From contig NZ_VCKY01000016.1 of NCBI RefSeq assembly GCF_005889735.1, forward strand, positions 1 to 64,000: a DNA stretch of 64,000 bases, written 5' to 3'. This document shows, piece after piece, positions 1-64,000 of the stretch. A program made the translations under genes and the position numbers. Numbering within the stretch: position 1 is the stretch's first letter; each line of letters begins with the position of its first letter. The notes under the pieces are model-generated. The model had not been told where the DNA came from, did no database searches, and saw nothing but the letters and a program-made list of their open reading frames with translations. Source of the DNA: Nonomuraea turkmeniaca (GTDB taxonomy: Bacteria; Actinomycetota; Actinomycetes; Streptosporangiales; Streptosporangiaceae).

Positions 1-243
1 CTTCTGATGGCACTGATCTTCTCGGTGATCGGCAGCTTCCAGCTGTTCAACGAGCCGGCGTTGCTGCAGCGCCTGGCCCCCAACGTCATCGACAGCGCCT
101 ACACCCCCAACCTGTACACCTACTCCCTGGCCTTCGTCAGCCAGGACGTCAACTACGCGGCGGCCGTCTCCTTCCTGCTCGGGCTCGTCATCGTCGTGGT
201 GTCGTACACCGTCCAGCTCGCCGTCGCCCGGAGGAGAAGATGA
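1..243 (+). CDS. Carbohydrate ABC transporter permease, MalF-type (3' end only)
   Basis: C-terminal about 80 residues of an inner-membrane permease; the rest lies before the window. Two hydrophobic stretches with a short basic tail (VARRRR) and a segment reading QDVNYAAAVSFLLGLVIVVV are typical of the last transmembrane helices of the MalF-like half of a sugar importer. The reading frame is open from base 1, so the ATG at 7 is an internal methionine. The stop overlaps the start of the next permease (ATGA at 240-243), as usual for a MalF/MalG pair. The sugar cannot be told from this fragment; the GH42 gene directly downstream suggests a galactoside. Confidence 0.85.
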   Translation, partial: LLMALIFSVIGSFQLFNEPALLQRLAPNVIDSAYTPNLYTYSLAFVSQDVNYAAAVSFLLGLVIVVVSYTVQLAVARRRR

Positions 244-1151
244 CCGTCACCGCAACGGCGCCGCCCCGGGCCACGGCCGGCGCCGCCCACTCCGCCGCAG
301 CGGGCCGGCGTCGTAGCCCGGTGCTCACGTTGGGGATGCTCGCCGTCCTGGTCTACTTCCTGCTGCCGCTGTTCTGGCTGGTGGTGGCGGCCACGAAGAC
401 CACCGGCGCGCTGTTCTCCAGCTTCGGGCTCTGGTTCGGAGGTGACTTCGCGCTGCCGGCCAACGTCCGGAACGTCTTCACCGCTGACGGCGGAGTGTAC
501 GTCCACTGGCTGCTCAACACGGGGATGTACGCGCTGGTGAGCGCGGGCGGCGCGGCGCTGCTGGCCGCCCTGGGCGGCTACGGGTTCGCCAAGTTCGCCT
601 TCCGCGGCAACAGGCTGCTGTTCGGAACCGTCCTCGGCGCGATCATGATTCCCAGCACCGCCCTGGTCATTCCCACATACCTGATCTTCTCGAACGTCGG
701 GCTGGTGAACACGCCCTGGGCGATCATCCTGCCCTCGCTGGTGAACCCGTTCGGGCTCTACCTCATGCGGGTGTACGTCGAGGAGGCGGTGCCCGACAGC
801 CTCCTGGAGGCGGCCCGCATCGACGGGGCCGGCGAGTTCCGGATCTTCCGCCAGGTGGTGCTGCGCCTGCTCGCGCCGGGCTTCGTCACCGTGCTGCTCT
901 TCACGCTCGTCGCCACCTGGAACAACTACTTCCTGCCGCTGATCATGCTCAACGACCCCTCCCTCTACCCCGTCACCGTCGGCCTGGCCAACTGGGCCGG
1001 GCGGGCGTCGGTGGGTGGAGGCGGCACCGGCGACGTCATCCCCCTGGTGGTCACCGGCTCACTGTTGTCCATCATCCCGCTGGTCGCGGCGTTCCTGATG
1101 CTCCAGCGCTACTGGCAGAACGGCCTCACCGCCGGCGGGGTCAAACAATGA
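240..1151 (+). CDS. Carbohydrate ABC transporter permease, MalG-type
   Basis: A 303-residue membrane protein, the second permease of a CUT1 sugar importer. After a basic N-terminus it has about six hydrophobic segments. Near residues 180-205 it carries the EAA loop (EAARIDGAGEFRIFRQVVL) that contacts the ATPase, and it ends with the MalG-like tail RYWQNGLTAGGVKQ. The start overlaps the stop of the upstream permease by 4 bp and its own stop overlaps the GH42 start by 4 bp, so transport and hydrolysis are translationally coupled. No ATPase is encoded here; many actinobacterial CUT1 systems share an MsiK-type ATPase encoded elsewhere. Confidence 0.93.
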   Translation: MTVTATAPPRATAGAAHSAAAGRRRSPVLTLGMLAVLVYFLLPLFWLVVAATKTTGALFSSFGLWFGGDFALPANVRNVFTADGGVYVHWLLNTGMYALVSAGGAALLAALGGYGFAKFAFRGNRLLFGTVLGAIMIPSTALVIPTYLIFSNVGLVNTPWAIILPSLVNPFGLYLMRVYVEEAVPDSLLEAARIDGAGEFRIFRQVVLRLLAPGFVTVLLFTLVATWNNYFLPLIMLNDPSLYPVTVGLANWAGRASVGGGGTGDVIPLVVTGSLLSIIPLVAAFLMLQRYWQNGLTAGGVKQ

Positions 1152-3250
1152 ACGAAACGAAGGGAACATACGTGTCGCGAGTGCTCTTCGGTGCCGCCTA
1201 CTACCCCGAATACCACCCCAGTGAGCTGCTGAAGACCGACCTGGACCTGATGGCCGAGGCGCGCTTCTCCGTCATCCGGGTCGGCGAGTCCGTCTGGTCG
1301 ACCTGGGAGCCCGAGAACGGGCGCTTCAACCTGGACTGGCTCCAGCCCACGCTCGACGGCGCGCACGAGCGCGGCATCGGCGTCATCCTCGGCACCCCGA
1401 CCTATGCCGTGCCGCCCTGGCTCGCCCGCCAGTACCCCGAGATCGCCGGCGAGCGGGGCTCGGGACGGCGCATCCCGTGGGGCGCCCGCCAGGAGATGGA
1501 CTTCACCCACCCGGCCTACCGCTTCCACGCCGAGCGGATCATCCGGCGCATCGTGGAGCGGTACGCCGGGCACCCGGCGGTGATCGGCTTCCAGGTGGAC
1601 AACGAGCCAGGCCCGGTGCTGCTGCACAACCACGGCGTCTTCCAGCGCTTCGTTGATCACCTGCGCGACCGCTACGGCGACGTGGAGACGCTCAACGAGG
1701 AGTGGGGCCTGGTCTACTGGTCGCATCGGCTGTCGACCTGGGCCGACCTGTGGACGCCGGACGGCAACGCGCAACCGCAGTACGAGCAGGCCTGGCGCCG
1801 CTTCCAGGTTGAGCAGGTCACCGAGTTCATCGCCTGGCAGGCGGATATCGTGCGCGAATACGCCAGGCCGGACCACTTCGTCACCACCTGCATCTCCTAC
1901 GACCGGCCGGCGGTGGCCGACGACGAGTTGACCCGGCACCTCGACGTCACCGCCGGCAACCCGTACTACGCCATGCAGGACGGTCTCGCGCTGCCCGCCG
2001 GGGGGAGCGGCCCGCAGCAGTGGGCCACCCACGACACCTGGGCGTTCTACCTCAGCGCCGACCGGATGTTCGCCTCACGTCAGGAGCCCTTCCTGGTCAC
2101 CGAGACCAACGCGCAGGCCATCGGTCCGTCGTGGATGAACCAGCCCGCGTACGACGGTCAGTGGCGGCAGGCCGCCTGGGCGCTCGTCTCGCGCGGCGCG
2201 AACATGATCGAGTACTGGCAGTGGCGCACCCTGGTCTTCGGCACCGAGACCTACTGGGGCGGCGTCCTGCCGCACAGCGGCCGCCCGGGCCGCGTCTATC
2301 GGGAGATCGCCCGGATCGGCGCGGAGCTGGAGACGGCCGGCGAGCTGGTCGCGGGCCTGATCCCGGACGCCGACGTCGCGATGCTCTACTCCATGCCGAG
2401 CAATTGGGCGCTGACCGCCCAGCCGGCTCTGGCACTGCCGGACGGCGGCCCGGACCGGCGTTCCTACCAGGGCATCTTCGACCCGTTCTACCGTGGCGCG
2501 TTCGAGGCGGGCCTCCAGGTACGGGTGCTGCACGCGGCTCAGGCGGTGGCGGCCGAGCCGGGCGAGCTGGCCGCACGGCACCCGGTCCTCGTCGCCGCCG
2601 GTCTGTACGCGGCCGACGACGCCACGCTGGACTGGCTGACGGCCTACGCCGCGGCCGGCGGCCATCTGGTGCTCGGGCCGCGCACCGCGTACGCCGATCA
2701 CGAAGCACGCGCGCGCCGCGAAGTCCAGCCGGCCCGGCTCGCCGAGCCCGCGGGCGTGTCGTACGACGAGTTCAGCAACCTGCCGGCCGACCTGCCCGTG
2801 CAGGCCACGCCTGGCTCACCGCTGAGGCTGCCGTCCGACGCCGCGGGCACCCGATGGGCGGACGGCGCGCACGCGCAGGACGCCGAGGTGCTCGCCGACT
2901 ACCGGCACCCGCACTTCGGCGGGTGGGCGGCCGTGACCACCCGCCCGTACGGCGCGGGCCGCATCACCTACGTCGGCACCATCCCCAACCCCGGCATGGC
3001 CACGGCGCTGTTCCGCTGGCTCGTCCCCGATGCCGGGTCGTGGGGCGGCATGCCGTCGGGCGTGACCTCAACCGGCGCCGTCACGGCGGACGGGCGGCGG
3101 CTGCGCTTCCTGCACAACTGGACCTGGGAGGAGGTCGCCGTCCCGGCACCGACGGCGGTGCGCGACGTGCTCGCCGGCGCCGACCACGCGGCCGGCGCGG
3201 AACTGCGTCTCGGTCCATGGGATGTACGCGTCCTGCTGGAGATGCCATAG
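1148..3250 (+). CDS. Beta-galactosidase, glycoside hydrolase family 42
   Basis: A 700-residue GH42 enzyme that should remove terminal beta-galactose from imported oligosaccharides in the cytoplasm; no signal peptide is seen. The N-terminus has the family hallmark FGAAYYPEYH. The probable acid/base is Glu153 in QVDNEPG and the nucleophile Glu319 in LVTETNAQ, followed by trimerisation-like and C-terminal beta domains at the usual length. The ATG at 1148 overlaps the permease stop. However, a GTG at 1172 (reading VSRVLFGAAYY) has a better spaced AGGGA ribosome site and matches the usual family start, so the true protein may be 8 residues shorter. A second, divergent GH42 lies at 9702. Confidence 0.93.
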   Translation: MNETKGTYVSRVLFGAAYYPEYHPSELLKTDLDLMAEARFSVIRVGESVWSTWEPENGRFNLDWLQPTLDGAHERGIGVILGTPTYAVPPWLARQYPEIAGERGSGRRIPWGARQEMDFTHPAYRFHAERIIRRIVERYAGHPAVIGFQVDNEPGPVLLHNHGVFQRFVDHLRDRYGDVETLNEEWGLVYWSHRLSTWADLWTPDGNAQPQYEQAWRRFQVEQVTEFIAWQADIVREYARPDHFVTTCISYDRPAVADDELTRHLDVTAGNPYYAMQDGLALPAGGSGPQQWATHDTWAFYLSADRMFASRQEPFLVTETNAQAIGPSWMNQPAYDGQWRQAAWALVSRGANMIEYWQWRTLVFGTETYWGGVLPHSGRPGRVYREIARIGAELETAGELVAGLIPDADVAMLYSMPSNWALTAQPALALPDGGPDRRSYQGIFDPFYRGAFEAGLQVRVLHAAQAVAAEPGELAARHPVLVAAGLYAADDATLDWLTAYAAAGGHLVLGPRTAYADHEARARREVQPARLAEPAGVSYDEFSNLPADLPVQATPGSPLRLPSDAAGTRWADGAHAQDAEVLADYRHPHFGGWAAVTTRPYGAGRITYVGTIPNPGMATALFRWLVPDAGSWGGMPSGVTSTGAVTADGRRLRFLHNWTWEEVAVPAPTAVRDVLAGADHAAGAELRLGPWDVRVLLEMP

Positions 3251-3283
3251 CCGTCGCTGCGCCATGGCCCATCCGAACGGCGG

Positions 3284-3423
3284 GTGCTGAAGGACCTCAG
3301 CCTGCGCGAGATCGCCGTCCGGCTCATCATCGCCCAGGTGCGGGAAGAAAGACCGGCACCCCCTCGCGCGCCGGCGTCATGCGCATGCTGCGCGACCACA
3401 ACGATTCTTTCGTCGAGGGTTAA
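3284..3423 (+). pseudogene. C-terminal scrap of a serine recombinase/resolvase
   Basis: The DNA reads LSLREIAVRLIIA in one frame and then, after a frame change near 3340, KTGTPSRAGVMRMLRDH followed by a stop at 3421-3423. Both pieces match the helix-turn-helix tail of resolvase-family recombinases (the usual pattern is REIAxRLxIxxGKKxGxxPSxAxVMRML). Only about 45 residues survive and the catalytic domain is missing, so it is a relic of a mobile element lying between the GH42 gene and the next sugar operon. Confidence 0.6.
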
Positions 3424-3516
3424 CCGTTCGAGTAGGTCGTCGACGCGCTTGTGGATCGGCAGCGCGGGGCCCTGAAGGGAACCGTGCCGGCCGCGGGCCA
3501 GAGCCGGGAAGCTCAC
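3408..3516 (-). pseudogene. N-terminal scrap of a GH3 beta-glucosidase
   Basis: On the minus strand the sequence reads PALPIHKRVDDLLERLTLDER. This is the characteristic opening of GH3 enzymes (PxxxRVDDLLxRMTLEEKxxQ). Homology stops at about 3408, where it runs into the resolvase relic on the other strand. The rest of the roughly 800-residue enzyme is absent. It suggests that a beta-glucosidase once belonged to this island and was cut by the recombinase element or by deletion. Confidence 0.5.
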
Positions 3517-3666
3517 GTGTCAGACCTCTGAGCAGGCTCGATGGAAGTGTGGTCAGCGAAGCTGTCACGAACCTGCCGGGCTGTCAATGCCTCCCAGAAA
3601 GGAAATTTTCGTTTAAAAACGTCCCTTGTGTTGCCCGAAACATGTCATTAGTCTCGCGGCAACATA

Positions 3667-3676
3667 GAAGCGCTTC
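3667..3676. promoter_or_regulatory. Palindromic operator candidate upstream of the sugar-binding lipoprotein
   Basis: Perfect 10-bp palindrome GAAGCGCTTC, 25 bp before the ATG of the solute-binding gene at 3702. It has the central GCGC and symmetric arms of LacI-family operators; the Streptomyces CebR site, for example, is built on GAGCGCTC. The local LacI gene (7181) is broken, so control may be lost or exerted by another family member. Confidence 0.5.
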
Positions 3677-3701
3677 GACGACTTCGAAGGGTAAACCCCC
3701 C

Positions 3702-5366
3702 ATGAAACCCGAGTTGAACCGCAGAAGCTTCATCGGTGCCGCCGCGATGGCTCCTCTCCTCGCCGCCTGCGGCGGCGCACCCCAGCAGAAGCAGAAGGTC
3801 GGCACGAACACCAAGACCGGGCTCCGGGCGGCGCTCCCGTCCTACGTGCCGAGCACCTCCGTCAAGGCGGACATCGCCTCCGTCACCGGCTCCGGCGGAG
3901 CGGTGACCGAACCCGCCTTCCTGTCCTACCCCTCCGGCGGGATCGCCACGGTCCAGGGCGTGCCGGGCAAGGGCGGCAGCTACACCGCCGTCACCCCGCT
4001 CTGGGGCACGGTGCCGCCCGCGAACAACTCCTTCTACCAGGCCATGAACAAGGCCCTGGGCGCCACCCTCACCATGAAGCCGGCCGACGGCAACAACTAC
4101 GACACCATCGTCACGCCGATGGCGGCGGCCAAGAAGCTGCCCGACTGGATCCAGCTGCCGAACTGGTGGAACGCCAAGTTCGGCACCGACCGGCTGGTCG
4201 GCACCCAGCTCGCCGACCTGACCCCGTACCTGGCCGGTGACAAGGTCAAGAAGTATCCCAACCTCGCCGCCATCCCCACCGGCGCCTGGCAGGCCTGCGT
4301 GTGGGGCGACAAGCTGTATGGCATCCCCTCCTTCTCCACCAACTTCAGCGTCCCCGGCTACATCACCTACCGGCGGGACATCCTGGAGGCCAAGGGCATC
4401 ACCCCCGACCAGGTGAAGTCCGTCGAGGACTACATGAACCTCGGCAAGGAACTGACCGACGCCAAGCGCGGCGTGTGGGCCTTCGACGACGTCTACACCT
4501 ACATGGGCTTCGCCTGGGACATCCCGCTCAAGTGGAAGGTCGAGGGCGGCAAGCTGTTCCACAAGTACGAGCTGCCGCAGCTGCTCGAGGCGCTCGACTG
4601 GCATTACAAGCTGGCCAAGTCGGGCTACCTCCACCCGGACGCGATCGCCGGACGGAACGCCGACAGCAACGCCCGCTTCTACGCGGGCAAGGTGCTGATC
4701 TCCGGCGGGGGCGCCGGCGGCTGGCACCTCGCCGACTACGAGTCGGGCGTCGCCGCCGACAAGAACTACCGGCGGGGCGCCTTCGACTACATCTCCCACG
4801 ACGGCAAGAGCCCCGGACGCATGTACATGGGCGAGGCGGCCCGCATCATCAGCTACCTCAACATCAACCTGAAGCCGGAGCAGATCGAGGAGTGCCTGGC
4901 GATCGCCAACTACCTGGCGGCGCCGTACGGCTCGGCCGAGTACACGCTGATCAACTTCGGAGCGGAGGGCGTCCACCACACGATGAAGGACGGCGTGCCG
5001 ACCGCGACCGAGGACGGCAAGAAGTTCGTCCAGGCCTCGACCTTTCCCTTCCTGGCCTCGCCACCCTTGGTCATCAGCAACCCCGGCGCCGACCAGGTCA
5101 CCAAGGACTACGCGGCCTGGCAGGCCAAGAATGTTAACGCTCTCATCAAGCCGGTGTTCTGGAACATGAACATCAGCATGCCCCAGCAGATCTCCCTGCT
5201 GGAGACCTCGCAGGCCATCGACGACGCCATCAAGGACTGCTACCACGGCAAGAAGACGGTCGCCGAGGTCAAGGACGTCATCGACTCCTGGAAGAAGAGC
5301 GGCGCCGATCGGCTCAAGGGCTGGATGACCGAGAACGTGCTGAACAAGTACGGCACGGGCCAGTGA
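3702..5366 (+). CDS. Carbohydrate-binding lipoprotein of an ABC importer
   Basis: A 554-residue extracellular substrate-binding protein. The start at 3702 gives a signal peptide with a twin-arginine-like NRRSF and a lipobox LLAAC, so the mature protein should be lipid-anchored at the Cys near residue 26. The open frame extends further upstream to 3549, but that extension lacks protein-like content and would bury the signal. The length and features such as WIQLPNW and YPNLAAIPTGAW fit the long LplA/YtcQ-type binding proteins that partner LplB/LplC permeases for complex oligosaccharides. It is first in the operon with 5363 and 6277. Confidence 0.9.
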   Translation: MKPELNRRSFIGAAAMAPLLAACGGAPQQKQKVGTNTKTGLRAALPSYVPSTSVKADIASVTGSGGAVTEPAFLSYPSGGIATVQGVPGKGGSYTAVTPLWGTVPPANNSFYQAMNKALGATLTMKPADGNNYDTIVTPMAAAKKLPDWIQLPNWWNAKFGTDRLVGTQLADLTPYLAGDKVKKYPNLAAIPTGAWQACVWGDKLYGIPSFSTNFSVPGYITYRRDILEAKGITPDQVKSVEDYMNLGKELTDAKRGVWAFDDVYTYMGFAWDIPLKWKVEGGKLFHKYELPQLLEALDWHYKLAKSGYLHPDAIAGRNADSNARFYAGKVLISGGGAGGWHLADYESGVAADKNYRRGAFDYISHDGKSPGRMYMGEAARIISYLNINLKPEQIEECLAIANYLAAPYGSAEYTLINFGAEGVHHTMKDGVPTATEDGKKFVQASTFPFLASPPLVISNPGADQVTKDYAAWQAKNVNALIKPVFWNMNISMPQQISLLETSQAIDDAIKDCYHGKKTVAEVKDVIDSWKKSGADRLKGWMTENVLNKYGTGQ

Positions 5367-6280
5367 ACGAGGGCCTGACCAGGCGGGACAGACTGCGGCG
5401 CGACCGATCCCTGCTGATCATGGTGGCGCCCGCAGTCGTCCTGCTGCTGATCTTCAGTTACGCGCCGATGGTCGGCGTCATCACCGCCTTCCAGTACTAC
5501 GACCCGCTGATCGGGATCTGGGACAGCGACTGGGCCGGCCTCGACCAGTTCCAGCAGCTCTTCGCCGACTCGCGCTTCTGGCACGCGTTGAGTAACACGC
5601 TCTATCTGAGCTTCGTGCAGCTCATCCTGTTCTTCCCGATCCCGATCGTGCTGGCGATGCTGCTCAACTCGGTGCTCAGCGAGCGGGTGCGCAACTTCGT
5701 CCAGTCCGTCGTCTACCTGCCGCACTTCTTCTCGTGGGTGCTGGTCATCACGATCTTCCAGCAGATGCTGGGCGGCGCGGGCGCGTTCAACCAATGGTTG
5801 CGCTCGAACGATCTGGCCACCTGGGACGTGATGACCAATCCCGACACCTTCGCGCTCCTGGTCACCTTCCAGGGCGTGTGGAAGGAGGCCGGCTGGGGGA
5901 TCATCGTCTTCCTGGCCGCGCTGGCCGCCATCAACCCCGGCTTGTACGAGGCGGCCGCGGCGGACGGCGCCGGGCCATGGCGGCGGATGTGGCACATCAC
6001 CCTGCCGGGCCTGCGCGGAGTGATCGTGCTGATGCTGGTGCTGCGGCTCGGCGGCGCGCTCTCGGTCGGCTTCGAGCAGTTCCTCATCCAGCGCGATGCG
6101 GTCGGCCACGAGGCCGCGGAGGTGCTCGACACCTACGCCTTCTACTACGGCATCGCCACGACGAACTACAGCTTCGGTGCGGCGGCGGGCCTGTTCAAGA
6201 GCGTGATCTCGCTCCTGCTCATCTGGGGCGCCAACAAGCTGGCGCATTCCTTCGGCGAGGACGGGTTGTACCGGAAATGA
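5363..6280 (+). CDS. Carbohydrate ABC permease, LplB-type
   Basis: A 305-residue integral membrane protein starting with GTG at 5363, overlapping the binding-protein stop by 4 bp. It has about six hydrophobic segments. The ATPase-contact loop reads YEAAAADGAGPWRRMWHITLPG at roughly residues 194-215 and contains the EAA motif. It pairs with the next gene as the translocation channel. Long-substrate LplB-like permeases normally accompany long binding proteins such as the one at 3702. Confidence 0.92.
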   Translation: MNEGLTRRDRLRRDRSLLIMVAPAVVLLLIFSYAPMVGVITAFQYYDPLIGIWDSDWAGLDQFQQLFADSRFWHALSNTLYLSFVQLILFFPIPIVLAMLLNSVLSERVRNFVQSVVYLPHFFSWVLVITIFQQMLGGAGAFNQWLRSNDLATWDVMTNPDTFALLVTFQGVWKEAGWGIIVFLAALAAINPGLYEAAAADGAGPWRRMWHITLPGLRGVIVLMLVLRLGGALSVGFEQFLIQRDAVGHEAAEVLDTYAFYYGIATTNYSFGAAAGLFKSVISLLLIWGANKLAHSFGEDGLYRK

Positions 6281-7176
6281 GTCAAAGACCAAGTTGGCAG
6301 GAGCCGCCAACCCTGGCCGGCCAGTCAACCAAGGGCGTCACCCTCGGTGGGGTGCTGCTGATCGTGCTGGTTCCGCTGTGGATCGTGGTGCTGACCAGCC
6401 TGTCCACCAAGGGCGCCATCAACCGGGCCGGCGGCCTGGTGATCTGGCCCGACGGGATCACCTTCGAGGCGTACGAGGAGATGCTGAAGGGCCCGACCGT
6501 GCGCACCGCGCTGCTGGTGAGCCTCGGCATCACCATCATCGGCACGGCGATCTCCATGGTCGTCTCCGTCCTGTGCGCCTACGGCCTGTCGCGATCGGGC
6601 TCGTTCGGGCACCGCTTCATCCTGGTGCTGCTGATCGTGACGATGTTCGTCAGCGGCGGCCTCATCCCGACGTTCCTGGTGGTGACCGGGCTGGGCGGCT
6701 ACGGACAGTGGTGGGCGCTGATCCTCCCGGGCGCGGTCTCGGTCTTCAACATCCTGATCCTCCGCTCCTTCTACTCGAGCACCGCTGCCGAACTGATGGA
6801 CGCGGCCCGGATCGACGGAGCGAGTGACTGGCGGATCCTCTGGTCCGTCATCCTGCCCACCTCGCGGGCGGTGACCGCGGTGATCGCCCTCTTCTACGCC
6901 GTCGGCTACTGGAACTCCTTCTTCAACGTCATGCTCTACATGCCGACGGAGAGCGAGAAGTGGCCGCTGCAATATGTGCTGCTGACCTACGTCAACCGCG
7001 GCGTCGGCATGCCCGGCTCGGTCAACGCCGGTTTCGGCATGGCGCACTCGCAGACCGCGCCGCTGTCCTTGCAGATGGCCGTGGTGGTCCTCACCCTGGT
7101 GCCGCTCGTGATCGTCTATCCGTTCGTCCAGAAGCACTTCCGGACCGGCGTCCTGACCGGCGCCATCAAGGGCTGA
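6277..7176 (+). CDS. Carbohydrate ABC permease, LplC/YtcP-type
   Basis: A 299-residue permease. The start ATG at 6277 overlaps the upstream stop (ATGA); the frame is open further upstream, but only as a shadow of the other permease. It has about six transmembrane segments, the EAA loop MDAARIDGASDWRILWSVIL near residues 172-191, and the tail FRTGVLTGAIKG shared by CUT1 MalG-like proteins. No ATPase gene is linked, implying a shared one elsewhere. A LacI-type gene follows 4 bp downstream. Confidence 0.92.
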   Translation: MSQRPSWQEPPTLAGQSTKGVTLGGVLLIVLVPLWIVVLTSLSTKGAINRAGGLVIWPDGITFEAYEEMLKGPTVRTALLVSLGITIIGTAISMVVSVLCAYGLSRSGSFGHRFILVLLIVTMFVSGGLIPTFLVVTGLGGYGQWWALILPGAVSVFNILILRSFYSSTAAELMDAARIDGASDWRILWSVILPTSRAVTAVIALFYAVGYWNSFFNVMLYMPTESEKWPLQYVLLTYVNRGVGMPGSVNAGFGMAHSQTAPLSLQMAVVVLTLVPLVIVYPFVQKHFRTGVLTGAIKG

Positions 7177-7180
7177 ACGC

Positions 7181-8066
7181 ATGGTGACCATCGCCGATGT
7201 GGCCAAGGCGGCGGGTGTCTCCCCGAGCACGGTCAGCTATGCGCTCAGCGGCAAGCGCCGGGTCTCCGCCGAGACCCGGCGGCGCGTCGAGCGTTCCGTT
7301 CTCGAGCTCGGGTTTCACCCGAACGCGGGCGCCCGGGCGCTGGCGGGCAAGCGCTCGCACATCCTGGCCCTGGCAGTGCCGCTCCGCACCGACGTGTACG
7401 TGCCGATCATGATGGAGATCGCCACCTCCGTCACCGTGGCGGCCCGCAAGCAGGGCTACGACGTGCTGCTGATCACCAACGACGAGGGCCCCGACGGTAT
7501 CCGCCGCCTCGCGGTGAGCGGCCTGGCCGACGGCGTCATCCTCATGGACGTCGAGTTGGACGACAAGCGCATCCCGACGCTGGGAGACCTGCGGACCCAG
7601 GCGGCGCTCATCGGCCTGCCCGACGACCCCCGAGGACTGTCCTGCGTCGACCACGACTTCTCCGCCGCCGGCGCGCTGTGCGCGGATCATCTGGCCGACC
7701 TGGGCCACCGTGACATCGCCTTCATCGGTTACGGCTCCGGTATCTACCGGCGGCACGCGGGATACGCCGAGCGCACCCTCGCAGGGTTCCGCGCGCGTGC
7801 GAAGGAGCGCGGTCTGCGTTTCCTGCACCGTCCATGCGAGGGAACCTATGAGGGCACCGCAGGCACGCTCGGCCGCATCCTGTCCGACAGGCCGCACACG
7901 ACCGGCTTCGTCGTGCAGAACGAGGGAGCCATCGGTCGAGCAGGTCATGTCCCGGATCTCCGCATCCACGCGCGGCGAGCAGCCCACCGACGAACTCGTG
8001 CTGCTCAGCCCCACCCTGACCGTCCGTCAGAGCACCGGACCGGTCCCGGAACACAGCCTCATCTAG
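7181..8066 (+). pseudogene. LacI-family regulator with internal deletion and frameshift
   Basis: The N-terminus is a good LacI protein. The helix-turn-helix TIADVAKAAGVSPSTVSYAL is at residues 3-22, followed by the effector-binding domain up to TTGFVVQNEGAI at about 7930. The next in-frame residues are junk. In the +1 frame the text resumes as VEQVMSRISAS...LSPTLTVRQSTGP and stops at 8066, which is the normal C-terminal end of a LacI protein. About 50 codons of the core domain (the GFDD-like stretch and hinge-contacting helix) are missing. The read-through frame continues into the next gene, making a false fusion. Regulation of the preceding importer is probably altered. Confidence 0.8.
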
Positions 8067-8077
8067 GAGCACTTCGT

Positions 8078-9705
8078 ATGTCCCCGCATTTCCGCGACCT
8101 CGGCGAGGCCCTGGAATGGCGTGCCAAGGGTGAGACCCTGCGCGTCGAGGCGTGGGGCCCGGACGCCGTCCGCGTCCGGGCCACCCCTGGTGGCCCCCTG
8201 CTCGACGACCTTCCCGGGGCGCTGCTCGACACGCCGCCACCCGGCGCCAAAGCGCGGATCAGCATCTCAGAGCACCACGCGACCGTGGTCAACGGTGCTC
8301 TGACCGTCCGCGTGGACGCCGACAGCGAGGAACGACTCACCCCCGAGCTCCCGGCGACCGCCGGGCGGCTCACCTTCCTGCGTACCGAAGACGGGGCCGA
8401 ACTGCTCGCCGAGCAACCCGCCCACTTCTGGTGGCCGGGACCCCGGCTCCACACCGCGACCGGGAACGGCTACCACCGGCTGGAGCAGCGCTTCCGCGCC
8501 TACCCCGGCGAGCGGATGTACGGCCTGGGCCAGCACACCCACGGCCTGCTCGACCAGAAGGGCGCGGTCATCGACCTGGTCCAGCGCAACGGCGAGGTCT
8601 CGATCCCGCTGCTGGTCTCCGACCGCCGTTACGGGCTGCTGTGGAACTCGCCCGCCATCGGCCGCGTGGAGCTGGCTGAGACCGGAACCCGCTGGGTCGT
8701 CGACAGCGCCCGCCAGATCGACTACTGGGTGACCGCCGGCCGGCCGGCCGACGTGCTGCGGCGCTACGCCGACGCGACCGGCCACACACCCGAACTGCCC
8801 GAGTGGGCCTCGGGGTTCTGGCAGTGCAAGCTGCGATACCGCACCCAAGAAGAGCTGCTGGAGGTCGCCCGGGAGTACAAGCGGCGCGGCCTGCCGCTGT
8901 CCGTGATCGTCTGCGACTTCTTCCACTGGACCCACCTGGGGGAGTGGCGCTTCGACCCCGCCGAGTGGCCCGACCCGGCCGCCATGGTCCGCGAGCTGGA
9001 CGAACTCGGCGTCAAACTGATGGTCTCGATCTGGCCCTCCGTCAGTCCGGTCAGCGCGAACTACGCGCCGATGCTGGACCAGGGCCTGTTCATCGGTACC
9101 GAGTACGGGCCGGTCGCGCACGCCGACTGGCCGGACAAGGGGCTCGGCGCCTACTCCGCCCAGGTCGCCTTCTACGACGCCACCAACCCCGAGGCGCGCG
9201 CCTACGTCTGGGAGCGCATCAGGCGCCACTACCACGACCTGGGCGTCAAGGTCTTCTGGCTCGACGCGGGCGAGCCGGAGCTCAAGCCCGGGCACCAGCA
9301 GGGCCTGCGGTATCACGCCGGCCCGGGTCTCGAGGTCGACACCATGTACCCGCGAGAGAACGCCCGCATGGTCCATGACGGCTTGCGCGCGGCGGGCGAG
9401 GACGAGATCGTCTCGCCCAACCGCTCCTCCTGGGCAGGCGCGCAGCGGTACGGCGCCGCGCTGTGGTCGGGCGACATCGACACCGACTTCGCCTCCCTCC
9501 GCACCCAGATCAAAGCCGGTCTGAACGTCATGATGTCCGGCATCCCGTGGTGGACCACCGACATCGGCGGCTTCCACGGCGGCGACCCCGACGACCCGGC
9601 CTACCGCGACGTCCTGGTGCGCTGGTTCCAGTACGGCGCCTTCTGCCCGCTGTTCCGCCTGCCCGCGACGGAGCCCGGCTCCCGATCCGAAAGGACCAGC
9701 CATGA
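8078..9705 (+). pseudogene. GH31 alpha-glycosidase (alpha-xylosidase-like), C-terminal part deleted
   Basis: Starts at ATG 8078 after an AGGAG site. The N-terminal beta-sandwich and the (beta/alpha)8 barrel are present. The predicted nucleophile is Asp396 in WLDAGEPE and the acid/base Asp466 in WSGDIDTDF, followed by TTDIGGFHGG. At about 9660 (GAFCPLFRL) the frame breaks. The expected terminal piece RDGARLPIRKDQP then appears in the next frame and stops at 9705, exactly overlapping the next ATG. About 100-200 residues of the end of the barrel and the proximal C-terminal domain are therefore missing. In intact form it would clip alpha-xylosyl or alpha-glucosyl ends, for example of xyloglucan oligosaccharides; as written it is unlikely to fold. 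Confidence 0.8.
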
Positions 9706-11684
9706 CGACCCGCCACCTGATCGACCGCCTCGGCGGCCTCGCCTTCGGCGGCGACTACAACCCCGAGCAGTGGGACCAACCGGTCTGGAAGGAAGACGAC
9801 ACGCTGATGCGCCGCGCCAGGGTCAACCTGGCCACCGTCGGCGTCTTCTCCTGGGCTCTGCTGGAGCCGGAGGAGTGCCGCTACGACTTCGCCTGGCTCG
9901 ACGCCCACCTCGACCGGCTCCACGCCAACGGCGTGGCCGTGGACCTGGCCACCCCCACCGCCTCTCCGCCACCGTGGTTCACCCTTGCCCACCCGGACGC
10001 CCTGCCGGTCGCACCGGACGGCACCCGGCTCACCCACGGCAGCCGCGACACCTACTGCCTGGCCGCCCCCGCCTACCGCAACGCCGCGGTGCGCATCGCC
10101 ACGGCCCTCGCCGAGCGGTACGGCGACCACCCGGCGGTCGCGATGTGGCACGTGCACAACGAGTACACCACGCTCTGCTGGTGCGACCACACCGCCGTCG
10201 CCTTCCGGGACTGGTTGCGTGCCCGCCACGACTCACTTGAGGCGCTCAACGAGGCGTGGGGCACGGCGTTCTGGAGCCAGCGCTACAGCGGCTGGGATCA
10301 GGTGCTGCCTCCGCGTGCCACCCAGTGGCACCGCAATCCCGGCCAGGCCCTGGACTTCCGGCGCTTCTGGTCCGACACGGTCCTTGCCGCCTACCGGGAA
10401 CAGCGCGACGCGATCCGCGCTCGCAGCGACCGGCCGGTGACGACCAACATGATGCTCCCCGGCTATCAGAACCTGGACCTGTGGGCCTTGGGCCGGGAGG
10501 TCGACCTGGTCGCCATCGACCACTACCCGAGCGCGCCGGGTCTGGACGCCGCCGCGGACACCGCGTTCGGCGCCGACCGCGCCCGCTCCTTCGCGGGCGG
10601 CCGTCCCTGGCTGCTGATGGAGCAGGGCACCAACACCGTCTACGACGGCGACCGCACTCTGGGCAAGGAGCCGGGCGAGATCCTGCGTCACACGCTCGGC
10701 CACATCGCCCGTGGCTCGGAAGGCGCCCTGTTCTTCCAGTGGCGGCAATCCCGTGCCGGGGCCGAGCAGTGGCACTCGGCGATGGTCCCGCACTCTGGAG
10801 CGGACAGCAGGATCTTCCGTGAGGTCCAGGCGGTCGGAGAGGCCGTCGCACGTCTTGGCGAGCTCGCGGGCTCGACGGTCACCGCACAGGTGGCCGTGCT
10901 GCACGACTCGGACGCCTGGTGGGCGCTGGAGTCCGATGGCCTGCCGTCGGCGGACCTCGACTATCACGCGACCCTGCGCCGCGCCCACCGGGCACTGTGG
11001 GACGCCGGCGTCACGGTCGACTTCGCCCACCCCGCACACGACCTCAGCCGTTACCGGCTCGTCGTCGCTCCAGCCCTGTTCCTGCTCTCCGACGCCGGCG
11101 CCGCGAACCTGCGCCGCTACGTCGCAGACGGCGGGACGTTGCTCGTCCAGTACTTCAACGGGTTCGCCGACGACCGCCTCCATGCCCGCCTCGGCGGCTA
11201 CCCCGCCATGCCGCTGCGCGAAGCGCTGGGCATTCGCGTCGAGGAACCTCGGCCCCTCCGCCGGGACGAGCGAATCGTCCTGTCGGACGGCACACACGGC
11301 ACCGTCTGGAGCGAGTCCCTGCGCGCTGAGGGCGCCGAGGCGTTGGTCACCTACACCCACGGCATGCTCGCGGGGGAACCCGCGCTGACGCGCCATCACT
11401 TCGGCGCGGGCCGGGGCTGGTACCTCTCGACGCGCCTCGACGATCCGGGGTACGCCGTGCTGATCGGCAGACTTCTCGACGAGACCGGGGTCGACCCCGA
11501 ACTACCCGGCCTCGAATCCGTCACCCGGCACGCTCCGGACGGCACCCGGTGGCAGTTCGTCCTCAACCACGGCGCCTACGCCGTCAGCCTGCCCGAGCCC
11601 GCCCACGACCTGCTGACGGGGGCTCCCGTGGACGAGCTGCCAGCAGGCGGCTGCGCCGTACTGAAGCACGGGAGGACCCCGTGA
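9702..11684 (+). CDS. Beta-galactosidase, GH42 (second copy)
   Basis: A 660-residue cytoplasmic GH42 enzyme. The opening reads GGLAFGGDYNPEQW. The predicted acid/base is Glu154 (WHVHNEYTTLCWCD) and the nucleophile Glu307 (LLMEQGTN), and the domains run to full length. A Cys-rich piece around residues 159-161 resembles the zinc-cluster loops of some GH42 members. It is clearly divergent from the GH42 at 1148, so it is not a recent duplicate. It overlaps the GH31 relic stop (ATGA) and the GH36 start (GTGA), so it once sat in the middle of a coupled operon. Confidence 0.93.
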   Translation: MTTRHLIDRLGGLAFGGDYNPEQWDQPVWKEDDTLMRRARVNLATVGVFSWALLEPEECRYDFAWLDAHLDRLHANGVAVDLATPTASPPPWFTLAHPDALPVAPDGTRLTHGSRDTYCLAAPAYRNAAVRIATALAERYGDHPAVAMWHVHNEYTTLCWCDHTAVAFRDWLRARHDSLEALNEAWGTAFWSQRYSGWDQVLPPRATQWHRNPGQALDFRRFWSDTVLAAYREQRDAIRARSDRPVTTNMMLPGYQNLDLWALGREVDLVAIDHYPSAPGLDAAADTAFGADRARSFAGGRPWLLMEQGTNTVYDGDRTLGKEPGEILRHTLGHIARGSEGALFFQWRQSRAGAEQWHSAMVPHSGADSRIFREVQAVGEAVARLGELAGSTVTAQVAVLHDSDAWWALESDGLPSADLDYHATLRRAHRALWDAGVTVDFAHPAHDLSRYRLVVAPALFLLSDAGAANLRRYVADGGTLLVQYFNGFADDRLHARLGGYPAMPLREALGIRVEEPRPLRRDERIVLSDGTHGTVWSESLRAEGAEALVTYTHGMLAGEPALTRHHFGAGRGWYLSTRLDDPGYAVLIGRLLDETGVDPELPGLESVTRHAPDGTRWQFVLNHGAYAVSLPEPAHDLLTGAPVDELPAGGCAVLKHGRTP

Positions 11685-12617
11685 CCAGCATCAGTTGGGG
11701 CCACGACGCCTTACGACTAGAGATCAGTGACGCTCGCCTGACCTACTTCGGCCCGCCCGGCGGCGCGGTCCTGGACCGGGTCCGCGAACGCGGCATGGTC
11801 CCGGGTCTGTGGCTTGAGCCGGAAGTGATCGGCGTTCGCAGCCCGCTCGCCGAGTCCCTGCCTGACGAGGCATTCTTCCGCCGCGACGGCATCCGCGTCA
11901 CCGACAACCACCGGCACCACCTGGACCTGCGCCACCCCGCCGCCCGAGCCCACCTCGACCGTGTCGGGGACCGCCTGGTCGGCGAGCTGGGCATCGGCTA
12001 CCTCAAGCTGGACCACAACATCGACCCCGGCTCCGGCACGAGCAGCCGTCCCGGCGAGACCCCCGCGGCCGGGCTGCTCGGCCACAATCGCGCCCATCGC
12101 ACCCCCCGCGCCCACCGCCGTCCCTCCCGAGCAGGGCGCCGTCTGGGCCTATCCGCAGCCCGAGGACTCGCTGGATGAGGTGGCCTTCACCATGATCAGC
12201 GCGCCCCTCGGCCGGATCCACCTGTCCGGCCGCATCGCGGACCTCGATCCCGGCGCCCGCGCCCTCGTCCACGAGGCCGTCGCCGTCTACAAGGCCATTC
12301 GGGCCGACCTGCCGCAGGCCGTACCCTCCTGGCCACTCGGCCTCCCGGCTTGGGACGACTCCTGGATCGCACTGGCCCTGCACGCTCCTGCGGCTACCTA
12401 CCTCACTGTCTGGCGACGCTCCGGCGCCGAGGACACCACGACCATCCGCCTGCCGTACCCGCTCGACGCGGCGGTTCGCGCAGAGCTGCTCCATCCCCCG
12501 ATCAGCAAGGCGACGACCGTGTGGGATTCCCGCACAGCCGAACTCATCCTGACTCTGCCCACCGCTCCTTCAGCGGTGCTGCTCCGTCTCGCTCGCTCAA
12601 GGGAGGACGATCCTTGA
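11681..12617 (+). pseudogene. GH36 alpha-galactosidase with two internal deletions
   Basis: GTG start at 11681. After only about 30 residues the text jumps in frame from the N-terminal domain (SDARLTYFGPPG) to barrel sequence (ERGMVPGLWLEPEVIG). It runs through the nucleophile region YLKLDHNIDPGSGT, then at about 12090 changes frame and resumes as APTAVPPEQGAVWAYPQPE to the natural C-terminus at 12617. The first gap removes most of the roughly 300-residue N-terminal domain. The second removes the stretch carrying the GH36 acid/base Asp, so the product would be dead. Family identity is clear from the surviving barrel and C-terminal domains. It normally removes alpha-1,6-galactose. Confidence 0.8.
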
Positions 12618-12715
12618 ACCGACGAGCACCGAGACCGGCCCGGACCGGGTCGGTGCCCACGATGACGACACCGGCCGCGACCACCGATCAATCACCGATG
12701 AAAGGACCACACGGG

Positions 12716-14194
12716 GTGCCAGACCATCCTCAGGCGGCCGCCACCGTCGCCAATCCCGTGATCGCCGGGTTCCACCCCGATCCCAGCGTCTGCCGTGTCG
12801 GCGACGACTACTACCTCGCCTGCTCCAGCTTCGAGTACTTCCCCGGTGTTCCTGTCTTCCACAGCCGCGACCTCGTGCACTGGACGCAGATCGGCAACGC
12901 CCTGGAGCGGCCGAGCCAGTTGCGCCTGTCCGCCGACACCCTCTCGTCGGCCGGGGTCTACGCGCCCACGCTCCGGCACCACGACGGCCGGTTCTGGCTG
13001 ATCGTCACCGTCGTGGCCGATGGCGGCGGCAACATGCTGTTCACCGCCGCCGACCCGGCCGGGCCGTGGTCCGACCCGATCCGGCTGCCCGGCCTCCCCG
13101 GCATCGACCCCGATCTGGCCTGGGACGACTACGGCACCTGCTGGTGCACGGTCGCCGGGGTCGGGCAGGTGCGTATCGACCCGCGGACGGGAGAGACGTT
13201 CGGGGAGCTGCACAAGCTCTGGTCAGGCACGCCGGGCGCCGCGGCCCCGGAGGCGCCGCATCTCTACCGGATCGATGACTACTGGTACCTGCTTATCGCC
13301 GAGGGCGGCACCGAGCGGGGCCACGGCGTGTCGATCGCCCGCGGTCCCGCGCCCGACGGGCCGTTCGAGCCGTGCCCGGCCAACCCGATCCTGACGCACC
13401 GCAGCACCGGCCATCCGGTCCAGAACACCGGCCACGCGGATCTCGTCCAGGCTCCCGACGGATCTTGGTGGATGGTCCTGCTGGGTGTACGGCCGCGCGG
13501 AGGGACTCCCGGCTGGCACGTCCTGGGCCGGGAAACCTTCCTCGCCCCGGTGACCTGGGTGGATGGCTGGCCCGTCGTCGGCGAGCTCGCCTCGGGCACG
13601 CCGGACGGATCGGCCGTGGCGGACCGCGACGACTTCGACCTCGCCGAGCTCCAGGCGTACTGGATCTCGGTGCGGAGCCGTCCGGCGGATCGGTGCACCA
13701 CGAAGGAGCGGCCCGGCTGGCTGACGCTCCGCGCCCGCGGCCCGTCCCTGGACGACCCCGACGTGACCTTCCTCGGCCGCCGCGCGCAACACCTGAAGTG
13801 GCGCGCTCGCACCCTGATCGACCCCACGCGGGGGCGCGGTGGCCTGGCGGTCCGGCTGGACGAGCGGCACCACTACGAGATCGAGGCAGGTGACGGCCGG
13901 GTGCAGGTCATCGCCCGCATCGGCTCGGTGCGAACCGTGGTCGCCGAGCATCCGTTCCCTGCCGGTCCGCTGGTGCTCACCGTCCAGACCGGCGGACCCC
14001 GGGTGCCGGGCGAGGCGCGCGCAGAGCCCGACACGCTGTCGTTCGGCATCGAGGGTTTGCCCGCGCTCGCCACTCTCGACGGCCGCTACCTGTCCACCGA
14101 GGTGGCGGGCGGCTTCACCGGCCGGGTGATCGGCATGTACGCCGCGACCGGCACCGTGCACTTCGACTGGTTCGACTACGAGGCCATGCCATGA
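12716..14194 (+). CDS. GH43 beta-xylosidase / alpha-L-arabinofuranosidase
   Basis: About 492 residues. The five-bladed propeller carries the opening NPVIAGFHPDPSVCRVGDDY with the general-base Asp, GIDPDLAWDD with the second Asp, and EAPHLYR with the acid Glu. A C-terminal beta-sandwich of the type usual in GH43 xylosidases follows. There is no signal peptide, so it acts on imported oligosaccharides. The start is chosen at GTG 12716 because an AAAGGA sits 9 bases upstream; ATGs at 12662 and 12698 are in frame but give a low-complexity Thr/Ala leader. It lies 98 bp after the GH36 relic. Xylosidase and arabinofuranosidase cannot be separated by eye. Confidence 0.87.
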   Translation: MPDHPQAAATVANPVIAGFHPDPSVCRVGDDYYLACSSFEYFPGVPVFHSRDLVHWTQIGNALERPSQLRLSADTLSSAGVYAPTLRHHDGRFWLIVTVVADGGGNMLFTAADPAGPWSDPIRLPGLPGIDPDLAWDDYGTCWCTVAGVGQVRIDPRTGETFGELHKLWSGTPGAAAPEAPHLYRIDDYWYLLIAEGGTERGHGVSIARGPAPDGPFEPCPANPILTHRSTGHPVQNTGHADLVQAPDGSWWMVLLGVRPRGGTPGWHVLGRETFLAPVTWVDGWPVVGELASGTPDGSAVADRDDFDLAELQAYWISVRSRPADRCTTKERPGWLTLRARGPSLDDPDVTFLGRRAQHLKWRARTLIDPTRGRGGLAVRLDERHHYEIEAGDGRVQVIARIGSVRTVVAEHPFPAGPLVLTVQTGGPRVPGEARAEPDTLSFGIEGLPALATLDGRYLSTEVAGGFTGRVIGMYAATGTVHFDWFDYEAMP

Positions 14195-14255
14195 CCGCCC
14201 TCAGCCCCGTACCGGAACCGTAGCCACCTGCTCAACCACTCACGGAAGGAAAGAA

Positions 14256-15953
14256 ATGAGGAAGAACCCCCTCTCGCGCGCGGCGAGCGTCCTCATCGCG
14301 CTGATCACTTTAGTGGTGGGGCTGACCGCGAGCCCCACCGCGGCCACCGCCGCCAAGCGCGTCCACAGCGCGACGGATCTCGTGGCGGCGATGCAGCCCG
14401 GCTGGAACCTGGGCAACACGCTGGACGCGTTCCCCGATGAGACCTCGTGGGGCAACCCCCTGGCCACCAAGGCGCTGTTCCAGAAGATCCGATCCGAAGG
14501 CTTCCGCAGCGTCCGCATCCCCGTCACTTGGACCGACCACCAGTCCGGCACCGCGCCGTACACCATCGACGCGACGTGGATGAACCGGGTCAAGGAGGTC
14601 GTCGACCTGGCGCTCGCCTCCGACTTGTACGTGCTGATCAACGTCCACCACGACTCGTGGCAGTGGATCTCCAAGATGCCCGCCAACCACGACGAGGTGG
14701 TCGCCCGCTTCAACGCCTCCTGGACCCAGATCGCCGCCGCGTTCCGCGACGCGCCGCACAAGGTGCTCTTCGAGAGCGTCAACGAGCCGCAGTTCGACAA
14801 CGCCACCGACGAGGAGAAGATGACGCTCCTCGCCGAACTCAACCGGTCCTTCCACGGCATCGTCCGCGGCTCTGGCGGCCGCAACGCCGACCGGATCCTG
14901 GTCCTGCCCACCGTTCACACCAGCGCGGACCAGAAGTACCTGGACAGCCTCTACAACGAGATTTCCGCGCTGAACGACAAGAACCTGGCCGCGACCATCC
15001 ACTTCTACGGCTACTGGCCCTTCAGCGTGAACATCGCCGGAGTCACCACGTTCAACGAGGAGACCCAGCAGGAGCTGATCGGCTACTTCGACAGGGCGGC
15101 CCTGACCTTCGCCTCCCGCGGCATCCCGGTGATCGTCGGTGAGTACGGGCTGCTCAGCTTCGACGTGGACTGGAACGCCGTCCAGCAGGGCGAGAAGTTG
15201 AAGTTCTTCGAAATGCTGGGTTACCAAGCGCGCGCCAAGAAGCTCACCACGATGTGGTGGGACAACGGTCAGCACCTCAACCGGCAGACTCTGGGGGAGT
15301 GGAAGGACCCCGGTCTGTTCGCGCAGATCAAGTCGAGCTTCACCACCCGTTCCGGCACGACGTCAAGCGACTCGATCTTCTTGCCGAAGTCGGGCGCGAT
15401 CGAGGCCCAGTCACTCACCCTGAACAAGAACGGCACCTACTTCCGCGGACTGTGGCACGGCGCCAGCAGGCTGCATCCGGGCCGGGACTACACGGTCTCC
15501 GGCGACAAGCTCACGTTCACGGCGGCGGCCCTCACCCGGCTGGCGGGCGACCGGTCCCACGGCGTCAACGCGACGATCGAGGCCCGGTTCTCCTCGGGAA
15601 TCCCGTGGAAGATCTATGTGATCAGCTACGACACACCGGTCTTGTCGAACGCGACCGGCACCACGGAGTCGCTGGCCATCCCCACCCGGTTCAACGGCGA
15701 CCGGGTCGCCACGATGGAGGCCAAGTACGCCGACGGCACCAACGCCCTACCCCACGACTGGACGTCCTACAAGGAGTACGGCAGGTCCTACTCTCCCAGC
15801 TACGAAAACAACTCCATCCGCCTGCTCAAGGAGCTCGTCAGCCAGATGCGGGAGAACACGCCGCTGACGCTGACCTTCCACTTCTGGAGCGGCGCCAAGG
15901 TCACCTACCAGGTGACCCGGTCCGGGGACACGGTCACCGGCACCACGTCCTGA
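14256..15953 (+). CDS. Secreted GH5 endoglucanase-type enzyme with C-terminal accessory domain
   Basis: A 565-residue exported enzyme starting at 14256 behind GGAAGGAAAG. The signal peptide occupies about residues 1-33 and ends after PTAATAAK. The GH5 catalytic domain spans about 40-360, with WNLGNTLDAF, RIPVTW, the acid/base Glu177 in ESVNEPQ and the nucleophile Glu296 in GEYGL. Residues about 370-565 form a beta-rich tail resembling the X2/Ig-like modules found behind GH5 cellulases. The likely substrates are beta-1,4-glucan, xyloglucan or mannan, making oligomers for the cytoplasmic GHs nearby. A strong terminator follows immediately. Confidence 0.9.
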   Translation: MRKNPLSRAASVLIALITLVVGLTASPTAATAAKRVHSATDLVAAMQPGWNLGNTLDAFPDETSWGNPLATKALFQKIRSEGFRSVRIPVTWTDHQSGTAPYTIDATWMNRVKEVVDLALASDLYVLINVHHDSWQWISKMPANHDEVVARFNASWTQIAAAFRDAPHKVLFESVNEPQFDNATDEEKMTLLAELNRSFHGIVRGSGGRNADRILVLPTVHTSADQKYLDSLYNEISALNDKNLAATIHFYGYWPFSVNIAGVTTFNEETQQELIGYFDRAALTFASRGIPVIVGEYGLLSFDVDWNAVQQGEKLKFFEMLGYQARAKKLTTMWWDNGQHLNRQTLGEWKDPGLFAQIKSSFTTRSGTTSSDSIFLPKSGAIEAQSLTLNKNGTYFRGLWHGASRLHPGRDYTVSGDKLTFTAAALTRLAGDRSHGVNATIEARFSSGIPWKIYVISYDTPVLSNATGTTESLAIPTRFNGDRVATMEAKYADGTNALPHDWTSYKEYGRSYSPSYENNSIRLLKELVSQMRENTPLTLTFHFWSGAKVTYQVTRSGDTVTGTTS

Positions 15954-15958
15954 TCTGA

Positions 15959-15999
15959 GACCACCGCCCCGCTGGTACGCGGGGCGGTGGTCCCTTTTT
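15959..15999 (+). terminator. Strong intrinsic terminator after GH5
   Basis: A perfect 14-bp stem (15959-15972 paired with 15979-15992) closes a 6-base loop and is followed by CCTTTTT. It sits 5 bp after the GH5 stop and directly abuts the minus-strand stop of the GH2 relic, so it can separate two convergent units. Confidence 0.9.
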
Positions 16000-16827
16000 C
16001 AGGAGGTCTCGGTGAGGATGAAGGCGAAGTCGGCGGCCCTGACCTCGAGCCTGTGCTGGGGAAGGACGCCGGGACCGACCGCCCCCGATCCGACGCCGTT
16101 GCACGGCGTGGTCGGTGTACAGGTAGATCAGCGGCTCGGGGACCAGGTCGGTCTGGTGCCGGGCCGCCGCGAGCCGCACCCGCCCGCCTCCATCGGAGTA
16201 GCCGGCGTGAACGAAGACGTCCCGGATTCCGCCGACGGGCCGGGCCAGCAGCGCGACGTCGCGGAAGATCCCGGACAGCCGCCAGGTGTCCTGATCCTCC
16301 AGATAAGTGCCCGACGAGTACTGGTGAACCCGGACGGCAAGGATGTTGGGGCCCGGACGCAGGGCCTGCGTGGCGTCGAACTCCACCGGTAAGCGGCTGC
16401 CCCTGGTCACCCCCAACTTCACCCCCCGTTGAGCCAGACCCGCGCGCACGAGTCCACGCCTTCGAAGCGCACCACGGCCGGGATCCCATCCCACGACCCG
16501 GGCAGATCGAAGACACGGCGATAGTCGCCGGTCTGGTTCTCGTCCGGGACGAACGGCGGGTCCACCCGGGATCGGGTAGGGGATGTTCAGATAGGCGGGC
16601 TTGCCGTACCCGTGGCGCTGCCAGTGCGAAGGGACGGGGAGCCGATCCCAGTCCTCGTCGTCGAAGGCGGGGGATTCGAAGCCGGCCGGCGCGTCGAGTC
16701 CGATCGAGGAGAAACGGAACGCCCAGTCACCGTTCAGGTCGAGCCGCGGGGCGTCGGAAGGGAGTGCGGCTCGCGGCGCGAGCTTTCCGTAGCCAGGTGA
16801 GAAGTCTTCAAAGGAGCGAGGGGACAC
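15999..16827 (-). pseudogene. GH2 beta-galactosidase relic: N-terminus joined to C-terminus
   Basis: Starts at a minus-strand GTG (16827) behind AAGAGGAA. It reads the jelly-roll opening of GH2 enzymes (LNGDWAFRFS, SHWQRHGYG..YLNIPYP, RLSGIFRDVALLARP). Two single-run changes disturb the frame: one extra base in a G run near 16567 and two in a G run near 16422, which together restore it. After DLVPEPLIYLYTDHA (about 16115) the text leaps, in another frame, to VGSGAVGPGVLPQHRLEVRA and ends ADFAFILTETS at 15999. That is the true C-terminal end of a roughly 1000-residue GH2. Some 650 codons, including the active site, are gone. Confidence 0.78.
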
Positions 16828-16841
16828 GCATTTCCTCTTCT

Positions 16842-16860
16842 CGTGCGAAAGTTTCGCACG
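16842..16860. promoter_or_regulatory. Perfect inverted repeat, LacI-type operator in front of the GH2 relic
   Basis: CGTGCGAAA-G-TTTCGCACG: 9-bp arms around a single base, about 15 bp upstream of the minus-strand GTG of the GH2 relic. The core CGAA-N-TTCG matches the operator type described for LacI-family xylan regulators of Streptomyces such as BxlR. The intact LacI at 17034 is the obvious candidate to bind it. Confidence 0.7.
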
Positions 16861-16965
16861 AATCCGTAGTATCGAACGCCCGTTGCGGGAAGGCGTGGAG
16901 CTTGGCCTTTCGGTGTCAGGGGGATACCTCGGGTGCGGACGCTCACCGTCACCGGGCACTGGAGA

Positions 16966-16982
16966 CGAGAAAGTTTTTCTCG
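16966..16982. promoter_or_regulatory. Second inverted repeat upstream of the LacI gene
   Basis: CGAGAAA-GTT-TTTCTCG: 7-bp arms with a 3-base spacer. It lies 10 bp before a TATAGT that may be a -10 box and 51 bp before the LacI start at 17034. It shares the AAA-N-TTT core with the site at 16842, so it may be an autoregulatory operator. Confidence 0.5.
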
Positions 16983-17033
16983 GACTTGCTCTATAGTTTC
17001 CTTGGATCCACTTTTACAGCCAGAAGGGTGAAC

Positions 17034-18065
17034 GTGACCGAAAACCCATCGAGGCAGAGCTCGCAGGGTGAGGGGCCGCCTTCGGTCACCATCGCGTTCA
17101 TCGCCGAGTCCGCGGGCGTCTCGATCCCCACCGTGTCGAAGGTGCTCAACGGCCGTTCAGGCGTCTCGGAGCAGACCCGCGCCCGGATCGAAAACCTGAT
17201 CAACGAGCACGGCTACCGACGCCCCTCCGGCAACCGGAGCGGCACCGTGGAGCTCGTCTTCCGCAAGATGGAGGACATGTGGGCCGTGGAGATCATCCGC
17301 GGGGTCGAACGGGCGGCCCGCAAGAGCCGGATCGGCGTCATGGTGTCGGAGCTCGGCCCCCACGACTCGTCGCCCGCCGCGTCCATCGACGACACGGTAG
17401 GCCGCCGCTCCAACTGTGTCCTGTTCGTCTCCCAGATCTTGGCGACCGAGCGTGAGAAGCTGAAGGCGAAGGACATCCCGTTCGTCGTCGTCGATCCGAT
17501 CGACGAGCTGCCGGACGACGTCCCCTTCGTGGGCACGACCAACTGGAGAGGCGGCCACTCGGCCACCCGGCACCTGCTCGACCTGGGACACCGGCGCATC
17601 GCGATGATCAATGGGCCCGACCATCCGTTCTGCCGGGCACGCATGGCCGGATATTTTTCCGCGCTGGCTGAAGCCGACGTCACCGCGGATCCTGAGCTCA
17701 TGGTCCGCACAGCCCTCACCCGCCAGCACGGCTACTCCGCGGCCCTCGAATTGCTTTCTCGCGCTGACCGGCCGACTGCGATCTTCGCTTCCAACGACAT
17801 GCAGGCGTTCGGCGTCTACCAGGCCGCTCGAGAGCTGGGCTTGTCGATCCCGGGAGACCTGAGCGTGGTGGGCTTCGACGACCTCGTCGTCTCGGACTGG
17901 GTCGACCCGCCTCTGACCACCGTGCACCAGCCGTTGTTCGAGATGTCGGTCGCAGCCACCGAACTGGCGCTGACCCTCGGTCGTGGCGAGCCGGTTCCCC
18001 AGCTCGGGCTGGAGATCGCCACCACCCTCACACTCCGTGACAGTACGGCACCGCCGAGGAGCTGA
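17034..18065 (+). CDS. LacI-family transcriptional regulator (xylan/xyloside-type)
   Basis: A complete 343-residue LacI protein. The helix-turn-helix TIAFIAESAGVSIPTVSKVL lies near residues 18-37, followed by the hinge and the periplasmic-binding-like effector domain (LDLGHRRIAMINGP, PTAIFASNDMQAFGV, LSVVGFDD, PPLTTVHQP). The start is GTG 17034 behind AGAAGG; the longer open frame upstream is only a shadow of the GH2 relic. The divergent GH2 relic and the two inverted repeats between them make it the local repressor. AAA-N-TTT operators suggest a xylo- or gluco-oligosaccharide inducer, but that is inference. Confidence 0.92.
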   Translation: MTENPSRQSSQGEGPPSVTIAFIAESAGVSIPTVSKVLNGRSGVSEQTRARIENLINEHGYRRPSGNRSGTVELVFRKMEDMWAVEIIRGVERAARKSRIGVMVSELGPHDSSPAASIDDTVGRRSNCVLFVSQILATEREKLKAKDIPFVVVDPIDELPDDVPFVGTTNWRGGHSATRHLLDLGHRRIAMINGPDHPFCRARMAGYFSALAEADVTADPELMVRTALTRQHGYSAALELLSRADRPTAIFASNDMQAFGVYQAARELGLSIPGDLSVVGFDDLVVSDWVDPPLTTVHQPLFEMSVAATELALTLGRGEPVPQLGLEIATTLTLRDSTAPPRS

Positions 18066-18213
18066 ACTGCGACCAGTTCACGTTGAAGAGTGTGCCGTTG
18101 ACGCCATCCAGGCGTAGCCCGCTCTTTCCGCCGCCCGCCGCCGAGGCGACTCTCCCGGTGAACGAGCCGTCCGGCCCGTAGGTGAACTTCTCCACGGCGA
18201 CCGAACGGGTGAA
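18066..18213 (-). pseudogene. C-terminal scrap of a GH43-CBM6 protein
   Basis: The minus strand reads RSVAVEKFTYGPDGSF, like the end of a GH43 arabinan/xylan domain. It is followed after a short jump by GVNGTLFNVNWSQF, like the last strand of a CBM6 (xFNLNWFQF). Almost all of the CBM6 and the whole catalytic domain are missing. The frame runs on into the convergent LacI gene. It is bounded on the right by transposon-derived sequence. Confidence 0.4.
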
Positions 18214-18219
18214 GCCGAC

Positions 18220-18354
18220 AGCCCCGTCCCCATCGTCGCCGCCGCCCTCGGCTACCACCCGGCCACCCTGCCCAAACTCGCCGACGAACTGCGAACCACC
18301 TACAGCCGCTACGCTCCCGGCGACCACGCACGGTCCTTGCCGAAGGCACGCTGG
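18220..18354 (+). pseudogene. Possible end of a recombinase/integrase-like gene
   Basis: In one forward frame the DNA reads PIVAAALGYHPATLPKLADE followed by TTYSRYAPGDHARS. This resembles the C-terminal ends of actinobacterial tyrosine-recombinase-like transposon proteins. There is no start and no catalytic residue in view, and it runs straight into the TniA-like transposase relic. Weak call. Confidence 0.25.
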
Positions 18355-19486
18355 CGCAGAGGGATGGAGGCGCTGGACCCGGCGGCGGCCGCTACGGCGC
18401 GGGAGGGCGCCGATGGGGCGCGCCGCCTCCGGCCGGCGGGCGGCGACCCGCCGAAGATCGAGGATCTGCTGCAGCAGGTGCAGATCGACCACACGCCCGT
18501 CGACCTGGAGGTGGTCGATGAGCGGCATCGGCTGTCGATCGGCCGCCCCTACGTCACCGCGGCCATCGACGTGGCCAGCCGCTGCGTGGTCGGCCTGGTG
18601 GTCACGCTGGAGGCGTCCTCGGCGCTGTCGGCCGGGCTGTGCCTGGCGCACACGGTGTGCGACAAGCGGCCGTGGCTGGAGCGGCTCGGGCTGGAGACGG
18701 CGGCCTGGCCGATGAGCGGCAAGCCGCAGGAGATCTACGTGGACAAGGCCGCCGAGTTCCGCAGCGAGGCGCTGCGCCGGGGCTGCGCTCAGCATGGGAT
18801 CACGCTGACGTACCGGCCCAAAGGGCATGCCGCACTTCGGCGGCATCATCGAGCGGCTGATCGGCACAATGATGCAGATGGTGCACGAACTGCCCGTCAC
18901 CACCTTCTCCAACCCCGCAGAGCGTGGCAGCTACGACAGCCAGGCCACGGCGGTGTTGACCGTCGCCGAGCTGAACCGGTGGCTGGCCCTGGCGGTGGCC
19001 GCCTACCACGGCCAGGTGCACGCCACGCTGGGCCAGACTCCGGCCGGACGGTGGGCTGAAGGCGTCGCGGCCGGCGGCCGCCCCGCGACGGTGACCAGCG
19101 AGACCGCGTTCCTGATCGACTTCCTGCCGGTGATCCGGCGGACGCTGAGGCGGACCGGCTTCACCATCGACCACGTGCAGTACTACAGCGACATGCTCAA
19201 GCCCTGGATCGCCCGCCGCGACCGGCTGGAGAAGTTCGTGCTGCGCCGCGACCCGCGCGACCTGTCCCGGATCTGGGTGCTGGACCCTGATGGGCACGCC
19301 TACCTGCCGGTGCCGTACCGGATGCTGTCGCGCCCGCCGATCAGCGTGTGGGAACAGCGCGCCGCGATCGCCCGGCTGCGCCAGGACGGCCGCGCCCAGG
19401 CCGATGAGAACGCCCTGTTCGCCATGGTGGAGCAGCGCCCTGGACGCATCCGGCCGTTGACGCGTTTTATGCGTCCTTACCTGTGA
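18337..19486 (+). pseudogene. TniA/TnsB-like (Mu-type DDE) transposase, N-truncated and frameshifted
   Basis: Two frames together give an rve-type integrase core and a Mu-type C-terminal domain. The first catalytic Asp is in VQIDHTPVDLEV, the second in IYVDKAAEFRSE, and then in the other frame FGGIIERLIGTMMQMVHE supplies the Glu. The switch is an extra base near 18826 (YRPKG then MPHFGG). The downstream half runs LNRWLALAVAAYHGQVHATL to the stop at 19486. The N-terminal DNA-binding domains of a full TniA (about 550-600 residues) are missing and no TniB ATPase follows. It is the clearest mobile-element core in this accessory stretch. Confidence 0.75.
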
Positions 19487-19654
19487 AACACGGCCTGCCC
19501 AAACACGGGCCAGCCGAGCTGAGCACAGACCCCGACCTACGGCGCACTCCTTAAGGAGGACGTGCGCTACCTCGGCGACATCATGACCCCCGTGCGCCAC
19601 CACATGCGCGGGCAGCCGCCCCGCTCGGCGGCTCCGCGCAAGCGCCGTACTCGG

Positions 19655-20374
19655 TCAGATACCAAGCACGGCCTCGAGGTCGTCGATGGCCGCCAGGGAC
19701 TGGGCGAGCTGCTCGCGTTCTGCCTCGGTCAGGGTGAGGGCGCGCGCCCGGGCCAGGGCGTGCCCGGCGGCGGCGTGGTCCTTGGCGCGGACGGCGAGCT
19801 CGGCCCGGTAGACCAGCGCCTCCAGTAGCTCGGCCGCCGACGCGGTGTCCTTGTCCCGCTCCAGGGCGCCGTCCAGGATCTCGGCCGCCCGCTCGTGATT
19901 GCCGTTGGAGTCGCCCATCACGACCGCCCGGTCCAGCGAGGTGGTGAGCCTGCTCGTGGCCTCCTCCTTCTCCGGCAGGGGGCGGGCGGCCATGAAGCGG
20001 ATCCAGTTGCCGCCGGGGTCGATGACGGCGAAGCCGGAGTGGTTGCCGTCGTTCTTCCGCCTGCGCGGCCGGGTCATCCGGGGGATGCCGGAGACCAGGA
20101 GCTTGCCGTGCGCCGCGCGCATGCCCGCGGCGAACGCCTCGAACAGCTCTCCGGTGTCCGGCACGACGATCACGCAGGTCCCGTAGGAGTCTTCGGGCTT
20201 GAACGCCTCCGGCATGCCGAAGAAGCCCAGCTGGAGATCCTCGCGCTTGAGCAACACGTACGGGTTCGGCCGGACCTGGTAGTAGATCCGGCGGAAACCG
20301 AGCATCGTGTAGAAGTCGACCATCTCGTCGATGGAGCGGCACGGAAGCAGCGGTATGGCGATCTCGTTGGCCAT
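19655..20374 (-). CDS. VOC-family (glyoxalase/bleomycin-resistance) protein with helical tail
   Basis: 239 residues, start ATG at 20374 behind AGGAGTT. Residues 1-125 form a VOC fold (AIPLLPCRSIDEMVDFYTML, then SGFAVIDPGGNWIRFM). Residues about 135-239 are an added alpha-helical, Ala/Glu-rich region (ERAAEILDGALERDK, RAELAVRAKDHAAAGHALAR) that looks TPR-like and is not part of ordinary 120-140-residue VOC proteins. It lies 11 bp downstream of a PadR gene in the same direction, so the two are probably co-transcribed. Role: binding or detoxifying a small molecule; substrate unknown. Confidence 0.8.
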   Translation of the reverse strand: MANEIAIPLLPCRSIDEMVDFYTMLGFRRIYYQVRPNPYVLLKREDLQLGFFGMPEAFKPEDSYGTCVIVVPDTGELFEAFAAGMRAAHGKLLVSGIPRMTRPRRRKNDGNHSGFAVIDPGGNWIRFMAARPLPEKEEATSRLTTSLDRAVVMGDSNGNHERAAEILDGALERDKDTASAAELLEALVYRAELAVRAKDHAAAGHALARARALTLTEAEREQLAQSLAAIDDLEAVLGI

Positions 20375-20385
20375 CGGGGGAACTC

Positions 20386-20946
20386 CTATTCGCCGGCCAT
20401 GGTGAACGCGCCCTCTTCCAGGCGGTGGATCATTCGGTCGGTCCACTGGGCGCCGGCGTCGGCGGTGCTCAGCCACAGGGACAGCACCTCGCCCACCGGG
20501 CCCCAGGTCGCCAGATCCGTGCCCTCGGGCAGGTACGCGGTGATGCTCGCGCGCCACTCGCGCATGGCGCGGGCCCGCTTGCGCAGCAACTCCAGGGCCC
20601 GCTCCCGGGGAAGGTCCTCGATGAGGCCGACAGCGGCGCCCAGCACGTCCAGGCTCGGCTCGCGGTCGGCCAGCGCCTGACCCAGCAGGTCGAGGTACTC
20701 CCGCTCGCCCTGCTGGGTCAGCTCGTACTCGATCCGCGGCGGCCCTCCGGCCTCGGAGGCGACCGTCTCGTGCGTCACCAGCAGGCCCTGACCGGCCATG
20801 CTCTTGAGCGCGTGATAGACCGAGCCCGAGGTGGCGGTCGACCACTCGTGCGCGCCCCACGACTCCAGATCCGCGCGGACCTGGTAGCCGTGGGCGCGCC
20901 CGCGCCTGCGCAGCGCGCCCAGGACCAGCAGCCGTACCGGCTTCAT
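20386..20946 (-). CDS. PadR-family transcriptional regulator
   Basis: 186 residues with a PadR winged helix: LLVLGALRRRGRAHGYQVRADL at the start, SGSVYHALKSMAGQGLLV as the recognition region, and the IEYELTQQGEREYLDLL wing. A helical C-terminal effector/dimer part follows. The start is taken at ATG 20946 behind GGGAGGG rather than the upstream in-frame ATG at 20973. A perfect palindrome 19 bp upstream (20965-20984) is the likely autoregulatory site. It probably controlled itself, the VOC gene, and the ABC exporter whose remains lie just upstream. Confidence 0.9.
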   Translation of the reverse strand: MKPVRLLVLGALRRRGRAHGYQVRADLESWGAHEWSTATSGSVYHALKSMAGQGLLVTHETVASEAGGPPRIEYELTQQGEREYLDLLGQALADREPSLDVLGAAVGLIEDLPRERALELLRKRARAMREWRASITAYLPEGTDLATWGPVGEVLSLWLSTADAGAQWTDRMIHRLEEGAFTMAGE

Positions 20947-20964
20947 CGAACCCTCCCGAACTTC

Positions 20965-20984
20965 GCTAGCCAAATTTGGCTAGC
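20965..20984. promoter_or_regulatory. 20-bp perfect palindrome, PadR operator candidate
   Basis: GCTAGCCAAATTTGGCTAGC reads identically on both strands. It lies between the PadR start and the ABC-exporter relic. A long, AT-centred palindrome directly upstream of a padR gene is the usual arrangement for autorepression. Confidence 0.75.
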
Positions 20985-20986
20985 TG

Positions 20987-21290
20987 CTACCGGGAGCTTA
21001 CCGCACCAACGTGGAGGAAATCGGCGTAGCGGCCGCCGCGGCGTACCAGCTCCTCATGATCACCCTCCTCGACGACCCGGCCACCGTCCCGGAAGGCGAT
21101 GCGGTCGGCGCGCTGGACCGTCCGCATCCGGTGGGCCACCATCACCACCCGTCCGGCCGACCATCAGGCGCTCGATCCGCCCTACGGGTGACGCCCCGAA
21201 GTGACCGCCTGGTGCGGGATCGCGCCAGGTCGGGGTGGCCGTTCCGGTCAAGCGGCGGGTCATGTCGTCGGTCATCGACCAATAGATCAT
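20987..21290 (-). pseudogene. ABC exporter (TMD-NBD half transporter) reduced to its two ends
   Basis: The minus strand starts MIYWSMTDDMTRRL (21290; alternative ATG 21275), runs to GASPVGRIERLM, then jumps in another frame to RVVMVAHRMRTVQRADRIAF. It ends GDHEELVRRGGRYADFLHVG before a TAG at 20987. The last part is the H-loop and C-terminus of an ABC exporter ATPase; the first fits the cytoplasmic start before the membrane domain. Roughly 500 codons, including all transmembrane helices, Walker A, signature and Walker B, are missing. Its position upstream of PadR suggests a PadR-controlled drug exporter. Confidence 0.6.
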
Positions 21291-21377
21291 CGACTCGGAG
21301 CCGGCCGATCGGGTCTCGTAGTCGCGGGCCGGCGATGCGGCATCAGGGTGCCGAAGACCCGCTCGGCCGCCGGGTAG

Positions 21378-21446
21378 CTTCTGGACCGGCAACTGGCCGC
21401 TCCGACCGAGGCGGGCTGCCTGCGGATCTTCGCCGACAAGAAGCCC
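21378..21446 (+). pseudogene. Resolvase N-terminal scrap
   Basis: A short forward stretch reads LLDRQLAAPTEAGCLRIFADKK. This matches the segment after the catalytic Ser in serine recombinases (LDRQLDALxxAGCxxIFxDKxSG). Nothing before or after it continues the match. It is a mobile-element relic of the same family as the C-terminal scrap at 3284. Confidence 0.45.
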
Positions 21447-21519
21447 ATCAGTCCTGGCCTCTACCTCGCCGCCGCCATCTACCGCCCATTCGCCGTCGGC
21501 GCTCCGCCCCTCAGCGCGC

Positions 21520-22352
21520 GTGTGCAGACGACTCCTGATATCCGTGCACGCGACTCCGGAAAGCGACAACGGGGCACGGGCGGGATGGGTGCACGCCGCA
21601 CCCGGCGGCTGGCAGATCCACGACCGTGACGGGCGGCTCGTCACCACCCTGCCCGCCGACGACGCGCACGGGCGCGATGTGCTGCTCGCCGCCCGGCACG
21701 CGGCGGCCGCGCTGGGCATCCCCGGCGCCGAGCACGCGGCGGTGACGGTCGGCCCGCTCCACGACGACCGCGGCAGAACCATCGACACCTCGCCGGCGGG
21801 CCTGGCGTCCTGGAGCCTGCTCAAGAGCCGCGTGCCCGGCCGCACCGACGTCATCGTGCGCAGCCGCTGCGTCGGCTGGCTCCAGCGTGACGATCGCGGC
21901 CGTGACGTCGCCTGCACGATCGACGGCCCGGTGCCCGGATCGGCCAGCACCAACCGCGTGCAGGCCGTGACCGCGCTGCTGGCCGCGCTGGTCGCACCCG
22001 CGCCCTGCGCGACCTCGGGCCCGAGGCCCGCACGCCCCGCAGGCCGCGCGCTCGCTCGCCGCGTGAGCGGCCGATCAGTCCCTTCACCCCGGCGCAGCTG
22101 GCCGCCGCCGCGCTCACCGACAACCTGCCGCGCCTGCCTGATGGCTCCTACCGCGTGCACATCCACGACGGCTTCGACGACACCGAGCTCGGGCGTGTCT
22201 ATCGCTCCGGCCGCCGCTGGCAGGCCCTCGCTCCCGACGGGCGCGTCGTCGTGCATCGCGCTGCCACCCGTACCGAGGCAGTCGACCAGCTGCTCGCCAC
22301 TCCCGGCCCGCTCTTCGGCGACCCCGCCGACACGATCCTTCACGACCTATGA
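21520..22352 (+). pseudogene. Hypothetical protein, probably frameshifted
   Basis: Not recognised. One frame gives about 160 residues from a likely GTG at 21544 (VHATPESDNGARAGWVHAAP, then DAHGRDVLLAARHAAAALG). Near 22000 the protein-like text moves to another frame (LRDLGPEARTP, FTPAQLAAAALTDNLPRLPD, GRVYRSGRRWQALAPDGRVV) and stops naturally after DTILHDL at 22352. Codon third positions are strongly GC in each piece, supporting a single real gene with one indel or sequencing error. No signal peptide or catalytic motif is visible. Confidence 0.5.
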
Positions 22353-22766
22353 GACCCCGAACCGTACGTCAGTAAGTCGCCACTGATTCACGTACAAGAT
22401 CCCCAGGCATGCAGACAGGGAGAGCGTGATGGACGGAGACCTGGACGCGCCGCGGTCGCGTTGCTGAGGAACCTCAAGCCTGTCGGCCGCCGACCGTGAG
22501 CGGCTTTACGAGATCGACGCGGAACTGTCGGAGGCTGAGCGCCGGACAAAGGCCAGGAGGCGCTGACCACCCCCGCCGCGCTCTGCCTCGGCGGCCTACG
22601 AGGCGTTGGCGTCTGCGAGAGCTTTGTGACGACGCCGATGGAGACGTTGACCCCGGCGGCGATGGTCCGGGATGGATTCTCCGCGTTCGCGGCGGGCGAG
22701 GACCACGGCGCGTTTGTCGTCGTCGACCACGGGGCGCCGGGCGGGAATGGGTGGAGGCCGTAACGA
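22353..22766. other. Intergenic stretch with a possible gene scrap
   Basis: No complete gene is seen. A forward frame at about 22485-22566 reads LSAADRERLYEIDAELSEAE and ends RRTKARRR before a stop. It looks like the tail of a small helical protein but has no convincing start. Confidence 0.3.
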
Positions 22767-23378
22767 TCAGTTTTCGCGGGTGACGGAGGTCCGGATGCTC
22801 CAGGGGCTGCAGTCGGACTTGAAGGTGCCACGGTCGCAGCCTTCGACGCTGAAGCTGAACGTTGTCGTGCAGCCGCCGTGGGCGCTGCAGGACGCGTACT
22901 CCTCACCCTCCGGGCCCGGATCGTACACATCGACGGGGAGGCTGAAGGCGCCGCTCCATGGGGTCTGGCGGGCGACTCTGACCTGGCGGTTCCCGGTGCC
23001 GTTCTTGTCCCAGAGGACGTTGAAGTAGTCCCAGTCGCGGCCGAGGCCGCTCCAGGCCAAGAAGACGCGGTCGCGGGTGAAGTAGGCCCGGACGAGAGTG
23101 CCGTTGCCGAGGTTCGGCGACCAGACGATCTTGCCGTTGCGGAAGCGCTGCCAGGAGCCCTTCTTGTCCGAGAAGCCGAACTCCTTGGTGGTCGGGCAGC
23201 CGTACACGCTCTTCTGCCCGCCTTTGGACCGCCAGAAGTTGCCGATCAGGCTGCCCTGCGGGGCCACCAGGGCCGGGTTGCACGCGGAGGTGGTGGAGGC
23301 CTGCGCGGTGGCGGGCGCGAGGATCGCCAGGCCGGCTGTTGCCGTGGCAGCGGCGAGTAAGAAGCGGATCTTTACCAT
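22767..23378 (-). CDS. Secreted LGFP-repeat-like protein
   Basis: 203 residues. The start is set at ATG 23378, where MVKIRFLLAAATATAGLAIL gives a signal peptide cleaved after AQAS; the longer in-frame start at 23402 would spoil it. The mature N-terminus reads GSLIGNFWRSKGGQKSVYGC and then WQRFRNGKIVWSP, the pattern of LGFP repeats found in actinobacterial surface proteins. About 100 further residues contain paired cysteines. It is a close paralogue of the next gene (23448), with conserved blocks such as GSWQRFRNGKIVWSPNLGN and SGLGRDWDYFNV. Presumably cell-wall associated; precise role unknown. Confidence 0.75.
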   Translation of the reverse strand: MVKIRFLLAAATATAGLAILAPATAQASTTSACNPALVAPQGSLIGNFWRSKGGQKSVYGCPTTKEFGFSDKKGSWQRFRNGKIVWSPNLGNGTLVRAYFTRDRVFLAWSGLGRDWDYFNVLWDKNGTGNRQVRVARQTPWSGAFSLPVDVYDPGPEGEEYASCSAHGGCTTTFSFSVEGCDRGTFKSDCSPWSIRTSVTREN

Positions 23379-23447
23379 GGTTGGGTCCCTTCGGATGCTC
23401 ATCAGGATGAAAGTTCACAGGCCGGCGGATCGGCGGGAGGAGCGGGG

Positions 23448-24044
23448 TCAGTGGGCGAGGCTGATGGAGGTGGGAATGCTCCACGGGCCGCAGTCCGAGC
23501 CGAAGGTGGTCTTGTCGCAGCCCTGGACGACGTAGGCGAACGTGTCGGACCCGTGGCCGTTGGTGGTGGTGCCGACGCCGCCTTGGACGTACGGGGCCAT
23601 CCGGTACTGGCCGCTCCACGGAGTCAGGCGGCCTGTCTGGACCTGGGTGGCCTTGCCGCCGTCCTTGCTCCAGCGGACGTTGAAGTAGTCCCAGTCACGG
23701 CCGAGACCGCTCCACTTGAAGACGATGTTGTCGCCCTTCTGGAAGACGCGGACCAGGGTGTCGTTGCCGAGGTTCGGCGACCAGACGATCTTGCCGTTGC
23801 GGAAGCGCTGCCAGGAACCCTTCTTGTCCGGGTAACCGAACTCCTTGGTGGCCGGGCAGCCGAACACGCTCCTCTCGCCCCCGTTGGAGCGCCACAGGCC
23901 ACCGATGAGGCTGCCGGCGGGCGCCACCAGCGACGAGTCGCACGCGCTACTGGCGGATGCGGCCTGTGGTACGGCGAGACAGACAGCGGCCGTCGCCACG
24001 ACGGCGGCCAGACCGGTGAGTGAACGGGAAGCTGTGCGGCCCAT
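23448..24044 (-). CDS. Secreted LGFP-repeat-like protein (tandem paralogue)
   Basis: 198 residues with a signal peptide (SLTGLAAVVATAAVCLAVPQ, cleavage after ASAS). The LGFP-like motif GSLIGGLWRSNGGERSVFGC precedes WQRFRNGKIVWSP, and a C-terminal Cys-containing half (GCDKTTFGSDCGPWSIPTS) matches that of the neighbour at 22767 (GCDRGTFKSDCSPWSIRTS). Tandem duplication followed by divergence is evident from the many shared blocks. The two are separated by only 69 bp and read the same way, so they are probably co-expressed. Confidence 0.78.
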   Translation of the reverse strand: MGRTASRSLTGLAAVVATAAVCLAVPQAASASSACDSSLVAPAGSLIGGLWRSNGGERSVFGCPATKEFGYPDKKGSWQRFRNGKIVWSPNLGNDTLVRVFQKGDNIVFKWSGLGRDWDYFNVRWSKDGGKATQVQTGRLTPWSGQYRMAPYVQGGVGTTTNGHGSDTFAYVVQGCDKTTFGSDCGPWSIPTSISLAH

Positions 24045-24075
24045 GGGAGTGCCCTTCTAACGAGAGGTTGGGTGC

Positions 24076-24100
24076 GGCACCCCTTGTGTAGTGGGGTGCC
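24076..24100 (-). terminator. Hairpin between secreted-protein genes
   Basis: Perfect 8-bp stem GGCACCCC / GGGGTGCC with a 9-base loop, located just past the stop of the repeat protein (24158, minus strand) and before the LGFP gene. There is no clear U tract, so it is only a possible terminator or attenuator. Confidence 0.35.
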
Positions 24101-24157
24101 ACTTTCATGCGGGCTTTCGACAACTTGACGGGCTCTTGAGCTGCCTGGCGGTGATCC

Positions 24158-24822
24158 TCACTGGGTCCAGATGGCGGCGTATCGGCCCAGCTCGGTGCTG
24201 ATGTGGACCGGGTAGAAGCCCTTGGCCCCGAGCTCGTCGAACCGGCTCTGGTAGACCGGGGCGGTCATGTTGACGTAGGAGTACCAAGGGCCGGACTTGT
24301 CGTCGCGCCAGACGGTGGTGTACTCGCCGGTCGTGCTCATCGTGATGGCCGCGGCGCGGTAGCCCTTCGCCACCTGGCGCTTGAACTCGGCTTCGTGCCG
24401 TGCCTGCGACAGGCCGACCTTGACCAGCCAGTTCACCCGGCCGGGGTTGGCCGACCAGACCGCGGCGTAGCGCCTGGCGGCGGCGGTGCCGTACACGTCG
24501 ACCGAGGTGAGCATCAGGCCCTGCGCGCGGGCGGTGCTGGAGGTGCTGAGCAGCTCGGCCGCGCTGATACCGTGCTTGGCGATGAACCGGGAACCGGGCT
24601 TCTTCACGAAGATGGCGGCGAAGCGGGCGCCCGTGCCGGCGCCGGTGGCGCTGACCGCGGCGGGCTGGAAGCCCTGAGCGGTGAGCTGCTCGAAGCGCTT
24701 CTGGTAGCCGCTGGGGGACATGTCCTGGTAGAACGCCCAGGGCAGGTCGCCGCCCAGGGCGCGACCGGAGGTCGACCACGTCGCCGAGTAGCGGCTGTGG
24801 AATAGACCAGTCGCCATCCACC
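24158..24822 (-). pseudogene. Tandem-repeat secreted-type protein lacking its N-terminus
   Basis: About 220 residues made of four to five repeats of roughly 45 residues (for example GYQKRFEQLTAQGFQPAAVS, AEFKRQVAKGYRAAAITMS, YQSRFDELGAKGFYPVHIS), each followed by a RYAAVW/RFAAIF strand. This is the pattern of the bacterial tandem-repeat domain seen in serine-hydrolase-like and polyglycine-hydrolase-like secreted proteins. It ends naturally (AAIWTQ, stop at 24158). At its upstream end the repeat text meets, out of frame, the tail of another secreted protein near 24820, so its start and signal peptide are lost. Confidence 0.55.
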
Positions 24823-25245
24823 GCAGCGAGTGGCCCGGCTGGTGCGCTGGTTCCAGTAGCACACGCGGATCGCGATGGTGCGGGGCCCGTCTTCGTCCCA
24901 GGCGCGCATCCCGGAGCGGCCGTAACCGTTGGGGCCGCACTTTTTGACGGTGTGGTAGCTGGGCTTGTCCCATTCATCGGGGTTGGTCATCTTGATCTGC
25001 AGGTAGCCGCACAGCCAGGGCGGGGAACTGTGGTCGTAGACGCGGGCTTCGAAGTTGAAGCTGCCGTTGTCCTCGTCGTCCCACGTCCGGCCGTCGGCGT
25101 GGGCCCGTGAGCCCTGGAAGGGTAGGGAGCGCACCGGCCCCCACCCGACGTCGTCGGGGCCGGATGCTAAGGCGGGGGCGGCGAGGGCGGAACCGGCCAG
25201 CAGGACGGCCGCGCAGGCGAGCGTGGGCGTGATGGAGCGCTTCAT
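24823..25245 (-). CDS. Small secreted Cys-containing protein, 3' end disturbed
   Basis: Begins MKRSITPTLACAAVLLAGSA with a clear signal peptide. The mature part of about 115 residues has aromatic/Asp-rich text (RTWDDEDNGSFNFEARVYD, WDKPSYHTVKKCGPNGYG) and four cysteines arranged as two likely disulfides, ending near CYWNQRTSRATRCGGWR. The frame then runs on into the neighbouring repeat gene without its own stop, so the last codons are probably missing. Family not recognised. It is part of a run of minus-strand exported proteins from 22.8 to 26.2 kb. Confidence 0.55.
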
Positions 25246-25373
25246 GATGATCCCCCGGTAGGGCTAGGCGAGCGTCATGGACGGGCGGACGGGACCTTGA
25301 CGACAGCGTGTGCGAGGGGAGCCAACCGTCGTCGTCTCATTCCTCGCCGCCGCTGCGTCGCACGTGCAACGAC

Positions 25374-26183
25374 TCAGGCGCAGTGCCCGAACATCTGCAC
25401 GTACGTCAGAGCCGGGGTGGTGGAGCCGGCGGCCGGGTCCGCGCTTCCCCAGGCGACTCTGGTGTACAGCACCGTGAAGTCGGGGCTGAGGATGTTGTTG
25501 CGGTGGCCCTCGCTGCCCATCCACCGCGAGACGGCCGCCCGGGCCGTGACATAGCCGCGTCCCCACCCCGCGTAGGTGTTCTCGGCGATGGAGGGGGTTC
25601 CGCGGCGGCAGTAGCCCACGGCCTGGGCCCGGCTGAGCGGAGTCGATTCGGTCTGCGGATGGATGTGTGAGTTGCAGGTCTTGGACTCGTCCTGGCTGGT
25701 CTTGGGATTGTCCTTGTTGGGGACGCACTTCTTGCCCGGCTGCACCTCTCCCCACCAGCGCAGCTTGACGGCGTCTGCGGCGTGCCTGGCCGCCGCGTTG
25801 CCGAGGGTGGGTGGGCTGTTCTTGCCCATCTTGCCCAGCGCGTAGGGCCTACTCAGCGGTCGTAGCCCGCCTGCGGTCCGTTCGGCGTTGACAAGGCACA
25901 ACACCGCTCGTTCGATGGCGGATGACTGCATGCGGTAGTCGACGCGTCCCCTCGCGGTGTCGGGGAAGGCGGATTTGTCCCGGTAGACCATGTCGATGTT
26001 CGCGCAGGTTCCGGCGCCTTCCAGCGGCGTGGCCGCGGCGGCTACCGGTTGTGCCGGGGATAGGGCGGCGGTCAGGCCCAGCAGGAGGGTGCCGCTCGCC
26101 AGGGCGGCGGCCCGCCGCGAGCGGGACTGGGCGCCATCACGCACATGCCGCTGCCGGTGGGAGAACGGTGAGAAGTGGCTCAC
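25374..26183 (-). CDS. Secreted CAP-domain (SCP/PR-1-like) protein
   Basis: 269 residues. A long basic N-region and hydrophobic core (GTLLLGLTAALSPAQPVAAA) form the signal peptide. The CAP fold follows: AVLCLVNAERTAGGLRPLSR at the helix-1 region, AARHAADAVKLRWW, HPQTESTPLSRAQAVGY, IAENTYAGWG, then VSRWMGSEGHRNNILSPDFT, which carries the HRxNI motif. The metal-binding His of CAP proteins appears at SHIHPQ and in EGHRNN. Extracellular; actinobacterial CAP proteins are mostly of unknown function, perhaps sterol/lipid binding or cell-wall related. Confidence 0.87.
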   Translation of the reverse strand: MSHFSPFSHRQRHVRDGAQSRSRRAAALASGTLLLGLTAALSPAQPVAAAATPLEGAGTCANIDMVYRDKSAFPDTARGRVDYRMQSSAIERAVLCLVNAERTAGGLRPLSRPYALGKMGKNSPPTLGNAAARHAADAVKLRWWGEVQPGKKCVPNKDNPKTSQDESKTCNSHIHPQTESTPLSRAQAVGYCRRGTPSIAENTYAGWGRGYVTARAAVSRWMGSEGHRNNILSPDFTVLYTRVAWGSADPAAGSTTPALTYVQMFGHCA

Positions 26184-26248
26184 GAGGGATTCCTTTGCTT
26201 TCGGTGTCGGTCATTGATAGAGGTCTGGAACCGCATCGGCGGTCGCGA

Positions 26249-26485
26249 TCAGCAGGCGGCGGTGAAGTCCGCCTCGGTGGCGCGGCGCATCTCGAAACGC
26301 ACCGGCCGGTCGCCGGGCCGCCACCGGTCGGCGGCGATGGTGATCGCGTGGCCGCCCGGCCACTGGCCGTCGAGATGGCCGAGAGACGTGACAGGGGATG
26401 TGGCGGGAGCCTGGCGGCTGGGGCGGGTGTTCAGGGAGAAGCGGGCGGCGCTGCGGTCGCTTACGTGGCCCCACATCTCGTTCAT
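26249..26485 (-). CDS. Hypothetical 78-residue protein
   Basis: Start ATG 26485 behind AGGAAC, ending FEMRRATEADFTAAC. No family recognised, no signal peptide. Moderately basic with a HLDGQWPGGHAITIAADRW segment suggesting beta structure. It lies 65 bp upstream of the CAP gene on the same strand and could be co-transcribed with it. Base composition fits a coding gene, but the short length leaves doubt. Confidence 0.45.
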   Translation of the reverse strand: MNEMWGHVSDRSAARFSLNTRPSRQAPATSPVTSLGHLDGQWPGGHAITIAADRWRPGDRPVRFEMRRATEADFTAAC

Positions 26486-26725
26486 GACTTGTTCCTAATC
26501 GTGTGGTGAAGGTCCCTCTGGCGGGAAGGGCTGCGGATCGCGTTGTCATCAGCGTGCGGTGGCGCCGTCCCCAATGACGAGGGGGCGCATGGCCAGGCCG
26601 CCGGGAGGATTTCCCGGCCGGATCAGGGGTTTGCTCCCTTGTCGGTCGTGTGGGGTGGCCGTGCGGGCGCGGTCCCGCGAGGTCGATGTCCTTGACCGGC
26701 CCCATGGCCGTGGTACGGGTGACGA

Positions 26726-26911
26726 CTACCCGGTGCGGGGAGCCACGCTTGCGGCTCGTGGGCGCAGGAGCAGCCCGATACCGGCGGCGATGGCCCACAG
26801 TGCGATGCCGGTCGCGGTCGGGAACAAGGGGTCGAACAGCGGGGTGAACAGGGCCGTTCCGCTGGCGAGTGCGTAGCCGAGGCCGCCGAGGATGCCGGGC
26901 ACGGCCGTCAC
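26726..26911 (-). CDS. Possible small membrane protein or fragment
   Basis: About 61 residues from a GTG, with two hydrophobic segments (GILGGLGYALASGTALFTPL and ATGIALWAIAAGIGLLLR) and a basic tail. Upstream in-frame text (DLVIGNWV) continues the protein-like pattern, so this may be the end of a longer membrane gene whose start is lost. No family can be assigned. Confidence 0.35.
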   Translation of the reverse strand: MTAVPGILGGLGYALASGTALFTPLFDPLFPTATGIALWAIAAGIGLLLRPRAASVAPRTG

Positions 26912-26987
26912 CCAGTTGCCGATGACCAGATCTCGCCGTTCCTGCGGATCAACGGGCAGAGCGCGTCGGAGATCACCGGGCCCGCCT

Positions 26988-27356
26988 TCAACCCGGCCGG
27001 TGACGGCTGTACTTCTCGTCCCAGCGCGGGACGTCGGGGTCGTCGTCCGGCGGCATCACGTACTGCGTGACCGGCCCCTTCCGCACCTGACCGACCCGAT
27101 CGGCCGGCACACACCAGCGCCACCGGCTCCACCGGCACGGCCCCACTGACACCATTACGGCGGTCCACAGCGCCGTCGTCCGCACTTCCACGGCGGCGGC
27201 GCCGACCCCGCCATGGCGGCCGGCATCCTCGCCTCCGCGACGCCGACCAGTGCCGGTGCCGGTCTGGGTGCCCACGTGCCGTCCGTCCACACGAACATCG
27301 AACGATGCCGGAATCTCCGGCACCGCCGGGTGACCGGCTTGCCGAATCCGAGTCAC
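26988..27356 (-). other. Open frame of doubtful status
   Basis: A 122-codon minus-strand frame. Only its end (GQVRKGPVTQYVMPPDDDPD then VPRWDEKYSRHRPG) looks like a protein; the first part is Gly/Arg-rich and resembles a shadow. It may be the tail of a lost gene. It overlaps the SDR stop at 27353 by a few bases. Confidence 0.25.
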
Positions 27357-28330
27357 TCCTCGCGACGGCGCATGTCGGGAAACACGGCCGCCAGGGTCGG
27401 GCTGTCGGGCCGGTACAGGTCCAGCGGGTCGGCACGCATCGCCGCGTCGAGCGCGTGGGCGTCATCACCGACCAGGATGCGCCACGTGCCAGTGCGTACG
27501 CCATCAAGGATGACGGTCGCGGCGTCGGCGGCCGACAGCGGCGCGGTGTCGCGAAACCACTCACCCATGCTCTTGACCGCAGCCCGAACCTCCTCATCAC
27601 TCAACCGGTCGGCGGGAACGCCCGCGGCGGCGGCGGCGAGCACGCGGGCGTCCGCGAGCTCCTCGGCGGTCATGTCGTCAGGCTCGGAGTGGCCGTGGAT
27701 CCGGCGGGAGTTGATCACGATCTCCGTGCCGACGTGCCCCGGCATCACCAGCGCGACCCGTACGTGCGGCGCGTTGATCCGCAGGTCCGTCAGCATCGCC
27801 TCGGAGAAGCCCTTCACGGCGAACTTGGCGGCACTGTACGCGCTCATCGGCAGACCGGGGCCGGCCGCCCAGAACCCGTTGACACTGCTGGTGTTGACCA
27901 GGCACCCCTCATCACTGGCGATCAGGAGCGGCATGAACGCACGCGTGCAGTTGTACACCCCGCCCCAGCAGACGCCGAACGTACGCTCCCACTCGGCTCG
28001 CGGACTGGTGACGAAGCTGCTGCCGCCGCCGATGCCGGCGTTGTTGAACAGCAGGTTGATGTGGCCGGTCCGGTGCCGCTCGACCACCTCGTCGCGGAAC
28101 CTCGTCACCTGAGCCTCGTCCGACACGTCGCAGTGGTGGGTGGTGACCCGCACATCGCCGCCGCCGGGTGCGGCTTTGGCGGCTCGCTCGGCGGTGACGG
28201 CCAGCCCGGCCTCGTCGACGTCGCACGCGGCGACCGAACAGCCTTCGGCGGCCAACTGAACGACCAGTTCGCGTCCCATCCCGGCGCCGCCTCCGGTGAC
28301 GACGGCCATCTTTCCCGTGAACGATCTCAT
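27353..28330 (-). CDS. Short-chain dehydrogenase/reductase (SDR)
   Basis: 325 residues, classical SDR with an extended C-terminus. The cofactor motif is TGGGAGMGREL near residues 12-22, and NNAGIGGG follows at about 96-103. The catalytic set is the Ser in NTSSVNGFW and YSAAK with the active Tyr and Lys at about 163-167. The last 80 residues (DRLSDEEVRAAVKSMGEWF and onward) are typical of actinobacterial SDRs acting on larger or hydrophobic alcohols. A complete gene in an otherwise eroded stretch, single transcription unit. Substrate not predictable. Confidence 0.92.
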   Translation of the reverse strand: MRSFTGKMAVVTGGGAGMGRELVVQLAAEGCSVAACDVDEAGLAVTAERAAKAAPGGGDVRVTTHHCDVSDEAQVTRFRDEVVERHRTGHINLLFNNAGIGGGSSFVTSPRAEWERTFGVCWGGVYNCTRAFMPLLIASDEGCLVNTSSVNGFWAAGPGLPMSAYSAAKFAVKGFSEAMLTDLRINAPHVRVALVMPGHVGTEIVINSRRIHGHSEPDDMTAEELADARVLAAAAAGVPADRLSDEEVRAAVKSMGEWFRDTAPLSAADAATVILDGVRTGTWRILVGDDAHALDAAMRADPLDLYRPDSPTLAAVFPDMRRREE

Positions 28331-28539
28331 CGCTCAGCCCCCTCCGTCGCTGACCACCCTCGCACGTACCGGGGCGGCCATCAACGCCTGGTCCACCTCA
28401 CAACAGCCGCCTCGTCGTCGCCCGGCACCGGCGAAACGCCGGCGGCTCCCCCGGCCGCCTGGCCGGCTCGGGCAACCATCGACTGCCGGCCGTCGAGGTC
28501 TGCGCGTTGGGCTGATGGACACACGTGGCAGGCTCCTCC

Positions 28540-28929
28540 CTATACTCCAGTCCTGACCGTTCGACCAGGCGGGCGCCCCTTCCGCGGAGAGATCCCATCA
28601 GCGGGAAATTTCCCGGTGATGTGCACAAGAATCCGGCACCGGCTGGCGCCCGGTTCGCGCGCCAGGTAGAAGATCCTGTCGCCCGCCAGCGTGAAGTCCG
28701 AGTACTGCGGGAGCGCGCCGCCAAGCTCGCGGGTCCGGGTCAGCAGCTCCTCCCGGCGGGGCAGGGTGTCCAGCTGCTCGCGGGCATGGCTGGCCTGGCC
28801 GTCGAGCCAGCGGTGGAACTCCTCGCCGTCCGCCTCCATCCACCGGTAGGCATCGTCGAGCGTGATGCCGTGGTGAACGTCGCGCACCACGTCCACTCGG
28901 GCGATCGGGGGGCCGCTGATGTCGCTCAT
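28540..28929 (-). pseudogene. Prolyl oligopeptidase, N-terminal fragment
   Basis: From ATG 28929 the text reads VVRDVHHGITLDDAYRWMEA, then WLDGQASHAREQLDTLPRRE and LAGDRIFYLAREPG. This is the standard start of the S9 propeller (the usual form is DDYHGxxVxDPYRWLED). After about 105 residues (RCRILVHITG, near 28620) the similarity ends and a stop follows. The remaining roughly 570 residues, with the Ser/Asp/His hydrolase domain, are missing. Confidence 0.7.
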
Positions 28930-29286
28930 CCGCATGATCATAGGCGACGCTTGCGAAGCCGGGTGAGCTGGTGGCGGTGACCGAGATCGCCGCCGTGCTG
29001 TCGCGCTCGGCTATGCGAGTCGATGATGCGGCAGCGGGTCATGCAGCTTGCCACATCGGACCGGCCTGGCCTGTGCCGCAGGTCGAGTGGCAGCAGGTGG
29101 GCCGTTACTGGTTGATCCCCTGGGACGACTGCCTGAAGAGCTATTTCACGGCGCGCGATTGCCCTGCTACCTGGGTCAACTCCGCTCGGGTGTACTTGGT
29201 GACAGCTTCCTTGACGACAGGCCGCCTAGGAAGCACCCGAAACCCTGCGTCTCCTGGTCTGACGGCCGTTGTGTTGGATGCTGAGA
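28930..29286. other. Intergenic stretch without a convincing gene
   Basis: A forward 108-codon frame from 28971 starts VAVTEIAAVLSRSAMRVDDA, faintly like the N-terminus of DUF222/HNH-endonuclease proteins, but the rest has no recognisable pattern. Probably gene debris. Confidence 0.3.
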
Positions 29287-29657
29287 TCAGATGTTGAACA
29301 TGGACAGGGGAGCGGTGCAGAGGCTCTGCTCAGCGCCGAACTCCTCGAACGTGCTGATGGGGCGGAAGCCAAGGCGGGCGGCGAGTTTCAGAGATCGCTT
29401 GTTCGCGGTCTGGGTCACGACCAAGACCGGCTGGTCGGGGAGTTCGTCAGCCGCAGCGCGCAACGCGGGCCGTTGCGGCCTCGAATGCGAACCCCGCGCC
29501 CCATGCACTGCGCCGCAGTACATAGGACAGTTCCAGTTTCTCGCCATCCTCGGTGACATGACGGGGGCGATCGGTCGGCCGGCGGTCGAGCACCAAGGTT
29601 CCGATAAGTCGGTTCGTCGTGTTGTCCGCGATGACATAAGCGCCGTGGACAGGGGCG
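29287..29657 (-). pseudogene. GNAT acetyltransferase fragment (RimJ/RimL-like), frameshifted
   Basis: Two minus frames combine: GAYVIADNTTNRLIGTLVLD and LELSYVLRRSAWGAGFAFEA (acetyl-CoA loop region), then after a small indel near 29475 ALRAAADELPDQPVLVVTQT, KLAARLGFRPIS, ending PLSMFNI at 29287. The N-terminal substrate-binding part is gone, cut at about 29657 by an oppositely oriented integrase fragment. Confidence 0.6.
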
Positions 29658-30050
29658 CAGGTGTATGCCGTGAGGCAGACTCTGCCGGCCCGGTTTCGCG
29701 CGATGGTGGACGCCGGTGCCGGGCTGGGCCTGCGCCAAGGGGAGATCCTGGGCTTGTCTCCCGATGATCTGGGCTGGCCACGTGACATCGTGACGATCCA
29801 GCGGCAGATCAAGGTATGGAAAGGCAGGCTCTACTTCGCCCCGCCGAAGGGCGGCAAGATGCGTCAGGCGCCCCTGCCGCAGAGCGTGAAGCACGCGTTG
29901 GCCACGCAGATGGAAGAGTTTGCGCCGGTCACGGTGACGCTGCCGTGGCAACGCCCCGACGGCGTGCCGCACACCACGCGGCTGTTCTTCAGCATGCCGG
30001 GTAACGCCTATGGCGGGGCGATCCACAAGGACAGGATCAATCACATCTGG
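29658..30050 (+). pseudogene. Tyrosine integrase fragment
   Basis: Forward text RFRAMVDAGAGLGLRQGEIL, IVTIQRQIKVWKGRLYFAPP and KGGKMRQAPLPQSVKHALA matches the middle of actinobacterial phage/ICE-type tyrosine recombinases. It includes the first catalytic Arg (LRQGE) and the Lys-containing beta hairpin. The N-terminal core-binding domain and the C-terminal HxxR...Tyr part are absent. It is wedged between two truncated GNAT genes that read the opposite way. Confidence 0.7.
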
Positions 30051-30335
30051 CATGCGGCCTCCAGGGCGTGCTCCATCAGCCCGCGTGCCGAGCCCCTGCC
30101 TGCCGTACCTGCTGGCGACCAGCATCATGCCGACGTCGGCCAGCGAGTCGCCGTAGCGGGTCACCACGACGCACCCGGCCAGGCCGTCACCGTCGGCCGC
30201 GTCGACAGCGTAGACCTCGCCCGTCTCGAACATCAGCCGCCATTTGGCCTCGTCGGTGGACCACTCGCGATCGCATTCGAGCCGCTGGCACAGGGGCAGT
30301 TCCTCGGGACCGAGAAGTCGAATATCACTCAAAGG
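30048..30335 (-). pseudogene. GNAT acetyltransferase, N-terminal fragment
   Basis: The minus strand reads LSDIRLLGPEELPLCQRLEC and EVYAVDAADGDGLAGCVVVT, then SLADVGMMLVASRYGRQGLG, the acetyl-CoA-binding motif A. A frame change gives TRLMEHALEA before the match is cut by the integrase fragment at about 30048. The C-terminal third is missing. It is a different GNAT subfamily from the fragment at 29287, so the two are not halves of one gene. Confidence 0.6.
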
Positions 30336-30524
30336 CGAGAACCTACTCTGTCGGCCACTCCGGCACAGCCCCGGAGGTCCTAGAAGACTCCCCCTCTCCC
30401 GCAGGCTCGCCTCACCGACTTGTCGGGGCGTCCGATGCCGCGTTCGACGAGGTTGGGTTGCTGCATCAGCAGCCACCAGCCGTACGGCCCCCATCGGGAA
30501 CTGCGGCGACGCCAGTGGGTCCCG

Positions 30525-30812
30525 TCACATACCAAAGGACCGGACGGCGCACCGCTGCTGATCACCGAACGCGTCAATGTCGACGACCCGGACCCCGGTG
30601 CTCACCGAGCCCAGTGCGATCGTGGCGCCCGCGGAGCAGCTGCTTGGCCGCTCGGCGGTCGTCACGAAACCGGCGAACTCCTCGAAGGTTCCGCGGACCT
30701 CGCCCATCAGATGGCGAACAGAGAACCCGATGACGCTATGCGCCGGGTCGATGGTCCAGATTCCCGCGGGAACCTCTTCGAGAGCGTCGATCGTCAGCGA
30801 TGCGGCAGTCAT
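30525..30812 (-). pseudogene. YceI-family protein, truncated
   Basis: From ATG 30812 it reads GIWTIDPAHSVIGFSVRHLM then GEVRGTFEEFAGFVTT, the classic start of YceI lipocalin-like polyisoprenoid-binding proteins. Around residue 75 the text (GVRVVDIDAFGDQQRC) loses the family pattern and stops at 95 residues, half the normal 180-200. Its ATG overlaps the stop of the DHFR-like gene (ATGA at 30809-30812), so it was the third gene of that operon. Confidence 0.65.
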
Positions 30813-31399
30813 GACTGTGCTCCTCCTCGATGGACTACGCGGTAGCGCAGATGTGTGGCGTCGCTACCTTCGAGTCTGCGCACAGGCTCCAGCTCGATGG
30901 GATCGAGTCCCGTGGCCTCGAACAGCCGACGGCCACTTCCCAGCAGTACGGGGACGAGGTGCAGCTCGAGTTCGTCGAGCTGATCGGCTGCCAGCAACGC
31001 CTGCGCCGCACCTGCGCCGTGCACCAGCACCGCACGGTCTTGCGCGGCTTCTCGGGCCTCGGCGGCACACACATTGACGTCGGTGTAGAACTTCGCGCTG
31101 CCAGGTGGCACATCACCCGCCTCGACGTGGTGGGTCAGCACGTGGATCGGCACGCCGTCGTGATGATCGCCCTGCCACCTACCCGCCAGCTCGAACGTGC
31201 GGCGCCCCGAGATCACGGCGCCGGTAGCCATAGCCTCGCGGTACACCTGCCCATCGACCCCAGCGGACATCCGCTCGTCAAGCCAGTTGAACAACCGCCC
31301 ACCCCCGCGTCCCAGCTCCTGGCCCTTGCGGTCGTCCGGCCCGGCGATGAAGCCATCGACGGACATGGCCATGTACAGACGGATCGGCGCGTCACCCAT
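30809..31399 (-). CDS. Dihydrofolate reductase-family (RibD C-terminal-like) protein
   Basis: 196 residues from ATG 31399, chosen because GGGAAGG lies 9 bases upstream. The opening IRLYMAMSVDGFIAGPDD, the middle VISGRRTFELAGRW and the motif AVLVHGAGAAQALL are hallmarks of the RibD_C/YwjB-type reductases widespread in actinobacteria. Expected to use NADPH; substrate unknown. The start lies inside the end of the VOC gene (31392) and the stop overlaps the YceI relic, so VOC, reductase and YceI form one tightly packed operon. Confidence 0.85.
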   Translation of the reverse strand: MGDAPIRLYMAMSVDGFIAGPDDRKGQELGRGGGRLFNWLDERMSAGVDGQVYREAMATGAVISGRRTFELAGRWQGDHHDGVPIHVLTHHVEAGDVPPGSAKFYTDVNVCAAEAREAAQDRAVLVHGAGAAQALLAADQLDELELHLVPVLLGSGRRLFEATGLDPIELEPVRRLEGSDATHLRYRVVHRGGAQS

Positions 31400-31820
31400 C
31401 GGAGTCATCCTTCCCATGCGGCCAATCGGCCGCGGTCATGCCGTCGGCGTGGCCAGGAGGCCACTGGACGAGCTCGATCCTGCGGCCGTCCGGGTCGGCG
31501 ACGAACGCCGTCTTCAAGCCGTCCTCGCTTTCCTGACCAGGGTCGACAGGCTCGATCCCATACGAGGCGAGGGCCTCCAGCGTGTCCGCCATCGACTCGA
31601 CCTTGACGACGAGGTGGCTCACATCGGTGCCGCGTACGACCGGCTTGGCGTCGTGAACGAGCTCGACGGTCACGAACTCGTCGTCAGGCAGCTTGAGCAT
31701 GGTGAGATGCCCGATCGGCGTCTCGGGCACGCACCCGACGACCCCGTAGCCGATAGCCTCATAGAACGCCAACGAACGCTCGAGGTCGGTCACCCGCAGC
31801 CCCATGTGCAATGTCCTCAT
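31392..31820 (-). CDS. VOC-family protein (glyoxalase I-like)
   Basis: 142 residues. Typical glyoxalase/VOC layout: MGLRVTDLERSLAFYEAIGY at the first beta-alpha-beta unit and LKTAFVADPDGRRIELVQWP at the last, with the metal-ligand positions (His of RTLHMGL, Glu of FVTVELVH, His of DVSHLVVK, Glu of RIELVQ) all present. This full set suggests a true lactoylglutathione-lyase-like enzyme, although actinobacteria would use another thiol. First gene of the operon with the DHFR-like reductase; divergent from the LuxR gene at 31909. Confidence 0.85.
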   Translation of the reverse strand: MRTLHMGLRVTDLERSLAFYEAIGYGVVGCVPETPIGHLTMLKLPDDEFVTVELVHDAKPVVRGTDVSHLVVKVESMADTLEALASYGIEPVDPGQESEDGLKTAFVADPDGRRIELVQWPPGHADGMTAADWPHGKDDSDG

Positions 31821-31908
31821 CGTGGCTCCTCCATTCCGTGCGACCAGCCTCTCGCGACCGCATTTTCGCGGCTATCCCACATTTCTGGGGGTCCGGCTAC
31901 GCTGAACC

Positions 31909-33018
31909 ATGGTCTACGGCCAGGCGATGCGTGAAAGGGTCCGCGACGATATCGGGCGGCTGGTTCACCGTGGGATGCCGGTGGAGGCCTACTGGCGTGC
32001 GGTGAGCGATGCCCTGGATGTTGCGGTGCCGTCCGAGGGTTCCTGCTTGATGACCATGGACCCGGCAACCATGCTGCCGACCGCAGAGTTCGTCGAGAAC
32101 GGGCTGCCCGCAGATTCGATCAGTCGGCTCGTCGAGATCGAGTTGCGCGAACCGGACTACACCAAGTGGGTCGACATGGCGCGCGCGGGCACGGCGGCGG
32201 CGAGCCTGAGCCACGTCACCGCAGGCGACCTCGACCTCAGTCGCCGTCAGCGAGAGGTCCGACGTCCTGGGGGCTATTCCGACGAGCTTCGGGTCGTCCT
32301 GTCCAGCAGCACCGGTACATGGGGCGCTCTCACCGTGTTCCGCGAGACGGACAGCCCGTACTTCTCGTTGTCTGAGGTACGGCTCCTTTCATCGCTGACC
32401 GGGTTGATCTCGGACGGGCTGCGCCGGGCTCTGCTGCTGGATGACGCATGTGCCGACCGCCCTGACACCGGAATGCTCGTGCTGGACCCCGACGACGGTG
32501 TCGACCTTGCCAATTGGGAGGCTGAGCAGTGGGTCGACGAACTCGGAGTCGGCGAACGAGCCGGCACCAGGCTGCCGCTCGTGATCCGCTCCGTCGCCAG
32601 CCAGGCGCGTGCCATCGCCGCCGGGGAACGGGTTGCCGACGTCGGGCTGGCTCGGGCGCGCGTGCGAACCCGAACGGGCCGTTGGGTGATCGTCCGCGGG
32701 TCATTGTTGGGTGAGGGTCCGCTGGCGCCAGTCGCTGTGTTGCTCGAAGCGGCCCGTCCTGCCGAGATGGCACCGTTGCTGGCTGACATGTACGGACTCA
32801 CCCAGCGAGAGAGACGGGTCACCGAACTCGTCGCGCAAGGACTACCGACCAGACAGATCGCCAACCAGCTTCACATGGCGACCTACACCGTTCAGGACCA
32901 CCTGAAGTCGATCTTCGCCAAGTCCGGCACCGGGTCCCGGGGTGACCTGGTCGCCCGCCTGTTCTTCGACCAGCGCACCACATCCCTGACCGCCCCATCG
33001 GCAACTGCGGACGATTAG
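31909..33018 (+). CDS. LuxR-family transcriptional regulator with GAF-like sensor
   Basis: 369 residues. The N-terminal ~170 residues (YWRAVSDALDVAVPSEGSCL, then GTWGALTVFRETDSPYFSLS) look like a GAF-type small-molecule sensor. A linker follows, and residues about 285-350 form a LuxR helix-turn-helix (GLTQRERRVTELVAQGLPTR then IANQLHMATYTVQDHLKSIF). The start is ATG 31909; ATG 31927 is possible. Divergent from the VOC-reductase operon 88 bp away, so it may control it. Confidence 0.88.
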   Translation: MVYGQAMRERVRDDIGRLVHRGMPVEAYWRAVSDALDVAVPSEGSCLMTMDPATMLPTAEFVENGLPADSISRLVEIELREPDYTKWVDMARAGTAAASLSHVTAGDLDLSRRQREVRRPGGYSDELRVVLSSSTGTWGALTVFRETDSPYFSLSEVRLLSSLTGLISDGLRRALLLDDACADRPDTGMLVLDPDDGVDLANWEAEQWVDELGVGERAGTRLPLVIRSVASQARAIAAGERVADVGLARARVRTRTGRWVIVRGSLLGEGPLAPVAVLLEAARPAEMAPLLADMYGLTQRERRVTELVAQGLPTRQIANQLHMATYTVQDHLKSIFAKSGTGSRGDLVARLFFDQRTTSLTAPSATADD

Positions 33019-33121
33019 CGCGACTTTGACGGTCGCGTAAATCGGCTCTGGCGCCAGCTCGATGAAGGCGTTTCTCAGTTCTTGGACGCTGTGGGTGCCG
33101 AAGATTCATCGCAGGTCGGCG

Positions 33122-33158
33122 TGGTAGGGCGGGTGGGACTTGAACCCACGACCCACGT
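33122..33158 (-). tRNA. 3' fragment of a tRNA gene (T arm and acceptor strand)
   Basis: On the minus strand GTGGG-TTCAAGT-CCCAC forms a perfect T stem-loop. It is followed by the acceptor 3' strand CCGCCCT, a discriminator A and an encoded CCA. The anticodon and 5' half are missing: transposase sequence begins at about 33158. The amino acid cannot be determined. tRNA 3' ends are favoured attachment sites for integrative elements, so this may be an old att site. Confidence 0.7.
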
Positions 33159-34108
33159 TCGTCCTCGCTGGGCTGCTCCACCGCCTGCCGATGGACCAGC
33201 TGCGGCGCCACATGTTGCTGCTGCGGCCGGAAACCATCCTGCGGTGGCATCGTGATCTACTGCGGCGCCGTCACGCCGCGGCCAGCGCATCACAGCGGCG
33301 TGGACGGCCGCGCACGGTCCGCTCCATCCGCGTCCTGGTGTTGCGCCTGGCGCGGGAGAACTCCTCGTGGGGCTACCGGCGTGTTCACGGCGAGTTGGCC
33401 GCGCTCGGTATCAAGGTCGCTGCCTCCACGGTCTGGGAGATCCTTAAGGACCAGGGGATCGATCCGTCTCCCGGTCGGGCGGCCACCACATGGGCCGAGT
33501 TCTTGCGCAGCCAGGCTGGCACGCTGCTGGCGTGTGACTTCTTCGAGGTGCGCACGCTGACCGGTGCACGGCTATAGGTGCTGGCGGTCATTGAGCACGC
33601 CACCCGCCGCGTTCGGATTCTCGGCGTGACCGCGCACCCTACAGGGCAGTGGGTCACCCAACTCGGCCGCAATCTCGTCATGGAGCTGCAGGAAGCCGGT
33701 GGCATGGCCAGGTTCCTGATACGTGACCGGGATGCCAAGTTCACCGCGGCCTTCGACGCTGTGCTGGTCGATGCTGGAATCCGCGTCGTCAGGAGCGGTG
33801 TCCGGGTACCGCGGATGAATTCGATTATGGAGCGGTGGATTCAGACCTGTCGTTGTGAGCTGCTGGATCGGACCTTGATCTGGAACCAGAAGCACCTTCT
33901 CCAGGCGCTGCGTGAATTCGAGACGTTCTACAACGAACATCGGCCACATCGAGCGCTCCAGCAGGCAGCTCCGCTTCGAGCGCTTCCTGATCCAAGCACA
34001 GAGATGTGGTGCCGGTCGGCCGAGACGGTGACCGAGCCCCAGCCTCCGTCGTCATGCCAGCCGCTGGAGGAGTGGGCAGCGGCCGGTGGAGTCTGTTCAG
34101 GTCGGTGA
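33140..34108 (+). pseudogene. IS transposase (rve/DDE), N-truncated with an in-frame TAG
   Basis: The forward frame begins inside the helix-turn-helix part (LAGLLHRLPMDQLRRHMLLL), then RENSSWGYRRVHGELAALGI and LLACDFFEVRTLTGARL. A TAG at 33575 follows where the family has Tyr (LYVLAVIEH). The frame continues with VLAVIEHATRR, LIRDRDAKFTAAFD and MNSIMERWIQTCR, giving the DDE set, and RPHRALQQAAPL. About 75 N-terminal residues present in the partner copy (34080-35134) are missing. The TAG is most simply a TAC-to-TAG change. Confidence 0.8.
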
Positions 34109-35134
34109 TTCGCTCGGGGTCTGTGATCGGGTCCGGGACGGGACGCAGCGGGGCGGCTTGGTTCAGGGCTTGGTGAGCTCGGTGCTGGTTGTAGAAGTGT
34201 TCGTACTCGCGCAGGGCGTGTCGAAGATGGCGTTCGTTCCATACGAGGCAGCGGTCGAGGAGCTCGCGGCGGCACGACTGCACCCACCGCTCCATGATCG
34301 AGTTCATGCGAGGCATCCGGATACCGGTGAGCACGGTCTGGATGCCGGCCTCGGCGAGGATCTCGTCCATGAGCGCGGGAAACTTCCCATTCCTGTCTCG
34401 GACCAGAAGGCGCGCCCGGCAGCCCGCATCGTCCAGATCCATCACCAGATTCCTGATCGCCTGGATGACTCAGTCGGCGGTCGGGTGAGCGGTGGTGCCC
34501 AACACGCGGACGCGCCTACCGGCGTGCTCGATGACGGCCAGGATGTACTGACGCTGCCCGTTCAAGGTGACGGTCTCGACGAAATCGCAGGCTAGCAGGG
34601 CGTCGGCTTGGGAGCGCAGGAAGTCGGCCCACGTGGTGGAGGCCCGCTCGGGCGCCGGGTCAAGGCCTGCCTGTTTGAGGATCTCCCAGATCGTGGACGG
34701 TGCGACCTTGATGCCGAGCGTGGTGAGCTCACCATGCACCCGCCGATAGCCCCAGCCGGGGTTCTCTCGTACCAGGCGCAGGATGAGGGCGCGGACGGTG
34801 GGCGGGCGCCCATGCCGCTTCGGCCGTGCCGGCAGGTACGGGCGTGACGCTGCTTCATCAGATCGCGGTGCCATCGCAGGACGGTGTCCGGGCGGACGAG
34901 GAGCCGCAGCCGGTGCAGGACCTCGCGGGGCAGCGATGTCAGGAGGGCGGCGAGAAAGGCCCGGTCATCCGGGGTGAATCTCACCCGGGTGTCGGCGCCG
35001 AGTCGCCGTTCAAGGACGGTGATCTGGTGGCGCAGGGCGAGAAACTCCACGTCCTTGTCCCGATCGCCCATCGGCAGCAACCGCAGCGCGGCGAACGTGT
35101 TCGTGACGGTCAGGTAGGCCAGGCGAAGGAGCAC
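34080..35134 (-). pseudogene. Second copy of the same IS transposase, frameshift plus TGA
   Basis: From ATG 35134: LAYLTVTNTFAALRLLPMGD, FLALRHQITVLERRLGADT, VRPDTVLRWHRDLMKQRH. It changes frame near 34835 to RPPTVRALILRLVRENPGWG and LLACDFVETVTLNGQRQYIL. It meets an in-frame TGA at 34470 (TAD-stop-VIQAIRN, expected Trp) and continues VRDRNGKFPALMDEILAEAG, MNSIMERWVQSCR, VPDPITDPERITDLN. This copy has the complete N-terminus. It lies tail to tail with the copy at 33140; both are inactive as written. Confidence 0.8.
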
Positions 35135-35247
35135 GGCCGTTCATCATGCCGCACTTGGTTCTGTCTCCTGGGTGGCCGGAGCTCGCGTACGCCACGCGAA
35201 GCCCTCACATGGTCATGACCTGGGAGGATGTGATTTATCGGCAGGCG

Positions 35248-35385
35248 CAGTGTTAACTCACGCCAGTGCAGTGGGGCTCCTGCGCCAGCATGAGCTAGAT
35301 CGCGCGCCAGTGCAGTATGTCTCCTAAGCCAACGCGAGTCAGGTCGCGCGCCAGCGCAGTAGGTCTCCTGCGCTGATGAGCCGGC
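35248..35385. repeat. Degenerate 44-bp tandem repeat, three units, at the end of the minus-strand gene
   Basis: Three copies of a unit containing TCTCCTGCGC/TAAG and CCAGYGCAGT are spaced exactly 44 bp (GGCTCCT or GTCTCCT cores at 35275, 35319, 35363). The right-hand copy encodes the last residues (SAGDLLRWRAT) of the 35339-37117 gene; the other two follow the stop codon. The period is not a multiple of three, so extra copies are not read in frame. Confidence 0.75.
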
Positions 35386-37117
35386 CGGCATGGGCGGTGA
35401 TGGGGCCGTCGGCCGTGCCGTACTCCTTCCAGAGCGAATCGGGGGGCAGTCTGGTCTGCAACCGTCCGGTTATGTCCACGCCCCACAGGCGGCCGTTCGC
35501 GGCTGCCAGCCAGATCGCGCCGCCGGCTGGGCCGCAGGGCTCCCACTGGCTTGCGCCGAAGTCCAGCCGCCACATGACGTCGTCGGCCACCACGTAGAAC
35601 GCGCAATCAGCCGTGGCCAGGGCCATCGCGCCGGCGGGTGCTTCGCCCATCACCCGCCACGTTCCGTTGTCCCGAAATTTCAGCATCCCGTTGGGCGTCA
35701 CGCCGAACAACCCCTGCGGCACCCCAGCCATGGCTTCGCGCGGTACGGCCAGCGCACAGACGCCGCCACCGGAGCCTGTCGCGCGCCAGGGCAGGTTCTG
35801 CCCGCACAGCTCGCGCTCGACCAGCTCACCTTCCTGGTTCACCCCGTAGAGCGTCCGGCCCAACACGGCCATGGCCCGTACGCCGCCTGGACCGATGACC
35901 TCCCAGTCGGGTCGTGGTTCCGACAGCCGATCGAGGACGTTGCGCGTGATGCGCGCCACGACGGGGTCGCTCAGGGTGTTGCCCCAGTTCACGGTGGCGG
36001 CCGTGAACACCGTGCCGAGTCCGCTGGTGAATACCCCCATCGTGGCCATGCCGCCTTGGCCGTACCGGTTCCAGTGCCGTAGGTCGGCGGTGGCCAGTAC
36101 GACGAAGGAGGCGGGTGTGCCGTCGCGTCCCGTCACCCGGGGCACCCCGTCGATCTCCTCGAACTCGGCGGCGTCGGTCTCGTAACCCAGGCAGCCCTGG
36201 CCGAACGGGGAGCCGTCAGCCAGCCCGGTGCCCTCGAACACCCAGTGGTCGGCGAACCGTACCGTGTAGGACTCGCGCAACATCAGCTTCATGTACGGTC
36301 CCCACGCGCCGGCCCCGGCACGGAAGCTGACGCCGGTCAGCGTGTTCTCCGGTCTGCCCACGGTCGACCACTCCGCAGTCGCCAGGCGGCGGTCGCTCAC
36401 CGGGTCCGCGTGCGGATCGCGATAGCAGATCATCGTGCGGCCCTCGAGCCGGATCTGCCACCACGCGGTGTTGCCGGAGAAGAAGGCCACGTTCCCCCCG
36501 CGACGGACGAACTCCTCGACGCTGTCGCGCATTCCGGCAGACCAGTATTCGTCGTGGCCGTTGACCACCAGCAGGCGGTGGCCCGACAGGAACTCCAGCC
36601 CGTCGTGCAGGTCGAGGTTGGAGCAGTAGGCGACGTCGTAGCCCGCTGGGCGCAGCCAGCGCATCAGGCCCTCTTCCCAGCGTTCCGGCGGCGGCCCGCC
36701 GCCCGGCCGGTCGAAGCTGACGCAGCTCGCCCGGGTGGGAGACTCGGTCCAGTAAATGCTCTGGCCGGGCTCCCCTGCCCGGTTGTAGGCCTGCCATGTC
36801 GTGAACGGCACGCTCACCAGGATCGGAGAGGTCGGTACGGCCTGCCGTACCACGAAATAGACCTCGTTGTCCGGGCACGGGGTTTCGCCGGGGAGCCCGT
36901 ACGGCCAGGCCACCTCCTCGCCGAACACCGCCCGGTAGAGCGAGCTGGGCCAGGAGTCGGGGATCGGCAACTGCCAGTCGGGGGTGGCGTGGCCGGTGAA
37001 GACCACCCGGTCATCCGTCGCGTCCCGCACCACCACCGGCACGGGGCCGGAAACTCGGAATTTCAGCGTTTCGCCCTGGGCGCAGGAGGTGGCTGTCGCA
37101 TACGCGCTGACGTTCAC
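35339..37117 (-). CDS. N,N-dimethylformamidase large-subunit-like protein with propeller-like tail
   Basis: 592 residues, start GTG 37117 overlapping the stop of the upstream condensation gene (GTGA). Residues about 1-435 match the DMFase beta-subunit C-terminal domain: SIYWTESPTRASCVSFDRPG, YDVAYCSNLDLH, LLVVNGHDEYWSAGMRDSVE, GGNVAFFSGNTAWWQIRLEG, and VFTAATVNWGNTLSDPVVAR. Residues about 440-592 hold four to five repeats of about 35-40 residues of the form LYGVNQEGELVER / LFGVTPNGMLKFRD / LWGVDITGRLQTR, resembling tectonin beta-propeller blades. No signal peptide. Translational coupling to an NRPS condensation protein places it in the biosynthetic locus: perhaps an amide hydrolase or tailoring enzyme, perhaps catalytically different. 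Function is inference. Confidence 0.8.
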   Translation of the reverse strand: MNVSAYATATSCAQGETLKFRVSGPVPVVVRDATDDRVVFTGHATPDWQLPIPDSWPSSLYRAVFGEEVAWPYGLPGETPCPDNEVYFVVRQAVPTSPILVSVPFTTWQAYNRAGEPGQSIYWTESPTRASCVSFDRPGGGPPPERWEEGLMRWLRPAGYDVAYCSNLDLHDGLEFLSGHRLLVVNGHDEYWSAGMRDSVEEFVRRGGNVAFFSGNTAWWQIRLEGRTMICYRDPHADPVSDRRLATAEWSTVGRPENTLTGVSFRAGAGAWGPYMKLMLRESYTVRFADHWVFEGTGLADGSPFGQGCLGYETDAAEFEEIDGVPRVTGRDGTPASFVVLATADLRHWNRYGQGGMATMGVFTSGLGTVFTAATVNWGNTLSDPVVARITRNVLDRLSEPRPDWEVIGPGGVRAMAVLGRTLYGVNQEGELVERELCGQNLPWRATGSGGGVCALAVPREAMAGVPQGLFGVTPNGMLKFRDNGTWRVMGEAPAGAMALATADCAFYVVADDVMWRLDFGASQWEPCGPAGGAIWLAAANGRLWGVDITGRLQTRLPPDSLWKEYGTADGPITAHAGRLISAGDLLRWRAT

Positions 37118-38310
37118 CTGACGGCCTCGATGAGGGTGCTCTCCAGCGAAAGAAGGAACCACTCCATCTCGGGTTTGGGCAGGAACCGGGTGTCGGCGGT
37201 AACGGAGATGTTCAGCGGATCCGTGATGTGCACGCAGAAGCGGCAGTTGAGCATGTCCTGGCTGAGCGGCCAGGACAGGGTGGACAGGGGCCGCGCGACT
37301 GCGATCTCCTCAGGGGAGACGTCGATGGGTTCCGGGTGGCTGGATCGCATGTCGTTGAAGCAGGCCAGGGGCTGTACCCAGGATCTGTTCGCCCGGTCGG
37401 CCGGGTCGTGATAGGCGCTGCTGTACGCCCGCAGCGCCGCAGGGCGCGCCGCACGGAACCTCTCACCGAGGTCCTCATGGATGTCGAGGGTGAACAGTCC
37501 TTCTTGAGACAGGGTGCTGACCATGCGGGCCGTATCGGATCTGAACCTGTTGTGCACGATGGGCAGGATCGCGACCTTCGCGCGGCCGGTGACCTGCCCG
37601 ACGAGCGCGGCCACCGCTGTCAGCGCGACCGTGGAGGTGCTGGTCCTGTGGCGGTGGGCCAGGGCGCGTAAGGCCAGGTCCAAGGCGGGGGACGCCAGGT
37701 CGGCCCGCCAGATCGGCGGGCTGGCGGGAGCGCCGGGTGGGTTGTCGAACATGACGACCGGTTCGCACGCCTCCCAGTGCTCGGCCGCCGTACGGGCGAC
37801 CTGTCTGCCCTCGGGACTGATCTGCCAGCGGGCCAGGTCCAGCGGCTGCGGCGGGAGTGGCCCGGAGACTCTGCCGCGAACCAGTAGCATCCGAAGATCC
37901 CGCAGCGCGATGTCGCCGCCCAGGCCATCGGTGGCCATGTGGCAGAAGACCAGCACGATGCGGGTGACCTCCCCGCCGTCGGTGATCAGGCCGACGCGAA
38001 GCGGCCACTCCTTCTCGTAGTCGAAGGCCGGAGCCTCCAGTTCTTCCGGCGCTGCGCCCGGCCAGATCTCAGGTTCCGCGTGTTCTTCCACAATCTGGTA
38101 CGGCTCGCCGCCGAAGCCCAGCCGGGTGCGCAGCGCGGCATGCCTGGTCACCAGATCCTCGACGGCCTGGATGGCGCGGTCGGCACTCAGCGGCCTGGCC
38201 CGTTCTGGAACCTCGAGGATCTTGGTGAAGTTGAAGTAGTGGTCATCCGGCCTGGTGCGTTCTACGGCTTGCCATATCGCCTTCTGGCCCCAGGTCAACG
38301 GTCCGTTCAT
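37114..38310 (-). CDS. Stand-alone NRPS condensation-domain protein
   Basis: 398 residues, a single condensation domain with no attached carrier. It opens LTWGQKAIWQAVER (motif C1-like). The active-site motif is CHMATDGLGG at residues 123-132, i.e. the second, catalytic His (124) and Asp128 are present but the first His of HHxxxDG is Cys. The C-terminal lobe includes TLSWPLSQDMLNCRFCVHIT. The start lies 68 bp inside the end of the NRPS gene, so the two are translationally coupled. It could join or exchange an acyl group on a carrier, or act as a partner of the other free condensation protein (45010). Confidence 0.85.
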   Translation of the reverse strand: MNGPLTWGQKAIWQAVERTRPDDHYFNFTKILEVPERARPLSADRAIQAVEDLVTRHAALRTRLGFGGEPYQIVEEHAEPEIWPGAAPEELEAPAFDYEKEWPLRVGLITDGGEVTRIVLVFCHMATDGLGGDIALRDLRMLLVRGRVSGPLPPQPLDLARWQISPEGRQVARTAAEHWEACEPVVMFDNPPGAPASPPIWRADLASPALDLALRALAHRHRTSTSTVALTAVAALVGQVTGRAKVAILPIVHNRFRSDTARMVSTLSQEGLFTLDIHEDLGERFRAARPAALRAYSSAYHDPADRANRSWVQPLACFNDMRSSHPEPIDVSPEEIAVARPLSTLSWPLSQDMLNCRFCVHITDPLNISVTADTRFLPKPEMEWFLLSLESTLIEAVR

Positions 38311-41300
38311 GATCGATCCTTCCGATCAGGTCGTCGGGGGTCGCGTCCGGGACGTGGGTGTCGAACCTGGACAGAATCCTCGTGCGCAGCGCTCCGGCGA
38401 CCAGCAGGGCGATGAAGAGGCCGAAGGCGAGGTAGATGAGGGCGATACCACGGCCGGGTCCCGTCCCGATGATCTGGCCGACCGTTGTGGCGAGTGCCCC
38501 GCCGGGCAGCAGAAGGGGGTCGAAGGCCCTTTCCGCCAGCGGAGTCAGCACCCCGACGCCGAGCGGGATCGTGGACCAGGCCACCATCTGGTTGAGGGCG
38601 AACACCCGTCCATGGAACCGCTGAGGGATCTTGACCTGGATGATCGTGGCGTAGACGCCGTTGACCAGAGCGAGGCCGAGCGACACGCCGAACGCGCCGA
38701 TCCCGATGAGGACCAGGTCACGGGTGAGGCCGATCAGGACGCAGCACACGGCGATGATCAGGGTGAGCAGCAGCATGCCGGTCATGCGTCTGCGGCGCGG
38801 CCCACCCCACACGCTCATGGCCAGGCCGCCGGTGGCCGCTCCTGCACCGCCGCACAGGGCGATGACACCGACATCCTGCAGCGTGGCGAACGACAGGACC
38901 AGTGGCGAATAGAGCATGAAGACCGGGGAGAGCACCAATGCCAGCAGGGCGAAGAACACCACCATGGCGCGGAAGTTCTCGTTGCCGATCGAGATGCGGA
39001 AGCCTTCTTTGATCTCTGTGACCACGGGTTCCCTGCGGCGGCGGGCGAGAGTGGCGGGGAAGGTGGTGACGGCCAGAATGGCGGCCGCGATCACATATCC
39101 CGAAATATCGGCGATGAGGATGCCTTGTAGGCCGATGGTGGACATCAGGCCCACGGCTGCCAGGGGTGCGACGAACTGGGCGACACCCGCCGCCATCTGG
39201 GCGACACCATTGGCGTGTCCCAGGTAGCGCTTGGGCACCAGCTGCGGGATGGCCGAGTTGTAGCCGACCCGTTGGAAGGCCAGTGCGATCGACAGCAGGG
39301 TGAGCAGAGGGTACAGCGCCTCCACCGTAAGATTTCCGGTGAACAGCAGCCCGGCCGCGGTGGCCTGGATCACCAGCCCGGCCAGGGTCGCGGTCAGTAT
39401 CACGCCCCTGCGGCTCGACCGGTCCACCACTGCGCCTACCAGGGGAGCGGCCAGCACGCCTGGGATGACCGCCAGCACGGTGAGAAGCGCCATCTGAACC
39501 AGCTGCCCGGTTTGCAGATAGATCCAGATCGGCAGCGCGAACTCCGTGATGGTCCCGCCGGCGATCGTGGCCATCTGCCCCAACGCCACCACCAAGAACC
39601 GCCCCACACTCGGGTCCGGCAGGTCCGACTCTTGGCGGCTCCCCGGGCCCAAGTGGGTGCCGGGGGGTGCGGTGAGGATGGCGGCCAGCTCAGCCGTCCG
39701 GTACTTCTGGAAGTAGTGGCCGGCTTCGGGAATCACCGCCAGGCCGGTCCGATCGGTCAGGAACCCCCACTCCTCGTAGCGCTCCTCGTAGTAATCCGTC
39801 GTCGGATCCCGGTCGCCCACCACGGAGATGATCGGCGCGCTCAGCGGACGGGCACCTGACTCGAGCAACTCGGTGAAGTACGTCTCCGCCTGCCGCCCGT
39901 CGTGGCGCATGTTCCTGATGACGAACGCCTGTTGTTCCACATCCAGGTCACTCAGGTCGGCGCCCATCCCGGTCAGCCAGTTCAGCTGTCCCCGGTCGCT
40001 GCGCCAGCGGTCACTCCCGGTCAGGCGCGCCCATACCCCCAGGAACCCCCGCGTGGGTTTGGCGAAGGGGAACACCCCGCCTAGGTAGACCGCCTCAACG
40101 GGCCGACCGGCGCTCTCCAGCAGGCGCGCGATCTCCACGATCAGCGCGCCGCCCACTCCGCAGTGACCGTAGAGGAAGAGTGGGCCGGAGATCTTCTCCA
40201 GGATCTCGCTCACGCAGCTCTGTGCCACCTCGGCCAGCGGGCGTGGCTCTTCGGCCAGGCCGAGGTCGTGCCCGGGGACCGCCACCGAATACAGCGCCGT
40301 GTCGTCGGGTAGCCCATCGGCCAGCGGCTGGTAGACGACCGCGCTCGCGCCGCCGTACGGAACGCAGACAAAGGTCCTGTCCACCGCGCGGGGCGGTGTA
40401 AGCCGATACAGCAGTCCGCGCGGCCCTCCGCCGCCTCCTGCGATCCCGGCCAGCCCACGGACCGTGGGGTGCTGGAAGAGATCCATGACGCTGACGGGCA
40501 CATCAAGCTCCCGCGCAAGCCGGGCGATCACCCGCATCGCCAGCAGTGAGTGCCCGCCCAGGTCGAAGAAGTCGTCCAACACGCCCACCCTGGACACACC
40601 GAGCACCTCGGCCCACGTCGCCGCGATGACCTCTTCCACGCGGTTGACGGGCTTCTCGTACGGCGCCGCCTGATCGGGCCGATCCCCGGAGGGCTCAGGC
40701 AGCGCGGCCCGATCGACCTTGCCGTGCGTCTTGAGCGGCAATCGATCCAGCCAGACATACCGGGTGGGCACCATGTAGTCGGGGAGGCGGGTGCCCAGCA
40801 GCTCGCGTAGTTCGCGGGCCGGCCTTTGCTCTCCGACCAGGTAGGCGACGAGCTCCTTGGCGCCAAGCTCGCCGCGCGCGTCGACCACCGCGTGCGAGAT
40901 GCCCGGCACCTTGGCCAGGGCCTCGTCGATCTCGCCGAGTTCGACCCGGTAGCCGCGGATCTTGACTTGGAGATCCCGGCGGCCCAGGAACTCCAGGTCG
41001 CCGGAGGGCAGCCAGCGGGCCAGGTCGCCGGTGCGGTAGACGCGCTCGCCGTCGTGCTCGACGAACTTCTCGGCGGTGAGGTCCGGCCGCCCGAGGTATT
41101 CGCGTGCCAGGCGGTCGCCGCCTACACACAGTTCGCCCGCCACACCGATGGGCACGGGTCGCAGGTTCTGGTCCAGGACCATGATGCGGGCGTGCCCGAG
41201 CGGGCGGCCGATGGGCGTGATCGGGCCGCTTACGTCGTCGTCGGGTTTGACCGTGTAGGTGGTGACCCCGACGGTCGACTCGGTGGGCCCGTAGTGATTG

Positions 41301-43420
41301 ACGATCTCGCACCCGCCCAGCATGGCCAGATCGCGGGCGTAGGCCCAGCTCAACGCCTCTCCGCCGAAGATCAGCAGGCGCCGCGGGAGGAGGCGCTCGG
41401 GGGGCACGTCGGAGGCGAGGGCGGCGAAGTGCGATGGAGTGATCTTGAGGTAGTCCAGCCCGTGATCGGTGAGCTCTGGGCCGGAGATCCGCGGGGGATA
41501 CAGGTGGAGGGTGCCGCCCGTCATGAGCGCCAGGTAGAAGACGGTGATCCCGAAGTCGAAGGACAAGGACTGCAGCAGGCCGAAGCTGCGGCCGTCCTCG
41601 ACACGGAAGCGCTCCTGGACGTCCGCGAGGTAATTGAGCACCTGCCGATGCTGGATGGCCACGCCCTTCGGCTGTCCGGTCGACCCGGACGTGTAGATCA
41701 CGTAGGCGAGATCGTCGGGCCCGGCTGTCCGCTGCGGTGCGGATGATGCCACCTCTTGCGGGATGCCAAGGACCGGGCCGGAGAAGCCGCCCACCGGTCC
41801 CGCTGCGACCAGCGCCTTGGCACCGGAATCGGCCAGCAGATAGGCCAGCCGCTCGGCGGGTTGTTCTGGGTCGATGGGGACATAGGCCGCGCCCGCCTTG
41901 AGCACGCCGAGCACCGCCATGGCCAGCTCCGGCGACTGCTCCAGGCAGACCGCGACCCGGTCATCACGGCCGATGCCCAGGTCCCGCAGCCGGTGCGCGA
42001 GCGCGTTGGCCCGGCCGTCCAGTTCCTCGTAGCTCACCCGGCGGGAGCCGTACACGAGGGCGGTCTTCCCCGGCCTGACGGTGATCAGCTCGTGCAGGGC
42101 GCGTGCGGCGGGTGGGACGGGTTTGCCGCGGCCCCACTGATCGAGCAGCGCGAGTTCGGCGTCATCGGCCAGGCGCAGGTCGGACAGGCGGATCCTGGGG
42201 TCGGCGGCGACCTGTCGGAGCACGCTGGTGAAGTGCGCACAGAACCGCTCAGCGGTGGCGCGTTCAAACAGGTCGGTGCTGTAGATGAGGAAGACCCGCA
42301 GGCCGCGCGGTCCGGCCGCGACCTCCATGGCCAGGTCGAACTTCGCCCTGGCGGTGCCCGGGTCGTACGGCTCGGCCCGCACTCCTTCGAAGTCCAGCCC
42401 GCCTGCCACGTCTTCACCCATGACGAACTCGACCTGGAACAACGGCGTCCGGCTCAGGTCCCGTGGCACGTCCAGGGCGTTCACCAGCCGGTCGAACGGC
42501 ACGTCCTGGTGACGGTAGGCGGCAAGACACGTGCCGCGCACGCGGCGAAGTACGTCGGTGAAGGCAGGGTCATCGGTCAGGTCGGTACGCAGCGCAAGCG
42601 TGTTGATGTGGAAGCCGATCACCGGCTCCAGTTCCTCGCTGGTCCGGGTGGATGCCGGTGTGCCGATGCAGATGTCCTCCTGCCCGGTGTACCGGGACAA
42701 CTGGGCGGCAAAGGCCGCGAGCAGCGTCATGAACAACGAGCAGCGCTGCCGCCTGGCCAGCTCGGCGATGTCACCGGCGAGCCCGGCGGGCACAAGCATC
42801 TCCACCCGGTCTCCGGCGGAGCCCTTGATCTTCGGCCGTGGCCGGTCGGTGGGCAGTTCCAGCGGCATGACTCCGGCTAATCGGTCGAGGAGTTCCTGCG
42901 GCGGATCGGTCGGCTGAACGTGTGAAATTTCCGGCAAAGGGGGAAGAACGGCTTCTGTGCCACGGACGGTGGCGTTGTAACAGGCGGAGAGCTCGCGCAT
43001 GAGGATGCCGAGCGACCACCCGTCGGCGGCGATGTGGTGCATGACCACGATCAGGATGTGGTCCTCGGCGCCCAGACGCAGCAGGCTCGCCCGGATGACC
43101 GGATCTTCGGCAAGGTCGAAGGGGCGGGAGGTGCGGTCGGCGACCATCTCGGCCGTCGGCGCTTCCACCACTTCGAGGGGAATGCGTGGAAACGGGTCGA
43201 CCACGGCTACGGGCTCGCCGTCGTCGTCGGTGTAGCGGGTGCGCAGCACCTCGTGGCGGGCCACGACCGCGTTGAGCGCATTCTGGAGGGCATCGTGGTC
43301 GAGCGGCCCGATCAGCCGCTCGGTGATGAACATGTTGTAGGCGGCGTTGCCCGGATCGAGCCTGCTGAGGAACCACAGACGGCTCTGGCTCGACGTCAGC
43401 CCCTTGAGGCTGGTGGTCAT
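38243..43420 (-). CDS. Single-module NRPS (C-A-T-TE) fused to an MFS transporter
   Basis: 1725 residues from ATG 43420 behind AGGGGG; the frame is open for 46 more codons upstream but those lack protein character. Condensation domain about 1-430 with MHHIAADGWS (His128-His129, Asp133). Adenylation domain about 450-920 with YTSGSTGQPKG (576-586) and NHYGPTEST; specificity residues read by eye as D-F-T-K-I-G-H-V-G-K, close to the aspartate code DLTKVGHIGK. Carrier with DLGGHSL, Ser958. Thioesterase about 1000-1240 with GHCGVG, so the nucleophile is Cys1087, not Ser. Residues about 1270-1690 form a 10-12-helix major facilitator (LPIWIYLQTGQLVQM, PQRFHGRVFALNQMVAW). The enzyme would activate one amino acid, condense it with a carrier-bound acyl group, release it and, by inference, export it through the fused pump. 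Confidence 0.92.
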   Translation of the reverse strand: MTTSLKGLTSSQSRLWFLSRLDPGNAAYNMFITERLIGPLDHDALQNALNAVVARHEVLRTRYTDDDGEPVAVVDPFPRIPLEVVEAPTAEMVADRTSRPFDLAEDPVIRASLLRLGAEDHILIVVMHHIAADGWSLGILMRELSACYNATVRGTEAVLPPLPEISHVQPTDPPQELLDRLAGVMPLELPTDRPRPKIKGSAGDRVEMLVPAGLAGDIAELARRQRCSLFMTLLAAFAAQLSRYTGQEDICIGTPASTRTSEELEPVIGFHINTLALRTDLTDDPAFTDVLRRVRGTCLAAYRHQDVPFDRLVNALDVPRDLSRTPLFQVEFVMGEDVAGGLDFEGVRAEPYDPGTARAKFDLAMEVAAGPRGLRVFLIYSTDLFERATAERFCAHFTSVLRQVAADPRIRLSDLRLADDAELALLDQWGRGKPVPPAARALHELITVRPGKTALVYGSRRVSYEELDGRANALAHRLRDLGIGRDDRVAVCLEQSPELAMAVLGVLKAGAAYVPIDPEQPAERLAYLLADSGAKALVAAGPVGGFSGPVLGIPQEVASSAPQRTAGPDDLAYVIYTSGSTGQPKGVAIQHRQVLNYLADVQERFRVEDGRSFGLLQSLSFDFGITVFYLALMTGGTLHLYPPRISGPELTDHGLDYLKITPSHFAALASDVPPERLLPRRLLIFGGEALSWAYARDLAMLGGCEIVNHYGPTESTVGVTTYTVKPDDDVSGPITPIGRPLGHARIMVLDQNLRPVPIGVAGELCVGGDRLAREYLGRPDLTAEKFVEHDGERVYRTGDLARWLPSGDLEFLGRRDLQVKIRGYRVELGEIDEALAKVPGISHAVVDARGELGAKELVAYLVGEQRPARELRELLGTRLPDYMVPTRYVWLDRLPLKTHGKVDRAALPEPSGDRPDQAAPYEKPVNRVEEVIAATWAEVLGVSRVGVLDDFFDLGGHSLLAMRVIARLARELDVPVSVMDLFQHPTVRGLAGIAGGGGGPRGLLYRLTPPRAVDRTFVCVPYGGASAVVYQPLADGLPDDTALYSVAVPGHDLGLAEEPRPLAEVAQSCVSEILEKISGPLFLYGHCGVGGALIVEIARLLESAGRPVEAVYLGGVFPFAKPTRGFLGVWARLTGSDRWRSDRGQLNWLTGMGADLSDLDVEQQAFVIRNMRHDGRQAETYFTELLESGARPLSAPIISVVGDRDPTTDYYEERYEEWGFLTDRTGLAVIPEAGHYFQKYRTAELAAILTAPPGTHLGPGSRQESDLPDPSVGRFLVVALGQMATIAGGTITEFALPIWIYLQTGQLVQMALLTVLAVIPGVLAAPLVGAVVDRSSRRGVILTATLAGLVIQATAAGLLFTGNLTVEALYPLLTLLSIALAFQRVGYNSAIPQLVPKRYLGHANGVAQMAAGVAQFVAPLAAVGLMSTIGLQGILIADISGYVIAAAILAVTTFPATLARRRREPVVTEIKEGFRISIGNENFRAMVVFFALLALVLSPVFMLYSPLVLSFATLQDVGVIALCGGAGAATGGLAMSVWGGPRRRRMTGMLLLTLIIAVCCVLIGLTRDLVLIGIGAFGVSLGLALVNGVYATIIQVKIPQRFHGRVFALNQMVAWSTIPLGVGVLTPLAERAFDPLLLPGGALATTVGQIIGTGPGRGIALIYLAFGLFIALLVAGALRTRILSRFDTHVPDATPDDLIGRIDHERTVDLGPEGDMASRRTHQAG

Positions 43421-43594
43421 CGTCCGACCGCCCCCTAACTGGAAACCTTGTTTCCTATTTTGGTCAGGGTCAGTGTGGCATTTGCCGGAGCTAGTGCGCA
43501 AGGCGGCCAAATTCCCTAGTTTTACGGGCTTGCGGCCACGTTTGTGATCATGCAACACTGGACCAAACCCAAATAGTAAAGATTCTTTCTAATT
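43421..43594. promoter_or_regulatory. Divergent promoter region of the biosynthetic locus
   Basis: 174 bp, clearly richer in A/T than the surrounding genes, separating the minus-strand NRPS from the plus-strand ligase operon. It contains an inverted repeat GGAAAC-CTT-GTTTCC (43441-43455) just upstream of the NRPS start. The ligase ATG at 43595 has no convincing Shine-Dalgarno sequence, so translation may be leaderless or weak. No pathway regulator is encoded next to it. Confidence 0.55.
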
Positions 43595-45013
43595 ATGACG
43601 ACTCTCCTCCAGCTCCTCGACACCCGGGCGGCCTCCGAGCCGGATCGGGTGGCCTTGATCGTTCCGGGTGCCGAGCCGCTGACCCATGGACAATGGGCGG
43701 AACGGTCGCGCCGGGCGGCGTCCGGGCTGGTGGACAGGGGAGTCAAGCCAGGCGATCGGGTCGGCCTGGTGTTCGGGGCCGCTGCTTGGCCGGACTACGC
43801 GGTGGCCTTCATGGCTGTGCTCAGGGCGGGTGCGGCAGCCGTACCACTGTCTGCTCGTTTAGCCCCTGCCGACCTGCGGTTCAAGCTCCACCACTGCGAC
43901 ACCGTCGGTGTCATACACACCGGCGGCGCTCCGGACGCTCCAGGCTGGACGGCCAGGCTTGATGACCTGTGGGGGTCCGCCGAACTGCCGGATCCCAAGC
44001 CGGCGGATCTCGCGCAGGTCCTCTACACCTCAGGCACCACGGGGAGTCCCAAAGGGGTGACCGCTACGCATGCGAATCTGGTCTGGGGATGCGGCGGGCG
44101 GCGCCGGCCCTTCGCTCACTCCCGGCATCTGGTCCACGGCTTCCCCATCGGGACGAACGCCGGCCAGCAGATGTTGATCAATGCGCTCGACGCGCACCCG
44201 GCCGTGGTCACCTTGCCGTGGTTCACACCCGATCGATTCGCCGCACTGATCGAGACTCACCGTGCCGGTACGGTCTTCCTCGTTCCCGCGATGGCCATCG
44301 AACTGCTCAGCGCCCGCGTCCACGAGGAACACGACCTGTCCAGCGTGCTCCTTCTCGGGTCGGCCGCCGCGCCGCTGCCCGGCCGCGTGGCCGCCGACCT
44401 GTGCCGGGTCTTCCCGAAGGCGACGATCGCCAACTACTACACCTCGACCGAAGCGGCGCCTGCCCAGACCGTCATGATCTACGACCCTGAGCGGCCAGGG
44501 AGCCTGGGGCGTGCGGCGGCGGGATCCGCCGTGAAGATCGCCACTGCCGACGGCGAACCGCTGCCGTCCAACAGCACCGGCGAGGTGTGGATGCGCTCGC
44601 CCGTCTCCCGCTCCTACTACGGCGACCAGGGGTCGAAGGTGTTCCAGCGCGGCTGGGTGCGGATGGGCGACCTGGGATACCTGGATGAGGAGGGCTACCT
44701 CTACCTCGTCGACCGGGAGAGCGACGTGATCAAATCAGGGGGATTCAAGGTCTCCACCATCCAGGTCGAGGAGGCCGTCTACGCCTGCCCCGGCGTCGTC
44801 GAGGCCGCTGCGGTCGCGATCCCGCACGCCATGCTCGGCAAGGCGGTCATGGTCGCGGTCGTCGGCAGCGTCACGCAGAAGGACCTACGGATCTTCCTCA
44901 AGGACCGGCTGGCCGCGCACGAGCTGCCTGTCAAGGTGATCACCGTCGACTCCATTCCCCGCAATCACAACGGCAAGGTCGACAAGCGAGCACTGCGTGA
45001 GGCTGTCACGTGA
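43595..45013 (+). CDS. AMP-dependent acyl/aminoacyl ligase (stand-alone adenylation enzyme)
   Basis: 472 residues of the ANL superfamily. P-loop YTSGTTGSPKGVT near residues 148-160, ANYYTSTEAAPAQ as the A5 region, GYLYLVDRESDVIKSGGFKV as the A8 hinge, and the catalytic Lys in PRNHNGKVDKRAL. It is shorter than NRPS adenylation domains with C-terminal carriers and looks like a class I acyl-CoA/acyl-ACP ligase. It is the first gene of the plus-strand operon and overlaps the condensation gene by 4 bp (GTGA). Its probable job is to charge the free carrier at 46143 or another thiol with an acid. Confidence 0.88.
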   Translation: MTTLLQLLDTRAASEPDRVALIVPGAEPLTHGQWAERSRRAASGLVDRGVKPGDRVGLVFGAAAWPDYAVAFMAVLRAGAAAVPLSARLAPADLRFKLHHCDTVGVIHTGGAPDAPGWTARLDDLWGSAELPDPKPADLAQVLYTSGTTGSPKGVTATHANLVWGCGGRRRPFAHSRHLVHGFPIGTNAGQQMLINALDAHPAVVTLPWFTPDRFAALIETHRAGTVFLVPAMAIELLSARVHEEHDLSSVLLLGSAAAPLPGRVAADLCRVFPKATIANYYTSTEAAPAQTVMIYDPERPGSLGRAAAGSAVKIATADGEPLPSNSTGEVWMRSPVSRSYYGDQGSKVFQRGWVRMGDLGYLDEEGYLYLVDRESDVIKSGGFKVSTIQVEEAVYACPGVVEAAAVAIPHAMLGKAVMVAVVGSVTQKDLRIFLKDRLAAHELPVKVITVDSIPRNHNGKVDKRALREAVT

Positions 45014-46146
45014 GCGAGGTCAGCTTCATCCAGCACGGCATCTGGATCAACGAGCAGCTGGGGGCGGGTACCGCCTACCGGATGCCCATCGTGATCACCT
45101 TCGCCGCGGCGCCCGAGCCCGCAGCCCTGGCCAAGGCCATCGACCAGCTGGTCGAGCGGCACCCGATGCTGGGCTCGGCGATCGAGGAACGAGACGGCGT
45201 GCTCCACCTGGTGCCCGCGGCCCGCAGACCCGCACTGGGCGCGTCGTACGAGCTCGACATCGACACCGGGCCGCTGATCACCTTCACGCTCAACGGACGG
45301 ACACTGACGATCGTCGCCCACCATGTGATCTTCGATGGTGCGTCCAAGGAGATCCTGGTCGACGACCTGGCCGCATTCCTCGACGGCACTCCGCCGCCGC
45401 CTCTTGCCGCGCACGACCACGCGGCCGGCCTCCGGCAGCGGGTCGCTGCCCGGCTTGAGGCCGCCAAGGAGTTCTGGGCGAGCAGGTGGCGAGAGCCGCA
45501 GGAGATAGTCGTCGCAGGGAAGACGGTGCGCGGCCGGAGGTTCAGCGCAGGCCACGAGCACAGGTTCTCGCTGGAGGTGCCCAGGGTGCCGGGGCTGACG
45601 CGGTTCGAGGTGTTCGTGGCGGCACTGCACACCCTGCTTCATGAGTACGGCAACGCCGAGATCGTCACCGCCATCGACCTGTCGACGCGCTCCGTCGCCG
45701 AGGAGGGACACGTCGGTCCCTTCGTCAACGAGGTGCCGCTGTTCTCATCGCTTGATGGACCTTTCGAGAATCTCGCGGCCGGGCTGCGGGCCGAGCTGCG
45801 GCAGCTGTACCGCTTCCGCGAGGTGCCGCTGGCCAGGGCCGTCCCGCGCATCAGGCCGCACGCCTCGCTGGCGCCGATCTCGGTCAGCTACCGCCACGGG
45901 GGACGGCAGCCGCCGTGGGGAAACGTGGAGTGGCTGACGTTCAACGGCGCTGTACGCGGAGCCTTGCAGCTCCAGCTCCTGGATGCGCCGGACGGGCTGC
46001 TGGCCGGCCTCCGCTACAGCCAGGAGGCAGACGACGTGGCGGAGATCTTCTCCAGGGATCTGGCTGAAGTCCTGGGGCGTGTCGCGGCCGTTTCTCCCGG
46101 GGAGCTGCCCGCATTTACCGAAATATCAGACAAGTCAACGGGGTGA
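45010..46146 (+). CDS. Stand-alone condensation-domain protein
   Basis: 378 residues beginning SEVSFIQHGIWINEQLG (C1-like motif). The active site is intact: AHHVIFDGAS, His104-His105 and Asp109. The later part VGPFVNEVPLFSSLDGPFEN corresponds to the C5 region. No carrier or adenylation domain attached. The GTG start overlaps the ligase stop, and the gene overlaps the carrier-protein start (GTGA at 46143). It should catalyse amide or ester formation between a carrier-bound acyl group and an acceptor; the neighbours suggest the carrier at 46143 as donor. Confidence 0.86.
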   Translation: MSEVSFIQHGIWINEQLGAGTAYRMPIVITFAAAPEPAALAKAIDQLVERHPMLGSAIEERDGVLHLVPAARRPALGASYELDIDTGPLITFTLNGRTLTIVAHHVIFDGASKEILVDDLAAFLDGTPPPPLAAHDHAAGLRQRVAARLEAAKEFWASRWREPQEIVVAGKTVRGRRFSAGHEHRFSLEVPRVPGLTRFEVFVAALHTLLHEYGNAEIVTAIDLSTRSVAEEGHVGPFVNEVPLFSSLDGPFENLAAGLRAELRQLYRFREVPLARAVPRIRPHASLAPISVSYRHGGRQPPWGNVEWLTFNGAVRGALQLQLLDAPDGLLAGLRYSQEADDVAEIFSRDLAEVLGRVAAVSPGELPAFTEISDKSTG

Positions 46147-46385
46147 GTTCTGTGCTGGACAACGCTGTCGTAGATCCGCGAGCCGCGGAGATCCGGGCCA
46201 TTTGGGAGGAGGTCCTGGAAATCTCGCCGATCGCCTTGGATGACGACATTTTCGACCTTGGCGCCCACTCCCTGACCATCACGCAGATCATCGCGCGCAT
46301 GCGCAAGCGCCTGGGCGTGGAGGTGAACATCGAAGACTTCTTCGACAACCCCACCATCCGCGGCGTGCTCGAGGTTCTGAAGTGA
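46143..46385 (+). CDS. Free-standing acyl/peptidyl carrier protein
   Basis: 80 residues. Four-helix carrier with the phosphopantetheine site DIFDLGAHSLTITQII, Ser43, preceded by IRAIWEEVLEISPIALDDD and followed by NIEDFFDNPTIRGVLEVL. The pattern is that of NRPS-type carriers rather than fatty-acid ACP. GTG start overlapping the upstream stop; its own stop overlaps the E1alpha start (GTGA at 46382). Its place between a condensation protein and a 2-oxoacid dehydrogenase set suggests it receives the acyl unit made by that complex. Confidence 0.92.
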   Translation: MSSVLDNAVVDPRAAEIRAIWEEVLEISPIALDDDIFDLGAHSLTITQIIARMRKRLGVEVNIEDFFDNPTIRGVLEVLK

Positions 46386-47254
46386 CCGAGCTGCTGGATC
46401 GCAGCGTCGATGAGGACCTGGAGCTGATGCTCACGATCAGGGCCTTCGAGCGCAAACTCCTGGAGCTGTACGGCCAGGGCCTACTCAACGGCACCACCCA
46501 CACCTGCCTGGGCCAGGAGTACGTGCCGGTCGCCTTGGAAGCCCTCCTGCTTGCCGACGACTACGTCTTCAGCAACCACCGAGGCCACGGCCACTATCTG
46601 GCTCGGTTCGGCGATCTCGAGGGGCTGCTGGCCGAGATCATGGGCCGCCAGGGCGCGGTCTGCGGTGGCGTCGGCGGCAGTCAGCACATCAAACGGGGCC
46701 GCTACCTGTCCACGGGAGTCCAGGGGGAGTCGCTCCCGGTGGCCGCGGGGGTGGCGCTCCACCTGAAAAGAACCGAGCCAGGCCGCCTGGCCTGCGTCTA
46801 CATCGGCGACGGAACGCTCGGCGAAGGCGCGGTCTACGAGGCTCTCAACATCGCCGCCCTCTGGCGGCTACCGCTCCTGGTGATCGTGGAGAACAACGGC
46901 ATCGCCCAGACCACCCCCGCGGGCATACACCTGGCAGGCAGCGTCGCGGGACGGGCCGCCGCCTTCGGGATCGCGTATCAGCGCGTAGACACCGTCGACG
47001 TGGCCGCGATCCGCGACCGACTTGCCATGCCGGTGGCCGCAGTCCGAACCGGATCGCCGCTGGTCGTCGAGTTCGTCACCCATCGCCTGGGCCCGCACAG
47101 CAAGGGCGACGACACCCGGCCGCCCGAGGTCCTGCGCGCGGTCGAAGACTGGCAGGCGGCGGTGGATCCGGCGCAATCGGAACGCCTGGAGCGCCGGGCA
47201 CGCGCCCGCGTGGAGCAGGTCGTCGCCGAAGTGATCATGCGGGGACCGGCATGA
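46382..47254 (+). CDS. Thiamine-diphosphate 2-oxoacid dehydrogenase E1, alpha subunit
   Basis: 290 residues. The ThDP-binding motif GDGTLGEGAVYEALN through VIVENNGIAQ (GDG...NN) lies at about residues 140-175, preceded by THTCLGQEYVPVALEALL and SNHRGHGHYLARFGD with the active-site His pair. It resembles the E1alpha of pyruvate/acetoin-type complexes but is shorter (usual 320-370), lacking most of the phosphorylation-loop extension. Starts with GTG overlapping the carrier stop and overlaps E1beta by 4 bp. It would decarboxylate a 2-oxoacid, or take a ketol unit from a sugar phosphate, and pass the acyl group to lipoyl-E2. Confidence 0.9.
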   Translation: MTELLDRSVDEDLELMLTIRAFERKLLELYGQGLLNGTTHTCLGQEYVPVALEALLLADDYVFSNHRGHGHYLARFGDLEGLLAEIMGRQGAVCGGVGGSQHIKRGRYLSTGVQGESLPVAAGVALHLKRTEPGRLACVYIGDGTLGEGAVYEALNIAALWRLPLLVIVENNGIAQTTPAGIHLAGSVAGRAAAFGIAYQRVDTVDVAAIRDRLAMPVAAVRTGSPLVVEFVTHRLGPHSKGDDTRPPEVLRAVEDWQAAVDPAQSERLERRARARVEQVVAEVIMRGPA

Positions 47255-48216
47255 GAGTGGCCGAGAACCTCAACGCGGCCCTGCACTCGCTGCTGGCCGC
47301 CCGGCCCGACCTCTACGTGCTCGGCGAGGACATCCTCGACCCGTACGGCGGTGCCTTCAAGATCACAAAGGGATTGTCCAGTCGGTTTCCCGACCGCGTG
47401 CTCACCACACCCATCAGCGAAAACGCCATCACCGGCGTGGCGGCAGGGCTGGCCCTGGCGGGCGACGAGGCGATCGTCGAGATGATGTTCGGCGACTTCA
47501 TCGCTCTAGCCTTCGACCAGCTCGTGAACTTCGCCAGCAAGTCCGTCACCATGTACGGCTCGCGCCTGCCCTTACGCATGGTGGTGCGCTGCCCGGTCGG
47601 CGGTGGCCGCGGATATGGCCCCACCCACAGCCAGAGTCCGCAGAAACACTTCATCGGGATCCCGAACCTGGCGCTGTACGAGGTTTCGCCGTTCCGCGAC
47701 AACCTCGAGGTGTTCGCCGAGATGCTGGGCCGCGGTGAACCATGCATCCTGTTCGAGGGCAAGGTGCTCTACACCCGGCAAATGCACGCGGTGCCCGAGC
47801 CGTTCACCGTACGCCTCGATGACGGGGTGGCAACCGTCTTTGTCGAGAAAAATCCGGATTTCGTGCTGATCGCTCCGGGTGGGATGGCCTATCAAGCCCT
47901 CGAGGCGATGCAGACGTTACTCATGGAGGACGATCTGCTCGGCACCTTGATCGTGCCCTCCCGGCTTTATCCGTTCGAGGTGGACGTGCCGGATGTGCCG
48001 TACCTCTTCGTGGTGGAAGAGAGCACCGCAGGGGGAACGTGGGGGGCCGAGGTGGCCCTTGGCCTGAACCAGGAACGCTGGGGGCGGCTGGCCCAGCCGG
48101 TCACGGTGATCCACTCGCAGGACAGCATCATCCCGGCGGCGGTCCACCTGGAAGACCAGGTCCTGGCGAACGAGGCGGCCATCCGGCGCGTGATCAAGGA
48201 GACCCTCCGTGGCTGA
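47251..48216 (+). CDS. 2-oxoacid dehydrogenase E1, beta subunit
   Basis: 321 residues with the transketolase pyrimidine-binding and C-terminal domains: LGEDILDPYGGAFKITKGL, TTPISENAITGVAAGLALAG (catalytic Glu activating ThDP), GGGRGYGPTHSQSPQKHFIG, and VFVVEESTAGGTWGAEVALG-like text at the end. It pairs with E1alpha at 46382. The 4-bp ATGA overlap with E1alpha and the 8-bp overlap with E2 show strict co-expression. No E3 (dihydrolipoamide dehydrogenase) gene follows; either a housekeeping E3 is used or no net oxidation is needed. Confidence 0.92.
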   Translation: MRVAENLNAALHSLLAARPDLYVLGEDILDPYGGAFKITKGLSSRFPDRVLTTPISENAITGVAAGLALAGDEAIVEMMFGDFIALAFDQLVNFASKSVTMYGSRLPLRMVVRCPVGGGRGYGPTHSQSPQKHFIGIPNLALYEVSPFRDNLEVFAEMLGRGEPCILFEGKVLYTRQMHAVPEPFTVRLDDGVATVFVEKNPDFVLIAPGGMAYQALEAMQTLLMEDDLLGTLIVPSRLYPFEVDVPDVPYLFVVEESTAGGTWGAEVALGLNQERWGRLAQPVTVIHSQDSIIPAAVHLEDQVLANEAAIRRVIKETLRG

Positions 48217-49222
48217 GCTTCGCATGCCCAAGCTGAACTCCAACGACGCCGAATATCTGCTGGTGGAGTGGCTGGTCCCCGACGGAACAGAGGTCAAGGC
48301 CGACGACGTGGTGGTGTCGGTGGAGACCTCCAAGGCCGTCGAAGAACTCACCGCGGACGCCGACGGCCCCCTTCACCACATCGCCGCTCCTGGCACCTGG
48401 TGCAAACCCAACGAACTCATCGCCAATATCGACCCCGCGCCGTCCCTATCCCCTGCGCGCCCGTCCGAGAAGGCCTTGTCCAGCACTGGGACTTCGCTCA
48501 TTACCGCGCCCGCGCAGGCCCTAATGGACGAGCTGGGTATCTCTCGTGAACAGGTCGAAACACTCGGTCGCAAGGTGATCCGCAGGACGGACATCGAGCA
48601 GTTGAAGCCGCACGGCATCAAGCTGTCCAAGGTCCAGCACGCTGTGGCCAGGGCTGTGGAGCTGTCTCACCAGGCGATCCCGGCGGCGTACACCGTCGTT
48701 CGGATGAACCTGTGCCCCGCGCTGGAGAGAGCGGCCGCGGCGACTCGCGAAATTCGCCGCCCGGTCGGTGTCGCAGAACTCTTCGTCCAGGCCGTGGCCA
48801 CGATGCACGCCGACTTCCCGCTGTTCTTCTCCCACATCGATGGCGATCAAGCCATACCCGCCACAAGCCCGAACGTCGGCATCACGGTGGACGTGGGCGA
48901 GGGCTTGTACGTCCCAGTCCTGCATGACCCGGGCGGCCTGAAGGAGATCGCCACCACCCTGATGAAGTACCGGGTGGCCGCCGCGTCCGGTTCGTTCAAG
49001 GAAGCCGACCTCAGCGGCGCCAACTTCATGATCACCCTCCACACCGAAGGCGAAGTGGTATTGGCGATCCCCTTTGTTTTCCCCGGCACCACTTGCGCGC
49101 TGGCCGTCGCCTCGCCCGGTGAGTCCACCTACGTCGGACTCGCCTATGACCATCGCCTGATCAACGGCCGGGAGGTCGCCCTCTTCCTCGCCGAGCTCCG
49201 CCGCCGCATGGAAGCGCTATAG
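48209..49222 (+). CDS. Lipoyl-bearing E2 acyltransferase
   Basis: 337 residues, GTG start at 48209. An N-terminal lipoyl domain (VVVSVETSKAVEEL, lipoyl Lys42) is followed by a Pro/Ala/Ser linker, a peripheral-subunit-binding domain around residues 105-145 (ITAPAQALMDELGISREQV), and the catalytic acyltransferase domain ending YDHRLINGREVALFLAELRR. The catalytic His315 is present, but the usual DHRxxDG has Asn319 in place of Asp. Single lipoyl domain and short length fit a specialised, not housekeeping, E2. In this locus the acyl acceptor may be the phosphopantetheine of the carrier at 46143 instead of CoA; that is inference. Confidence 0.9.
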   Translation: MAELRMPKLNSNDAEYLLVEWLVPDGTEVKADDVVVSVETSKAVEELTADADGPLHHIAAPGTWCKPNELIANIDPAPSLSPARPSEKALSSTGTSLITAPAQALMDELGISREQVETLGRKVIRRTDIEQLKPHGIKLSKVQHAVARAVELSHQAIPAAYTVVRMNLCPALERAAAATREIRRPVGVAELFVQAVATMHADFPLFFSHIDGDQAIPATSPNVGITVDVGEGLYVPVLHDPGGLKEIATTLMKYRVAAASGSFKEADLSGANFMITLHTEGEVVLAIPFVFPGTTCALAVASPGESTYVGLAYDHRLINGREVALFLAELRRRMEAL

Positions 49223-49367
49223 AGCGCGCCAAGCCGCATCTGCAACTGCTCGGCGCCACCCTGTGGGTGCCACGCTCTCGGATGCCGACATCCGACGCCT
49301 TCTGTCCTCCGGTCCCCAGCAATGATCCACATCGTGTCGGCCATGCGCGATGTTTCCCATGCGACCG

Positions 49368-49976
49368 TCACCGCGATGGGCTCGGCTCGGTCAGGCAGTG
49401 TTGCACGATCGGGCCGAACCAGCTGACCAGGTCGTCAACGGAGGCGGACGCGACCGGCTCGATCCGTGCGACGTAGCGCGCCACCGCGAGGCCCAGGATC
49501 TGCACGTTCAGCATCGCGACCCGCACCGCGGCGTCCGGTGTGCCGAGCATCGTCACCAGTCGGGTGGTGATCTCCCGGTCGAGGTACTGGCGGAGCAGGA
49601 TTTCGGACTCGTCGTGCGTGAGGGCCGAGCGGGTGAGCGTCACGAGCGGGGTGCGGTTGGACTTGTCCAGGTTCTCCACCAGCGTGCGGACCATGCGTGC
49701 ACCGATGCCGTCGAGGCCGCCGGTGAAGATCGACTCGATGGCGGGCGGGACGTGCTCGGGCATCTCGATGGCGGCCCCGAACAGGCCCTGCTTGGTACCG
49801 AAGAAGTAGAAGACCATCGCCGCGTCGACCCCTGCCTCGGTGGCGACCGCGCGCACCGTGGTGCCGCCGTAGCCGTGCTCGCGAAACAGCGCGCGGGCCG
49901 CTTCCAGGATCCGCTGCTTGCTCTCCGCGCCTGACCGCCAGCGCCCGGGGCGGCCTGAGGGGTTCGGTTCTGTCAT
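49368..49976 (-). CDS. TetR-family transcriptional regulator
   Basis: 202 residues with a standard TetR DNA-binding domain: KQRILEAARALFREHGYGGT then TVRAVATEAGVDAAMVFYFF (YYHF-type recognition end). A C-terminal ligand domain follows (LVTLTRSALTHDESEILLRQ, LGLAVARYVARIEP). Divergent from the FAD monooxygenase at 50082, with two mirrored sites in the 105-bp gap. Probable repressor of the monooxygenase and the DUF3159 gene. It is convergent with the E2 gene, so a link to the biosynthetic locus is possible but unproven. Confidence 0.92.
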   Translation of the reverse strand: MTEPNPSGRPGRWRSGAESKQRILEAARALFREHGYGGTTVRAVATEAGVDAAMVFYFFGTKQGLFGAAIEMPEHVPPAIESIFTGGLDGIGARMVRTLVENLDKSNRTPLVTLTRSALTHDESEILLRQYLDREITTRLVTMLGTPDAAVRVAMLNVQILGLAVARYVARIEPVASASVDDLVSWFGPIVQHCLTEPSPSR

Positions 49977-49998
49977 GACCGGAACACTCTATCGAATG

Positions 49999-50071
49999 CT
50001 TTCTTCATCGGTCGATTGAGTTTCGTGCTCACGCAAGGCTAGAGTGAAACCTCATCAATCGGTGAAGAAAG
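49999..50071. promoter_or_regulatory. Mirrored operator-like pair between TetR and FAD monooxygenase genes
   Basis: The 49999-50020 sequence CTTTCTTCATCGGTCGATTGAG is repeated as an imperfect inverted copy at 50051-50071 (complement begins CTTTCTTCACCGATTGATGAG). Each copy contains an ATCGGT core and lies next to one of the divergent starts, as expected for TetR control of both genes. Confidence 0.6.
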
Positions 50072-50081
50072 GCATGAAGCG

Positions 50082-51302
50082 ATGCGGGTGATCGTGGTCG
50101 GCGCCGGGCTCGGCGGATTAACGCTGGCCCAGGGGCTACGTCTGGCGGGGATCGACGTCGTGGTGTACGAAAGGGACGAGGAACACGGCCGTCCCCAGGG
50201 CGTGAGCCTGCACATTGACGATCGGGGCACGGAGGCGCTGCGCGCGTGCCTGCCCCGGGGGCATGTGGCGATGGCGGAGGCCACCATGGGCCGGCCGCGT
50301 GACCGCACCTTGCAGGTGTCCGAGATGGACGGCGAGCTCGTTGTCACGCACTCGCGACCGGCCGACGGCACGGCGGGGCTGCGGCCGGGCCGGCAGGCCA
50401 GTCGGCGCCTGCTGCGGGCGGTACTGCTGACCGGGCTGGAGGACAGGGTGCGGTTCGGGACGGCGGTCACACGGTTCGAGCAGCGCGCCGACGGCGCCGT
50501 CCGGGTGTGGCTGGCCGATGGCCGCACGGAAACCGCGGACGTGCTGGTCGGCGCGGACGGGGTCGGTTCGGCGGTCCGCCGCCAGTATCTGCCGCACGTG
50601 GAAGTGGTCGACACGGGAAAACGCATGCTGATGGGCGCGACACCGCTCCGAGCCGTGGCCGGAACCGGGCTGCCCGCCCTGATCGGCGACAGCGGTACCA
50701 GCGCGCAGGTGCGCGGTATGACGATGGCGCTGGGCGTCCACCGGTTCACCGAGTCGCCGGTCGCTGCCCGGGACCGGTGGCTGCCCGCCCTTTCCTCCCG
50801 CGTAGTCGCCGACGCCGAGGACTACGTGATGTGGTGCCTGCCCGTCACCCAGGCTCACCTTGGACGCGCCAGTTCACCGGCCGAGGCCTGGCGGCTCGCC
50901 CAAGGGTTGGCCGCGGATCTGCACCCGACGTTGCGGCTGGTCGTCGATGCGGCGTGGCCGGACGTCACGGTCGCGCTGCGGATCGGGATGATCCCGCCGG
51001 TTCCGGCGTGGCCGGCCGGTCCGGTGACGGTCATCGGCGACGCCGTCCACGCGGCCCCGGGGTTCGGCGCCAACCTGGCGATGCAGGACGCGCACCGCCT
51101 CCGTGACGCCCTGGCCGCGCACGCCCGTGGGGAGCAGGATCTGTTCACCGCGATCGGCGCTGCCGAGGAGGCGATGCGTCGCGACAGCCTCCCCACCCTC
51201 GACGCCCAAGGTCGCGCCCTGCCGCGCGAGCCCCGTCCCGGCGGAGCGGTCGGGCCGGTCCCGGTCGGCATCGGCACCGCGGAGCCGGACACATGCCCCT
51301 GA
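50082..51302 (+). CDS. FAD-dependent monooxygenase
   Basis: 406 residues of the PHBH/aromatic-hydroxylase class. The dinucleotide fold VIVVGAGLGGLTLAQGL is at residues 3-19 and VVVYERDEEHGRPQG follows. VLVGADGVGSAVRRQYLP is the DG motif near residue 160, and VTVIGDAVHAAPGFGANLAM is the GD motif near residue 310. No signal or membrane segment. Overlaps the DUF3159 gene by 10 bp and is divergent from a TetR gene that likely represses it. Typical roles are antibiotic inactivation or aromatic-compound breakdown, or tailoring of a natural product; the neighbouring biosynthetic locus makes the last conceivable. Confidence 0.9.
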   Translation: MRVIVVGAGLGGLTLAQGLRLAGIDVVVYERDEEHGRPQGVSLHIDDRGTEALRACLPRGHVAMAEATMGRPRDRTLQVSEMDGELVVTHSRPADGTAGLRPGRQASRRLLRAVLLTGLEDRVRFGTAVTRFEQRADGAVRVWLADGRTETADVLVGADGVGSAVRRQYLPHVEVVDTGKRMLMGATPLRAVAGTGLPALIGDSGTSAQVRGMTMALGVHRFTESPVAARDRWLPALSSRVVADAEDYVMWCLPVTQAHLGRASSPAEAWRLAQGLAADLHPTLRLVVDAAWPDVTVALRIGMIPPVPAWPAGPVTVIGDAVHAAPGFGANLAMQDAHRLRDALAAHARGEQDLFTAIGAAEEAMRRDSLPTLDAQGRALPREPRPGGAVGPVPVGIGTAEPDTCP

Positions 51303-51943
51303 CCGTACTGACACAGAAGTCGCTGTCCCTGTTCACCGCCGTGGGCGGCTGGCGCACCGTCGCCGAGGCCGTGGTGTCGAAGACGGTGTTCTTGATCGCC
51401 CATCTGCTGACCGGCCAGGTGCCGCTCTCCGCGACGGTGGCGGTCGGTGCCGTGGTGGTGTTCGCGATCGTCCGAACGTGCACCGACCGCAAGTACTGGC
51501 AGGCGGCGGGCGGGCTCGTGATCGTGGCGGTGGCCGCGTCGCTGGCCAGCAGCAGCGGAGAGGCGGTGGACTTCTACCTTGTGAGCGTGTTGGTTTCGGT
51601 GGGCGCGGGGGCGGTGTTCCTGGTGTCTTTGCTGGTGCGGTGGCCGATCATTGGAGTGGTGGTCGGGGGGATGCGCGGTGAACGGTCCGGCTGGCGGCGC
51701 GATCGGGCGCGGTTGCGGCGCTACCAGGCCTGCACGGCGGTGTTCCTGGTGAAGTTCAGCCTGTCCACGATGGTGATGGTGCCGCTGTACCTGGCGGGTC
51801 AGGTGACCGCGCTCGGAATCGCCTCGACGTTGCTGGGCACGCCCGCGACGGGCCTGTGCGCGTACGTGTGCTGGCGGATCCTGCGCACCGAAGCGGATTC
51901 CACCGGGTCCGATCCGGCCATCACCGCACCGAGCCATGGTTGA
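51293..51943 (+). CDS. DUF3159-like membrane protein
   Basis: 216 residues with about five hydrophobic helices (VVSKTVFLIAHLLTGQVPLS, ATVAVGAVVVFAIVRTC, GGLVIVAVAASLASSS, YLVSVLVSVGAGAVFLVSLL, and a C-terminal pair). The stretch WPIIGVVVGGMRGERSGWRR followed by RYQACTAVFLVKFSLSTMV matches the actinobacterial DUF3159 family of unknown function. It begins inside the end of the monooxygenase gene, so it shares its TetR control. Confidence 0.75.
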   Translation: MPLTVLTQKSLSLFTAVGGWRTVAEAVVSKTVFLIAHLLTGQVPLSATVAVGAVVVFAIVRTCTDRKYWQAAGGLVIVAVAASLASSSGEAVDFYLVSVLVSVGAGAVFLVSLLVRWPIIGVVVGGMRGERSGWRRDRARLRRYQACTAVFLVKFSLSTMVMVPLYLAGQVTALGIASTLLGTPATGLCAYVCWRILRTEADSTGSDPAITAPSHG

Positions 51944-52412
51944 GAGCGGTCTTCCCGCCATCGAGCGGGTTCGGGCCGAGCACCACCGGGAACCGTGCTG
52001 GAAGATCGCTTCCCGAACGTACGTTGATCGTTTGCTGAGAATCAATGTGATGACAAGATCCTCGCGATGCCGGACACTGGCCAGATGGATGACGCAGCTC
52101 ACCACACCTCAGCAGGGCCGCGTCGCAAGGATGGCCTGGGAGCGGCCGCTGGCCGAGGCCGCGCAGATGGCCGGTGAACGGTATCCGTTCCGGCCGCGCC
52201 GCACGATGCCGCAGGCCAGGAACCTCATCAACCCCTGGTGCGCCGACCATCGGCCGACCGGCGGTTTGCCTGCGCTGTCGTCTGGGCTCCGGCGCGATCG
52301 TGGTCACCGTCCCCGATACGGAGCGGTTGATCGTCTGCCGCGCCGTCTGCTGCTCAGTGCCGTGGGCGTCGAGCAGCCAGGGCAAAGATTCGGGCTCCGG
52401 CGAGGGGTTCGC
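51944..52412. other. Gene-poor stretch
   Basis: Both strands have open frames here but none with convincing codon use or family pattern. A forward piece at 52180-52260 (TMPQARNLINPWCADHRPTG) looks protein-like in isolation. Probably debris between the DUF3159 gene and the PL11 relic. Confidence 0.35.
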
Positions 52413-52620
52413 ATGAGTTTCACCGAGCACGACGTCCAAGAATGCCGCCGCCTGATGATCGGCTGCCGCGTCAACCAGCTGGCCATCGGCGACATCCTGG
52501 CGGCCGAATGGGCCGACAACACCGACATCGCCGCCGGCGTCATGATCCCCGACGGTCGCCGGCTGCGGCGGGCTGTCGGGGTCGTCCGCGTGATCGCGGC
52601 CGATCGGGGCGATCGTCTGG
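52413..52620 (+). pseudogene. N-terminal fragment of an unknown protein
   Basis: From ATG 52413: MSFTEHDVQECRRLMIGCRV, NQLAIGDILAAEWADNTDIA, AGVMIPDGRRLRRAVGVV. Codon third positions are almost all G/C, as in real genes of this window, but the protein-like text fades near 52620 where minus-strand PL11 coding begins. Family not recognised. Truncated by the same junction that removed the PL11 C-terminus. Confidence 0.4.
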
Positions 52621-53974
52621 AGCGGTTCATGCCGTCGGGTGTCGGAGCTGGTTTCGTACTTGTCGATTCTGGTCTGGTCGAGCAGTTCCCTGACCGGGTC
52701 GGCGTCCCACCAGGCGAGGAAGTTGATGGAGGACGGTTTGCGGCCCGCCGTGTTGCCGGTGACGCTGCGCAGGTTGCCGTCGGCGGCCGACCAGAACTCA
52801 CTGGCGATCCTGACCGTCGAGATGTCCCCGGCCACGCCGCGGCCGTTGTCGGAGCCCGAGGCGGTGGACCAGAGGATCTGGCCGGTGCGTGGGTCGATGT
52901 AGAGCGAGCCGGGCTGGGAGGTGGACTCGCTGACCTTGAAGTACTCGAGGCCCGACCGGGCGGGGTCGAAGTCGCCCAGGTGCTGGGCGTCCCCATGGCC
53001 GGTGCGCGTGCTCCACATGCCGGTGCCGTTGTCGTTCACGGCCATCGCGCCGTACACGATCTCGTCGCGGCCGTCGGCGTCGACGTCGCCGACGGACAGG
53101 CTGTGGCTGCCCTGCCCGGCGTACTGCGAGCCCGCCGAGTTGCTGTCGAACGTCCACCGCTTGGTGAGCGTGCCGTTGCAGAAGTCCCAGGCGGCGATGA
53201 CGCTGCGGGTGTAGTAGCCGCGGGCCATGATGAGCGAGGGGCGTTCGCCGTCCAGGTACGCCGTTCGGGCCAGGAAGCGGTCCACGCGGTTGCCGTAGTT
53301 GTCGCCCCAGGAGGAGACCGTGCCGCGTGGCGGGTCGTAGTTGACCGTGGACATCGCGGCGCCGGTCAGGCCGTTGAACATGGTCAGGTACTCGGGGCCG
53401 GCCAGGATGTAGCGGCTGGAGTTGCGGTGGTCGGCGCTGGAGTTGCCGATCACGGTGCCGGCGCCGTCCCTGGTGCCGTCGGCGGTTTTCATGGCGACCT
53501 CGGCCCGGCCGTCGCCGTCGTAGTCGTACACCTGGAACTGGGTGTAGTGGGCGCCCGCGCGGATGTTGCGGCCCAGGTCGATGCGCCACAGCCGGGAGCC
53601 GTTCAGGCGGTAGGCGTCCACGTAGGCGTTGCCCGTGTAGCCGGACTGGGAGTTGTCCTTGGCGTTGGACGGGTCCCACTTCAGGATGATCTCGTACTGC
53701 CCGTCGCCGTCCACGTCTCCCACGCTGGCGTCGTTCGCGCTGTAGGTGAAGGCGACCCCCTGGTGGAGCCGCGGTACACGTTGAACGCGACGCCGTCGGG
53801 GTCGGTGCCCAGTAAGCGCAAGGACACGAGGTTGCCCGAGCCGGACCGTACGCTGATCAGCCCGCGATCCAGGTCCTCCATCTGCTTGGTGGGCGGGGCC
53901 GCCTGAGCGGGAGCCACGGTCGTGGTCGTGGCCGCTGCGAGGGTGAGGACGGCGGCGGCCATTCTTAACCGCAT
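52620..53974 (-). pseudogene. PL11 rhamnogalacturonan lyase, internally deleted and C-truncated
   Basis: ATG 53974 gives a signal peptide (MAAAVLTLAAATTTTVAPAQ) and the family opening MEDLDRGLISVRSGSGNLVS to VAFNVYRGSTR. At about 53770 the frame changes and text resumes with YSANDASVGDVDGDGQYEII, NAYVDAYRLNGSRLWRIDLG, QFQVYDYDGDGRAEVAMKTA, SLSVGDVDADGRDEIVYGAM, all typical PL11 propeller/Ca-binding blades. About 80 codons are lost at this joint. It breaks off after LLDQTRIDKYETSSDTR (about 52620), lacking the last 90 or so residues. It was secreted and would have cleaved pectin rhamnogalacturonan I. Confidence 0.85.
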
Positions 53975-53997
53975 CGAGGGGCCCTTTCTGTAGGAGC

Positions 53998-54012
53998 GGT
54001 AAGCGTTTTCCC
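53998..54012. promoter_or_regulatory. LacI/CRE-like operator upstream of PL11
   Basis: GGTAAGCGTTTTCCC, an imperfect inverted repeat of the catabolite/LacI operator type (core AAGCGTTTT), 24 bp upstream of the PL11 start on the minus strand. A separate perfect palindrome GCGTTAACGC lies at 54059-54068. Either could bind the LacI encoded at 55226. Confidence 0.5.
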
Positions 54013-54275
54013 AATGGTCGAAAAGGAAAGTTTCATGGGGTCGGACGGACGGGTGTTAGCGTTAACGCCGCTGGGCAGGGGCGGGGAAGGTGTGCTGGAC
54101 CTGCGGGGACGGGCATGTGGTCTCCTGGTCGGCGGCGGGGGTGCGGAGAGCCGGGCTCGGCGTATTAAAGCCGTCTCACCCGGGCCCGGCAAGCGGTCGC
54201 GAGGGGGCGGGTTTGCCTTGACGCCGGTGTCAGGGTTCTAGCGTGGGCGCGGAACCTAGCGGAGGGTATGCGCAC

Positions 54276-55151
54276 ATGACGGTGAAGTTCGGGATCAGCT
54301 ACAACACCGCCCATTTCGGCGTCGATCCGGAGGGGATCGTGGAGTTCGCCCGGCATGCCGACGAGTGCGGTTTCGAGTCGCTCTACCTGCCCGAACACGT
54401 AGCCCTCTATCCCGGCGCCAAGGTGGGGCCGTTCGAACTCCCGCCGACGTTGCCGTACGTCGATCCGCTCGACTGCCTAGCCTTCGTCGCCGCGGCCACC
54501 CGGCGGATCCTGCTCGGGACGGCGGTGCTGCTGTTGCCGTACCACCATCCGGTGATCCTCGCCAAGCGTCTGGCCACCATCGACGTTTTGTCCCAGGGCC
54601 GGATGCGGCTGCTGACCGTGGGGCTCGGCGCTCTACCCGGCGAGGCGCAGGCGGTGGGGGTGGACTTCGCCACGCGGGGCCGGCGCGCCGACGAGGCGAT
54701 CGACGTGCTGCGGCTGCTGTGGGGCGGCGGCGCGGACGGGGTCGGCTTCGCGGGGGAGTTCTTCGCCTTCGACGATCTGTGCAGCTTTCCGAAGCCGTAC
54801 GGGGTCACGCGGTTGCCGATCCACGTCGGCGGGTCGAGCCGGGCGGCGGCCCGCCGGGCCGGGCGCCGCGGCGACGGCTACTTTCCCGGCGGTGCGCTGG
54901 ACGCCAAGGAACGGGCCGCGCAGTGGGAGCTCGCCCGGTCGGCCGCCACCGAGGCCGGGCGGGATCCGGAGGCGCTGGAGTACACGCGGTGGGGGGCGAT
55001 CGACATGACGGAGGAGGATCTCGAGCGGCTGGCGGGGCAGGGCGTGACCCGGATCGTGGTGAGCCCGGCCGCCGCGGAGCCGGAAGGGCGACGTGACGAG
55101 CTGTCGGCGTTCGCCGAACGCTTCGGCCTTCGCGCCGCCGTCACCGGTTGA
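54276..55151 (+). CDS. LLM-class F420-dependent oxidoreductase
   Basis: 291 residues. The start ATG 54276 is preferred (GGAGGG 9 bases before) over the in-frame GTG at 54243. Luciferase-like barrel: VKFGISYNTAHFGVDPEGIV, ADECGFESLYLPEHVALYPG, TRRILLGTAVLLLPYHHPVI, TVGLGALPGEAQAVGVDFAT, PIHVGGSSRAAARRAGRRGD. These match the actinobacterial F420-linked branch rather than FMN luciferases. Monocistronic, between the PL11 relic and a convergent LacI gene. Substrate not predictable. Confidence 0.9.
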   Translation: MTVKFGISYNTAHFGVDPEGIVEFARHADECGFESLYLPEHVALYPGAKVGPFELPPTLPYVDPLDCLAFVAAATRRILLGTAVLLLPYHHPVILAKRLATIDVLSQGRMRLLTVGLGALPGEAQAVGVDFATRGRRADEAIDVLRLLWGGGADGVGFAGEFFAFDDLCSFPKPYGVTRLPIHVGGSSRAAARRAGRRGDGYFPGGALDAKERAAQWELARSAATEAGRDPEALEYTRWGAIDMTEEDLERLAGQGVTRIVVSPAAAEPEGRRDELSAFAERFGLRAAVTG

Positions 55152-55225
55152 CGAGCGGCCGGCCGTCACCGGTTGACGGGCCGTCGACCCCTGGCCGCCG
55201 ACGTGATCAGCCCAAGGTGCGGCGC

Positions 55226-56299
55226 TCAGTCGAGGGAATCCGCGGTGGGTGACGGCGCGACGGACTCCCGGCTGCGGACGGGCATCGGAACCCGGTGCAC
55301 CTGGCCCACCTCCTCGGTGTCCGCGCGGTCGCGCTCGATCTCGGTAAACAACACGTCCACGGCCTTACGGCCCAGCTCGTAGTGGGGCAGCGCCACAGTG
55401 GTCAGCCTGGGCCGCACCCACGAGGCTATGGGGTGGTCGTCGAAGGAGACGACGGAGACATCCGCGGGCACCTTGAGCCCGAGGTCGTCGAGCGCCTGGT
55501 AGGCGCCCATCGCGATCCGGTCGTTGAAGCAGATCAGCGCACGCGGCTGGACGGTCCGCAGGAGGTCCTGCGTCGCGGCGAGGCCGTACTCCGGCTGCCA
55601 GTCGGGGCAGGTGCGGGCGCCCGCCACCTTGACGCCCGCCTCGCCGAGCGCCTCACGGATGCCGACGAGCCGTTCCACCGCCGCGAGGCTCTCCGAGGGC
55701 ACGTTGCGCAGGCCCGGACCGGCGCCGATCAGGTAGATGCCGTCGCGGTGGCCGGCGTCGAGCAGAACGCGGGCCGCGCGGCGGCCGGCCTCGACCTCGT
55801 CGGGGAGGACGGCGGGCAGGGGGGTGGGCTGCTTGGGCAGCGCGTTGAGCAGCACGGCGGGCCCGGCCGTGATGGCTTTGGGCACCTTGATGGTGCGGGT
55901 GAACATCGAGGCCAGGATGAGCCCGTCGACCTGGCGGTCGTGCATGGCCTGCAGCAGGAGGCGTTCGAGTTCGGCGTCGCCTTCGGTCTCGCCGATGAAC
56001 AACATGAAGCCGCGCTCACGGGCGGCCTCGAGCGCTCCCTTGATCATGTCACCGGCCAGCCGGGTGGTGGCGACGGTGTCGGAGACGAAGCCGATCGTCC
56101 GCGACGAGCCCGTACGCAGCCCCACGGAGACGATGTTGGGCCGGTACTGCAATTCGTCGGCGGCTCGCAGGACACGCTGCTCGACGTCCTGAGAGATGCG
56201 CAGTTCACGGCCGCGGCCTGACAGCACGAGCGAGGCGGTCGTGCGCGAGACACCGGCGGCCTTGGCTACATCGGCCAGCGTGACCCGTCGTGGACTCAC
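55226..56299 (-). CDS. LacI-family regulator of the downstream sugar ABC operon
   Basis: 357 residues, complete. Helix-turn-helix VTLADVAKAAGVSRTTASLV at residues 6-25, then the effector domain with TIGFVSDTVATTRLAGDMIK, LDAGHRDGIYLIGAG, PRALICFNDRIAMGAYQALD, VSVVSFDDHPIASWVRPRLT. Divergent from the importer operon at 56446. An operator-like site (56365-56376) sits in the gap. Given the GH68-type enzyme at the end of that operon, a fructose-containing sugar such as sucrose is a plausible inducer. Confidence 0.93.
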   Translation of the reverse strand: MSPRRVTLADVAKAAGVSRTTASLVLSGRGRELRISQDVEQRVLRAADELQYRPNIVSVGLRTGSSRTIGFVSDTVATTRLAGDMIKGALEAARERGFMLFIGETEGDAELERLLLQAMHDRQVDGLILASMFTRTIKVPKAITAGPAVLLNALPKQPTPLPAVLPDEVEAGRRAARVLLDAGHRDGIYLIGAGPGLRNVPSESLAAVERLVGIREALGEAGVKVAGARTCPDWQPEYGLAATQDLLRTVQPRALICFNDRIAMGAYQALDDLGLKVPADVSVVSFDDHPIASWVRPRLTTVALPHYELGRKAVDVLFTEIERDRADTEEVGQVHRVPMPVRSRESVAPSPTADSLD

Positions 56300-56364
56300 C
56301 CAAATCTCCGATCGTCAAGAGTGTGTTACGGGGGGTTGACATCGTGCGACGCGCATGGTGAGAC

Positions 56365-56376
56365 TAGCGGGCGCTA
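56365..56376. promoter_or_regulatory. LacI operator candidate in front of the sugar importer
   Basis: TAGCG-GG-CGCTA, a perfect 5-bp inverted repeat with 2-base centre, midway between the divergent LacI (55226) and binding-protein (56446) genes. It resembles the GCGTTAACGC palindrome at 54059 in its GCG/CGC arms flanked by TA. Confidence 0.55.
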
Positions 56377-56445
56377 ACCCGATTTAGCAACGGAGTCGGG
56401 ACATCAGCCCGGTGCCGATTGTCCCAGGCAGCAGAGGAGATGCAC

Positions 56446-57807
56446 ATGGCTCGTCGAGTCCGCCCCGGCAGGTCCGGGGCCGCGCTTGTGATCGCCATGG
56501 GGACGCTGGCCGCCGCCTGTGCGGCTCCCGGCAGCAACAGTCCGCAGCCCCAGGCCACCGGCACGTCGTCGGTGTCCGCGGCTCCCGGCTGCGGCTCGGC
56601 GCCGATCACGATAAACGGCTACTTCGAGACCGGCTTCCCGCTGCCCAAGGCGCTGACCACCGAGTTCACCAAGCAGCACCCGAACGTCACCTGGGATATC
56701 CGCGAGGACCAGTTCGCGGTCATCACGCAGAACGCCCCGCGGGTGCTGGCGGACAACCCGCCCGACCTGATGCGCCTGCCCCAGGTCTCTGAGCTGGTCA
56801 AGGACAACCTGCTGAAGAACCTGGACGGCTACGCGACGGCGTTCGGCTGGGACAAGTGGCCGGCTTCGCAGCTTGAGCAGCTGCGCCTGGGTCCGGGCGG
56901 GCGGCCGCGCGGTGAGGGCTCGCTGTACGCCCTGGGGCTCAACTTCAGCATGACCGGCGTCTTCTACAACAAGAAGCTCGCCGCCCAGATCGGCATGACC
57001 GCGCCGCCCACCACGCTGGCCGAGCTCGACCAAGTGCTGGACAAGGCCAAGAACGCGGGCATCACGCCCATCATGCAGTTCAACGGCGGCGCCACCGGCG
57101 GCCTGGCATTTCCGCTGCAAAACCTCATGGCCTCCTACGGCCCTGCCGGGCCCATCAACGACTGGATCTTCCAGAAGCCCGGTGCCACCATCGACACCCC
57201 GTCGAACCTGCAGGCCGCACAGCACCTGGAGAAATGGATCAAGGCAGGATACTTCCCGAAGGACGTCAACGCGCTCGACTACGCGACCATGATGAGCCGT
57301 TTCATCGACGGCCAGGGCCTGTTCATGTTCAACGGCGACTGGGAGTCGGGCAACCTCGACAAGCAGATGCCGGGCAACGTCGGTTTCCTGCTGATGCCGG
57401 CGGCGCAACAGGACGGCAAGCTCGCCGCCATGTCGGCGCCCCTCACCTTCGGGATCGCCGCGAACGCCAAGAACGCCGACTGCGCCGCCTTCTTCCTCAA
57501 CTGGGTCGCCACCGACAAGCGGGCTCGCGAGATCGGCGTCGAGGTCGGCGGATCGCGTCCGATGGGACCGGCCGACGCGTACATGCCGGCCGTGGCAGCG
57601 GACAAGGTCACCGCGAGCACCCTGGCGGCCGGGGCGGAGATCGCCAAGGACAACGGCGCGATGGACTTCATCGCCAACGCCACCGGCGCCATCTACGCCA
57701 AGAGCTGGACGCCACAGCTGCAGAAGCTGGTGGCCGGAGAGCAGACCCCGCAAGAGCTGCTGAAGACGGTCCAGGCCGACTACGCCGGCCAGCTCGAAGG
57801 GAACTGA
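56446..57807 (+). CDS. Sugar-binding lipoprotein of a CUT1 ABC importer
   Basis: About 453 residues. ATG 56446 is preferred (GAGGAG 6 bases upstream). The signal ends in a lipobox LAAAC, Cys near residue 24. Mature protein is a cluster-B-type solute-binding protein: TTEFTKQHPNVTWDIREDQF, NPPDLMRLPQVSELVKDNLL, YALGLNFSMTGVFYNKKLAA, ALDYATMMSRFIDGQGLFMF, PLTFGIAANAKNADCAAFFL. It captures the sugar outside the membrane for the permeases at 57816 and 58739. Confidence 0.93.
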   Translation: MARRVRPGRSGAALVIAMGTLAAACAAPGSNSPQPQATGTSSVSAAPGCGSAPITINGYFETGFPLPKALTTEFTKQHPNVTWDIREDQFAVITQNAPRVLADNPPDLMRLPQVSELVKDNLLKNLDGYATAFGWDKWPASQLEQLRLGPGGRPRGEGSLYALGLNFSMTGVFYNKKLAAQIGMTAPPTTLAELDQVLDKAKNAGITPIMQFNGGATGGLAFPLQNLMASYGPAGPINDWIFQKPGATIDTPSNLQAAQHLEKWIKAGYFPKDVNALDYATMMSRFIDGQGLFMFNGDWESGNLDKQMPGNVGFLLMPAAQQDGKLAAMSAPLTFGIAANAKNADCAAFFLNWVATDKRAREIGVEVGGSRPMGPADAYMPAVAADKVTASTLAAGAEIAKDNGAMDFIANATGAIYAKSWTPQLQKLVAGEQTPQELLKTVQADYAGQLEGN

Positions 57808-57815
57808 GACACTTG

Positions 57816-58742
57816 ATGACCCGCTCCGCCGGCGCGCGATCCTCGCACCGGCGGACGGCCGCGACCAAGCTGCGCGACGCGCGCGGCTTGGTCGGCTGGC
57901 TGTTCGTCGCCCCCGCACTCGCCTTCTACGCGGTGTTCGTCCTGCGCCCGATCACCCTGACGTTCCAGTACTCGCTGTACGAGTGGGACGGCATCGGCGC
58001 CTCCACCTGGGTGGGGCTGGCCAACTACGGCAAGGTCTTCACCGACCCGGACCTGTTCGACTCGCTCGTCAACGCCTTCCAGCTGATCGTGTTCTTCAGC
58101 GCGATCCCGGTCGTGCTGGGACTGGCGATCGCCGCGACGATCCGGCGCATCGCCGAGAGCCGGCTCGCGCTCGTGGCGCGGACCGTGCTCTTCCTGCCGC
58201 AGGTCATCCCGCTGGTGGCCGCCGGAATCGCGTGGAGCTGGTTGCTGGCCTCCACCGGAGTGATCAACCAGCTGCTCACACTCATCGGCCTCGGCGGGGT
58301 GACCCGGGCCTGGCTGGGCGACTTCGCCACCGCCCTGCCGGCGGTCGGCATGATCGGCGCATGGGTGCTGCTCGGCCTGTGCACCCTGCTGCTGCTCGCA
58401 GGCATGAGCAAGATTGATCCGGCCTTGTACGAGGCGGCCCGGCTGGACGGCGCCGGAGCGTGGCGGGAGTTCATCTCCATCACGGTCCCCAGCCTGCGGC
58501 AGGAGATCGCGGTCTGCGTCACCGTGACCGTGATCGCGGCCCTGGCGAGCTTCGACATCATCTACATCTCCACCCAGGGCGGCCCCGGCAACACGACCAT
58601 GGTTCCCGGCCTGCAAATCTTCTACCTGGCCTTCGCCGAACGCGAGGTGGGCATGGCCTCGGCCCTGGCCGTGGTGCTCATGGCCCTGGTGATCGCCTGC
58701 GCCCTTCCCATCCAGTGGTTCGCAAAGGACGGCAAGCGATGA
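57816..58742 (+). CDS. Sugar ABC permease, MalF-type
   Basis: 308 residues. ATG 57816 lies 8 bp after the binding-protein stop; the long open frame further upstream is a shadow of that gene. About six membrane helices, beginning GLVGWLFVAPALAFYAVFVL. EAA loop YEAARLDGAGAWREFISITV near residues 205-224. Overlaps the next permease by 4 bp. Confidence 0.93.
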   Translation: MTRSAGARSSHRRTAATKLRDARGLVGWLFVAPALAFYAVFVLRPITLTFQYSLYEWDGIGASTWVGLANYGKVFTDPDLFDSLVNAFQLIVFFSAIPVVLGLAIAATIRRIAESRLALVARTVLFLPQVIPLVAAGIAWSWLLASTGVINQLLTLIGLGGVTRAWLGDFATALPAVGMIGAWVLLGLCTLLLLAGMSKIDPALYEAARLDGAGAWREFISITVPSLRQEIAVCVTVTVIAALASFDIIYISTQGGPGNTTMVPGLQIFYLAFAEREVGMASALAVVLMALVIACALPIQWFAKDGKR

Positions 58743-59563
58743 TCACCGCGTGGCGGGAGGCTTGGGTCGGCCGGCTGCTGCTCGTCGGCATGATGGCGGT
58801 CACGCTGCTGCCGTTCCTCAGCCTGTTCGTCACCGCCCTGCATCCCTCGGGCGCCTACCCGGCCGGATTGGCCTGGCCCGACGACCCGCAGTGGGGCAAC
58901 TTCCTGCGGGCCTTCGAGGCCGCGAACATGGGCGAGCTGCTGAAGTCGAGCGCCCTCATCGTGCTGGGCGTGGTGCCGATCTCGATCCTGCTGGGCACGA
59001 TGGCCGGCTTCGCCATCGGCCACTTGCGCGTGATCGGCGCCCGCGTGATCTTCCTGCTGTTCGTGCTCGGCCTGACCCTTCCCTTCGAGGGCGTCATCAC
59101 GCCGCTGTACTACCAGATCCGCGACATGGGGCTGCTGAACACGCGCTGGGCCATCATTCTGCCGCTCATCGGCTTGTTCATGCCGTTCAGCGTCTTCTGG
59201 ATGCGCGCCCACTTCGTCAACATGCCGGGCGAGCTGTCCGAGAGCGCACGGATGGACGGCGCCAACGTGTGGCAGCTGTTCCGGCGCATCCACGTCCCCC
59301 TGGCCATGCCGGCGATCTCGTCCCTGGGCATCCTGCTGTTCCTGTGGACCTGGAACCAGTTCCTGCTGGCCATCGTCCTGGTGGACGATCCCACCAAGCG
59401 CACGATGTCCGGCGCCCTGGGCGCCTTCCAGGGCCAGTGGGGCACCGACATCCCGCTGCTGTGCGCCGGATCGCTGCTGATCCTGACGCCCACGCTCGTG
59501 ATCTTCCTCATCTTCCAGCGCCACTTCGTCAAGGCCCTGCTCCAGGGCTCTCTGAAGGGCTGA
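58739..59563 (+). CDS. Sugar ABC permease, MalG-type
   Basis: 274 residues starting at ATG 58739 (ATGA overlap). About six helices; EAA-type loop LSESARMDGANVWQLFRRIH near residues 164-183; tail FQRHFVKALLQGSLKG. Completes the importer with 56446 and 57816; no ATPase nearby. The GH68-type gene follows after about 310 bp and may be on the same transcript. Confidence 0.93.
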   Translation: MITAWREAWVGRLLLVGMMAVTLLPFLSLFVTALHPSGAYPAGLAWPDDPQWGNFLRAFEAANMGELLKSSALIVLGVVPISILLGTMAGFAIGHLRVIGARVIFLLFVLGLTLPFEGVITPLYYQIRDMGLLNTRWAIILPLIGLFMPFSVFWMRAHFVNMPGELSESARMDGANVWQLFRRIHVPLAMPAISSLGILLFLWTWNQFLLAIVLVDDPTKRTMSGALGAFQGQWGTDIPLLCAGSLLILTPTLVIFLIFQRHFVKALLQGSLKG

Positions 59564-59876
59564 CGGCGATGAGCGCGACGCCGCCGCGGCGTGGGAGCCG
59601 TGGCGAACAGGCCGGCTGATGCACGCTCTCCCGCGTCCGGAGTTGGGCCACATCCGCCTCCGGTGAGGCGACCCGCCAGCGGTGGGGACAGCGTGCCGCG
59701 CTTGCCTCGCCGTGCCGTGACCCATAGGTCCCAGCCGGCTCCATCACATCCCACGAGTGAAAGAAGAGGTCATCCATGGTCCCACGAGGACGGCCAGACG
59801 CCGCGCGCGGAGCGGCCACCGGATCGTGCGTGCTTCAGAGTCTGGCCGGTGGTCACCGCCGCCCGCAGGGTGCCAC
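59564..59876. other. Stretch between importer and GH68-type gene
   Basis: No gene is recognised. A 16-codon frame at 59569-59619 (MSATPPRRGSRGEQAG) just after the permease stop looks spurious. The open frame of the next gene extends back to 59757, but the residues before 59877 are Arg/Gly-rich and unlike any family start. Confidence 0.4.
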
Positions 59877-61040
59877 GTGAGCGGTGGCCGACCGGCGCGC
59901 TGGACCCGCCGGCACCTCGATCTGCTTGCCGACACCGGTGCGACCACGGCACCCGTCATCGACCCCTCGGCCGTACCGCGGATCCTGCCGGACTACGACC
60001 TCTGGGACCTGTGGCCGATCCAGGAGGAGGACGGCTCGACGAGCGTGGCAGGTGGCTACGAGCTGTGGATGGCCCTGTCGGCTCCCGCCCTCGGGCACCC
60101 CGAGGAGCGCCACGATCAGGCCCGGATCCGGCTGCTCGGCAAGAACGGCGAGGAGTGGAAAGACCTGGGGAACGCCTTCGCCGACGGCATCTCTCCCGGC
60201 AGCCGTGAATGGTCAGGATCGGCGGTCCGCCGGCCCGACGGCACCGTGTCGGTGTTCTACACGGCCGCCGGGCGGCGCGGCGAAGCACGCCCGACGTACC
60301 GGCAGAGCGTCATCGAGACCCGCCCCACCCTGATCGCCGACCGTGGCCGGATCCTGCTGCAACAAGACGCCCAGCATCGAGAGGTCCTGCGCTCCGACGG
60401 CCGGATGTATCTGCCGGCCGACGAGGCCGACGGGGCACCGGGCCGTATCAGGGCCTTTCGCGATCCCGGCTGGTTCCGCGACCCGGCCGGCGGGCGCGAC
60501 CATCTCCTCGTCGCCGCCTCCACCCCCTGGAAGGATGGCTTCACCGGCGCCATCGCCCTCGCCGAGCCACGGGGCGACGCCTGGTCCCTGCTCCCGCCCC
60601 TCCTCGTCGCCGAAGGCGTCAACCACGAGCTCGAACGACCGCACGTCATCGTCCACGGCTCCTGGTATTACCTTTTCTTCTGCACCCAGCGCCATAACTT
60701 CCACCCGGCCGGCCGTGCGCCCACTGGGCTGTACGGCTTTGCCGCGCCCAGCCTGACCGGACCGTACGAACCGCTCAACGGATCCGGGCTGGTGATCCAG
60801 AACCCCTCCCTCGAACCCGACCAGGCCTACGCCTGGCTGGTGCTGCCGGACCTCCACGTGGTCAGCTTCGCCAACTACCGCTCCCACCAGGGCGTGGACC
60901 CCCGATACGCGGTCGCCGCGCAGGCACGGGCCGACTTCGGCGGCACCATCTCCCCGATGCTCAGGCTCACCCTGGACGGCATGACCACGTCTGTCGTTCC
61001 GGTCGCGACAGGTCTGCAGAACACTCCAGCCAGTTCTTGA
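59877..61040 (+). CDS. GH68-type fructosyltransferase/beta-fructofuranosidase
   Basis: About 387 residues from a GTG at 59877 (CAGGG 6 bases upstream); a longer start at 59757 is possible. Family GH68 features in order: LWDLWPIQEEDGS (nucleophile Asp of WDxWP), GYELWMALSAP, SREWSGSAVRR, IRAFRDPGWFRD (RDP stabiliser), NHELERPHVIVHGSWYYLFF (acid/base Glu of ERPH), and LYGFAAPSLTGPYEPLNGSG. No signal peptide, so probably cytoplasmic: it would split sucrose or a fructo-oligosaccharide brought in by the preceding importer instead of making levan outside. GH32 is the alternative family but the ERPH and WSGSA context favour GH68. Confidence 0.8.
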   Translation: MSGGRPARWTRRHLDLLADTGATTAPVIDPSAVPRILPDYDLWDLWPIQEEDGSTSVAGGYELWMALSAPALGHPEERHDQARIRLLGKNGEEWKDLGNAFADGISPGSREWSGSAVRRPDGTVSVFYTAAGRRGEARPTYRQSVIETRPTLIADRGRILLQQDAQHREVLRSDGRMYLPADEADGAPGRIRAFRDPGWFRDPAGGRDHLLVAASTPWKDGFTGAIALAEPRGDAWSLLPPLLVAEGVNHELERPHVIVHGSWYYLFFCTQRHNFHPAGRAPTGLYGFAAPSLTGPYEPLNGSGLVIQNPSLEPDQAYAWLVLPDLHVVSFANYRSHQGVDPRYAVAAQARADFGGTISPMLRLTLDGMTTSVVPVATGLQNTPASS

Positions 61041-61215
61041 CGTGGCTCCCCGGGGCGCCGCCGCTCCAGGCGGCGGGCGGTCCCGGGGCTTCGAGCTTCG
61101 TCTCGGCCGCGCCTGGGCGGCGGGCACGGGCCGCCGCCCTGGCCCGCAGTAGGTTGATCTTCGTCCAGCGGGTCGGTCCGGTCGTTCAGCAGACATGGGG
61201 AGGGCTGAAACGGTG

Positions 61216-61320
61216 ATGATCGTGGCCGGAGCGGACGGGACGCCGAACTCCGAGCCGGCGCTGCTGCGGGCCGCCGGGCAGGCCGGCCGTGAGGGGCGCC
61301 TGGTGATCGTGCACGCGTAG
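61216..61320 (+). pseudogene. Universal stress protein (Usp), N-terminal fragment
   Basis: Reads IVAGADGTPNSEPALLRAAG then REGRLVIVHA and ends at a TAG after 34 residues. This is the first beta-alpha-beta unit of a UspA domain (VGVDGSxxSxxALxWA...VVHA). The ATP-binding C-terminal part is missing. Confidence 0.55.
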
Positions 61321-61398
61321 GAGGCGGTGCGCGCCGTCCTCGGGGTTGCCGGAGGGCGCGGGCGGGTACACGTACGGCCTGCGCGAGAAAGGCCGGGT

Positions 61399-61751
61399 GT
61401 GCCGATGATCGGAAGGCTGGTGGAGCTGGACGGCTTCGGGATCGAGGCCGTGGCCACGCTGACCCGCAGCGGGCTGCTGGCCCCGGTGCCGCCCGCCACG
61501 CTGGCCCGCATGGTGGAGGCGTACCGGCACTTCCACGTGTCGCCCGCCGCGGGCGTGGCCATGGCCGCGGCGCGCTGGCCGGAGCGGCGGTCCGTCGTGG
61601 ACGAGAGCTGGCCGGGTTCAAGACGCCGCGCGACATCACGTTCGTGGACTCCGTGCCGCGCAACCAGACCGGCAAGGTGGACCGGCTCGAGCTCCTCTTA
61701 TCTGATCTACAATGTAAAGGCGATCGGAACATGACCCAACCTGCCAGCTAA
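61399..61751 (+). pseudogene. Acyl-CoA ligase (FadD-like) reduced to its two ends
   Basis: The N-terminal piece (GRLVELDGFGIEAVATLTRS, GLLAPVPPATLARMVEAYRH, then SPAAGVAMAAARWPERRSVV-D) matches the leader of actinobacterial long-chain acyl-CoA ligases. At 61606 it joins in another frame to LAGFKTPRDITFVDSVPRNQ, TGKVDRLELLL, the catalytic-Lys C-terminus. Around 400 central codons with the ATP-binding motifs are absent. The tail stop (61749) abuts the convergent ABC permease stop. Confidence 0.72.
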
Positions 61752-62512
61752 TCCCAACGGAAACAGGCGGCCGCGACGACACCTCCGAGCAGCAGGCTCA
61801 CGACCAGTCCGATCAGGTGAGCGGGTTGCACGGAGGCGCCCACCCAGGCGGCCGACATGGCCTGGACCGAGGCGCCGAACGGGAGCCAGGCGCCCACCGT
61901 CGCCACGACGTCAGGAAGGCCGCTGCGACCGCCGAACATGCCGCCGAGGGCGCCGAGCGCGAAGAACAGCGACAGGCCGATCGCCACGGCGGAGTTCGGG
62001 GTGGGCGCGAGCGCGGCGACGATCATCCCGACGGCGTACATCGTGGCCGTGGACAGTGCGAGGATCCCGATCGCCGCGCCGGCGTTCACCGGCGGCTTCG
62101 CCCCGAACGCCACCATCGCGAGGATCCACGCGGCGGCGATGCCCAGGCCCGTCTGCAGCATGCCCACGGCCACCTGCGCGATGAGGACCATCGCGGGCGA
62201 GGCCGGCGTCACCGCGAGCCGCCGCAGGATTCCGCTCCGGCGGTAGTAGGCCAGGAACGACGGCATGTTCACGATGCCGGTCGTGGCCACCACCATCGTG
62301 AACACCAGCGGCAGCACGTAGACGTCGAGCGCCGTCCGGCCGTTCGCGACGGCCTGCTCGCCGGCCGCCGACGCGTTCATCACCAGGATGAGCATGGGCA
62401 GGCCGATCGGCACGATCAGCCCGGCGGTGTCGCGGACGACCATCTTCAGCTCGCAGGTCAGCATCTCGGCCCATGACCGGAGTCCGGGGCGGTGCACGGA
62501 GATGTCCGTCAT
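61748..62512 (-). CDS. ABC-2 type exporter permease (DrrB-like)
   Basis: 254 residues with six hydrophobic helices: LIVPIGLPMLILVMNAS, VLPLVFTMVVATTGIVNMPS, VLIAQVAVGMLQTGLGIAAA, AAIGILALSTATMYAVGMIV, SAVAIGLSLFFALGALGGMF, LIGLVVSLLLGGVVAAACFR. The cytoplasmic YYRRSGILRRLAVTPASP motif is typical of DrrB-like drug/lipid exporter permeases. ATG 62512 overlaps the ATPase stop (ATGA). Confidence 0.92.
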   Translation of the reverse strand: MTDISVHRPGLRSWAEMLTCELKMVVRDTAGLIVPIGLPMLILVMNASAAGEQAVANGRTALDVYVLPLVFTMVVATTGIVNMPSFLAYYRRSGILRRLAVTPASPAMVLIAQVAVGMLQTGLGIAAAWILAMVAFGAKPPVNAGAAIGILALSTATMYAVGMIVAALAPTPNSAVAIGLSLFFALGALGGMFGGRSGLPDVVATVGAWLPFGASVQAMSAAWVGASVQPAHLIGLVVSLLLGGVVAAACFRWD

Positions 62513-63477
62513 CGAAGCGCCTCCTTGTCGTCGTCTTGGCGCTCGTGGTCGTGGCGCTCGTTGTCCAGGTGGCGTCCGGTCAGGGCGACGAAGGCGTCGT
62601 CCAGGGTCGCGTGCTCGCCCCGCGTCTCGGTCACCACGATGCCGGCGCGCACGAGCGCCACGCTCACGACCTGGAGCAGGTCGCCCCGGCCCTCGACGAC
62701 GACCCGGCCGCCGTCGGCGCGTACCCGCTCGACCCCGTCCAGCCCTTCCAGCAGCCTCTTCGGTACGGGCTCCGCCGCCAGAAAGGTGACCCGCTGGGCG
62801 AACCCGGCCCGGCGGACGAGCCCGGAGGGCGAGTCGAGGGCGACGACCCGCCCCGCGTCGAGCAGCGCGACCCGGTCGCACAGCCTCTCGACCTCCTCCA
62901 TCGCGTGGCTGACGAGCAGCACGGTCACGCCGTCGTCACGCAGGCTTTCGACGGTCGACCACATCTGGCGGCGCGCCTCCGGGTCGAGCCCGGTCGTGAG
63001 TTCGTCGAGGATCACCACTCGGGGCCGCCCCACCAGGGCCAGCGCGATAGACAGCCGCTGCTGCTGGCCGCCGGAGAGGTTCTGGAAGCGGACGTCACGG
63101 GAGCCGGTCAGGCCGACCGACTCGATGAGCTCGCCGGAGTCCAGCGGGTCGCGGTAGAAGGTCCCGTACAGGCGGACCAGTTCGGCGACCGTGAGCGCGG
63201 CGTGCAAATGGCTCTCCTGCAGTTGCACGCCGAGGAGTTGCCGGAGCCGGGCCCGGTCGCGTTGCGCGTCCAGGCCGAGCACCCGGACGGTGCCCCGGTC
63301 GGGCCGCCGGAGGCCGGCGACCAACTCGACGGTGGTCGTCTTGCCGGCCCCGTTACGCCCGAGGATGCCGAAGATCTCGCCGGCCGGGATCGACAGGCTG
63401 ACCTCGTCGACGGCGACCTTCGAGCGGTATCGCTTGTGCAGGCCGTCGGCTTCGACGGCCAGTGATGTCCCAGGCAT
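62509..63477 (-). CDS. ABC exporter ATPase (DrrA-like)
   Basis: 322 residues from ATG 63477; the frame is open to 63537 but the added residues are not protein-like. Walker A ILGRNGAGKTTT, Q-loop VQLQESHLHAALTV, signature NLSGGQQQRLS, Walker B RVVILDELTTGLDP, H-loop VSHAMEEVERLC. The C-terminal extension (FLAAEPVPKRLLEGLDGVER, then TLDDAFVALTGRHL) is the DrrA-type tail. With the permease it would export a hydrophobic drug or lipid. A two-component sensor-like gene diverges 112 bp upstream. Confidence 0.95.
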   Translation of the reverse strand: MPGTSLAVEADGLHKRYRSKVAVDEVSLSIPAGEIFGILGRNGAGKTTTVELVAGLRRPDRGTVRVLGLDAQRDRARLRQLLGVQLQESHLHAALTVAELVRLYGTFYRDPLDSGELIESVGLTGSRDVRFQNLSGGQQQRLSIALALVGRPRVVILDELTTGLDPEARRQMWSTVESLRDDGVTVLLVSHAMEEVERLCDRVALLDAGRVVALDSPSGLVRRAGFAQRVTFLAAEPVPKRLLEGLDGVERVRADGGRVVVEGRGDLLQVVSVALVRAGIVVTETRGEHATLDDAFVALTGRHLDNERHDHERQDDDKEALR

Positions 63478-63589
63478 GTCCCCGACGTTAGGAGCGGGCA
63501 GGCCATCGAAGCCTGTGCTGATCGTCAGCCCGCGCACCCATGACTTTCGGCACCCCCGGCGCCGTCCGCCGCCCGACTAGAGTGATCGC

Positions 63590-64000
63590 ATGCGGCGAAT
63601 CGGGCCGGACACCTGGGCGGGTCTGGCGGTGCTCCTGATGTGCGTCGCGGTGGGGACGCCGACCCTGCTGGGCGGGACCGAGACCCTGATACCGCGGGCC
63701 GTGTGGGCCGTTCTGTTCGCCGGGCTGCTGGCCACCTTGCTGGTCGCCGCTTTCAGCGTGGAGAGCCATCCGTGGGCGGCGCGGATCTCCTACGGCGTGG
63801 CCGTGGTCCTGAGCTGGTTCACGGTCCTGGTAGCACCCAGCGCCGGATGGTTGCCGATCCTGCTCGTCTTCACCGCGTCCCTGAGCGCGTACATCCTGCC
63901 GTGGTGGGCCGGGCCGGTGGTGATCGCCCTCAACACCGTCGTGATCGGCCTGGCCGCGAGCCGCACCGAGGCCACCGAGACCGGGATGCTCCTGGGCGCG
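63590..64000 (+). CDS. Membrane protein, N-terminal part of a probable sensor histidine kinase
   Basis: Open from ATG 63590 to the window edge (137 codons, no stop). It begins MRRIGPDTWAGLAVLLMCVA and shows about five hydrophobic helices (PRAVWAVLFAGLLATLLVAA, ISYGVAVVLSWFTVLVAPSA, WLPILLVFTASLSAYILPWW, VVIALNTVVIGLAASR). This layout, divergent from a DrrAB-type exporter, is common for actinobacterial sensor kinases with a five- or six-helix input domain. The kinase domain itself would lie beyond the window, so the call rests on context. Confidence 0.55.
   Translation, partial: MRRIGPDTWAGLAVLLMCVAVGTPTLLGGTETLIPRAVWAVLFAGLLATLLVAAFSVESHPWAARISYGVAVVLSWFTVLVAPSAGWLPILLVFTASLSAYILPWWAGPVVIALNTVVIGLAASRTEATETGMLLGA

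Follow-up and report, generated by a model that had tools for sequence, protein, structure and literature searches.

A probable carrier-loading set coupled to a condensation-carrier pair

Nonomuraea turkmeniaca, a soil actinomycete, has an operon whose E1 and E2 proteins we read, with a probability of about 60%, as a carrier loader of the kind of NapB-NapD, QncN-QncL and SclQ2-4; it would charge with glycolyl a condensation-carrier (C-T) module devoid of adenylation (A) domain, in the making of acyloxyacetyl peptides. The operon lies in the window, i.e., the whole stretch of 64,000 nucleotides that was analysed. It comprises six genes on the plus strand: an AMP-dependent acyl ligase (43595..45013; Pfam AMP-binding, 3e-60), a free-standing condensation protein with the motif HHVIFDG (45010..46146; Condensation, 1.7e-23), a PCP-type carrier of 80 aa (46143..46385; PP-binding, 8e-20), E1alpha with TPP binding (46382..47254; E1_dh, 6.5e-44; motifs SNHRGHGH, GDGTLGEG, and GPHSKGDDTR), E1beta with the pyrimidine domain (47251..48216; Transket_pyr, 2e-22; TPISE and GPTHSQS), and a lipoyl and acyltransferase E2 (48209..49222; Biotin_lipoyl, 9.5e-10; 2-oxoacid_dh, 1e-23). 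Successive genes overlap by 4, 4, 4, 4, and 8 bases. An earlier note on this DNA had described the genes from the condensation protein to E2 as one operon with junctions overlapping by 4-8 bp, and our coordinates agree, as does the residue count in the translations for Ser43 of the carrier (LGAHS) and Lys42 of E2 (ETSKA). That note did not mention the ligase, with which the run of overlaps begins, or the divergent synthetase described below.

This arrangement is more than chance, since it recurs in other genomes. The search for the order C, carrier, E1alpha, E1beta, E2 that had been proposed does recover it, and with the ligase at its head the order is present in at least 10 named genera. E1beta relatives were found in 94 of the 297 genomes of the taxonomic order. 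The claim that no E3 gene is nearby also agrees with our results: a lipoamide-dehydrogenase model gave 35 matches in the genome and none on the contig of the window (C77), and the two matches above the model cut-off are both on other contigs.

The ligase-to-E2 run adjoins a divergent non-ribosomal peptide synthetase (NRPS) on the minus strand (38243..43420; a start at 43558 is a possible upstream alternative according to a codon-usage gene caller, and the Pfam domains were assigned on the 38243-43558 frame). It has the domains C-A-T-TE with an MFS exporter fused C-terminally. The nucleophile of its TE is Cys (YGHC), and its A code, DFTKIGHVG, is presumably Asp-like. The gap between the two divergent operons (43421..43594, no strand) spans 174 bases. 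Further along the minus strand are a second free-standing condensation-like protein with the motif CHMATDG (37114..38310; Pfam Condensation, 3e-12) and a DMFA2_C-domain protein, assigned by Pfam and similar to the beta subunit of N,N-dimethylformamidase (35339..37162; start put at 37042 by the gene caller), which recurs next to the second C protein in relatives.

Family census and phylogeny

Using a codon-usage gene caller and profile searches to define the genes in the neighbourhoods, we compared 150 distinct family loci with 24 control loci. Of the 150 family loci, 136 have a carrier at a distance of up to 9 kb (97 within 3 kb on the same strand), versus 1 of the 24 controls, with a detection tuned to family loci, as the carrier profiles were built from the window carriers and motif-picked small frames of family loci. 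A C domain is nearby in 109 family loci and in no control. The earlier note had proposed that the E1/E2 set uses the carrier, and had named homologues occurring mostly away from carrier and condensation genes as evidence to the contrary. The opposite is seen, and carrier use is supported. Some loci count against our reading: 14 family loci are without detected carrier, among them L074, L083, L146, L182, and L241, where a carrier may have escaped detection, as well as L180, L185, L195, L202, and L210, in which inspection revealed none. Also against our reading is L164, a locus with an E1 pair but neither E2 nor carrier: we had placed it among the controls, and in the tree it falls inside the family branch, between RenH and the rest. 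Its reassignment to the family gives carrier counts of 136/151 versus 1/23.

In the E1 tree, the window is in one branch with RenH, dnacin/quinocarcin-type loci, and a scl-type locus, separated from housekeeping E1 with a UFBoot of 100%. RenH is the outermost branch of the family. The order within the crown is weak, with several deep nodes at 22-60, and this counts against our reading. SclQ, Nap, and Qcn are represented in these comparisons by stand-in loci picked on gene content. L184 has the gene content of the scleric-acid kind, with an A code that is presumably that of Pro, and its stretch stops short of where SclG would be; L156 is the counterpart of dnacin DinU/T/S/Q/W by kind and size. 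The window is 65% (E1alpha), 56% (E1beta), and 38% (E2) identical to L184, and its E1alpha is 44% identical to RenH. Its E1beta has 29% identity with another E1beta of the same genome (contig C584). Judged by homology, E1alpha, E1beta, and E2 belong to the TPP/lipoyl loaders of the Nap/Qcn/Scl kind, and the carrier gene (46143-46385) lies in the operon, overlapping E1alpha by 4 bases. The link to the E1/E2 proteins of naphthyridinomycin and quinocarcin is thus borne out by identities, motifs, and the branch shared with RenH and the stand-in loci. An ordinary 2-oxoacid dehydrogenase, or housekeeping PDH/BCKDH, was rejected on the 100% separation in the tree and the carrier linkage.

The E1/E2 enzymes and the C-T pair

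Motif checks and alignment show that key residues are kept in E1alpha, E1beta, and E2. The latter has a lipoyl domain with Lys42, a small helical domain at about 100-132, and an acyltransferase of CAT fold with His315 and Asn319, in a predicted-structure model (pLDDT 90) whose CAT fold is backed by a fold search. The chain stops after the acyltransferase, with no fused carrier or C domain. The HxxxDG motif of E2 reads HxxxNG in 143 of the 150 family loci (one T, one G, five not seen), and three other E2 of the genome have D, D, and Q at the Asp place. We had considered that this change from Asp to Asn might point to a modified use of the acceptor, and rejected the idea: PDB titles assign Asn614 of an E2 (presumably that of Azotobacter) to the catalytic mechanism, and Asn is therefore compatible with an ordinary E2. 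HxxxNG is a family marker only.

A C domain and then a T domain immediately precede E1alpha in 53 of the 150 family loci. The window condensation protein is the counterpart of the C half of these pairs, and the window carrier falls with the carriers of C-T pairs preceding E1alpha, which cluster (158 of 159 nearest-neighbour picks within their own group). Two results on carriers count against our reading. Free carriers that precede E1alpha without being part of a C-T pair show no such grouping, NRPS carriers making up 23 of their 36 picks, and the window carrier is 22-26% identical to those of L184 (scl-type, 22%), L156, and L163. Its motif is LGAHSLTIT versus the WTSL type of the stand-in loci, so it is not a carrier of the NapC/QncM/SclQ1 type.

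In an NRPS, the substrate on a carrier that follows a C domain is the acceptor, and an acceptor needs a nucleophile. Hence, the unit on the window carrier should bear one, and glycolyl, which can form an ester via its hydroxyl, suits this role better than a plain acyl starter would. The earlier note had the complex load a starter unit. Its loading interpretation stands as to kinship with Nap/Qcn and carrier use, and is not supported as to the starter role. The carrier immediately follows a C domain, the position of an acceptor, and C and T share one open frame in 41 of the 53 loci with this pair; a bridging unit, acylated through its hydroxyl, is more likely.

Proposed pathway and alternative explanations

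In the pathway that we infer, E1-bound TPP would take up two carbons, in the most likely case as dihydroxyethyl donated by a ketose phosphate. The lipoyl arm of E2 would receive them next, and the E2 acyltransferase would transfer the resulting glycolyl to the phosphopantetheine arm of the window carrier (80 residues) rather than to CoA. A housekeeping E3 would re-oxidise the lipoyl arm, a step favoured by E3 being encoded elsewhere in the genome. The condensation protein and the carrier would form a C-T module without A domain, since the E1/E2 complex would replace the latter. The ligase would activate a carboxylic acid; it is not of the amino-acid type (code NAQFGAYPA, without Asp at position 235). 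The C protein may then esterify the glycolyl hydroxyl with the ligase-activated acyl group, giving acyloxyacetyl-S-carrier, and the divergent synthetase would add an amino acid (Asp-like code) and release and export the product, an amino acid or peptide bearing an acyloxyacetyl group, much as scleric acid is benzoyloxyacetyl-proline.

In many relatives the second C protein adjoins a small carrier, ACP2, which is present in 40 of 60 ligase-C-T stretches and in L056 lies between ligase and synthetase. We found no ACP2 at 30-55 kb of the window by motif scan, the gap between the two operons included, nor on contig C77 by own-genome search, and this counts against our reading; it was found on contigs C566 and C188 of the same genome. 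The carrier of the ligase is therefore perhaps supplied in trans. The cluster on C566 is paralogous to that of the window, and the window copy might be decaying or partly silent, having lost ACP2 and leaning on, or being redundant with, its paralogue. A frame near the left edge with weak HTH_32 and HTH_21 matches, both under cut-offs, could be a transposase remnant and would go in the same direction. Open frames, intact junctions, and kept key residues make decay very improbable. Such decay would be compatible with glycolyl loading.

What the carrier receives, and from which enzyme, can also be read otherwise. The E1/E2 set might decarboxylate pyruvate, 2-oxobutyrate, or a branched 2-oxoacid, the plain acyl group on the carrier then capping the peptide. 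We consider this unlikely, as the window set shares its branch of the tree with RenH and with sets of the Qcn and scl types, and as a plain acyl group on a carrier in the acceptor position after C would, by general NRPS logic, have no nucleophile. The solved structures nearest to E1 in sequence are nonetheless 2-oxoacid enzymes, which counts against a glycolyl loader, and in pepteridine biosynthesis an E1 with an E2-NRPS fusion is proposed to act in this way, production being tied to 2-oxobutyrate and pyruvate (PMC5384830). It could also be the ligase that charges the C-T carrier, with E1/E2 charging another carrier or only supplying a CoA thioester or free acid. This would suit the single overlapping run of ligase, C, and T, the A/ligase domain upstream of the C-T pair in 51 of 53 loci, and the bypass of the scl deletion by free glycolic acid. 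However, PCP-type carriers adjoin E1/E2 in L087, L095, L100, L101, and L103, stretches in which no ligase was found, and carriers accompany E1/E2 also in PKS and tetrahydroisoquinoline (THIQ)-like settings, which makes this explanation quite doubtful.

If glycolyl loading is true, one enzyme complex can take the place of an A domain and channel sugar carbon, in the form of a hydroxy-acid extender, directly into the assembly of a peptide, and a whole group of acyloxyacetyl peptides becomes predictable and findable. The separate small proteins offer a clean system for testing ketose-to-carrier transfer. Tentatively, at slightly under even odds, this would be a new type of NRPS module, widespread in Streptosporangiaceae: an A-less C-T pair whose extender is brought from a ketose of central metabolism by a 2-oxoacid-dehydrogenase-like complex, with a glycolyl ester bridge in an acyl-peptide and a Cys-type TE fused to an exporter, making undescribed acyloxyacetyl peptides. 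Literature searches returned no paper on the C-T type or a Nonomuraea product of it among the matches listed. The wiring of the window and its product look undescribed, and the product class may be new, as was suggested earlier.

Comparison with known systems

Scleric acid, in which glycolyl links benzoyl to proline (PMC6335953), is made by a cluster of Streptomyces sclerotialus in which SclQ1-4 are proposed to supply the glycolyl, joined to the amino acid by a single C-A-PCP module (PMC6335953, PMC13307308). Published identities are 61% for SclQ2/QncN, 51% for SclQ3/QncL, and 37% for SclQ4/QncL. Deletion of sclQ1-4 left residual scleric acid and glycolic acid feeding restored production, which counts against our reading. 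Like the window, scl has separate E1alpha, E1beta, and E2 and a free carrier, and its glycolyl ends acylated on the hydroxyl. Its carrier, however, is an ACP (that of L184 has 22% identity to the window's) and not one of PCP type placed after a C domain. For the acyl ester it uses an ATP-grasp enzyme, where the window has an AMP-ligase; its module is for Pro and that of the window Asp-like; and it has benzoate genes, whereas the window has the TE-MFS fusion. The benzoate genes and the ATP-grasp SclG are absent among the 19 window proteins scanned, and the A code is Asp-like, not Pro.

NapB-C-D-E, DinU-T-S-Q, and QncN-M-L are described as moving hydroxyethyl/glycolyl from ketose phosphate to an ACP (PMC7570522, PMC9268379, PMC6335953). 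They share E1alpha, carrier, E1beta, and E2 with the window and, as judged by stand-in loci, its branch. In contrast, they have fused E1beta-E2, a KASIII (NapE/DinQ), and a reductase-ended NRPS building the THIQ core, none of which is seen in the window; the missing KASIII partner counts against our reading. We rejected a THIQ cluster on the separate E1beta and E2, the TE-MFS ending, and the absence of KASIII and UvrA among the 19 proteins scanned. In renieramycin, encoded on a sponge symbiont plasmid, RenH combines E1alpha and E1beta, which are fused unlike in the window, and RenI is a lipoyl E2; the motifs HSKGDDTR and ETSK are common to both.

In the pepteridine cluster (plu2792-2799), PDH-like E1/E2 proteins, with E3 provided by the host, are proposed to acylate an NRPS carrier directly instead of CoA (PMC5384830). 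Compared by description only, this cluster differs from the window by a carrier and C domain fused to E2, a free pterin acceptor, and a 2-oxoacid substrate; the window E2 has no T-C fusion, and no pteridine gene was found among the 19 window proteins scanned. Scleric acid and pepteridine are missing from the earlier note, and with these precedents the principle is less new than it appeared there. Sugar-derived hydroxyacyl loading onto a carrier is known in kind, and the C-T coupling and the gene set look like a new form of it.

Gene organization of the operon

The operon proposed in the earlier note is real: coordinates and Pfam assignments place six plus-strand genes in one overlapping run, from an AMP-ligase (43595-45013) through a condensation protein (45010-46146), a carrier (46143-46385), E1alpha (46382-47254), and E1beta (47251-48216) to E2 (48209-49222). 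On the minus strand, gene calling and Pfam revealed an NRPS with condensation (C), adenylation (A), carrier (T), thioesterase (TE), and MFS domains (C-A-T-TE-MFS, 38243-43420), a second condensation-like protein that stands alone (37114-38310), and a protein with a DMFA2_C domain (35339-37162). A profile search of the organism's own genome (11.35 Mb) gave no match to lipoamide dehydrogenase (E3) on the contig of the window (C77), and the two matches above the cut-off are both on other contigs. A rhamnogalacturonan lyase of family 11 past the right edge of the cluster (51921-53723, minus strand) and, in positions 1-16000, frames resembling sugar-transport and glycosidase genes by their starts only are unrelated to the E1/E2 set.

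Distribution of the E1/E2 family and association with carriers

Relatives of E1beta (E-value up to 1e-40) were found in 94 of the 297 genomes of the order. At 1e-50, they occur in 16 of 394 genomes of the class, 14 of which (own genome included) belong to the window's own family, and in 19 of 392 genomes of one other genus. We sampled 80 and 20 neighbourhoods from genome sets (the 80 being a selection among the matches in the order), a further 80 named loci that are the best 80 of at least 553 confirmed, and 20 control neighbourhoods around a housekeeping E1beta. With the window, this made 201 stretches, from which we removed two lacking E1beta and 25 repeats of the same E1beta. The remainder comprises 150 family loci and 24 controls, i.e., the 20 housekeeping loci and the outgroups L116, L117, L118, and L164.

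Carriers within 3 kb on the same strand are present in 97 of the 150 family loci and in none of the 24 controls. Within 9 kb on either strand the counts are 136/150 and 1/24 (136/151 and 1/23 if L164 is moved to the family). For the 9 kb count, the Fisher p-value of 5e-18 is a guide at most, since the loci share ancestry and family members supplied the sequences for the carrier profiles. The same 9 kb range holds C domains in 109 and A domains in 108 of the 150 family loci; both are absent from all 24 controls. Among the 14 family loci missed by the carrier profiles, visual inspection shows a carrier in L104 and L249, the stretches of L090 and L181 are short, and L074, L083, L146, L182, and L241 may lack one. 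Inspection of L180, L185, L195, L202, and L210 revealed no carrier. These five, whose record titles name Saccharopolyspora, Lentzea, Nocardia, and Streptomyces, encode a family E1alpha-E1beta-E2, and a 362-aa protein recurs among them; carrier and NRPS genes were not seen in their vicinity.

The condensation-carrier pair and the paralogous clusters

A C and a T domain directly precede E1alpha in 53 of the 150 family loci, and this wiring is therefore a feature of part of the family, not of the whole. In 41 of the 53 loci the pair is a single open frame; in the other 12, which include the window, C and T have a frame each. An A or ligase domain precedes the pair in 51. Across the 150 stretches, 57 have a C-A-T-TE-MFS protein, 67 an ordered C-then-T pair, and 41 both. 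The carriers of the E1-linked pairs have the motif LGGHSLTIT in 44 of 53 cases, with variants in the rest, and they cluster together: 158 of 159 nearest-neighbour picks below 75% identity are of the same class. LGGHSLTIT or LGGHSLSIT also occurs in 12 carriers classed as NRPS, which we take for putative C-T pairs whose E1/E2 sits elsewhere. The free carriers before E1alpha outside such pairs do not form one group, since 23 of their 36 picks are NRPS carriers. Free PCP-type carriers adjoin E1/E2 in L087, L095, L100 (with a glycosyltransferase gene between carrier and E1alpha), L101, and L103, and no ligase was found in these five stretches.

A second small carrier, ACP2, is present in 40 of the 60 ligase-C-T stretches, and part of the other 20 may stop too early to show it. 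A search of the own genome did not find ACP2 on the window contig, and located it on contigs C566, in a fuller paralogous cluster, and C188. The absence of ACP2 from the window contig counts against the glycolyl-bridge reading set out below; the window copy may borrow ACP2, manage without it, or be decaying. The cluster on C566 (L283), which is interrupted at E1alpha by the end of the contig, has an E1/E2 set of its own together with a ligase, C-T, ACP2, a second C, modules of Gly- and Lys-like type, and C-A-T-TE-MFS. The neighbourhood covered on C188 (L282) has a second C, ACP2, a 61-aa protein that looks MbtH-like by eye, and C-A-T-TE-MFS, with no E1/E2.

Phylogeny of the E1 proteins

We built a tree from concatenated E1alpha and E1beta sequences (66 taxa, 614 columns, LG+G4), with supports as printed after re-rooting. 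A UFBoot of 100% splits the family, including RenH, from the housekeeping E1. The outermost branch is RenH, followed by L164 (90); inside the crown, the branching order has low support (22-60 at several deep nodes). L164 is a Streptomyces E1alpha/E1beta pair, 40% identical to the window E1beta, placed between RenH and the remaining branch; no E2 or carrier was found near it. RenH, from plasmid p-ren of Candidatus Endohaliclona renieramycinifaciens, is an E1alpha-E1beta fusion with RenI as E2, whereas the window proteins are separate.

In L277, on plasmid p-YT9A of Paenibacillus polymyxa (Bacillota), E2, ACP, E1alpha, and an E1beta that is annotated as hypothetical lie amid type I PKS and thioester-reductase genes. 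The same E1/E2 branch lies beside ketosynthase-like or KASIII/ACP genes in L182, L241, L147-L151, and L249 (by Pfam for L148, by frame starts and sizes only for the others). Given such neighbours, the E1/E2 loader may also prime polyketide lines. The record NZ_LT559118.1 (Nonomuraea gerenzanensis, 11.85 Mb, circular), labelled 'plasmid I', is probably a chromosome, going by its length.

Proposed loading mechanism and likely product

The TPP, lipoyl, and acyltransferase residues are conserved. The predicted E2 model (mean pLDDT 90, pTM 0.61) has a lipoyl domain, a small helical domain around 100-132, and a CAT-fold domain, and its listed Foldseek matches are E2 proteins or models containing one. 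From these residues and the model, E2 is predicted to be able to pass an acyl group to a phosphopantetheine arm. Judging from the relatives, the loaded unit would be glycolyl, drawn from a ketose. In NRPS logic, the acceptor, which must be nucleophilic, sits on the carrier that follows a C domain; a glycolyl unit bears a hydroxyl, and a plain acyl group has no nucleophile. Since the C-T order puts the carrier in the acceptor place, glycolyl is favoured over a plain acyl unit. By this reasoning, the loaded unit is likely a bridge that is acylated from the ligase side and then handed to the synthetase. The scleric acid skeleton (benzoyl-O-CH2-CO-Pro) is a precedent for an acylated glycolyl bridge. 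According to the available part of its description, the ester there is proposed to be made by an ATP-grasp enzyme. Deletion of sclQ1-4 left residual product, and free glycolic acid restored production, which counts against the reading proposed here (PMC6335953). For pepteridine, the E2 carries T and C as fused domains and, in the accessible text, the loaded carrier is the proposed donor to a free pterin (PMC5384830).

The MFS exporter is fused C-terminally to the NRPS in all 57 C-A-T-TE-MFS proteins of the 150 family stretches, and 56 of them have Cys instead of Ser as TE nucleophile (YGHC). Cys thioesterases occur in beta-lactone and beta-lactam release. The A code of the window synthetase, DFTKIGHVG, is of a kind common to 40 of the 55 A domains of these proteins, which we take to be Asp-like; a further 8 are presumably Ser-like. 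Among the 144 other domains, 74 have the ligase-type code NAxFGAYPA, 34 DILQLG (presumably Gly-like), and 12 DTED (presumably Lys-like). We would expect a window product of acyloxyacetyl-Asp type, and acyloxyacetyl-Gly-Lys-like-Asp/Ser for the larger relatives.

Comparison with known systems

Glycolyl charging of a carrier by E1/E2 is already known. Our searches of the available papers found no E1/E2-fed C-T module, ligase-C-T-E1-E2 operon, or product thereof, and a follow-up scleric-acid paper, in the part available, leaves this assessment unchanged (PMC13307308).

In the dnacin/quinocarcin-type stand-in L156, we found genes for a UvrA-like protein, an FAD hydroxylase (486 aa), E1alpha (312), ACP (91), E1beta-E2 (734), and KASIII (334). 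The dnacin proteins listed in the accessible portion of their report are DinU (306), DinT (76), DinS (754), the KASIII DinQ (336), and DinW (486), with DinS and DinU linked to a hydroxyethyl unit from xylulose-5-phosphate that is handed to DinT (PMC7570522).

The second stand-in, L184 from Streptomyces sp. CBMA152, encodes isochorismatase, DAHP synthase, anthranilate synthase, thioesterase, C-A-PCP, ACP, E1alpha, E1beta, E2, and PPTase; no ATP-grasp gene was seen in this stretch, which stops just beyond isochorismatase. Its A code, DVQYCAMV, we take to be Pro. This gene content is of the scleric-acid type, as far as the excerpted description goes (PMC6335953). The window E1alpha, E1beta, and E2 are 65, 56, and 38% identical to those of L184, close to the 61, 51, and 37% given there for SclQ-Qnc pairs, whereas the carriers of the window and L184 share only 22% identity.
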